This document shows, piece after piece, positions 1 to 32,100 of a stretch of DNA of 32,100 nt. The notes below the pieces were generated by a model. That model saw nothing but the letters and a program-made list of their open reading frames with translations. It made no database searches and was not told the origin of the DNA. Every line of letters begins with the position of its first letter. Positions within the stretch are counted from its first letter, which is position 1. The stretch spans positions 1 through 32,100 of the forward strand of contig JADZDJ010000145.1 in NCBI GenBank assembly GCA_020851115.1, in the 5' to 3' direction. The position numbers were made by a program, and so were the translations under genes. Source of the DNA: Pirellulales bacterium. GTDB lineage: Bacteria > Planctomycetota > Planctomycetia > Pirellulales > JADZDJ01.

Positions 1-321
1 GTCAAGCGAAGAGCCTTGAGCGAACTGCAACACGGCCGGGCAGTGGCCGCAGGTTGCCGAGTGCGGAGCTTAAATTGTCAAAGATCATCGGCCACCGCAT
101 GCCGTTTGGCACGACAGGCCGCACCAGCGACGGTGCTGGCCTGTCCATGTTATCGCATGTATAGGTATCTGTCAAGGGGCGAGGAATTAGATATATGGGA
201 TTAGGGCTGCCGGGCGGAATCGGATCGCGAAACCCCGAAAACACGAAAGAAAGCAGCGGCCACTTGCCCGGTCCCGTGATTTTCCAAGGTCGGCTCGCGG
301 GTGGATGATTTCGGAGGTTTA

Positions 322-411
322 ATGGCTGGCCTGCGTGGCCCGCTGGCCTATTCTATGCCTACGATGTTGTCGCCGCTGTCCGAAAGCCCTGGGCTATCGC
401 AGCCAGAGTAG
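322..411 (+). CDS. Possible 29-residue small protein
   Basis: An ATG at 322 is preceded four bases upstream by GGAGG at 313-317, one of the better Shine-Dalgarno matches in the window. The frame runs 29 codons to a TAG at 409-411, which falls at the edge of an inverted-repeat cluster. The peptide is rich in Leu, Pro and Ser, has three Met residues, and has no recognisable domain, signal peptide or membrane segment. It could be a genuine small gene, a leader peptide, or chance. The ribosome binding site is the only positive evidence, so confidence is low. Confidence 0.2.
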   Translation: MAGLRGPLAYSMPTMLSPLSESPGLSQPE

Positions 412-470
412 TCCGCCGCAGGCGGACAACCCTGGGTTTTGATCTGCAACGCTTTCAGCGTAAGGTGCAG
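385..470. repeat. Cluster of short inverted repeats
   Basis: Four short palindromes lie within 86 bp. AGCCC-T-GGGCT is at 385-395. GTCCGCC-GCA-GGCGGAC, a perfect 7-bp stem with a 3-base loop, is at 411-427. AACCC-T-GGGTT is at 428-438. ACGCT-TTC-AGCGT is at 449-461, and that last stem is enclosed by CTGCA (444-448) and TGCAG (466-470). The heptamer CCCTGGG occurs twice. There is no T-run that would make this a simple terminator. It reads like a compact structured intergenic repeat of the REP type or a structured RNA; which one cannot be told from a single copy. Confidence 0.55.
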
Positions 471-638
471 ATTGATTCGGAGGAGTCCGAGGCAGCATTC
501 GCAGGATGATTGGGCGATCATAAGAATTAGTGGGGTTAGCAAGCCAAAATATGGGTAACCGCGTTGAATGTGCGATGCCAAAACGTAATAATCGCAATTC
601 AATTGGTCCTTATCGCTGCTGATCGGATTGAGGCACGC

Positions 639-1496
639 ATGCCTTGGCAACCTACGGTAATCCAACGGTTCAACCGGGCATACCCAACATCCGCCTGTAC
701 GGCGCAGATTGTCACCGACGCGGGAATCGGCTACCTCAAAGCATTGGAAAGCCCCGAAGGTCGCCACACGCTCGTCTGCGAGTTAGTTGGAACTCGATTG
801 GCGCAATGGTTTGAGCTCCCGACGTTCGATTATTCGATTATTCGAGTCGATGCTGACGCGATTGATATTCCACTTCTCGATCAACACCAAAAGCAAATTG
901 GCATGGCGCAATCGGGTTCTGCGTTCATTACTCGCGCTGAAAATGGCGACAGTTGGAGCGGGAAAACCGAGCAACTCAACAAGCTTGTCAATCCGAACGA
1001 TATTGGCCGATTGATTGTTTTCGACACCTGGACGCTAAATTGCGACAGGCATTGTGATCCGCCGACTGGAACATTCGGCAAACCACGAATCAATCGAAAC
1101 AACGTATTTTTAAGTGAGGAAGCGCCTTCCGGGCAGTTCATGCTGAAGGCAATAGATCACACCCATTGCTTCACCTGCGGAGGGGAGTTGACGACAAAGC
1201 TCTTGCGGGATGATAAGATAAAGGAACCAAGAGTTTTCGGGGCCTTTGCGGAATTTTGGCCACTTCTGACTCAGGATGATGTCATGCTTGCTGTGCAAGC
1301 ACTGCGGAGCGTGAATCAGACTGTCGCCGACAACGCGACTGCGAGAATTCCAGGAGAATGGGATCTCAGCGAGAAAGTTCGGCAAGCGCTAGCAGAATTC
1401 ATTGTGCGAAGGGCGGCATTTGTTTCTGACACAATTTTCGGTAAGCTCTGGCCTCAGGCAAAGTTCGATTTCGACGATGTCGTCATTGGACCATAA
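639..1496 (+). CDS. HipA-like (HipA_2 family) kinase
   Basis: This 285-residue protein resembles the stand-alone HipA-like family, which keeps the kinase fold of the persistence toxin HipA but has no HipB antitoxin next to it. Visible elements in order are a candidate ATP-binding Lys34 in GYLKAL, a Glu48 in the following helix (LVCELVGTRLA), the catalytic-loop-like NCDRH at 134-138, Asn154/155 in the position of a metal-binding Asn, and Asp173 in AIDHTHCF as the DFG-like Asp. The frame is open back to 564, but the family begins close to residue 1 as chosen here, so the ATG at 639 is preferred. The stop is 5 bp before the DUF3037 gene, so the two are almost certainly cotranscribed. Target and role are unknown. 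One 60-base sample inside the gene (1081-1140) has 27 G+C, lower than the window's typical coding sequence, which fits accessory DNA. Confidence 0.8.
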   Translation: MPWQPTVIQRFNRAYPTSACTAQIVTDAGIGYLKALESPEGRHTLVCELVGTRLAQWFELPTFDYSIIRVDADAIDIPLLDQHQKQIGMAQSGSAFITRAENGDSWSGKTEQLNKLVNPNDIGRLIVFDTWTLNCDRHCDPPTGTFGKPRINRNNVFLSEEAPSGQFMLKAIDHTHCFTCGGELTTKLLRDDKIKEPRVFGAFAEFWPLLTQDDVMLAVQALRSVNQTVADNATARIPGEWDLSEKVRQALAEFIVRRAAFVSDTIFGKLWPQAKFDFDDVVIGP

Positions 1497-1501
1497 GTGT
1501 T

Positions 1502-2326
1502 ATGCAACCGACAAAGGGTTACTACTCGCTAATTCAATATTGCCCAGATGCTGGCCGCGTTGAGGCTGCCAACATCGGTGTGCTATTGTTTTGTCCTGAG
1601 CTAGGGTTCCTCGAAGCGAAAACGGTTCGAAACAACCGTCGAATCATTCGTTTCTTCGGAGTGGAAGGGCACGACTGGTCTCGCATCAACACTATGAAGC
1701 ATGGGCTTGAAGAGCGGCTAAAGGTAGAATCTAACGGTATTTATTCCCTTGATGACCTTGAGCGTTTCATTGCCTTGCGAGCAAACTTGCTGCAGATCAC
1801 GCCACCTCGCTCGATGCGGGTGACTGACCCGAAAAAGGATCTCGAATCGCTATTCACCGAAGTTATCGGTGAAACTGCAAAGCTTGCCTCGACCAAATCG
1901 CTCCGGAAAGTGCTTCAAGACCGAATCAAGGATGCTGGACTCGAAGAAAAAGTGATAAGTGATTTCGAGGTTCAAAGTCCGTTTACCAAGAAGGCAATCG
2001 AAGTTCCAATCGGTTATCAAAATGGCCGTTTTAATTTGGTGAAACCAGTACCGTTCGAAGCGGAAAATTCACAGCTGGCCTATAATACCGCGTGTCGGTA
2101 TGCCGTTGAAGGGCAATCGCTTTACGAACACCGAGACCCAACTCGCGGTGATTTGCAGTTAGTTGTCGTGGGCAAATTCCGATCAAAAGATCGAGAGTCT
2201 CCGTTGCTTGTTAGGAAGGTTTTAGAAGAGCACAAGGTAAGACTCTACCAATTTTCGGCATTGCCTGAGTTGGTCGCCGAAATTCGTCGAACGGCCAAGA
2301 AAATCTCTAACAAGCCAAACTGGTAG
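1502..2326 (+). CDS. DUF3037 domain protein, partner of the HipA-like kinase
   Basis: The N-terminus (GYYSLIQYCPDAGRVEAANI, followed by GVLLF) is the characteristic opening of DUF3037, covering roughly the first 120 residues. The remaining residues to 274 are mixed helix and strand with no recognised domain and no membrane segment, so the protein is probably cytoplasmic. DUF3037 genes are commonly found next to HipA_2-type kinase genes, and here the start codon lies only 5 bp past the kinase stop with no Shine-Dalgarno of its own, suggesting translational coupling. That makes a two-protein unit likely: an antitoxin-like, adaptor or substrate role for DUF3037 is inference only, as the family has no established biochemical function that I know of. 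A hairpin terminator follows at 2379-2403. Confidence 0.82.
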   Translation: MQPTKGYYSLIQYCPDAGRVEAANIGVLLFCPELGFLEAKTVRNNRRIIRFFGVEGHDWSRINTMKHGLEERLKVESNGIYSLDDLERFIALRANLLQITPPRSMRVTDPKKDLESLFTEVIGETAKLASTKSLRKVLQDRIKDAGLEEKVISDFEVQSPFTKKAIEVPIGYQNGRFNLVKPVPFEAENSQLAYNTACRYAVEGQSLYEHRDPTRGDLQLVVVGKFRSKDRESPLLVRKVLEEHKVRLYQFSALPELVAEIRRTAKKISNKPNW

Positions 2327-2343
2327 TTTTCGTTTATGCAATA

Positions 2344-2640
2344 CTATCTCTGTTTGCGAGCGGCCGTTCTTCGGCCTGGCCGGTGACCGACAACCGGCTT
2401 TTTAGGTTTTCCGCGAAAATGATCCCCTTCGCGTTCGCGAACTTCTTCGTTTGCCTTGCGGCGGCCATCCTCGAACAACTCCGCTGCACTGTCCAGCAGT
2501 TGTTGCTTCCAAGCCGCCACCTGGCTGGCATGCACTTGGAACTGGGAGGCCAACTCGGCCGTCGTCTGCTGCTCACGAACCGCCGCCAAGGCCACCTTCA
2601 CCTTGAAGGCGCCACCAAACGCCCGCCGCTTCCTGGTCAC
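2344..2640 (-). pseudogene. Truncated IS3-family transposase OrfA
   Basis: The first 65-75 residues match the OrfA helix-turn-helix protein of IS3-family insertion sequences: a basic start (MTRKRRAFGGAFKVKVALAA), then the segment TTAELASQFQVHASQVAAW, then a leucine-rich stretch ending LFEDGRR. OrfA binds the element ends and is normally fused by frameshifting to the DDE integrase OrfB. Here similarity is lost after about residue 75 (near position 2416). The usual C-terminal leucine zipper is missing, and no OrfB is present. The frame then runs by chance through the terminator of the upstream unit. This is therefore a remnant that cannot transpose on its own. What is left marks the junction of the accessory HipA-like/DUF3037 cassette with the phosphoesterase region. 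Confidence 0.8.
2379..2403 (+). terminator. Rho-independent terminator of the HipA-like/DUF3037 unit
   Basis: GCCGGT (2379-2384) and ACCGGC (2393-2398) form a perfect 6-bp stem around an 8-base loop, followed immediately by TTTTT at 2399-2403. A G-T wobble can extend the stem by one pair. It lies 52 bp after the DUF3037 stop and reads in the same direction. It also lies inside the reading frame of the broken IS3 orfA, but beyond the point where that frame stops resembling a transposase. Confidence 0.7.
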
Positions 2641-2651
2641 TGCTAAACCTC

Positions 2652-2698
2652 CAGTTCAATACCCTACCAACAGGAGTTATGCCTATCTTATTGAACTG
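2652..2698. repeat. 10-bp inverted repeat in front of the IS3 remnant
   Basis: CAGTTCAATA at 2652-2661 is the exact reverse complement of TATTGAACTG at 2689-2698, separated by 27 bases. It lies directly upstream of the OrfA start, where an IS3 element carries its left end and promoter. A C-rich tract at about 2711-2721 ending in CA could be the terminal inverted repeat, but without the other end this cannot be fixed. Confidence 0.5.
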
Positions 2699-2724
2699 TC
2701 GTTTTGGAGGCCCACCTCACACAA

Positions 2725-2746
2725 CTATTGACAATAAATCCAATAG
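2725..2746. repeat. AT-rich hairpin after the phosphoesterase gene
   Basis: CTATTG (2725-2730) and CAATAG (2741-2746) form a 6-bp stem with a 10-base loop, 7 bp past the phosphoesterase stop. A TTTTT run follows three bases later on the plus strand. It could act as a weak terminator for leftover plus-strand transcription, but the stem is AT-rich and the support is thin. Confidence 0.3.
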
Positions 2747-2752
2747 ATATTT

Positions 2753-3550
2753 TTACGCCACATCGATTAGCTCTTGCACCGCAGGGAAACCATACTTCGC
2801 TCCGCCGGTGTGGATCGTGACATTTGGCAGGGGTTGGCAGATGCCGGAGCTGTGGGTGTGGCCGCAGTAGACGGTGAGGTGGCGGTGCGGATGGCGGCGC
2901 ATCGTTTCTAGAATGACGTCGCCGAGGGCGCGGCAGGTGAAGTGGGGGGCCCATTCGTCGTCGGAGAGTTGGCCTTCGTGCCAGCAGGCTTCGCGGAGCG
3001 GCGGGACGTGCGTGGCGAGAATCACATTCTGATAGGCGGCAAGGGCGGGGGGCAAGATCGTTCGGACGTGGTCGGCCGCTTCGTCGCCGAGTCGCTGGAG
3101 TTTCGCCCAGCGATCGCGCTTGGAATACGGGGCCAGTTCCTCGATCAGCCGGTAGTCGTTCATCATGACATACGATGTTTCGTAGTTGCCCAGCCGCGCG
3201 TCGGCCCAGCCATCATCGCCCACCAGGGCGGTGGCTTCGGTCAGCGGCACGACGCTGCTTGCGGTCAGATAGACCAAATTCGGCCGCCGCTGCTGTAATC
3301 TGGCCGCGGCTTGGCGGACTTCAGCAATCGACCCGCCGTAGAAGTCGTGATTGCCCAGAACGAAATAGATCGGCCGCCGCAGCGCGTCGTCGATGCGCTC
3401 CAGCCACGGCACGAGGCTGCGAGCTTCGCCGATGTCGCCGGTGAGCACGATGGCGTCCGCCTGCGTTTCCCGCACTGCGGCGAAAAACCGTTCGGCGGTC
3501 GCCAGGTCGAGGAAGTTCAGGTGAATATCGGTAAGCCAGGCGAATCGCAT
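2753..3550 (-). CDS. Calcineurin-like metallophosphoesterase
   Basis: This 265-residue protein carries the full metal-ligand set of the calcineurin-like phosphoesterase superfamily: Asp8 and His10 in TDIH, the GD pair at 38-39, GNHD at 66-69, His181 in ATHVPP and GHTH at 230-233. It should hydrolyse a phosphoester using two metal ions, but the substrate is not predictable. There is no signal peptide or membrane segment, so it is probably cytoplasmic. The frame stays open to 3742, but starts upstream would run into the divergent permease gene, and the first beta strand (MRFAWLTD) normally opens this family, so the ATG at 3550 is chosen. The 141 bp to the permease start would hold two divergent promoters. 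It is probably a single-gene unit. Confidence 0.85.
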   Translation of the reverse strand: MRFAWLTDIHLNFLDLATAERFFAAVRETQADAIVLTGDIGEARSLVPWLERIDDALRRPIYFVLGNHDFYGGSIAEVRQAAARLQQRRPNLVYLTASSVVPLTEATALVGDDGWADARLGNYETSYVMMNDYRLIEELAPYSKRDRWAKLQRLGDEAADHVRTILPPALAAYQNVILATHVPPLREACWHEGQLSDDEWAPHFTCRALGDVILETMRRHPHRHLTVYCGHTHSSGICQPLPNVTIHTGGAKYGFPAVQELIDVA

Positions 3551-3691
3551 GCGACGGGGAGCGGATTGAAGGGACGAGGGGCGAATGTTTGGCGCACCGG
3601 CGACTGGAAGCCGCCAGTGTGGAACTCTCGCGAGTATAGCGTTGAGAACCTCATCTTGCATCGTCGTCGTTTGCGACGTTGAATAGTCGCC

Positions 3692-5125
3692 ATGCAGATT
3701 GTTGCATCTTCCCCGGAAAATCCTCGAACCGCCGGCCCGCACCGCGAGCTGACGCTGCTCGACGCCACTTCGGTCGCGGTGGGAATAATCATTGGCTCGG
3801 CGATTTACCAGCTCAGCCCGACGGTAATCGCGTCGGTGCCGAATCTGGCAGCGCTGCTGCTGGTGTGGATCGCGGGAGGGCTGATCGCGCTGGTCGGCGC
3901 GCTCACCTATGCCGAACTAGCTTCCGCTTATCCCGAAGACGGCGGCGATTACATCTATCTGCGGCGAGCGTTCGGCAAACGACTGGCCTTTGTTTATGCG
4001 TGGTCGGAACTGCTGGTGATCCGCCCCGGCTCGATGGGAACGATGGCCTATGTATTTGCCGAGTATCTACAGGAACTGCTGCAGATTCCCGCAATGGCTC
4101 GAGTTCCAGGGAACCTATCCGCAGTATTCTGGGCCGTGGTTGCAATCCTGGCGATGTCGCTGGTCAACCGTGCGGGCGTCAAACAATCGAAGTGGACGCA
4201 ATATGGGCTTACATCCGCCAAGCTGATCGGTTTGTTCGCAATTTTTGTCGCCGCGCTGATCGGACCAGGGCAGAATGTGCCGCTTCCCGATTTGACGCTG
4301 CCGCCGCGCAGCACCAACATCCATCGGGCGATGATCTTGATCGTGTTCGCCTACGGCGGTTGGAACGACATTGTATTTGTCGCCGCGGAAACGCATGAGC
4401 CGCGGCGAAACATCCCCCGAGCGCTGCTGCTGTCGCTGGGAATAGTCGCGGTCGTCTATTTGGCGACAAATTTTGCGTTCATTCACACGTTGGGCTACGA
4501 ACTAGCGGCGCAATCGAAGCAAATCGCCGCCCGAATGATGGAAGTGCGATTTGGCGAATTTGGCAGTCGGTTCGTCAGCGGATTAATTTGCGTTTCGGCG
4601 CTCGGCGCGATCAACGGCATGATTCTCACGCGCTCGCGGATCTACACGGCCGTTGGCCGAGATTATCCCAGACTCGCCAATTTAGCGACGTGGAACCCGC
4701 GAACCGGCGCGCCCGAACCGGCAATCCGCTTGCAAACCTTGGCGACGCTGGCGCTGGTGATGGTGCTGGGACTGGTGAGCCGTGGGTTCGAAAGCATGGT
4801 GGTGTTCACGACTCCTGTTTTTTGGTTCTTCTTGTTGTTGGTCGGCGTTTCACTTTTTGTCCTGCGGCGAACCGACCCTCATACGCCGCGGCCATATCGA
4901 GTGATCGGCTACCCGGTGGTGCCGATCCTTTTTTGCCTCTCGTGCGTATGGGTATTCTGTGCGGCGGTGGGATTCGCGATCTTCAACAGCTCGTACGAAG
5001 CGCTGTGGTCGATCGGCGTGGTCGCGGCCGGGTTTTGGATTGCGTATGCGTGGCTCCCCAGTCGGCCGGCGACAGTGCCGTCCGCCGAGGAAACCTCATT
5101 GCGGCAGGATATTGAGCCGGAGTAG
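3692..5125 (+). CDS. APC-superfamily amino acid permease
   Basis: A 477-residue, very hydrophobic protein with about 12 membrane segments, the usual length for amino acid/polyamine/organocation permeases. The first segment contains the glycine-rich unwound helix GIIIGSAIY, where the substrate backbone binds. The loop after the second segment has the family pattern YAELASAYPEDGGDYIYL. This places it with the LAT/SLC7-like branch, which moves amino acids across the inner membrane by proton symport or exchange. The exact substrate cannot be read. The cytoplasmic tail is short and acidic (residues ~460-477). It is divergent from the phosphoesterase and followed by a long non-coding gap, so it is probably monocistronic. 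No clear ribosome binding site precedes the ATG. Confidence 0.88.
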   Translation: MQIVASSPENPRTAGPHRELTLLDATSVAVGIIIGSAIYQLSPTVIASVPNLAALLLVWIAGGLIALVGALTYAELASAYPEDGGDYIYLRRAFGKRLAFVYAWSELLVIRPGSMGTMAYVFAEYLQELLQIPAMARVPGNLSAVFWAVVAILAMSLVNRAGVKQSKWTQYGLTSAKLIGLFAIFVAALIGPGQNVPLPDLTLPPRSTNIHRAMILIVFAYGGWNDIVFVAAETHEPRRNIPRALLLSLGIVAVVYLATNFAFIHTLGYELAAQSKQIAARMMEVRFGEFGSRFVSGLICVSALGAINGMILTRSRIYTAVGRDYPRLANLATWNPRTGAPEPAIRLQTLATLALVMVLGLVSRGFESMVVFTTPVFWFFLLLVGVSLFVLRRTDPHTPRPYRVIGYPVVPILFCLSCVWVFCAAVGFAIFNSSYEALWSIGVVAAGFWIAYAWLPSRPATVPSAEETSLRQDIEPE

Positions 5126-5320
5126 TGGAGGCCGATTGTCACTTTTTCGGCGGCCGCTGGAGCGCGGCAATGCGTCGCCATTTCGCCGCAGGAGGACGAA
5201 AAAAAGCAACGCGATCCGCAAAGGCTCGATTGCACCAAGCCGGCGATCGCCCGTTGGAATGGGAGTGTGATTTCGGCTCAGGTTTCGCGGAAAAAATGTA
5301 GCGTCGGCCGGTGTCGGTCG

Positions 5321-5337
5321 CTCGGTATTTTCCCGAG
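5321..5337. promoter_or_regulatory. Possible enhancer dyad for a sigma-54 activator
   Basis: CTCGG (5321-5325) and CCGAG (5333-5337) form a 17-bp dyad, centred about 137 bp before the -24 box. NtrC-like dimers bind such dyads upstream and loop to the promoter. The arms are only 5 bp and a second copy was not found, so this is weak. Confidence 0.25.
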
Positions 5338-5465
5338 AAAACGGCTGCGAACAGGCGTCGCGGCGGGCAGCGAACCGGGTCTCGGATCGGCGAAGAAACG
5401 ATGCATCCCGTTATCGCTGGAACATGGGTCGAAACGCGTCCTAACATCGATCGCGAAGCCCAGCA

Positions 5466-5481
5466 TGGCACTGGATTTGCA
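5466..5481 (+). promoter_or_regulatory. Sigma-54 (-24/-12) promoter
   Basis: The sequence TGGCAC-TGGAT-TTGCA matches the -24/-12 consensus TGGCAC-N5-TTGCW at every specified base, with GG (5467-5468) and GC (5479-5480) exactly 10 bases apart. Transcription would begin near 5492, about 295 bases before the giant gene. Such promoters are silent without an AAA+ activator, and the gene pair downstream of the giant gene encodes one. Confidence 0.7.
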
Positions 5482-5505
5482 AAACTTCGCGTGGATGCCG
5501 CCAGA

Positions 5506-5572
5506 TTCACCGTTCGGGTGGGTCTGGGCAAACCTCCGCCGCCGGGTGACATTGGGCGGGCAAACGGTTGAA
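5506..5572 (+). promoter_or_regulatory. Nested stem in the predicted leader of the giant gene
   Basis: TTCACCGTT (5506-5514) can pair with AACGGTTGAA (5563-5572) over nine pairs with one bulged base. Inside it CCGCC (5536-5540) can pair with GGCGG (5555-5559). The structure starts about 14 bases after the predicted start of transcription. No known riboswitch or leader family was recognised. Confidence 0.25.
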
Positions 5573-5786
5573 CCCCGAGGAAAAGCGATTATGATGGAAC
5601 CCTAGGCAAGGCTCAGACCGGCTTGGTTCCCGGGCTGCGGGATTCTCGTCTTTTGAAGATACCAGGCCAAACAAATTCCAAAGTAGACGCAATCGAGTGA
5701 ATTCTGCTTGGAGTGATTTCTCATCAGGGAATTACGTGCAGGAAGCGTTGGTTGTCAGATTGTACACCTGAGACGAGGCAACTTTT

Positions 5787-8700
5787 ATGGGTTTCCGGTC
5801 ATGGCGCCCGATTCGAACCAATTCTAAGAAGCAACTTCAACGGCGGAACGAAAAGCGGCGGCGCGGCTACGTCGCTCGGCAATACGAGCACTTGCTGTTT
5901 GAACCGTTGGAATGGCGACAATTGCTGACGGTGACGCTAGCGCCCATCGCGGGCAGCGACGCGGGGGGCGTGTTCAAAATCCCCTCCGGCAAGGTTCTCT
6001 ATGTGCCGCTGACAGGCGCCGACACGGGCAACACGGTCAGCTATTCGGCGACGAGCAGCGATTCGCAGGTGCAGGTCCACGTCATGGACGGTAATCCGAC
6101 GTTGCAGCTTCAGGTTCACGGCACACGCAGCGGCGGCGCGACCTTCTCTGGGACGTTGAACATCGAACTGTTCGATAATCTTGCGCACGACACGGTGCAG
6201 ACGATTTCGAATCTGGTGAACTCAGGCGTTTACAACGGCAAACAGTTTTATCGCATTGTGCCGAACTTTGTCATTCAAGGAGGCTTGCAAGGTTCGCCCG
6301 CGGAGCCGCAGTTTCCCGACGAATTCAATGCGCTGCTCTCGTTCAATAGCCCCGGCCTGTTGGCGATGGCCAATCCCGGCAACCCCGACAAGAATACGTC
6401 GGAATTCTTTGTTACGGATATCGATCTGCCGCTGTCGAGCGATCCGCAGCATCTCAATTTCCGCCACAACATTTTCGGTCAGTTGACGAGCGGATTCAAT
6501 ACTTATCAGGACATCATGAATGCGCAGGGAATTACCTCGGATAATTCCACTCCCAGCCCGGCCGTGATCATCGATTCCGCAACCATCGTCGGCGGTGGCG
6601 ATCAAAGCGCCGTGCTGCAAGTCATCGTGCCGAACGATTTCACCGGCGTTTCGTCGATCAACGTCACCGCAACATCGTCCGACACGAGCACGGCAGCACA
6701 GTCGTTCAACATCAATGCCGCGCCGGCCACGACTCCCACCGACTCACAGCCGATCATCCTCGCCCCCGTAACCGACAAGCTCACCACGACCAACGCGCCG
6801 ATCAGTTTTCCCATTTCCGCCAGCGTGCTATCGGGAGTGACGCTCGATAGCACCCCCTTTTCCGTCACCGGATCCGATGAATTTCGGTCGACACCGCAAC
6901 ATGTGACCGTGCAAGTGACTCCGGGCGCCAATAACACGGCGACGGTAACGCTGACGCCGGCCGCCGGCTTTACCGGCTCGATCGATTTGGTGCTTCACGC
7001 CGACGACAGTGCCCTTAATTATCACGACGCAATGCGGTTTGCACTGAATGTCGTCGCCCCCGTTGCGATGACTTCGCATACCAACCCCGTCAATGTATCT
7101 ACCGGGCCAACTGCTTCAGTAGGCGGCACGGGTGAGCCAGACGCCACGATCTCTGTCGTGGTCAGCGACGGCACGCATTCGACGAATCCACAAACGACCA
7201 CTGTCGCGCAAGACGGAACGTGGTCGATCGGCGGTATCAACCTGAGTTCATTCGACTCAGGGAACATCACCTACACGGCAACCGACACGACAAACAATAC
7301 GACACCGGCCACCGCCAGCGCCGTGTTCGATGTCACCTCGCCCACCGTCGTGATCTCTCCCGTTGGCCCGATCAATAACACCAACGTAGCCAATTTCACG
7401 GTGAACGGCACCGGCGAAGTCGGCTCTACCATTTCGCTCGTGGTCAGCGATGGATCCACGACGGCCGGTCCGTTGACTACGACGGTCAACGACGCAGGAA
7501 ATTGGACGATCTCCAACATCAATCTGACCAGCTTGCTCGATGGAACGATCACGATGACCGCCACGGCGACGGATGCCGGCGATAATTCGGCCCAAGACAG
7601 CGAAATCGTCACCAAAGACGTCGTCGCCCCCGACGTTTCGATTACGACCGCCTCCAATCCGATCACGCTGGAAAACATAACCACCGCGTCAATCAGCGGC
7701 ACCGGCGAAGTCGACGCGACGATCACCCTGGTCATCACCGACGGCACGCACTCGACCGATCCCCTGACGACAACGGTCGCCGGCAATGGCACATGGTCGT
7801 TCGCGGGCGTCGATCTCAAGGATTTGGACGATGGGACCATCACCTATCAGGCGACCGCCGCGGACGCCGCCGGCAACGAAGCCAGCGATACGTCGGATGC
7901 GGTCAAGTTGGCGGTGGCTGTGACGGCGTTTACCAATCCGATCAATCTTGCCAACGTCGCGAGCGCATCGATCGGCGGCACTGGCGCAGCCGATGTGGAA
8001 ATCTCCGTCGAAATCAGCGACGGCAATGCCGGCCATACCCCGATTACCGAGACGGCGACGATCGGCAGCAACGGGCTTTGGTCGATCACAGGCATCGATC
8101 TGTCGGCATTGGACGACGGCACGATCACCTACAAGGTGACCGCCACCGATGCCGAGGAAAACTCCGTCGAGTTGACGCGCACCGCGCTCATGGATGTCGT
8201 CGCTCCGGCCATCGCCATCACCGGCGTCACCAATCCCATCAATGCCAGCAACGCCAGCAACGTGGTGGTTAGTGGCACGACGGACGTCGGCGCGACCGTC
8301 GTCGTCAAGGCGAGCATCAACGGCAACGAGACTGGGACTGTCAACGCAACGGTCGATTCCAACGGCCAATGGACCGCCACGATCGACGTCGGCTCGTTGG
8401 CCGACGGCACGCTCTCGTTCACGGCGACGGCCACGGACGCCGTCGCCAATTCCGCGGCCGATACTGAAACGGCCGCCAAAGACACGGTCGCCCCAGTCGT
8501 CACGATTAGTTCGGCGACCGATCCTATTACGTCGGGCAACCAATCCAACGCATCGATTAGTGGAAACGTTACCGGCACCGGCAGTGAAGCGACGACAATC
8601 ACGGTCGTCATTAACGACAACGACGGATCGACGCCGGCCGTCACCCGCACCGCAACTGTCAGCAGCGATGGAAGTTGGTCGATCACGGACGTCGATCTTA

Positions 8701-11700
8701 CTTCGCTCGATGACGGCCAAATCACTTACTCCGTCACCGCCGCGGACGTCGCCGGCAACGCAAGCGCTCCGGCCACTCTCAACGCCGTAAAGAGCGTCGC
8801 CGACAACAGCCTTTCAGGCTTTGCCTACGTCGATGCCGATGGCGACAAACAGAAAGACACGAACGAGGCGATCCTTGGGGGCATCTTGGTTACGCTGCTG
8901 GGGGTCGATCCCGGCGGCAATCCCATCCCTTCGCAAACCACGACGACCGCCAGCGACGGATCGTATCACTTCGACAATCTGCCCGCGGGAACCTACACCC
9001 TGCGCGAAGCTCAACCCAGCCAGTTTAAGAGCAGCGGTGCCACCGCCGGCAATTTGGGCGGCCAAGCGGCGATCGATATAATCACGCAGATCGTCATTTC
9101 CGGCGGCCAAGATGGAACCGACTACAATTTCGGCGAAAAAGGCCTGAAATCGTCCTTGGTAACCATCAACGACTTTCTCGCTTCGACGCCGCCGGCTCAG
9201 GAGCGCTACAACAACGCCGTCGCCAACGGCACAAGCACGGCCACGGTCGAATCGATCGCCAAGCTCGATGCCGATCCCGCCAACGGCAGCCAGGTGCGAT
9301 ACACGGTGACGTTCAATCGGAACGTCAGCGGCGTCGATGCCGCCGATTTCCAAGTGATCGCGCCCGGCAACCATGTCACCGGCGCTTCGATCGCCAGCGT
9401 GAGCGGCAGCGGCAAGACATACACCGTCACGGTCAACACCGGCACGGGCAGTGGCATGCTCGGTCTGGCGCTGCGAGACAACGATTCGATTCTGGACAGC
9501 AACAGTGGGAAGCTCGGCGGCACTGGCACGGGCAACGGCGATTTTGTTGCCCCCTATTACAACGTCTCTAAAGCGCTCAACGTCTCCATCGACCAACCGG
9601 CCGCGATCAATTCCGCGAACCAACACAACATCAGCGCCAGCGGCACGGCCGAAGCGAATTCGACCGTCAAGCTCACCATCAGCAATGGAGCGAATTCGCT
9701 GGCGGAGCGGCAAACCACCGCCAACAACAGCGGCAATTGGACGATCTCGAATATCGACGTTTCGACACTGCCTGAGGGCACGATCACGTTTTCCGCCACC
9801 GCCACCGTCGGTTCGGTCACTTCGGCTCCGGCGACCAAGACGACGTCGAAAGACACCGTTGCGCCGGCCGTTGCAATCACATCGGCGACCAATCCGATCG
9901 GCGACGCTCAAGATCAGAATGTGAATGTGAGCGGCACGGTTGAAGTAGGCTCGACCGTTTCCGTTGTGGCCACCGATGGCACGACCACCACCTCGGCCGT
10001 GTCGGCCACCGTCGATGCGAGTGGAAACTGGTCCATCGCCGGCTTCAATGTAAGCAGTTTGCAGGATGGTTCGATCACGTTCACGGCCACGGCCACCGAT
10101 GCCGCGGGCAACACGGCAACCGGCTCCACGACGGCGACCAAAGACACGGTCGCGCCGGCCGTTGCAATCACGATGGTCACGCCGACGGTTATTAACAGCG
10201 CTAACCAAAGCAGCGTCGGCGTTTCCGGCACGGCCGAAGCAGACGCCAGTATTACGCTGTCGGCCAGCAACGGCGCGAATTCGATCACCCCGTTGACGAC
10301 CACCGCGGACTCCAATGGCAATTGGAGCGTGAGCAACATCGACGTGAGCACACTAGCGGACGGCACAATCATCTTCCGCGCCACCGCGAGCGACGCCGCC
10401 GGTAATCCCGCCAACGCGACGCAGGAGGCCACCAAGGATACGGTCGCTCCGGCAGTCACACTCGCCGATCCGCCCATAATCATTCTCGGCAACGAGACCA
10501 ACTATGCCGTGAGCGGCACCGGCGAAGCCGGCGCGACGGTGGCGATTGTCATCGGCGACGGCACGAACCCCAACATCACGCCGGCGGCGGCAACCGTCGG
10601 CCAGGACGGCCTGTGGACGATCGCCGGCATCGACCTGAGCGGCTTGTCGGACGGCACGATCACTTTTACGGTCTCCGCAACCGATGCCGCGGCCAACACT
10701 TCGGCGCCGACCTCGAAGACCGCACAGAAAATCACCACAGCGCCGGAAGTTGCGCTGTCCGAAGTCACCGACCCCATCGGCATCGACAATCAGCATTCGA
10801 CCACCGCCAGCGGCACGAGCGAAGAAGGCGTGACGATTTCCGTGGTGGCCAGCGACGGCACGCACACGACCGCTCCCAAATCGGTCGTCGTGGGCAATTC
10901 CGGCACATGGACGATCGTGGACATCGACGTCAGCGCTTTGGACGACGGCACGATTACCTATACGGCCACTGCCACCGATATCATCGGCAACACGGCAACG
11001 AGCGACCTGACCGCGACCAAGACGACGGTGGCCATTACCTCGGTCACCGATCCGATCAACGCCGCAAATCAAGCCAGCGTTTCGGCCGCCGGTGTCGGCG
11101 AGCCGAACGCCAGCATCGCGCTCACGATCGATGACGGCGACGACCAAACCGCGCCGATTCAAACCACAGGCTCCATCGATCTTAATGGCGATTGGTCCAT
11201 CTCGGGGATCGATGTCAGTTCTCTCACCGATGGCACGCTCACCTTCACGGTGACCGCCACCAGCGCCAATGACAACACGGCCTCGAAGAGCCTCACCGCC
11301 GCCAAGGATACAGTCGCTCCGGCGGTCGATATTACCTCGGTCACCGATCCGATCGTTTCCGCGAATCTCGCGAGCGTCGCCGTCAGTGGCACGGGGGAAG
11401 CTGGCGCAAGCGTGACCGTGGTGATTGGCGACGGCGCCAACTCGGACATTACTCCGCCAGCGGTGACGGTGGGCGAGGACGGCCACTGGACGATCGCCGG
11501 CATCGACGTTAGCTCGCTCGCCGACGGCGCGATTACCTTCATGGCCGTGGCCACGGATAACGTCGGCAATTCGTCTGCCCCGGCCACAGCGACGGCCACG
11601 AAAGACACTGTCGCGCCCGAGCTAAGCATTGGCGATGTCACCGACCCCATCGGGCTGGCGAATTACCATTCGACGGCGATCCAGGGCACCGGCGAAGCAG

Positions 11701-14700
11701 GAGCATCCGTCAAAGTGATTGCCACGGATGGAACCACTTCGACCAGTGAATTCACCACCACCGTCGGTCAAGATGGCAACTGGTCGATTTCCGGCATCGA
11801 CGTCGGCACCTTAAACGACGGCACGATCACTTACCACGTGACCGCGACGGATGAGGCAGGCAATGAGACGGACGGAAGCGCGACGGCCACCAAAGCGACG
11901 GTCGCCATTACGTCGGCGACCGATCCGGTCAACGGCAGCAACGTCGCGCACATTGCCATCGGCGGCACGGGCGAGGTGGACGCAGCCATCGCCGTCGTCG
12001 TCACGGACGGTACCACCACGACCAGCCAATACACCACGACCATCGATGCGGGGGGCACTTGGTCGATTTCGGACATGGATGCGAGCGCGTTGGCGGACGG
12101 CACGATCACCTACATGGTGACGGCGACCGACAGCGGCAGCCATTCGGCCACGGCCAGTAAGACCGCTCTCAAAGACACGGAGCCGCCGGCGCTGAGGGTA
12201 CTCGACTATACCCATCCGATCGGAATTGGAAACCAGCACAGCTTGACAGTTCAAGGCATTGCCTCTCCAGAAGCCATCGTCTCCGTGTTCGTTACCGATG
12301 GCACGAACTCAACGACCGTGCTCACCACGATGGCCGATCCGGATCATACCGAATTCACCATCTCCGGCATCGACGTCAGCGCATTGGCGGATGGCCAAGT
12401 CACTTACAAGGTGACGGCGACCGATCCAGCGGGCAACGAGCGCACGGACGACAAAGAGACCGGCAAATCGACGGTTGCAATCACTGCTGTCACCGATCCG
12501 ATCATTCTCACGAATGCCACGACGACCTCGATCGTCGGAACCGGCGAAGCAAACGCCGACATCTCGGTTGTGGCCAGCGACAGCGACAGCGCAACCACCA
12601 CGGAATATACCACGACGATCAACGCCGACGGCAATTGGTCCATTGCCAATATCGACGTCAGCGCCTTGAAAGACGGCGTCATCACCTATACGGCGACCGC
12701 CACCGATGCCGACAGCAATTCGGCGACCAGCAGCAAGACCGCAACCAAGAATACCGTCGCCATCACCATGGTCACCGATCCGATCAACGCGGCCAACCAG
12801 GCGAGCGTTTCGATCGGTGGAACTAGCGCAGTTGGGGCGATCGTCGCAGTCGCAATTAGCGACGGGGTCAATCCCGAGATCACCGGGCAAACCGTCATTG
12901 TTGACGGCAGCGGCCATTGGTCGATCGAGGGTGTCGATGTCACCGCGCTTGCCGACGGCGAGCTGACCTTTACGGCAACGGCGACCTTGGGCGCAAACGT
13001 CGGGCACGCCACGATGACCGCCACCAAAGACGTCGTCGCTCCTTCCATCGTGATTACATCGGCCACCAATCCCATCGGTACGCCGACCCAATCGAATACG
13101 ACGGCCAGCGGTACGACCGAAGCCGGAGCGACCATCGTCTTGTATGTCACCGATGCACTCGAGATGACCACAACCTACAACGGCATCGCCGATGGCAGCG
13201 GCCATTGGACCATTTCCGGCATCGACGTCAGCGCCCTGAACGATGGCGCTGTGGGATTCGTCGCGACCGCCACGGATTTGGCTGGGAATACTTCTTTAGA
13301 AGGCGTGCGTTTGGCCTACAAGGACACGGTAGCGCCAACGGTCGAAATGACGCTGGTCACCGAAGTGATCGATTTCACCAACTTCCACAATACTTCCGCC
13401 AGTGGAACCGTAGAGTCCGGCGCGATTGTCTCGGTCGTCGCCAGCGACGGAACGAACTCGACCGCTCCTGTAACGGCTGTCGTGGAGAATGACGGCAGTT
13501 GGTCGGCAACCGGGATCGACGTCAGCCTGTTGCTGGGCGGCGTCATCACATTCACCGCCACCGCCACCGACTCCGCCGGAAACACCGCCACCGACAGTCT
13601 AACGGCAATGCTGGCGACGGTTTCGATCACTTCGGTCACGGATCCGATTGTGCCGACGAACGACGACACGACGACCGCCAGCGGCACCGGCTCTCCAGGC
13701 GCTGCAATTGCACTGAAAGCGAGCGATGCATCGAGTGCGGCAACGAGCGAATACACGACGACGATTGCGATCGACGGCACATGGACCATTAGTGACATTG
13801 ACGTGAGCATGCTCGTCGATGGCCAAATTACTTATACTGCGACGGCCACATTCGGAGCCGAGACGTCGGTCTCCACCAAGACGGCGACCAAAGACACGAC
13901 TCCACCGACGCTAACCATCGATGCCGACAGCGTCACGAATCCGATCAACATCGTCAACGCAGCGAGCACTTCGCTTTCCGGCACGGTCGAACCTGGTTTG
14001 CTCGTCGCGGTCACGGTCACCGATGGAATAACCATACTCGGTCCGTTTGCAGCCGTTGTCGAACCGGACGGCGCATGGGCGGCCGATGGCATCGATGTCA
14101 GCAGCCTGTTTGATTCCACACTGACCTATTCCGTCACGGCCACCGACGCCGCTGGGAACTCGACTCAAACGAGCCGAACTGCCAATAAGGAAACGGTCGC
14201 GCCAAACGTCACGGGCCTTACGCTAACCGATCCGAATCCGACTTTGGAGCTTACCGTCCACTTTACGGTCGTGTTTAGCGAAGCGGTAACGGGCGTTGGC
14301 ACGAGTAGCTTTACGACAGTTCCGGGTGGCGACGTGTTAGGTGCTTCGATTGACAACGTTTCGGGCAGCGGCGATACCTACACCGTCACCGTCAGCTTTG
14401 GCGGCGGCGCCGGCACGATCGGACTCAATGTGAACGATGTCGACCAGATTTTTGACCTGTCCGGCAATCCGCTGGGCGGGCTGGGCGATCACAACGGCGA
14501 TTTTACCGGCGAGGTTTATACCGTCGGCGATTTGTCGTCTGCCAAGAATGTCTTTGACTTTGGCGCCGTCGGCGACGGCGTCGCCGATGATACCGCGGCC
14601 ATTCAAGCGGCGATCGACGCTGCGATTGCGGACGGCGGAGGCGTGGTTTACATTCCCGCCGGCACGTTTGCCGTGAGCGCTTCGTTGGTGGTTCAAGAAG

Positions 14701-15935
14701 CCTCCAACGTGCATATCATCGGCGCTGGCAAAGGGCAGACGGTGTTGGTGTCGGCCCCCGATCTTGGTTCGTATACCTTCCACGGGACTTCGACCGCCGC
14801 CGTGATCCTGCTGTCGGAATCCAACCATTGTTCGGTGCGCAATCTGACGGTGGACAAGCGCGGCGAAACCAGCACGTACAACGGCATTTCGCTGTGGTAC
14901 GGGTTTGCCGGCGGCGGCACACCCAGTTCCAACTGCGACATTGTCGACTGCGAAGTGCTTTCCAGCGGCACGCACTATTCGTATCAAATCTGGCTATTGA
15001 ACGCTCAGCACAGCCGCGTTCTGAACTGCACGGTAGATGGCGGAAAAGACGTGCCCGATTTGGGCGACGATTCCTCCGACGGCATCGAAGCCTTCGGCGG
15101 TTACGATATCGAAATCAGAGGAAACAACGTCAAGCGCGTCGATGGCATCGGCATTCACCTGTTCCAAGACCCCTTGCTATCCGATGCGAGCCACGACACC
15201 ATTGTGGTCACCGACAATGTCGTCGAGACGTGCTTTCGCGGAATAGGAGGTCCGATCGCGGTTGGCACGCACAATGTCACCATCGCCAACAACACCATTA
15301 CCGGATCGATTGGGCGCGGGATCGGATTTACCTCCAACTCTGCGGTCGTGATCGAGAAGCTGAACATTTTGAATAATGAGATTGAGAATTGCAACGAAGG
15401 TGTGACGATCTTTAGCACTGGCGGACCGATCATGAGCGACGTGTTGATCGACGGCAACACCGTGACTGGCACGACATCGACCAACACCGGCGCCATCTAT
15501 TTGCAGGGCTGCAACAACGTTCAAGTCTCCAATAACCAAATCAGCAATACCACGCTTCAGTCGATTCGGCTAAACTCTTGCGACCAGATACAAATCCTCG
15601 ACAATACGTGCGACAATTCCGGGACCGAAGCGGCGTCGAAGCACGTCCAAATATGGACGAGCAGCAATGTGCTCATTCAAGACAACTGGTTTGGAAAAAT
15701 CGGCGTCGCCGGTTCGGTGATCCGCACCGACGGAAGCAGTTCGAACATCAACTTGGTCGATAACACGTTCGATAACTCGGGCGGATTGCAGAGCTGGGCC
15801 GCGTTTTTCGCCGACGTCACCGGGGGCAGCATTGTCGGCAATCAATTAGTGAACGAATCCGACTTCTATGCTCCCGCGTGGGTTATTTATCCGAGTTCCA
15901 GCAACATCACGTTCAACAACAACGATGGGATGTAG
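5787..15935 (+). CDS. Giant secreted protein: LEPR-like motif, cyclophilin, 22 Ig-like repeats, SdrD B-like domain, pectate-lyase beta-helix
   Basis: 3,382 residues. The basic N-terminus holds FEPLEWRQLL (38-47), a variant of the LEPR-XLL motif of large planctomycete exported proteins. Residues ~115-270 are a cyclophilin-type prolyl isomerase: FYRIVPNFVIQGG keeps the catalytic Arg, MANPGNP and FFVTD follow, and the position of the cyclosporin-binding Trp is His. An uncharacterised beta-rich linker (~272-427) leads to six Ig-like repeats (428-1007). Next come an SdrD B/Cna-B-like domain with the acidic loop DADGDKQKDTNE (1008-~1115), a FtVtFs-type beta domain (1154-1265) and sixteen more Ig-like repeats (1266-2809). 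A second FtVtFs domain follows (2810-2920). The C-terminus is a Pectate_lyase_3 right-handed beta-helix starting NVFDFGAVGDGVADDT (2921-3382) with Asn-ladder turns. No dockerin, sorting motif or C-terminal anchor is visible. The ATG has GAGG 8 bases upstream. Role inferred: surface or matrix protein that binds or cleaves polysaccharide. Confidence 0.9.
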   Translation: MGFRSWRPIRTNSKKQLQRRNEKRRRGYVARQYEHLLFEPLEWRQLLTVTLAPIAGSDAGGVFKIPSGKVLYVPLTGADTGNTVSYSATSSDSQVQVHVMDGNPTLQLQVHGTRSGGATFSGTLNIELFDNLAHDTVQTISNLVNSGVYNGKQFYRIVPNFVIQGGLQGSPAEPQFPDEFNALLSFNSPGLLAMANPGNPDKNTSEFFVTDIDLPLSSDPQHLNFRHNIFGQLTSGFNTYQDIMNAQGITSDNSTPSPAVIIDSATIVGGGDQSAVLQVIVPNDFTGVSSINVTATSSDTSTAAQSFNINAAPATTPTDSQPIILAPVTDKLTTTNAPISFPISASVLSGVTLDSTPFSVTGSDEFRSTPQHVTVQVTPGANNTATVTLTPAAGFTGSIDLVLHADDSALNYHDAMRFALNVVAPVAMTSHTNPVNVSTGPTASVGGTGEPDATISVVVSDGTHSTNPQTTTVAQDGTWSIGGINLSSFDSGNITYTATDTTNNTTPATASAVFDVTSPTVVISPVGPINNTNVANFTVNGTGEVGSTISLVVSDGSTTAGPLTTTVNDAGNWTISNINLTSLLDGTITMTATATDAGDNSAQDSEIVTKDVVAPDVSITTASNPITLENITTASISGTGEVDATITLVITDGTHSTDPLTTTVAGNGTWSFAGVDLKDLDDGTITYQATAADAAGNEASDTSDAVKLAVAVTAFTNPINLANVASASIGGTGAADVEISVEISDGNAGHTPITETATIGSNGLWSITGIDLSALDDGTITYKVTATDAEENSVELTRTALMDVVAPAIAITGVTNPINASNASNVVVSGTTDVGATVVVKASINGNETGTVNATVDSNGQWTATIDVGSLADGTLSFTATATDAVANSAADTETAAKDTVAPVVTISSATDPITSGNQSNASISGNVTGTGSEATTITVVINDNDGSTPAVTRTATVSSDGSWSITDVDLTSLDDGQITYSVTAADVAGNASAPATLNAVKSVADNSLSGFAYVDADGDKQKDTNEAILGGILVTLLGVDPGGNPIPSQTTTTASDGSYHFDNLPAGTYTLREAQPSQFKSSGATAGNLGGQAAIDIITQIVISGGQDGTDYNFGEKGLKSSLVTINDFLASTPPAQERYNNAVANGTSTATVESIAKLDADPANGSQVRYTVTFNRNVSGVDAADFQVIAPGNHVTGASIASVSGSGKTYTVTVNTGTGSGMLGLALRDNDSILDSNSGKLGGTGTGNGDFVAPYYNVSKALNVSIDQPAAINSANQHNISASGTAEANSTVKLTISNGANSLAERQTTANNSGNWTISNIDVSTLPEGTITFSATATVGSVTSAPATKTTSKDTVAPAVAITSATNPIGDAQDQNVNVSGTVEVGSTVSVVATDGTTTTSAVSATVDASGNWSIAGFNVSSLQDGSITFTATATDAAGNTATGSTTATKDTVAPAVAITMVTPTVINSANQSSVGVSGTAEADASITLSASNGANSITPLTTTADSNGNWSVSNIDVSTLADGTIIFRATASDAAGNPANATQEATKDTVAPAVTLADPPIIILGNETNYAVSGTGEAGATVAIVIGDGTNPNITPAAATVGQDGLWTIAGIDLSGLSDGTITFTVSATDAAANTSAPTSKTAQKITTAPEVALSEVTDPIGIDNQHSTTASGTSEEGVTISVVASDGTHTTAPKSVVVGNSGTWTIVDIDVSALDDGTITYTATATDIIGNTATSDLTATKTTVAITSVTDPINAANQASVSAAGVGEPNASIALTIDDGDDQTAPIQTTGSIDLNGDWSISGIDVSSLTDGTLTFTVTATSANDNTASKSLTAAKDTVAPAVDITSVTDPIVSANLASVAVSGTGEAGASVTVVIGDGANSDITPPAVTVGEDGHWTIAGIDVSSLADGAITFMAVATDNVGNSSAPATATATKDTVAPELSIGDVTDPIGLANYHSTAIQGTGEAGASVKVIATDGTTSTSEFTTTVGQDGNWSISGIDVGTLNDGTITYHVTATDEAGNETDGSATATKATVAITSATDPVNGSNVAHIAIGGTGEVDAAIAVVVTDGTTTTSQYTTTIDAGGTWSISDMDASALADGTITYMVTATDSGSHSATASKTALKDTEPPALRVLDYTHPIGIGNQHSLTVQGIASPEAIVSVFVTDGTNSTTVLTTMADPDHTEFTISGIDVSALADGQVTYKVTATDPAGNERTDDKETGKSTVAITAVTDPIILTNATTTSIVGTGEANADISVVASDSDSATTTEYTTTINADGNWSIANIDVSALKDGVITYTATATDADSNSATSSKTATKNTVAITMVTDPINAANQASVSIGGTSAVGAIVAVAISDGVNPEITGQTVIVDGSGHWSIEGVDVTALADGELTFTATATLGANVGHATMTATKDVVAPSIVITSATNPIGTPTQSNTTASGTTEAGATIVLYVTDALEMTTTYNGIADGSGHWTISGIDVSALNDGAVGFVATATDLAGNTSLEGVRLAYKDTVAPTVEMTLVTEVIDFTNFHNTSASGTVESGAIVSVVASDGTNSTAPVTAVVENDGSWSATGIDVSLLLGGVITFTATATDSAGNTATDSLTAMLATVSITSVTDPIVPTNDDTTTASGTGSPGAAIALKASDASSAATSEYTTTIAIDGTWTISDIDVSMLVDGQITYTATATFGAETSVSTKTATKDTTPPTLTIDADSVTNPINIVNAASTSLSGTVEPGLLVAVTVTDGITILGPFAAVVEPDGAWAADGIDVSSLFDSTLTYSVTATDAAGNSTQTSRTANKETVAPNVTGLTLTDPNPTLELTVHFTVVFSEAVTGVGTSSFTTVPGGDVLGASIDNVSGSGDTYTVTVSFGGGAGTIGLNVNDVDQIFDLSGNPLGGLGDHNGDFTGEVYTVGDLSSAKNVFDFGAVGDGVADDTAAIQAAIDAAIADGGGVVYIPAGTFAVSASLVVQEASNVHIIGAGKGQTVLVSAPDLGSYTFHGTSTAAVILLSESNHCSVRNLTVDKRGETSTYNGISLWYGFAGGGTPSSNCDIVDCEVLSSGTHYSYQIWLLNAQHSRVLNCTVDGGKDVPDLGDDSSDGIEAFGGYDIEIRGNNVKRVDGIGIHLFQDPLLSDASHDTIVVTDNVVETCFRGIGGPIAVGTHNVTIANNTITGSIGRGIGFTSNSAVVIEKLNILNNEIENCNEGVTIFSTGGPIMSDVLIDGNTVTGTTSTNTGAIYLQGCNNVQVSNNQISNTTLQSIRLNSCDQIQILDNTCDNSGTEAASKHVQIWTSSNVLIQDNWFGKIGVAGSVIRTDGSSSNINLVDNTFDNSGGLQSWAAFFADVTGGSIVGNQLVNESDFYAPAWVIYPSSSNITFNNNDGM
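7068..8807 (+). repeat. First block of six Ig-like repeats (about 290 bp each)
   Basis: Six tandem units of about 97 residues encode bacterial Ig-like domains. Each follows the pattern NPI..N..., SGTGE.(G/D)AT, VVSDGT, TTTV..DG.WSI, DGTITYTATATDAAGN, K..VAP. Units differ clearly at the DNA level, so the array is old and not a recent expansion. It ends at the SdrD B-like domain. Confidence 0.9.
9582..14213 (+). repeat. Second block of sixteen Ig-like repeats (279-297 bp each)
   Basis: Sixteen units of 93-99 codons. Unit starts are at 9582, 9876, 10167, 10461, 10755, 11034, 11331, 11628, 11907, 12198, 12480, 12762, 13053, 13347, 13626 and 13917. Units at 10755, 11628 and 13347 are exactly 279 bp and lack the APxV tail of the linker. 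The array contains higher-order triplets of about 865 bp, described in the findings. Confidence 0.9.
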
Positions 15936-16210
15936 GCAATCCATGGTCATCACCCACGTGGTCGCGTAGCCGCCCACGAGGGGCGACGGACGGGATGAGT
16001 CGGCATCGCGCAAGTTTCGGCTAGCAAAGCGATTGCGGCGATTTTGTCGCACCGCCATCCAAGGCCGCAATGAGCTTCCGCCGCAATGCGGCCGACCTTT
16101 CTCCGATTCGGGCCGTCTGCTACACTCTCGGCCCCGTCAACGGCCCGTAAGGCTGCGGCATGGCTGCCTCGGCGTTACTGGCCACTGCTAGCATTGCTTC
16201 CGCGCATGCG

Positions 16211-16218
16211 ACAAGGAG
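16211..16218 (+). promoter_or_regulatory. Ribosome binding site that fixes the kinase start at a GTG
   Basis: The bases ACAAGGAGGT hold AAGGAGGT, nearly the full anti-16S match, at about 16213-16220. They lie 5 bases before GTG at 16226. The ATG at 16160 has no such site, so the GTG is the better start. Confidence 0.75.
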
Positions 16219-16225
16219 GTCGCCC

Positions 16226-18109
16226 GTGCTGTCCCGGTGGCCCATCCGGAACAAACTGCTGCTTGGCATCGCCCTGCTGCTGGTCATTGTTCTCACAATG
16301 TCGATCAGCAGTTTTCAAGGGACCTATGCCTACCGCAACCTCGTGCGCAGCCTCAGTAGCCGCGCGACGGAATTGCCGCTGGCGACGCAATTGCTCACCC
16401 AGGTGGGCGAATTGCGGGTGATCCTGGCGGAGTTGCAAGCGCAATTGCCATTTTCCGATTTGTCGATCAGCCCCACAGGGCAGCAATTGGGCGCAAGCTT
16501 TTGCCAGAAGTTTGCCCATGTTCGCGAAACGGCCAACGATTATCGCGACGAATTGGACGAGCACGAGCACACGGAATTTCATATCGGCGATATCGGCGAC
16601 GTCGCTACCGATTCGCCTCGCCCGAGCGAGCTTACGGAATTGACCACCGGCCGGCTGTATTACGGCCGCGAGTGGCAGAAGCTGCGCGAAATCGAGGTCT
16701 GCCTGACCAGGATTGAGCAGCTTACCACGGATCGCGCCGACCAAGCAGGCACCGATGAGGCAGCCGCGCCGGAACACGAAATCAATGCGTCAAACGCGGA
16801 AAGCGACCATGCCGCAGGGGATGCCCTTGCCAAGGAGAATGATCCTGACGCGGCCGAAACGGCGACCACCAGAGTGAAGCTAGGGCCGCGATATCGAGAG
16901 TCGGAATTGAAGCTGGCGACCAGTCCGGCGGCGTGGTATTGCGATTATGATCGCATCAGCAGCCTGGCGAGTGAGGAACTCGTACAACTGCAAAATGCCG
17001 CGCGCGATTTACCCAGCTATTTGCAAGGCCACATGCACGAATTGGCCGGCGATGTAAAGCTGCGCTATCGCGCCTGGATTTTGGCCACGTGGTTTTGCGC
17101 CGTGGCGGCCACGCTGTTGACCGTGCTGTTCATCGTGCTGCTTTATCGCTGGGTCTTTCGGCCGCTGCGCTGTTTGGTAAAAGGCTCGCGCCGCGTGGCC
17201 GGCGGCGATTTCAACTATCGCATCGAACTATCCTCGCACGACGAAATGGGGGAATTGGCCGAGGCGATGAACGACATGACGACGCGGTTTCGCACGATCC
17301 GCGACGACCTTGACCGCCAGGTTCAAATTCGCACCAAGCAAGTCGTCCGCAGCGAGCAACTCGCCAGCGTCGGCTTTCTGGCCGCCGGCGTGGCGCACGA
17401 GATCAACAACCCGCTGGCGTCGATCGCGCTGTGCGCCGAGTCGCTCGAAGGGCGACTGTTGGAGGCCTGTGGGGAGAATACCGAGCAAACGGAATTGGTC
17501 GGCCGCTATCTGCGGATGATTCAGACCGAAGCCTTTCGCTGCAAAGAAATCACCGAGAAACTGCTCGACTTTTCCCGCGTGGGCGAAGTCCAGCGCCATG
17601 GCGCCGACCTGCGCGAACTCGTGCAAACCGTCATCGACATGGTTCGTCATCTCGGCAAGTATCAAAACCGTCAACTCGAATTCTTGGCCGGCGAGCCGGT
17701 GATCGCGCTGGTCAACGCGCAGGAAATCAAGCAAGTCGTTCTCAACCTGGTCACGAATGCACTGGATAGCGTCGATGCCGGCGGCAAACTGGCGATCGAG
17801 TTACGGAAAAACGGCGAGTTCGCCGAAATGACTTTTGCCGACGACGGCTGCGGCATGACCGAGGAAGTGCAGAGACATCTGTTTGAACCTTTTTTCACTC
17901 GCAAGCGCGGCGGCCAAGGCACGGGGCTGGGCTTGTCGATCGTCTATCGTATCGTCAGCGACCACGGTGGGCAGATCGAAGCCAGCAGCGACGGACCAGG
18001 CCGCGGCTCGAAGTTTCAGGTGACGTTGCCGCTGGCGGAAATGCCCAATCGCGAATCCATGCAAACGCTTATTTATAAGGAGAGCAGCCATCGCTACCAA
18101 GCCGCGTAA
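16226..18109 (+). CDS. NtrB-type membrane sensor histidine kinase
   Basis: 628 residues from a GTG start chosen for its strong ribosome binding site. A first membrane helix lies at about residues 7-28 and a second at about 282-305, so residues ~29-281 form a periplasmic sensor region. That region is unlike known sensor folds and includes an acidic, Ala/Glu/Asp-rich stretch around residues 170-220. A HAMP linker follows (~306-360), then the H-box GVAHEINNP with phosphorylated His391, an N-box (LVTNALDSV), and the ATP-binding boxes FADDGCGM and GGQGTGLGLSI near the C-terminus. Kinases with this H-box usually phosphorylate NtrC-type regulators, and such a regulator overlaps this gene's end. The signal is unknown. 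The kinase lies 290 bp after the giant gene in the same direction. Confidence 0.9.
   Translation: MLSRWPIRNKLLLGIALLLVIVLTMSISSFQGTYAYRNLVRSLSSRATELPLATQLLTQVGELRVILAELQAQLPFSDLSISPTGQQLGASFCQKFAHVRETANDYRDELDEHEHTEFHIGDIGDVATDSPRPSELTELTTGRLYYGREWQKLREIEVCLTRIEQLTTDRADQAGTDEAAAPEHEINASNAESDHAAGDALAKENDPDAAETATTRVKLGPRYRESELKLATSPAAWYCDYDRISSLASEELVQLQNAARDLPSYLQGHMHELAGDVKLRYRAWILATWFCAVAATLLTVLFIVLLYRWVFRPLRCLVKGSRRVAGGDFNYRIELSSHDEMGELAEAMNDMTTRFRTIRDDLDRQVQIRTKQVVRSEQLASVGFLAAGVAHEINNPLASIALCAESLEGRLLEACGENTEQTELVGRYLRMIQTEAFRCKEITEKLLDFSRVGEVQRHGADLRELVQTVIDMVRHLGKYQNRQLEFLAGEPVIALVNAQEIKQVVLNLVTNALDSVDAGGKLAIELRKNGEFAEMTFADDGCGMTEEVQRHLFEPFFTRKRGGQGTGLGLSIVYRIVSDHGGQIEASSDGPGRGSKFQVTLPLAEMPNRESMQTLIYKESSHRYQAA
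18077..18082 (+). promoter_or_regulatory. Ribosome binding site in front of an ATC start
   Basis: AAGGAG lies 7 bases before an ATC codon at 18090-18092 and inside the 3' end of the kinase gene. No ATG, GTG or TTG is correctly placed for it in the regulator's frame; the nearest, TTG at 18114, is 31 bases away and has no site of its own. Confidence 0.6.
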
Positions 18110-19478
18110 GAAGTTGAAATTGCTGTTTGCCGACGACGAACGCACCCTGCAAGAACTCATGCGGATCGAACTGGATCGTATGGGACACGAAGTAACCGTG
18201 TGTCCCGACGGTTTGACGGCCGTTGCCGCGCTGGAGCGCAACACCTACGACTGTCTGATTGTCGATCTCGACATGCCCGGCCTCAATGGCGTGCAGGTCA
18301 TTGCCAAGGCCAAGCAGCTTTCGCCCGATACCGATGCGGTCGTCCTCACCGGTAAATCGTCGCTGGAGACGGCGGTCGCCGCGCTGCGCTACGGCGCCTT
18401 CGATTACCTCACCAAACCGTGTAAATTGGTGGAAATTGAAGCGCTCTTGAATCGCGTGATGCAAAAGCGCGAACTGACGCAGAAATTCCGCGCGCTCAAG
18501 CGACGGCTGGAAAGCGTCGAAGGCCCGTGCCAATTGGTCGGCGAATCGGCGGCGATGGAACGCGTCAAAAAGCTGATCGGCAAAGTGGCACCAACCGATT
18601 CGACCGCGCTGATTACCGGCGAAACCGGCACCGGTAAGGAATTGGTCGCCCGCGCGGTCCACGATCAAAGCGCCCGCTCGGAAATGCCGTTCGTCGCCAT
18701 CAATTGCGGCGCGCTGCCCGAAAGCCTGATTGAAAGCGAGTTGTTCGGCCATCGCAAAGGGAGCTTCACGGGGGCGGATGAGCATCGTGTCGGTCTGTTT
18801 GAAGTGGCCGACGGCGGAACGCTATTTCTCGACGAAATTGGTGAATTGCCCAAAGCGATGCAGGCCAAATTGCTGCGCGTACTCGAAAGCGGCGAAATCC
18901 GCCGCGTCGGCGAGAATCAGTCGCTCACCGTCGATGTGCGAATCGTTTGCGCCACGCATCGGCAGCTCGAAGAAATGGTCGAGCAAGGAGAATTTCGACA
19001 AGACTTGATGTTCCGCGTGAACACCTTCGAAATTCATATTCCGCCGCTCCGAGAGCGGGTTGACGACATTCCACAACTGGCGACGCATCTGCTCCAACGG
19101 TTCCGCGCGCATCTGCGCACCGCCGAGCATCCCTACACCGCCGACACGATGCAGCGTTTGCAGCATCACGATTGGCCGGGCAACGTGCGCGAGCTGGCCA
19201 ACGTGGTCGAGCACGCCTCCATTCTGTGCGATGAGTTGCCCATCGCGGTCGAGCACCTGCCCGAACGATTCCATCAGCCGCGGCTGCGAATCGAAGCCGA
19301 TGTGTCGGGCAAGGTCATCGGCCCCATCACCTTGCGCGACCTGGAAATCCAAGCCATCTACCAATCGCTCCAGCGCCACGACGGCAACAAACCGAAAGCC
19401 GCCGAGGAGTTGGGAATTAGCCTGAAAACGCTGTACAACAAGCTCAATCAGACGAATCTTCTCGAGCGATCCGCGTAG
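18090..19478 (+). CDS. NtrC-family sigma-54-dependent response regulator
   Basis: 462 residues if begun at the ATC codon at 18090, which has AAGGAG 7 bases upstream; the first conventional codon is TTG at 18114. The receiver domain has the acidic pair in LLFADDE, phosphoacceptor Asp59 in [12 protein letters not shown], and the conserved Lys in YLTKP. The central AAA+ domain has Walker A GETGTGKE, the sigma-54 contact loop GSFTGA (usual form GAFTGA), and Walker [15 protein letters not shown] Fis-type helix-turn-helix ends the protein ([20 protein letters not shown]). It should oligomerise when phosphorylated by the kinase whose gene it overlaps by 20 bp, and open sigma-54 promoters. The only consensus sigma-54 promoter noticed in the window is in front of the giant gene, so that is the suggested target. 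Confidence 0.92.
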
Positions 19479-19500
19479 CTCGCAGAGTTCCGCGCTCGAG
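19461..19500. repeat. 8-bp inverted repeat spanning the regulator stop codon
   Basis: CTCGAGCG (19461-19468) and CGCTCGAG (19493-19500) are perfect reverse complements separated by 24 bases, with the TAG of the regulator between them. The gene converges with mdtC. A terminator-like role for both directions is possible, but no T-run follows on either side. Confidence 0.4.
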
Positions 19501-19628
19501 CATCCGTCATGAAGCGGCAATGCTGGCGCGATAAGTGAGGATCGTGCCGGTTGTGGTCGGGAGTCGAGAAGTCTACCTGTTTTCTTGCAAGCGATGTTAT
19601 TGTCAGAGCGTCCACCTGCCGCCTGAAC

Positions 19629-22600
19629 TTAGTTCACCGCGGCCAAACGCCTCGGCTCTGAACTTGCGAACTCCGCCGTCGATTCGCGACCGCGCTTGCG
19701 AAACCAGAGCCGCGCTTGATCGAGATACAAATAGACGACCGGCGTCGTATACAGCGTCAATAATTGGCTAAAAATCAGGCCGCCGACGATCGCAATGCCT
19801 AAGGGACGGCGCAATTCGGATCCATTGCCCGCGCCCAAAGCGAGCGGCAGCCCGCCGAGCAGCGCGGCCATGGTCGTCATGACGATCGGACGAAAACGCA
19901 AGAGGCAGGCCTTGAAAATCGCCACGTCGGGCGCGAAGTTGAACCGCCGCTCGGCATCGAGGGCGAAGTCGATCATCATGATGGCGTTCTTCTTGACGAT
20001 GCCGATCAGCAACACGATGCCGATCAGCGCCATGACGCTCAACTCGGTATTGCAAACCATCAAGGCCAACAGCGCGCCGACGCCCGCCGAGGGGAGCGTT
20101 GAAAGAATCGTGATCGGATGAATGTAGCTTTCGTACAAAATGCCCAGCACGATGTAGACGGTCACCAGCGCCGCCAAGATCAAGAGGGCCTCGTTGGACA
20201 GCGAATCGCGGAACGCCTGCGCCGTTCCCGAAAAGCTGCCGTGGATCGTCTCGGGCAATCCGATTCGATCGGTCAGTTGTTGCACTTGCTGGACCGCTTC
20301 GCCCAAGGCGACGCCGGGAGTTAGATTGAACGAAATCGTCACCGAGGGAAACTGGCCGGAATGATTCACCGAGAGCGAGGCGTTCTTGCGCTGGTAGTGG
20401 CACACGGCGCTGAGCGGAACTTGCTGCTGGTTGTTGCTGCGAACGTAGAGATGTCGCAGCGCATCGGGGTCTTGCCAGAATGCCGGCTCGACGCCCATCA
20501 CGACGCGATACTGGTTCATCGATTTGTACATCGTCGAGACGGGGCGCTGGCCGAAGGCGTCGTAGAGGGCATTGTCGATTCGCTGGGGCGTGACGCCCAA
20601 TCGCGCGGCGGCATCGCGGTCGATCACCAGCGAAACTTGCAGCCCGCGCGTTTGCTGGTCGGTGTTCACATCGACCAGCCCAGGCAGCTTGCGCATTTGC
20701 GCCAGCACCTGCGGCGCCCACTGGTTGAGATCTTCCAAGTTGTCTCCACGGAGCGTGAATTGGAATTGAGCGCTGCTCGCCCGGCCGCCGACGCGCAAGT
20801 CTTGCACGGATTGCAGCAGCAGCGTCGCTCCGGCCATGTTCGACGTTTTCGCGCGGATTCTGGCGATAATCTCGTCGGCGCTCGCCGTCCGTTCTGCGAG
20901 CGGCTTGACGGCGCAATACATTCGCGCGGTGTTTGCCGCGCCGCCGAAGTTCCCGCCCGTCAGTGCGATGACATTGTCGATCGCCGGGTCGTCACTCACA
21001 GCGCCGGCAAAGCGAATCAACAATTCTCGCATCGCCTGGAACGACGTTCCCTGATCGGCCAGCAGGTTGCCGACGAGTCGTCCGGTGTCTTGCTGCGGGA
21101 AAAATCCTTTGGGAATAATCACGTATAGATAGACGGTCAAACCGATCGTCGACAACATGACCAGCATGGTGATTGGGTGGTATCGCAGGGCCCGAGTCAA
21201 TGTCGCCTCGTAGAGACCCAACAGCCGCTGAAACACTCGTTCGCTCGCCCAATACAGCCGGCCGTGCCGCGCCTCGGACGCCGATTTGAGCAGCGCAGCG
21301 CACATCATCGGCGTCGTGGTCAGCGAAACGAGCAGCGAGATTCCGATCGCGACCGACAAGGTGACGGCAAATTCGCGAAACAGGCGGCCGACAATCCCGC
21401 CCATCAGGAGAATGGGAATGAACACGGCCACCAGCGAGACGCTGATCGACAGCACCGTGAAGCCGATTTCCTTGGCGCCGAGCAGCGTGGCCTGCAACGG
21501 CGGCAACCCGTCTTCGATATGGCGAGCGATGTTTTCGATCACTACAATCGCATCGTCGACGACAAATCCCGTGGCAATGGTCAGGGCCATCAGAGAAAGG
21601 TTGTTGACGCTGTACCCACACAGATACATCACGCCGAACGTGGTAATCAGCGAAACGGGAACGGCCACGCTGGGAATCAACGTGGCTCGCGGATCTCGCA
21701 GGAAAGCGAAGACGACCAGAATCACCAAGCCGACGGAAACCAGCAATGCGAATTGGACGTCCTCAATCGACGCGCGGATCGTCGCCGTCCGGTCCATGAC
21801 GACGTCCAGTTTCATGGCCGCCGGGATTTGCGCCCGGAGTTGAGGCAGGACTTCGCGCACCCGATCAACTGTGTCGATGATATTCGCGCCGGGCTGCCGG
21901 AAGATGACGAGCGTAATCGCCGGCTGCCCATCCGAGAAACCTGTCGCGCGTAAATCTTCGACGTCATCGGTCACCTTGGCGATGTCGGCTAATCGCACCG
22001 CCGCGCCGTTCCGGTAGGCGACGATCAGCGGCTCATATTCTTTTGCCTCCAACAGTTGATCGGTCGTGGTCAGCGCCCAGGTATGCCGCTCGTCGGAGAT
22101 TTGCCCCTTGGGGCGATTGGCGTTCGCGGCCGAGAGCGTCGTGCGAACGTCTTCCAGACCGAGGCCAAAATGGTTCAGCACCGTGGGATTGACGTCGACG
22201 CGCACTGCCGGCGGCGCGCCGCCGCTCGTAAAGACCTGGCCAATGCCGGAGACTTGCGAAAGTTTTTGCTGCAAGATCGTCGAGGCGACATCGTACATTT
22301 GTGGTTTCGTATAGGCATCGGAGGTGAGCGTCATGATCAGAATGGGCGCATCCGCCGGGTTGATTTTTCGATACCTGGGATTGTTCGGCAAATTCGTAGG
22401 CAGTTGCCCGCACGCGGCGTTGATCGCCGCCTGCACATCGCGGGCCGCCGCATCGATGTCGCGGCTCAAATCGAACTGCAGCGTGATGTTGGTCAGACCG
22501 AGAAAGCTGGTCGACGTCATTTCCGCGATCCCCGCGATGCGGCCGAACTGTCGCTCCAGCGGTGTGGCGACGGCCGAGGCCATCGTTTCGGGGCTGGCTC

Positions 22601-22757
22601 CTGGTAAAGCCGCGTTGACTTGGATGGTCGGAAAATCGATTTCCGGCAACGGCGAGACGGGCAGCATCAAATAGCCCAACACGCCGGCCAGCGTGATGGC
22701 CAGCGTGAGCAAGGTCGTGCCGACGGGACGTTTGACAAATGGGGTCGAAAGGCTCAT
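19629..22757 (-). CDS. mdtC: RND efflux transporter subunit, MdtC type
   Basis: 1,042 residues from the ATG at 22757, the usual size of an RND pump of the inner membrane. It closely follows E. coli MdtC through its length, for example [29 protein letters not shown], and [18 protein letters not shown], where the paired Asp near residue 400 forms the proton relay. The Lys in [15 protein letters not shown] completes the relay in a late membrane helix. MdtB and MdtC form a B2C heterotrimer in E. coli that exports bile salts, novobiocin and other compounds. Its start overlaps the mdtB stop as ATGA, so translation is coupled, with GGGAG about 10 bases upstream. A longer frame up to 22817 exists but lies inside mdtB and is not used. 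Confidence 0.93.
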
Positions 22758-25700
22758 ACCGGTTCTAGCTCCCGATATTCCACGCGTTTCATCGCAGCAG
22801 GACGGCGGCGCAGACATTTGCCGAGACGATCGAAAGCCAAATAGATGACCGGCGTGGTATAAAGCGTCAGCACCTGGCTAATGATCAGACCACCAATGAT
22901 CGTGATGCCCAGCGGCCGTCGTAATTCGGATCCCATGCCGCCGCCGATGGCCAGCGGCACAGCGCCCAACAGCGCCGCCATGGTCGTCATCATGATGGGC
23001 CGAAATCGGAGCAGGCAGGCTTCGTAAATCGCCTCGTGGGGCGATTTGCCTTGATTGCGCTCCGCTTCCAACGCGAAGTCGATCATCATGATCGCGTTTT
23101 TCTTCACGATGCCGATCAGCAGAATCATGCCGATCAGGCCGATCACACCTAGGTCTTCCTGGCACAGCAGCAGCGCGAGAATCGCTCCGACGCCGGCGGA
23201 GGGCAAAGTTGAAAGAATGGTGATGGGGTGAATGTAGCTCTCGTAGAGCACGCCCAATACGATATAGACCGTCACCAAGGCGGCTAGGATCAACATGGGC
23301 TCGTTCTGGAGCGCGGACTGAAACGCCTCGGCGGTGCCTTGGAAGCCGGCTTGAATGCTCGGCGGTAGATCGATCTCGCGCTTGGCGGAGTCGATGGCCG
23401 CCACGGCTTCGCCGAGCGAGACTCCTGGCGACAGGTTGAACGACACCGTGACGACCGGAAACTGCCCCTGATGATTGATCGCCAGCGGCGCGCTCGACTG
23501 CTCGAGTGTGGTGAATGTGCTCAGCGGAATCCGCTCGCCGCGACTGGAGCGGACGTAGATTTTCGACAAATCTTGAATTTCATCGCGAAATTCCGGTTTC
23601 GCTTCGAGCACCACGCGATACTGATTCAACTGCGTGAACAGGATCGAAATTTGCCGCTGACCGAATGCGTCGTAGAGGGCGTCATCGACCAGTTGCGGCG
23701 TAATTCCCAGTCGCGATGCCGTGTCGCGGTCAATCACGACGCGCGTTTGCAGCCCCTTGGTTTGTTGATCGCTGGCCACGTCGCGCAGTTGCGGGAGCGC
23801 TTGCAATTGATGGACAAACTTCGGCGCCCATTCATTCAATTCGTGCAGGTCGGGATCTTCCAGACTGTATTGATACTGCGTGCGGCTGACGCGGGTTTCG
23901 ACCGTTAAATCCTGCACCGGTTGCATGAACAGTGTCACGCCGCGGATCTCCGCCAGCGCTCCTTGGAGCCGGCGAATCACTTCGCTGGCCGAGAGCTTTC
24001 GCTCATCCAGCGGCTTGAGGTTGATTTGAATCCGACCGGTATTCAGCGTGGTGTTCGTGCCGTCGATGCCAATGAACGATGACAGGCTTTCGACGGCCGG
24101 GTCTTGGAGAATCGCCCGGTTGAGTAGCTGCTGCTGGCGCGACATTTCCGCGAACGAAACGTTTTGCGGCGCTTCGGAAATGCCTAGGATCACGCCGGTG
24201 TCTTGGATTGGAAAAAACCCTTTCGGCACGATCCAGTATAAGTACAGCGTCGCCGCCAACGTGGCCGCGGCGAGTAGCAGCGTGACGAACTGCATCCGCA
24301 AGACGAAACGGAGCGTCGATCCGTACCCGCGAACGATGGCGTCGAAGAACCATTCCGACGCGCGGTAGAGAATGTTGCGTTGCGACGTCGGCTGGTGTTT
24401 GAGCAGCGTCGCGCACATCATCGGCGTGAGTGTTAGCGAGACGATCGCAGAAACCAGAATCGTCACGCTGAGCGTCACGGCGAATTCGCGAAACAGCCGG
24501 CCCACGATGTCTCCCATGAACAGCAGCGGAATCAACACGGCGATCAGCGATACGCTCAGCGACACGATCGTAAAGCCGATTTCCTCGGCTCCGCGCAGCG
24601 CCGCTTGCAATGGCCGCTCTCCCTGTTCAAGATATCGGATGATATTCTCGATCATCACGATCGCGTCGTCCACGACGAAGCCCGTCGAAATCGTCAGCGC
24701 CATCAGCGTGAGATTATTCAAGCTGTAGTCCAGCAAATACATCACGCCGAAGGTGCCGACGAGCGACAGCGGCACGGCTACGCTGGGAATGATGGTCGCC
24801 CGCAAGTTGCGCAAGAAGATAAAAATCACCGCGACGACCAGGCCCACGGTCATCATCAATTCGGTTTGAACGTCTTCCACCGACGCGCGGATCGTCACCG
24901 TTCGGTCGGTGAGTACATGAACGGAAATGGCGGCGGGCAGCGACGCCTGCAATTGCGGCAAGAGAGCCTTGATACGATTGACGACCTCGATCGTGTTCGC
25001 CCCCGGCTGACGCTGAATGTTGACGATGACGGCGGGGGTGTCGTTCATCCAAGCGGCTTGACGGACATTTTCCGCATCGTCGATCACAGCGGCCACGTCG
25101 CGGAGTTTGACCGCGGCGTTGTTGCGGTAAGCGATGATCAATTCCCGATATTGGTCGCTGGTGAGCAGTTGGTCGTTGGCGCCAATGGTAAACGCTTGCC
25201 GCAGCCCGTCGAAGCTCCCCTTTGCCTGATTGACGCTCGCCTGCACCAAGGCCGTGCGCAAATCTTCCATGCCGAGGCCACGGGCGGCCAGCGCGGTCGG
25301 ATTGGCCTGAATCCGAATCGCCGGCTTTTGGCCGCCGCTTATCGAGACCATGCCCACGCCTGGAAGCTGCGAAATCTTTTGCGCCAGCCGAGTATCCGCC
25401 AAGTCTTGCACCTTGGTCAGCGGCAACGACGGAGACGTGAGCGCCAACGTCAAGACCGGCGCATCGGCCGGGTTTGTCTTGCTATAGATCGGCGGATTCG
25501 GCAAATCGCGGGGCAAATAGTTTCCGGCCGCATTGATCGCCGCCTGCACCTGCTGCTCGGCGACGTCGATGTCGAGTTCCAAGGCAAACCGCAGCGTAAT
25601 GATCGAACAACCGTCGGAACTGCTCGACGTCATCTGCGTCAGCCCCGGCACTTGGCCAAACTGTCGTTCCAAGGGGGCAGTGACCGACGAAGCCATCACA

Positions 25701-25870
25701 TCGGGACTGGCACCCGGATAGAAAGTGATGACCTGAATCGTCGGGTAGTCGACCTGCGGCAAGGCCGAAACCGGCAACTGGCGATAGGCAACGATCCCCG
25801 CCAGCAAGATGGCCGTCATGAACAAGACCGTCGCGACCGGCCGCAAAATGAATGGCCGGGATGGATTCAT
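22754..25870 (-). CDS. mdtB: RND efflux transporter subunit, MdtB type
   Basis: 1,038 residues. Start chosen at ATG 25870, with GAAAGG six bases upstream; a GTG one codon earlier is too close to that site. The protein opens [20 protein letters not shown], the normal entry into the first membrane helix. It carries the proton-relay Asp pair in [17 protein letters not shown] and the late-helix Lys in [18 protein letters not shown]. Periplasmic porter motifs include [20 protein letters not shown] and [15 protein letters not shown]. It is a paralogue of the next gene and should form the major subunit of a heterotrimer with it. The mdtA stop overlaps its start (TGATG) and its own stop overlaps mdtC, giving a tight three-gene operon. 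Confidence 0.93.
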
Positions 25871-27390
25871 CACGTGCCTTTCTTTTCGCGATCCGATGGA
25901 TGCTGCGTTTGTCGAACCGGTTCGCTCGCCGCGGCGGGAGAATTCTCTCCGCGCGCGGCGACCTTTGCCCCTTGATGCAGCTTATCGACGCCGTCGATCA
26001 CGACGATTTCCCCTGGTGATAGGCCGCTTTCAATCGACGTCGTGTCTCCCTCCGTCGGCCCTGCGACGATCGATCGCAAAACGACGGTTGAATCGGCCTG
26101 TACGACATAGGCATAGGCCGACTCGGGCCCGCGCTGCACGGCCGCCGACGGCACCGTAACGACTTGGCGCAGCGTATCGACGAGCAGTCTGGCGTTGACA
26201 AACTGGTTGGGAAACAACCCATTCTTGTCGTTCGCAAACACGGCCTTCAATCGGATGGTCCCCGTCGTGACATCCACTTGGTTATCGATCGCCTCTAGTT
26301 CTCCGCGAGCCAGCTCCGCGCGGAAATTACGGTCGAAGGCGTCGACTCGCAATTTTTCGCCGGCCAGCATTTTCGTTTGAATCGGCGCAATCTCGTCTTG
26401 CGGCACGGTGAAGATAACGGCGATCGGCTGGAGCTGCGTGATCACTGCTAGACCTTTCTCGTCGGTTGGGCGAATCATATTTCCCAAGTCGACGTATCGC
26501 AGACCGATGCGACCGGCGATCGGCGAGGTGATGCGGCAGTAGCTCAGCTCGATCTCGGCGTTTCGAACGGCCGTGTTGGCCGCCGACAGGTTGGCTTGGG
26601 CGGAAAGAATATTGACGCCATAATCCGCCTCGGCCTGCTTGAGGTTGGCTTTCGTCGACTGCACTTGCGCTTCGCACTTTTGGCGGTTCGCGATGGCCGC
26701 ATCCCATTGGTCGGCGGTCACGGTGCGGTTGGGGACCAGTTTACTCAACCGCTGCTCTTCTTTTTGGGCCAACAACAATTGCGATTCATCGAGCACAAGC
26801 TGAGCTTGGGCCATTTCGCGCGCCTGCGAATGCTCTGCTTTTTGCAGCGCCGCTTGGGCCTCGCCGAGGCGGGCCTTCGCTTGATCGAGTTGCACTTGAA
26901 ACGGTCGCGGGTCGATCTCCGCCAAGAGATCGCCTTGTTTGACCATTTGTCCTTCGGAGAAGGCAACCTTGATTAGCTCTCCTTCCACGCGGCTACGGAT
27001 CGTCACCGTCTTGTAGCCAGTGACGGTTCCCAAACCGTTGAGGTAGACGTTCATGTCCGCCCGCTCGACTGGCGCTGTCACGACGGGAACGACGCGAACC
27101 GGCGCGGTCTTGCGCTCGACGCGCGGTGCGAGCAACAACTGCTTGACGAGCGGATAACCCACGCCGACGAGCAGCGCGAGAATCAGCAGCGACAACCACC
27201 AGCGTTGGCCCGATGCGGACGGCAGCGCCGATTGCTCGACGGCCACGGATTCCTCGGCAAGCGTGGTTCTTGCCAGATCGACCGTGGCGGGCGCCTCGGG
27301 GATCGAATGTTGTTGCGGCTCTCGCGCGGTCGGCATAGCGCCAATCGGCAGAATCGGAGGGTGGGATAAATTCTCGACGGCATTATTCAT
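25870..27390 (-). CDS. mdtA: RND membrane fusion protein, MdtA type
   Basis: 506 residues from ATG 27390; an in-frame ATG at 27438 would add 16 residues and cannot be excluded. A cytoplasmic Pro/Ala-rich tail (~1-62) precedes one membrane helix (~64-86), so it is anchored by a helix and not a lipid. The lipoyl half-motif follows ([20 protein letters not shown]), then [11 protein letters not shown], an alpha-hairpin rich in Gln, Glu and Ala, the second lipoyl half ([18 protein letters not shown]), a beta-barrel ([18 protein letters not shown]) and the SIDNQ-like [17 protein letters not shown] of MdtA. It joins the MdtBC pump to an outer-membrane channel. The tail before the helix is longer than in E. 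coli MdtA. It is the first gene of the operon. Confidence 0.92.
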
Positions 27391-27650
27391 AATAACCCAA
27401 TTTATTTTTTCCGGGATAGAGCTTGTGGAAAATGCCATCTGGCAGGCTTCCGGCTATGCCATTCGGCATAGCCACGCTCCGGGCTTTCCTCAAGCAAACC
27501 GAAAACTCCGCAGGAGGGAGGCGAACCCTTCGCCGACTTGAGCAGGCCGCAAACGGTTCCGGAACTTCGATTTTTCGAGACCGTATTGGGCCCCGGGTGT
27601 TCAGAAATCGGCTCATCCGTGAATGAAATCCGGTTTACAATGAATAGGCG
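27391..27650. promoter_or_regulatory. Divergent promoter region between the efflux operon and its sensor kinase
   Basis: This 260-bp gap separates mdtA (leftward) from the propeller kinase (rightward). It must carry both promoters. The only clear structure is the palindrome at 27452-27473 with a smaller one at 27433-27444 beside it. No convincing ribosome binding site precedes either start. Confidence 0.6.
27433..27473. promoter_or_regulatory. Pair of palindromes, candidate operator of the NarL-type regulator
   Basis: GGCTATGCC (27452-27460) and GGCATAGCC (27465-27473) form a perfect 9-bp inverted repeat around ATTC. Upstream, TGCCA-TC-TGGCA (27433-27444) shares the core TGCCAT. Such dyads fit binding by a dimeric LuxR/NarL-type regulator, one of which is encoded nearby. 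A REP-like hairpin is the alternative. Confidence 0.4.
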
Positions 27651-30600
27651 ATGAGCTATTTGAAATCACACACCAGGGTTCGCGGCTTCCAAAATCCTTC
27701 TCTGGATGGCTGCCGCGCAATCTTTGCGGCGATTGCAATCGTTTGCTTGTCTCGATCCGCGCTCGCACTCGATCCCTCGCGGGCGCTTACACAGACGATT
27801 CACCGAATCTGGCAGACGCAGCAAGGCTTGCCTCAAGGGACGATTTATTGCGTTTATCAGACTCAAGATCGATATCTTTGGCTTGGCACTAAGACTGGAT
27901 TGGTGCGATTTGACGGCGTGCAGTTTACCGTCATGCCAGCGCTGGGAGGCGTGTCGCTGGAAAACGTTTGGATTCGCCAATTGTGTGAAGACCGGCAAGG
28001 CGGTCTCTGGATTGCCACCGACGGCGACGGCTTGATCCGCTGGAAAGACGGACAGGCCATGCGATTCTCGACCGATGATGGCTTGCCTTCCAACGATGTT
28101 CAATGCCTGTTGGTTGACCGCGAACAAGCCGTTTGGATTGGCACCGACCGCGGATTGGCGAGATTCGCGGCTGGACGAATCGAAACGTCGACCGGTGACG
28201 ATGGTCCAATTACCGATGCTATCAACGCGATTTGCGAAACGATCGATGGCAAGATCTGGGTCGCAGGAGATGGCAATCGCTTGTATCTCAGACAGTCCGC
28301 GGATTTTACAGCCATGGTCCTCGACAGCTTGCCCAATTCGACCGCGCTGACGGCGTTCGCTGCGGCCGCCGACGGATCGCTATGGGTCGGCAGTTCTCAC
28401 GGGCTGGTTCAACTTCAACGCGGTCGGCAGCGCCGCTTCAGCGCCGACGACGGATTGTCGGACGAGCAGATTTTTTGCCTGACGCTGGGGGGCAGGGACA
28501 GCTTGTGGATTGGGACCGGAGACGGCTTTAATCGACTTCGCGACAACAGGTTTCAGAGCTTTCGAACGCGCGATGGATTGTCGCAGAGCACGGTCTATTC
28601 GATCTGCGAGGACCACGAAGGGAGTTTGTGGGTGGGCACAAAACTCGGTCTGAATCAATTTGTCGATCGTCGGACCATTCCGTTTACGATGTCCGAAGGA
28701 CTGCCGAGCAATCGTACGGGGCCGATCGAGCAAGATCGCGCAGGCAACCTCTGGGTGGGGACGCTCGACGCAGGTTTGGCCCGCTGGAACGGCACGGGTT
28801 TTACCACGTTGAACGCCGCCGACGGCTTGCCAAGCGATTCGATTCTGGCACTGGCCGCAGCCGGCGACGATTCGCTGTGGGTTGCCACAAATCGCGGATT
28901 GTGTCGCGTCAAGGAGCAGACCATCATCGATACGCCCGCCGGCAGCGCTGCGCTGCCTACCGCCGGCATCCTAGCTCTCTGCTGCGACAGCCAGGGAACG
29001 CTGTGGATCGGCACGGCGACGGGCATCGTTTCCTGGAAAGACGGTCAACTGACCAAAGCGCACTTGCCGAAAGAGATTTCCGCGCAGGCATCCGTCGTCG
29101 CCATTGCCGAGCATGGCGAGCGCACGGTGATTGCGGCGCTCGAAGAAGGCCCGCTCGTGAGGTGCCGCGATGGCCAGTGGAGCCGATTCGAGACACATCG
29201 ATTGCGGCCGAAATATGTCAGCGCGCTGTGCAGCGTGGGGCAGACTCTGTACGTTGCCACCGCCGGTGATGGCTTATATGCGTTCGATTCCCAGCGCGCG
29301 ATTCACCTGTCCGTTCGTGAGGGGCTGTATGACGATGAATTGTTTGGACTGGTGAGCGACAAGCAGGGGAGGCTCTGGATTGCTTGTAGCAAAGGAGTGT
29401 TTTCCATCGAGCAAGCCGACGTAGGTCGATTTGCCGCGGGACGAATCGCTGCCGTGTCGACGACGCCGCTAAGCCCGCTCGATGCGCTCCGCACGGTGGA
29501 ATGCCAGCCTGGCGTGCAACCTGCGGCAAAACTGGCGCGCGACGGCCGACTTTGGTTTTCCACGATTCGCGGCGTGCTGGTCATCGACCCCAGCCAATTG
29601 CAGCGCAACTTGCCCGCCACGTCGGTGGTCGTCGAAGACGCGATCATCAACGGCAAGAGCGAAAATCCTCGGCAGTTCCAATCCGTACCGCCGGGCAATG
29701 CGAATTTGGCATTCCGCTACGCGGCATTGAGCTACACGTCACCCACGCGAATCGCCTTTCGTTACCAACTAGAAGGCTTCGACCGGCACTGGATTGACGC
29801 GGGTTCGCGCCGCGAAGCCTTTTATACAAATATCCCGCCGGGAAACTATCGGTTTGTCGTTGCGGCGAAGAACGTCGATGGCAAGTCGTACGAAGTTGCG
29901 ACGCCCGTGATGCTAAGCATCGCTCCTCGCTGGTATCAGACCGCATGGTTTGTACCGGCGTGCGCGACGGCGATTGCGCTGGCGATCTGGTTTGCCTATC
30001 GCCTCCGCGTGCGCGCCATTCGTCGGCAGATGAGTGCCATCGTCATCGAGCGCAGCCGTATTGCCCGCGAATTGCACGATGGCCTCATGCAAGGCTTCGC
30101 TGGGATCACGATGGAAATGCAGGCGCTTTCTAGCCGGCTGCCGGAAGCGTCAACCGAGCGGGAAACCTTGGAGGAGATCATCGACGACGCCGGGAACTGC
30201 CTGCGCGAAGCGCGCCGATCGATCGCGGGGCTGCGGAGCGCCCAATCGGGCTTGGCCGCGGCCATTGAGCAGGCCGCGCGGCAGTTGGCGCAAACCCACG
30301 ATATGCGTTTAAGGCTGCAGCTCAATTCGGTCGCCAAGCAGCTTTCGGCCGAAATAGAATACAACCTGCTGCGGATTGCGCAAGAAGCGATCACCAATTC
30401 CCTGAAACACTCCGGCGGCAGCGTGGTCGATGTCGCTTTGGAGAGCACCGCGGACGAAATCCGACTGACGGTTCGCGACGACGGCAGCGGAATCGTGGAG
30501 AGCGAGACAAGCCTCGAGCATTTCGGGCACTATGGACTGCTCGGCATGCGCGAGCGAGCGCGCCAAATCGGTGCGCAGCTTACCCTGGAAAACAATCCGG

Positions 30601-30665
30601 GGCGGGGTGCCGCCGTTCGCGTGGTGTTGCCGATCAAAGCTGCGCTCGCGGATTTGACCACTTAA
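27651..30665 (+). CDS. Two-component sensor with beta-propeller, Y_Y_Y and HisKA_3 kinase domains
   Basis: 1,004 residues. A signal peptide (about residues 22-40, ending SALA) exports the N-terminal part. Up to about residue 680 are repeated Reg_prop blades, seen as recurring LWLGT, DGLP and GL.RF motifs that should form periplasmic seven-bladed propellers. A Y_Y_Y domain follows (~685-745, FRYQLEGFDRHW and IPPGNYRF). One membrane helix is at ~766-786. The cytoplasmic kinase has the HisKA_3 dimerisation motif RIARELHDG with His809, the N-box EAITNSLKHS, and ATP boxes DDGSGI and GLLGMRER. This NarX/DesK-type kinase lacks the receiver and AraC domains found in the hybrid Bacteroides versions. 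It is 14 bp before a NarL-type regulator and divergent from mdtABC, so it probably senses a compound that the pump exports. Confidence 0.92.
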   Translation: MSYLKSHTRVRGFQNPSLDGCRAIFAAIAIVCLSRSALALDPSRALTQTIHRIWQTQQGLPQGTIYCVYQTQDRYLWLGTKTGLVRFDGVQFTVMPALGGVSLENVWIRQLCEDRQGGLWIATDGDGLIRWKDGQAMRFSTDDGLPSNDVQCLLVDREQAVWIGTDRGLARFAAGRIETSTGDDGPITDAINAICETIDGKIWVAGDGNRLYLRQSADFTAMVLDSLPNSTALTAFAAAADGSLWVGSSHGLVQLQRGRQRRFSADDGLSDEQIFCLTLGGRDSLWIGTGDGFNRLRDNRFQSFRTRDGLSQSTVYSICEDHEGSLWVGTKLGLNQFVDRRTIPFTMSEGLPSNRTGPIEQDRAGNLWVGTLDAGLARWNGTGFTTLNAADGLPSDSILALAAAGDDSLWVATNRGLCRVKEQTIIDTPAGSAALPTAGILALCCDSQGTLWIGTATGIVSWKDGQLTKAHLPKEISAQASVVAIAEHGERTVIAALEEGPLVRCRDGQWSRFETHRLRPKYVSALCSVGQTLYVATAGDGLYAFDSQRAIHLSVREGLYDDELFGLVSDKQGRLWIACSKGVFSIEQADVGRFAAGRIAAVSTTPLSPLDALRTVECQPGVQPAAKLARDGRLWFSTIRGVLVIDPSQLQRNLPATSVVVEDAIINGKSENPRQFQSVPPGNANLAFRYAALSYTSPTRIAFRYQLEGFDRHWIDAGSRREAFYTNIPPGNYRFVVAAKNVDGKSYEVATPVMLSIAPRWYQTAWFVPACATAIALAIWFAYRLRVRAIRRQMSAIVIERSRIARELHDGLMQGFAGITMEMQALSSRLPEASTERETLEEIIDDAGNCLREARRSIAGLRSAQSGLAAAIEQAARQLAQTHDMRLRLQLNSVAKQLSAEIEYNLLRIAQEAITNSLKHSGGSVVDVALESTADEIRLTVRDDGSGIVESETSLEHFGHYGLLGMRERARQIGAQLTLENNPGRGAAVRVVLPIKAALADLTT

Positions 30666-30679
30666 CCGAACGGTTTTCG

Positions 30680-31318
30680 ATGCCTGCGTCGATACTCAAA
30701 CGACCGATTCGCGTCCTTTGCGTGGATGACCACCCGCTCGTTCGCAAGGGGATCGCCCTGATCTTGAGCAACGAGGCCGATATGGAGTTGGTCGGCGAAG
30801 CCGGAAATGGCTGCGATGCCGTACTATCGTTCCGTCAACTTCGGCCCGATGTAACACTGATGGACTTGCGAATGCCACAGCTCGACGGCATTCAAGCCGT
30901 CAAACAAATTCGCGCAGAATTTCCCGATGCCAAAATTATTGCGTTGACCAGTTTCGACGGCGATCAAGACATTTACCGCGCGTTGGCAGCAGGCGTTCGC
31001 GGATATTTGTTAAAAGAGTCGGTTCACACCGAGGTGCTGACTGCGATCCGCGCGGTAACCGCCGGCGAACGATTGATTTCGCACGAAGTCACCGAACGAC
31101 TGACCGCATTCTTTCCTCGTGAGGCATTGACGCCCAAGGAAGTGGAAGTGCTGACGCTTGTGGCTCAAGGGCTTGGCAACAAAGAGATCGCCGCACGGCT
31201 CGGCAAAGCGACCGGCACCATCAAAATCCACGTCCAGAACATTCTGGAAAAGCTCGGCGCCTCGGATCGAACTCATGCGGTGACGATCGCAGCACAGCGC
31301 GGAATCATTCACGTCTAG
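30680..31318 (+). CDS. NarL/LuxR-family response regulator
   Basis: 212 residues, the standard length for this family. The receiver domain shows Asp16/Asp17 in CVDDH, phosphoacceptor Asp62 in LMDLRMP, the switch Thr in IIALTS and Lys in YLLKES. The C-terminal GerE-type helix-turn-helix begins at LTPKEVEVL and continues GLGNKEIAARLGKATGTIKI. It is the obvious partner of the upstream HisKA_3 kinase, with 14 bp between them. Proteins of this type bind short inverted repeats as dimers and activate or repress sigma-70 promoters. The palindromes in the mdtA-kinase gap are a plausible site. It should not act on sigma-54 promoters because it has no AAA+ domain. Confidence 0.93.
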   Translation: MPASILKRPIRVLCVDDHPLVRKGIALILSNEADMELVGEAGNGCDAVLSFRQLRPDVTLMDLRMPQLDGIQAVKQIRAEFPDAKIIALTSFDGDQDIYRALAAGVRGYLLKESVHTEVLTAIRAVTAGERLISHEVTERLTAFFPREALTPKEVEVLTLVAQGLGNKEIAARLGKATGTIKIHVQNILEKLGASDRTHAVTIAAQRGIIHV

Positions 31319-31577
31319 CCCTTCGCCGCTCGCCTGAATTGCAGCCGGACGAAACGGGTGGCCGCCTTCACTCCCGCGGCCAATCTGAGGACATTGCGGC
31401 AATCGATCCGCATTCCGCAGTGCTAGCAAAGCTGGCGGTCGTCGATAGTCGTCCGCAGAAATCGGTGCCCTGGAAAGCTGGGCAAGCCTACGAAAGCTTG
31501 CTGCGAAATTCGATTGCACCGATTGGGCGATGTTCTCCGATAAAGAAAAAGAGGCGATCTGAAAAGGAAGAATCCAC

Positions 31578-31583
31578 GGAGGG
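31578..31583 (+). promoter_or_regulatory. Ribosome binding site of the outer-membrane factor
   Basis: GGAGGG at 31578-31583 lies just before the ATG at 31587 (GGAG to ATG is 5 bases). It supports that start, which gives a complete lipoprotein signal peptide. Confidence 0.65.
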
Positions 31584-31586
31584 CTT

Positions 31587-32100
31587 ATGCAGGAGGGCAG
31601 CCGATCGATCGCAGCATGGGCGCTCGTCGCATCGACGTTGGCTTTCCGCTGCGCGCCGCTTCTTGGTGCGAGTTGGTTGCTACTTGTTGCCACCGGCTGC
31701 ACGCCATTCCGAGAGTATCTTGCCAACGGGTTGAAGGTTGGTCCAAATTACCACAGGCCGGCCGCAGCAGTTTCGGAAGATTGGATCGACGCAGACGACC
31801 AACGAATTCACACCGAAGACCCCGACCTCAGCCACTGGTGGACGGCCTTCAACGACAGCCATTTGAACGAATTCGTCCAGGCCGCCTACAACCAAAACCT
31901 CACGCTCAAGGAAGCCGGATTTCGAATTCTGCAAGCCCGCGCATTGTTGGCGATTCAAGTCGGTGAACTGTTTCCACAAACCCAGCAGGCGGCCGGCTCG
32001 TGGTCGCGCAACATGACGAGCCTGCTGGCCGCGAACCGCAGTTTCTTGCCGCAGCAGTTCTACGATAATTGGAGCCTCGGCTTCAACATGGCGTGGGTAA
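31587..32100 (+). CDS. NodT/OprM-type outer-membrane efflux lipoprotein (partial, runs off the window)
   Basis: The frame is open from ATG 31587 to the end of the window: 171 codons with no stop. The N-terminus is a long lipoprotein signal peptide with the lipobox LLVATGC; the Cys at about residue 38 would be lipidated. Soon after comes LKVGPNYHRP, the hallmark start of the mature NodT-family channel, then WWTAFNDSHLNEFVQAAYNQ and NLTLKEAGFRILQARALL, the first outer-membrane-factor helices. It would trimerise into the TolC-like tunnel and complete the pump with MdtA and MdtBC. It is 268 bp after the NarL-type regulator in the same direction. Full length should be near 450-500 residues. Confidence 0.88.
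   Translation, partial: MQEGSRSIAAWALVASTLAFRCAPLLGASWLLLVATGCTPFREYLANGLKVGPNYHRPAAAVSEDWIDADDQRIHTEDPDLSHWWTAFNDSHLNEFVQAAYNQNLTLKEAGFRILQARALLAIQVGELFPQTQQAAGSWSRNMTSLLAANRSFLPQQFYDNWSLGFNMAWV

What the first reader, a model, noticed from the sequence alone, without database searches (positions are those of the whole stretch)
639..2403. HipA-like kinase and DUF3037 form a compact two-gene unit beside an IS scar: possible defence or toxin module
The genes are 5 bp apart, share one terminator and sit between non-coding DNA and an IS3 remnant, and a 60-base sample (27 G+C of 60) is more AT-rich than the neighbouring genes (36 of 60 at 8101-8160). HipA-type kinases can phosphorylate translation factors, and no HipB-like antitoxin is present, so DUF3037 is the only candidate partner. 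The function of the pair is not established to my knowledge.
Basis: partly seen in the sequence, partly recalled or inferred. Interest (0 to 1): 0.6.

Follow-up and report, generated by a model that had tools for sequence, protein, structure and literature searches.

The report
HipA-like kinase with DUF3037 antitoxin
A planctomycete carries a two-gene unit, a HipA-like toxin kinase followed by its probable DUF3037 antidote protein, that belongs to the recently described HipAD (PDC-M66) anti-phage family; it is a new member of a known kind rather than an unknown system.

Summary
Gene A (639-1496, HipA_2 kinase) and gene B (1502-2326, DUF3037) lie 5 bp apart, are intact and conserved, and have 49.5% G+C against 59.5% for the rest of the contig (z -6.6). 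The function is no longer open: the pair matches PADLOC candidate PDC-M66 and is a homologue of HipAD/DS-6. In published E. coli assays of relatives, deleting the kinase abolishes defence, a kinase-dead mutant loses it, and deleting the DUF3037 gene is toxic. The kinase lies directly before DUF3037 in 55 of 64 bacterial loci; several sit beside or inside type I restriction operons. The pair is mobile: a family relative carries it at another locus, and the right-hand neighbour's orthologues lie elsewhere without it. Two points go beyond the papers I could read. The second half of protein B is predicted to be a PD-(D/E)XK nuclease-like domain without conserved catalytic residues. DUF3037-only proteins without any kinase occur mainly in viral contigs, which suggests phage-borne antidotes. 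I did not show that A and B bind: a fused model had pTM 0.63. New member of a known kind; modest interest.

The parts
639..1496 (+). Gene A: HipA-like Ser/Thr kinase (HipA_2), presumed toxin and effector; 285 aa
   Evidence: PF20613 2.4e-11; PDC-M66A 2e-4; phrog_3162 1e-19; homologue's model resembles PI4KII, CtkA and HipA/HipT kinases
738..740 (+). Lys34, invariant, likely ATP-binding lysine
   Evidence: invariant in 43 homologues; role from HipA/PI4K-like kinase anatomy (knowledge)
1044..1046 (+). Asp136 of the N-x-D-R catalytic motif, invariant
   Evidence: aligned with N-A-D-R of the phage HipA of PhiR5_1
1101..1103 (+). Asn155, invariant, likely Mg-binding Asn
   Evidence: role inferred
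1155..1157 (+). Asp173, invariant, DFG-equivalent Mg-binding Asp
   Evidence: role inferred
1502..2326 (+). Gene B: two-domain DUF3037 protein, presumed antitoxin and regulator; 274 aa
   Evidence: PF11236 1.6e-15; PDC-M66B 3.6e-12 over residues 7-264; full-length profile match to the HipD group, E 6e-31; AlphaFold2 pLDDT 92.8
1502..1867 (+). N-terminal DUF3037 domain (residues 1-122), with nearly all the strongly conserved residues (Q12, E21, G26 invariant); presumed kinase-binding part
   Evidence: function inferred
1874..2299 (+). C-terminal domain (residues 125-266), PD-(D/E)XK nuclease-like fold without conserved catalytic Asp or (D/E)xK; conserved N174-G175 and N178
   Evidence: VIA-align Z 9.0 to BstEII (rmsd 3.7, 134 aligned), 8.8 to PspGI (rmsd 3.1, 128 aligned); conservation table
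2378..2399 (+). Terminator-like hairpin with T-rich tail after gene B (weak)
1..401 (.). Part of a dispersed repeat of about 750 bp (6 further copies found, 82-85% identical); the contig starts inside it
2344..2640 (-). Transposase orfA remnant; a multicopy IS end reaches to about 2723

Best explanation
It is a mobile, chromosomally carried toxin-antitoxin-like anti-phage module of the HipAD / PDC-M66 kind. Gene A makes a HipA-fold Ser/Thr kinase that stops growth when free, probably by phosphorylating a translation component. Gene B makes a two-domain protein: the N-terminal DUF3037 domain holds the kinase inactive, and the C-terminal nuclease-like but probably non-catalytic domain binds DNA or otherwise senses infection or regulates the operon. 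Phage infection releases the kinase and the infected cell arrests before phage are made. For this member, sequence shows the pair, its intactness, the conserved kinase motifs, the family membership and the mobility. Experiments on relatives show defence, kinase dependence and toxicity without DUF3037. Inference only: the substrate, the trigger, direct A-B binding, and the role of the C-terminal domain.
For: Pair signature: Pfam, PADLOC PDC-M66A/B, phage families phrog_3162 and phrog_5137. Linkage: the kinase lies directly upstream on the same strand in 55 of 64 bacterial loci, mostly with a 4-base overlap or 0-15 bp gap. Intact kinase motifs. Constraint: against the G393 copy, 62%/60% of third codon positions differ but only 15%/17% of second positions. 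Homology of B to HipD of Escherichia phage PhiR5_1 over its whole length. Defence contexts: HsdR before and HsdM after the pair in L036, HsdM-HsdS before the pair in L042, Mrr and Shedu SduA in L034, GmrSD in L033. Type I methyltransferase models match up to 7 of 147 near neighbours, but no methyltransferase model is among the families listed for 128 distant ones. Mobility: G+C below flanks in 12 of 13 planctomycete pairs; different locus in G393, absent from G392. Experiments on relatives: PMC12548924, PMC13092281.
Against: No experiment on this member. The kinase matches PDC-M66A only weakly (2e-4) and is 29% identical to phage HipA over 135 aa. The right-hand 29 kb of the contig is ordinary physiology, not a defence island; the left side is cut off. 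A read-through A-B fusion model of a homologue had pTM 0.63, so binding was not shown. In L088 the DUF3037 frame is split while the kinase frame is intact, which a strict antitoxin should not allow unless it is a MAG sequencing error. Full-length DUF3037 without a detected kinase occurs in L065, L094 and L119.
Confidence: 0.78

Rival explanations
1. A HipBA-like toxin-antitoxin pair kept mainly for stabilising mobile DNA or for stress dormancy, with phage defence incidental or absent in this host.
For: Low G+C, mobile placement beside a repeat and an IS remnant; kinase fold close to HipA/HipT; toxicity on deletion of DUF3037 in the Sda1 case (PMC12548924).
Against: Two experimentally tested relatives defend against phage; recurrent restriction-modification neighbours; carriage by temperate phages.
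Confidence: 0.13
2. Not a toxin pair: gene B's nuclease-like domain is the effector (a DNA-targeting nuclease) and the kinase regulates it.
For: Predicted PD-(D/E)XK-like fold of residues 125-266.
Against: No acidic or lysine position in the domain is conserved as a PD-(D/E)XK active site would require; the conserved residues are N174, G175, N178, G204 and L220. In Sda1 loss of DUF3037 is toxic and loss of the kinase removes defence.
Confidence: 0.04
3. A decaying or silent remnant of mobile DNA with no present function.
For: Flanked by a repeat fragment and a broken transposase gene; only 1 of 2 searched family relatives carries it.
Against: Both frames intact and full length; synonymous sites near saturation while protein sequence is constrained; all kinase motifs kept.
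Confidence: 0.05

Closest known systems
HipAD / DS-6 (Brenes & Laub 2025, cited in PMC13092281; HipA and HipD of Escherichia phage PhiR5_1)
   Same: Two genes, HipA_2 kinase then DUF3037 protein, same order and tight spacing; B homologous over the full length by profile (E 6e-31); kinase motif N-x-D-R shared.
   Different: Only about 27-29% identity in the best-aligned parts; DS-6B is reported with a DUF1829 domain, which Pfam does not find in B here, although a nuclease-like C-terminal domain is predicted.
PADLOC candidate PDC-M66 (M66A/M66B)
   Same: B matches M66B over residues 7-264 (3.6e-12); A matches M66A.
   Different: A's match is weak and partial (2e-4, residues 42-141).
Retron-Sda1-associated HipA/DUF3037 pair (PMC12548924)
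   Same: Same two domains, acting as a standalone defence pair.
   Different: There the pair lies in a retron operon; here the operon has two genes only and no retron gene was noted, but the contig ends 638 bp upstream.
HipBA and HipBST toxin-antitoxin systems
   Same: Kinase of the HipA/HipT fold as growth-arresting toxin.
   Different: No HipB-type HTH antitoxin and no HipS; the DUF3037 partner of DS-6 has no similarity to HipB in the published description (PMC13092281).

Membership tests
HipAD / PDC-M66 | HipA_2-type kinase gene | tested here: met
   PF20613 43.8 bits over cut-off 27; PDC-M66A 2e-4
HipAD / PDC-M66 | DUF3037 partner gene directly downstream, same strand | tested here: met
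   PF11236 57.8 bits over cut-off 22.6, gap 5 bp; PDC-M66B 3.6e-12
HipAD / PDC-M66 | Kinase catalytic residues intact | tested here: met
   K34, N134, D136, R137, N155, D173 invariant in 43 homologues
HipAD / PDC-M66 | B homologous to HipD over its whole length | tested here: met
   hhalign 99.9%, E 6e-31, 260 columns
HipAD / PDC-M66 | DUF1829 domain in B as reported for DS-6B | tested here: inconclusive
   Pfam finds none in B, nor in HipD of PhiR5_1, at E up to 10; B's C-terminal fold is nuclease-like
HipAD / PDC-M66 | Defence against phage, toxicity of the kinase without B | not testable with these tools
   shown only for relatives
HipAD / PDC-M66 | A-B complex | tested here: inconclusive
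   fusion model of homologue L070: pLDDT 91.8 but pTM 0.63
HipBA / HipBST | HipB-type HTH antitoxin gene in the operon | tested here: not met
   no other gene in the operon; B holds DUF3037 only by Pfam
PD-(D/E)XK nuclease superfamily (C-terminal domain of B) | Core fold | tested here: met
   residues 125-266, Z 9.0 BstEII, 8.8 PspGI, 8.0 Ecl18kI; these Z values are only modestly above the noted background of 7-8
PD-(D/E)XK nuclease superfamily (C-terminal domain of B) | Conserved catalytic Asp and (D/E)xK | tested here: not met
   no such conserved positions in 52 sequences

The most novel reading that the evidence does not exclude
DUF3037 is a portable antidote domain. Phages carry DUF3037-only proteins (106-190 aa, no kinase within reach) to disarm HipAD kinases of their hosts, while the bacterial two-domain protein adds a dead nuclease-like domain that serves as the DNA or infection sensor.
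Probability: 0.2. Interest if true: 0.6.

Novelty: new member of a known kind. Interest (0 to 1): 0.3.

Why it matters
The pair extends an experimentally supported but mechanistically open defence system to Planctomycetota and its neighbours, with over 50 aligned homologues that mark the residues to test. The predicted nuclease-like domain gives a concrete, checkable hypothesis for how the antitoxin half could sense phage, and the kinase-free DUF3037 proteins in viral contigs suggest a possible counter-defence that can be tested directly.

Tried and rejected
(1) Close relatives by single-sequence scan in genome contigs: none; the alignment query found 64. (2) Plasmid records: no match. (3) Sequence search of solved structures with both profiles: nothing useful. 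(4) dN/dS: synonymous sites saturated, no ratio obtained; codon-position differences used instead. (5) A-B interaction by folding an in-frame read-through of L070: domains confident, arrangement not. (6) Rfam on the window and on the repeat: nothing at gathering score, one chance-level hit. (7) IS family of the right-hand remnant: unresolved. (8) The original HipAD paper (Cell Host Microbe 2025) is not held; it is known here only through PMC13092281. (9) A search for the short DUF3037 protein of L120 in phage records: none. (10) A HipA family survey (PMC8262856) does not mention DUF3037. (11) No fold is claimed for the N-terminal DUF3037 domain: the structure matches cover residues 125-268 only and leave it barely tested.

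Full report
What is there. The window is a whole contig (C145, 32,100 bp) of a 5.2 Mb planctomycete genome in 304 contigs. Gene A (639-1496) and gene B (1502-2326) are intact, co-directional and 5 bp apart. A is a HipA_2 kinase and B a DUF3037 protein by Pfam, both over the curated cut-offs. They are the only such genes in the genome. Their G+C is 0.495 against 0.595 for the rest of the contig, 6.6 standard deviations below windows of the same length. The left flank is a piece of a repeat of about 750 bp with six more copies found in this genome; the right flank is an orfA-like transposase remnant with a multicopy IS end.

What it is. PADLOC names the two genes PDC-M66A and PDC-M66B. Two papers tested relatives. 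In Retron-Sda1 (PMC12548924) the HipA kinase and DUF3037 protein protect against phage Bas51 without the retron parts; deleting the kinase removes defence and deleting DUF3037 is toxic. DefensePredictor (PMC13092281) validated DS-6, renamed HipAD, with loss of defence in a kinase-dead mutant and a predicted complex of the two proteins with DNA. A phage record, Escherichia phage PhiR5_1, annotates the pair as HipA toxin and HipD antitoxin beside cI. By profile comparison B is homologous to the HipD group over its full length (E 6e-31), although pairwise identity is low.

Conservation and linkage. An alignment-based scan of bacterial genomes found 64 loci in Planctomycetota, Verrucomicrobiota, Acidobacteriota, Myxococcota and others. 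In 55 the kinase gene is directly upstream of DUF3037 on the same strand, usually overlapping by 4 bases or within 15 bp. K34, N134, D136, R137, N155 and D173 of the kinase are invariant in 43 sequences. Between the window and its nearest relative (68-69% protein identity) about 60% of third codon positions differ but only 15-17% of second positions: both proteins are under constraint.

Mobility and context. DUF3037 occurs in 13 of 392 planctomycete genomes, and 12 of 13 pairs examined have lower G+C than their flanks (sign test 0.003). The family relative G393 has the pair on a contig that shares only the pair with the window, while the orthologue of the window's right-hand neighbour, a metallophosphoesterase, lies on another contig in a neighbourhood shared with G392, which lacks the pair. 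The gene tree clusters by phylum but not perfectly; I do not count this as proof of transfer. Type I restriction genes adjoin the pair in L036 (HsdR before, HsdM after) and L042 (HsdM-HsdS before); L034 has Mrr and Shedu genes and L033 a GmrSD gene nearby. In a coarse comparison, type I methyltransferase models match up to 7 of 147 genes within 2 kb of the pair, whereas no methyltransferase is among the 25 families listed for 128 genes more than 4 kb away. The comparison is crude: gene calls were simple longest frames and the output lists counts per model only.

Structure. AlphaFold2 on B with 51 relatives gives pLDDT 92.8 and two domains, with pTM 0.64. Residues 125-266 resemble PD-(D/E)XK proteins: BstEII Z 9.0, PspGI 8.8, a CdiA toxin/CdiI complex 8.7, Cdn1 8.5, Ecl18kI 8.0. 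Foldseek's first hits were Card1 and Cdn1. These scores are only modestly above the background the tool describes, but the list is consistent and the order of helices and strands fits. No conserved acidic or lysine position could form the active site; the conserved hairpin is N174-G175-x-x-N178. I therefore read it as a non-catalytic nuclease-like domain, possibly for DNA binding, which is inference. In a read-through fusion of homologue L070, the kinase half resembles PI4KII (Z 15.8), CtkA (15.7), HipT (12.0) and HipA (11.6), but the arrangement of the domains is not confident (pTM 0.63).

Mechanism. The most likely scheme is a kinase toxin held by DUF3037 and freed on infection, leading to growth arrest. 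Shown for relatives: defence, kinase dependence, toxicity without DUF3037. Shown here: presence, intactness, motifs, linkage, homology, mobility. Not shown: substrate, trigger, binding, role of B's second domain.

Loose ends. Short DUF3037-only proteins without any detectable kinase occur in six of eight viral loci and about four of 60 bacterial ones (Fisher p 5e-5; 0.001 after removing near-duplicates). These counts are small and IMG/VR assignments may err, but they suggest phage-borne antidotes. Short DUF3037 proteins next to a kinase also occur (L112, and by weak kinase matches L114 and L116), so the N-terminal domain may suffice as partner. L088 has an intact kinase frame beside a split DUF3037 frame, unexplained unless it is a sequencing error.

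Verdict.

Noticed in passing
L120, L121, L122, L123, L124, L126 (viral contigs); L083, L092, L103, L108 (bacterial contigs): DUF3037-only proteins of 106-190 aa with no kinase detected in the fetched flanks; in L083 directly behind a type I specificity gene, in L103 near thyX. Possible phage antidotes to HipAD kinases.
   Followed up: partly
window 1-401: Piece of a dispersed non-coding repeat of about 750 bp, at least six more copies in the genome (82-85% identical); a motif at 371-402 (within CGCCGCTGTCCGAAAGCCCTGGGCTATCGCAG) recurs across the order.
   Followed up: partly
L036 5557-12696; L042 9151-13815: HipA/DUF3037 pairs embedded in or adjoining type I restriction-modification operons of planctomycetes.
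   Followed up: partly
L088 6128-7801: Kinase frame intact but the DUF3037 gene split into two frames, contrary to a strict antitoxin role unless it is a sequencing error; L090 shows the reverse, a broken kinase frame with intact DUF3037.
   Followed up: no
window 5787-15935: Giant 3382-aa predicted surface protein with a cyclophilin domain, many bacterial Ig-like repeats and a C-terminal pectate-lyase-like beta helix.
   Followed up: no
L065, L094, L119: Full-length DUF3037 proteins without a detected kinase upstream; in L065 a RadC domain gene precedes it.
   Followed up: partly

Follow-up and report, generated by a model that had tools for sequence, protein, structure and literature searches.

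A probable sigma-54 promoter before a giant protein gene and, beside it, an order-wide kinase-regulator pair whose regulator very likely starts at AUC across much of the order

The window, that is, the whole stretch of DNA analyzed here, comprises 32,100 nucleotides (positions 1 to 32,100 of contig JADZDJ010000145.1, GenBank assembly GCA_020851115.1, from a Pirellulales bacterium). The features with which this report is concerned are as follows:

5466..5481, forward strand: sigma-54 -24/-12 element, TGGCAC-N5-TTGCA, an exact match, with the expected transcription start near 5492
5787..15935, forward strand: gene for a giant secreted-type protein of 3,382 aa, with an EPLE..LL motif, a cyclophilin-like domain, Ig-like repeats and a C-terminal pectate-lyase-like beta-helix
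16213-16219, forward strand: Shine-Dalgarno sequence AAGGAGG of the kinase gene, read by eye
16226..18109, forward strand: histidine kinase gene (HAMP-HisKA-HATPase); the open reading frame opens at ATG 16160, and GTG 16226 is the likely start, judged by eye
18077..18082, forward strand: Shine-Dalgarno sequence AAGGAG, 7 nt ahead of ATC
18090..18092, forward strand: putative AUC initiation codon of the response regulator; it lies within the kinase gene, which ends at 18109, and the two genes share 20 nt
18090..19478, forward strand: gene for a sigma-54-dependent response regulator, 462 aa counted from ATC, with REC, AAA+ (GSFTGA) and Fis-type HTH domains

The giant protein carries an N-terminal EPLE..LL motif, which we take to be of the kind found in planctomycete exported proteins. 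Pfam places a cyclophilin-like domain at residues 121-266, and the protein contains 12 Big_13 and 6 Big_6 stretches, both Ig-like repeats. An earlier note on this DNA spoke of a giant beta-helix protein; this name suits only the last ~460 residues, where a pectate-lyase/beta-helix part begins at about residue 2,921, and not the remainder, which is cyclophilin-like and Ig-like in character. N-terminal homologues of 45-49% identity were found in five of the 56 relatives.

Upstream of this gene, TGGCACTGGATTTGCA at 5466-5481 (+) matches the -24/-12 consensus exactly, including GG-N10-GC and the TGGCAC/TTGCA context of a sigma-54 promoter. It is the sole match without mismatches in the window by pattern scan, and lies 305 nt from the giant-gene ATG at 5787. 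Allowing up to two mismatches gave 11 matches in the window, compared to 10.2 expected from shuffles. With a home-made -24/-12 matrix, whose weights are approximate, the element reaches 17.2, the maximum being 18.3; the runner-up site in the window reaches 11.8. The genome, of 5.2 Mb, contains 12 copies of the exact pattern and 5 of the reversed pattern used as a control, from which a chance rate of roughly 0.03 per window follows. These scans of window and genome agree with what the earlier note had read by eye, namely a perfect element about 306 bp before the giant gene, no second match, and a chance expectation of a few per hundred windows. The genome contains one match to RpoN (PF04552, 212 bits). 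On a generous reading, seven of the 12 exact genomic sites could be promoters by their position (L004, L005, L006, which is the site at 5466-5481, L007, L076, L078, and L079). Site L076 stands before an Hsp20 gene, and L078 adjoins another sigma-54 response regulator.

The match could also be due to chance, with the giant gene driven by a sigma-70-type or other promoter. The excess of 12 genomic sites over 5 leaves room for this, part of the 12 lie within or against genes, and a weak sigma-70-like site (9 of 12) is present at 5568-5595, but shuffled sequence yields sites of this kind at least as often. Against it, the element is intergenic, co-oriented with the giant gene and near-maximal in score; the open reading frame called around it (5267-5605, 112 aa) has no Pfam match and was treated as a non-gene. 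We consider a chance match unlikely, and a working sigma-54 promoter at 5466-5481 plausible on sequence grounds, with the balance leaning in its favor. An Rfam scan of the window gave nothing at the gathering score.

The next genes downstream, in the same direction, had been read as an NtrB-like kinase and a sigma-54 AAA+ activator, and Pfam bears this out. The kinase has HAMP, HisKA and HATPase domains, and the regulator the REC-AAA+(sigma-54)-Fis arrangement of the NtrC family (PF00072, PF00158, and PF02954, all over the cut-off). Among 88 regulator sequences, the sigma-54 contact loop G[AS][FY]TGA is present in 85 (GSFTGA in the window copy) and the Walker A pattern in 79. In this domain plan the pair is like NtrC/ZraR/AtoC-type regulators (REC, AAA+ with a GAFTGA-type loop, Fis) with their NtrB-like HAMP-HisKA-HATPase kinases; unlike those systems, it is usually neighbored by Mla/Lpt-type envelope genes. 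The kinase gene does not follow tightly on the giant gene, the stop of the latter being at 15935 and the likely kinase start at 16226.

The spread of the pair was surveyed in 57 genomes, the window's own included. In 50 of the 56 relatives the best regulator match covers 386 or more of 454 residues at 61-86% identity, and in the other six (G019, G031, G037, G043, G049, and G053) the identity is only 41-45%. The best kinase match is 49-76% identical in 50 of 56, a set not quite identical to that of the regulator. In G031 the regulator start is visible at a contig end, despite the low identity of its best match. Within 20 neighborhoods of the pair taken from relatives (12-19 kb each; family names rest on one member each), the recurring families are PEGA (10), PP2C phosphatase (9), MlaD-type (8), LexA (8), MlaE (7), ABC ATPase (7), Clp-type ATPase (5), and LptF/G (4). 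The giant gene is absent from all 20 of these 12-19 kb neighborhoods. In one of them (L053) a protein matches the giant protein's cyclophilin domain only. Both genomes of the window's family (L044, L045) retain the usual envelope-type neighborhood, and in the window's own genome the PP2C orthologue is found on a different contig, at its end, and the pair is absent there. Judged from these sequences, the kinase-regulator pair is an old, order-wide two-component system, which in the window's lineage would have parted from its usual envelope-gene neighborhood to stand behind the giant gene.

The earlier note saw in this arrangement a dedicated, signal-dependent switch for the giant protein. On such a reading, kinase 16226 and regulator 18090 switch on the giant gene via 5466-5481, as a circuit acquired in the lineage. 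Pair and giant gene are adjacent and co-oriented, the regulator has an intact sigma-54 activator domain, and the pair is here away from its usual neighbors, so that a new local role is conceivable. Yet the pair is kept across the order without the giant gene alongside. With one exception, a G020 copy ~200 kb off, homologues of the giant gene (E 1e-25 or better) and the pair are on separate contigs; as the assemblies are drafts, contigs merely bound these distances. The element is likewise not conserved before giant homologues: nine of 12 have no site scoring at least 10 within 900 nt upstream (570 nt in one), and three have imperfect sites (13.5, 13.9, and 14.1), where ~0.2 were expected, based on 17 matches of at least 13 in 524 kb, both strands. 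Those of L068 and L071 fall inside neighboring genes, the latter also lacking the -12 GC, and that of L074, AGGCATGAGGTTTGCA, is 324 nt upstream, within a doubtful 123-aa open reading frame, and may be genuine. A further set of 29 loci, eight of which are already among the 12, added 21 loci without any site of at least 13 (less than 300 nt upstream being available in L100, L102, and L103). The earlier note had stated that its proposal would be contradicted if close relatives retained both loci and had lost the element; this is roughly what is found in the two same-family genomes, whose giant homologues are only ~45% identical N-terminally, one of them with just 570 nt upstream. Moreover, adjacency is weak evidence for control because the genome holds 16 strong matches to sigma-54 activators (E 3.2e-63 or better; five weaker ones were not counted), and upstream of the element no clear enhancer-like inverted repeat was found, the one candidate being an imperfect 15-nt pair (73%) at 5289-5333. 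We have rejected the dedicated circuit and consider it quite improbable. The three imperfect sites hint at a wider sigma-54 link of the giant-protein family, and we do not count them as support. The promoter at 5466-5481 would then be served by one of the ~16 sigma-54 activators of the cell.

The start of the regulator gene is of greater interest. The mechanical list of open reading frames opens it at TTG 18114. When orthologous junctions are compared, the conserved regulator N-terminus, (I)ATKP...LKLLFADDE, opens instead at ATC behind AAGGAG. A classifier that sought ATG/GTG/TTG or ATH starts with a Shine-Dalgarno match assigned 46 of 90 distinct junctions to the ATH class (42 ATC and 4 ATT), the codon being preceded at 6-8 nt by a Shine-Dalgarno match of 5-7 nt; a non-canonical start behind a strong Shine-Dalgarno sequence is thus conserved in these 46. 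The other 44 have a usual start, which is accompanied by a Shine-Dalgarno match in 27 and lacks one in 17. Dropped before these counts were L014 (the same junction as L223, still present in the 47 rows mentioned below), L112 (the same locus as L049), L019 (the same as L201), L141 and L222 (no adjacent regulator found), and L218 (the anchor pattern failed). Read by eye, the L218 junction is RRRLAINPKPLKKLKLLYADDE.

In 37 of the 46 ATH junctions the kinase ends 20 or 23 nt past the regulator start, with the regulator in the +1 frame, and the overlap with the kinase frame also constrains the letters of the start codon (L044 is doubtful in this group, having an in-frame kinase stop upstream). In the remaining nine the kinase stop is upstream, by 34 to 170 nt or, in the doubtful case of L201, by 930 nt, and the Shine-Dalgarno sequence and ATC/ATT are kept. 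Since the codon is maintained in these nine without overlap, double coding fails to explain it. The kinase codons that span the AT of ATC were also compared, NAT against NAC; this comparison was discarded as circular, because the rows had been chosen for AT starts.

Two other readings of the junction were weighed. The regulator might start at an overlooked usual codon, either TTG 18114, which opens the mechanical frame, or one far upstream that overlaps the kinase gene, and 28 of 47 ATH rows (one junction being counted twice in 47) do have some in-frame ATG/GTG/TTG upstream. These are mostly distant and without a Shine-Dalgarno sequence, and the other 19 rows, the window included, have no ATG/GTG/TTG from the in-frame stop to the LLFADD anchor, if codons 6 nt or less from the anchor, TTG 18114 among them, are set aside. 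TTG 18114 has no Shine-Dalgarno match, would cut off the conserved ATKP N-terminus, and is replaced by CTC or CTG in many orthologues, so that we regard a usual start as very improbable. Still less credible is a programmed +1 frameshift near the kinase end that yields a kinase-receiver fusion, with AAGGAG as its stimulator. The +1 frame and the constant overlap in 37 of 46 junctions would suit it, but the nine loci with an upstream kinase stop keep the Shine-Dalgarno sequence and ATC/ATT at the same spacing, and a spacing of 6-8 nt fits initiation.

Based on these comparisons, AUC, a rare initiation codon, is very likely the start of the regulator gene, and this start is conserved across much of the order. 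A search of 396 genomes with a junction pattern in which the start codon was left free (up to two mismatches; the context letters derive from ATC-type junctions, and matches with three mismatches are mostly due to chance) gave, among the 56 matches listed, 50 ATC, 1 ATT, 2 ATG, and 3 other codons. Both ATG cases among these matches, G090 and G197, belong to family f7. CCG, AAT, and GAT account for one match each; of these three, that in G067 is a chance-like second match, that in G382 is unclear, and G028 has a real junction with an ATG further upstream (L205). As far as these sequences tell, ATG is possible at the position of the regulator start and is rare there. AUC is not indispensable, since 44 of 90 junctions have a usual start and ATG occurs at the identical place in two genomes of one family.

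In a tree of 88 regulators (midpoint root for drawing; the short L139 and L223 left out), 10 usual-start rows, from Gemmataceae, Isosphaeraceae and others, are split from all ATC/ATT rows by a 100/100 branch. The ATC/ATT side also holds 33 usual-start rows, mixed in. The usual-start label requires 10 changes, at least four of them forced by well-supported branches, and the ATT rows four separate changes. Our reading is that ATC would be ancestral in the order and was lost repeatedly. As a control, the classifier was applied to 67 rows of neighboring genes and returned a single ATH case, which has a nearer ATG; in some of these families the anchors are far from the start, and 16 of 67 rows gave no candidate and seven a usual start with a Shine-Dalgarno sequence.

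The gene for IF3, infC, was located in 22 of 24 genomes searched in the same order. Its start is ATC with a Shine-Dalgarno sequence at the conserved place in 18 of the 22, ATA in one, and other or unclear in three, and starts of the ATC/ATA type are thus in use in the order. The window's genome reads AGGAGG-N9-ATC GAC AAG AAT CAA. In the window's family (three of the 22) infC could be read otherwise, because an in-frame ATG abuts the AGGAGG, 9 nt before ATC; this ATG is too close to be served by it. AUC initiation at infC, the classical IF3-controlled gene, appears to be usual in the order.

To our knowledge, few bacterial genes retain AUC or AUU starts over long evolution, and the characterized ones are mostly regulatory. 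Our search of the open-access PMC literature on non-canonical starts found no report of the start of this regulator.

Initiation at non-canonical codons is repressed by IF3 (PMC5472188; PMC2268962). A close parallel is Streptomyces sigR-rsrA, in which a transcription regulator belongs to a translationally linked two-gene pair and has a non-canonical start that is mis-annotated in genomes, behind an extensive Shine-Dalgarno sequence; when its GTC is replaced by a usual codon, SigR is made in excess over the antisigma factor and the regulon becomes constitutive (PMC5472188). The two cases differ in that sigR-rsrA encodes a sigma and an antisigma factor and uses an IF3-repressed GTC, whereas the present gene encodes a sigma-54 regulator and has AUC/AUU, with its start within the kinase gene. 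Codons of the same class are given for infC (AUU/AUC/AUA), which is however a case of autoregulation of a translation factor (PMC5472188; PMC13009471), and, going by the title of a work cited in PMC13009471, for pcnB (AUU). In Staphylococcus aureus, ccpN (AUA), a transcription regulator, and cvfC1 (AUU) likewise have conserved non-canonical starts with extended Shine-Dalgarno sequences, which lower output, in a medium-dependent manner for ccpN; these are not two-component genes, and were established by experiment, whereas the start described here is read from sequence (PMC13009471).

By analogy with Streptomyces sigR, IF3-limited translation is the likely mechanism. IF3 would reject most initiation at AUC, and the strong Shine-Dalgarno sequence, together with ribosomes finishing the kinase where the genes overlap, would rescue some of it. 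Regulator output would then stay low and track both kinase translation and the level of IF3. The AUC codon may in this way keep the activator scarce, such that the sigma-54 regulon is not triggered by an excess of regulator.

It has been proposed that sigma-54 controls the exterior of bacteria (PMC3162934), and predicted sigma-54 sites are described as overrepresented upstream of genes for chaperones and regulators in Planctomycetia or Planctomycetota (PMC12316311). Both are compatible with the Mla/Lpt-type neighbors of the pair and with the site before the Hsp20 gene. Tentatively, the output of an envelope-linked sigma-54 two-component system might be set at translation initiation in much of the order; its activator would be made only from an IF3-sensitive AUC/AUU codon, of the class found at infC as well, and the regulon would sense the balance of IF3 to ribosomes, kinase translation and the kinase signal. 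We advance this wider proposal as a possibility and hold back from calling it probable.

Taken together, the locus probably holds two items side by side, a giant gene with a probable sigma-54 promoter and an order-wide pair with an AUC-started regulator. With regard to the original finding, where a sensor-regulator pair occurs throughout an order, its position next door does not speak for control. The conserved AUC/AUU start of the regulator outweighs the promoter in interest, and is likely to be mis-called by programs limited to ATG/GTG/TTG. If true, an AUC-type start in ~30 genera would tie the fidelity of translation initiation to the control of envelope genes.

At the kinase-regulator junction of the window, and at the orthologous junctions, the sigma-54 response regulator very probably has an AUC or AUU start that is preceded by a strong Shine-Dalgarno sequence and lies within the kinase gene or shortly 3' of it:

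Window 18077-18109: region of the regulator start
L044-L062, L113, L114, L118, L124, L126 and most of L192-L223 (loci orthologous to 18077-18109): junctions with an AUC or AUU start

The kinase itself probably starts at GTG 16226, with AAGGAGG upstream (window 16213-16228), rather than at ATG 16160.

The infC gene (encoding IF3) starts with ATC in 18 of the 22 genomes where it was located, and with ATA in one. Within the window's family, its Shine-Dalgarno sequence is directly abutted by an in-frame ATG.

L224 (own genome, G000:C187) 1995-1993, - strand: infC start codon
L225-L247: infC start regions at further loci

Within a few genes of two homologues of the giant gene (L073, G018:C58; L075, G003:C22) a different sigma-54 response regulator is found, approximately 38% identical to that of the window. 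Another homologue has a sigma-54-like site, a fair match, 324 nt upstream. Two other genomes carry a homologue of the amino-acid permease (approximately 45% identical) close to their homologues of the giant gene, in opposite orientation.

L074 (G053:C44) ~5836-5851, - strand: sigma-54-like site AGGCATGAGGTTTGCA
Window 3692-5125: amino-acid permease
L066 4934-6415 and L070 5706-7268: permease homologues

Elsewhere in the window's own genome, exact sigma-54 sites were observed 159 nt upstream of an Hsp20 gene (L076, G000:C203, near 2488) and 89 nt upstream of a gene for a small secreted-type protein (L079, G000:C299, near 2459).

In the window, 19629-31318 carries an HlyD-type adaptor and two RND pump proteins (- strand), divergent from a LuxR-type regulator and a beta-propeller sensor kinase (+ strand). 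At 564-2326, the gene for a HipA_2-like kinase precedes that for a DUF3037 protein; together they may form a two-gene unit.
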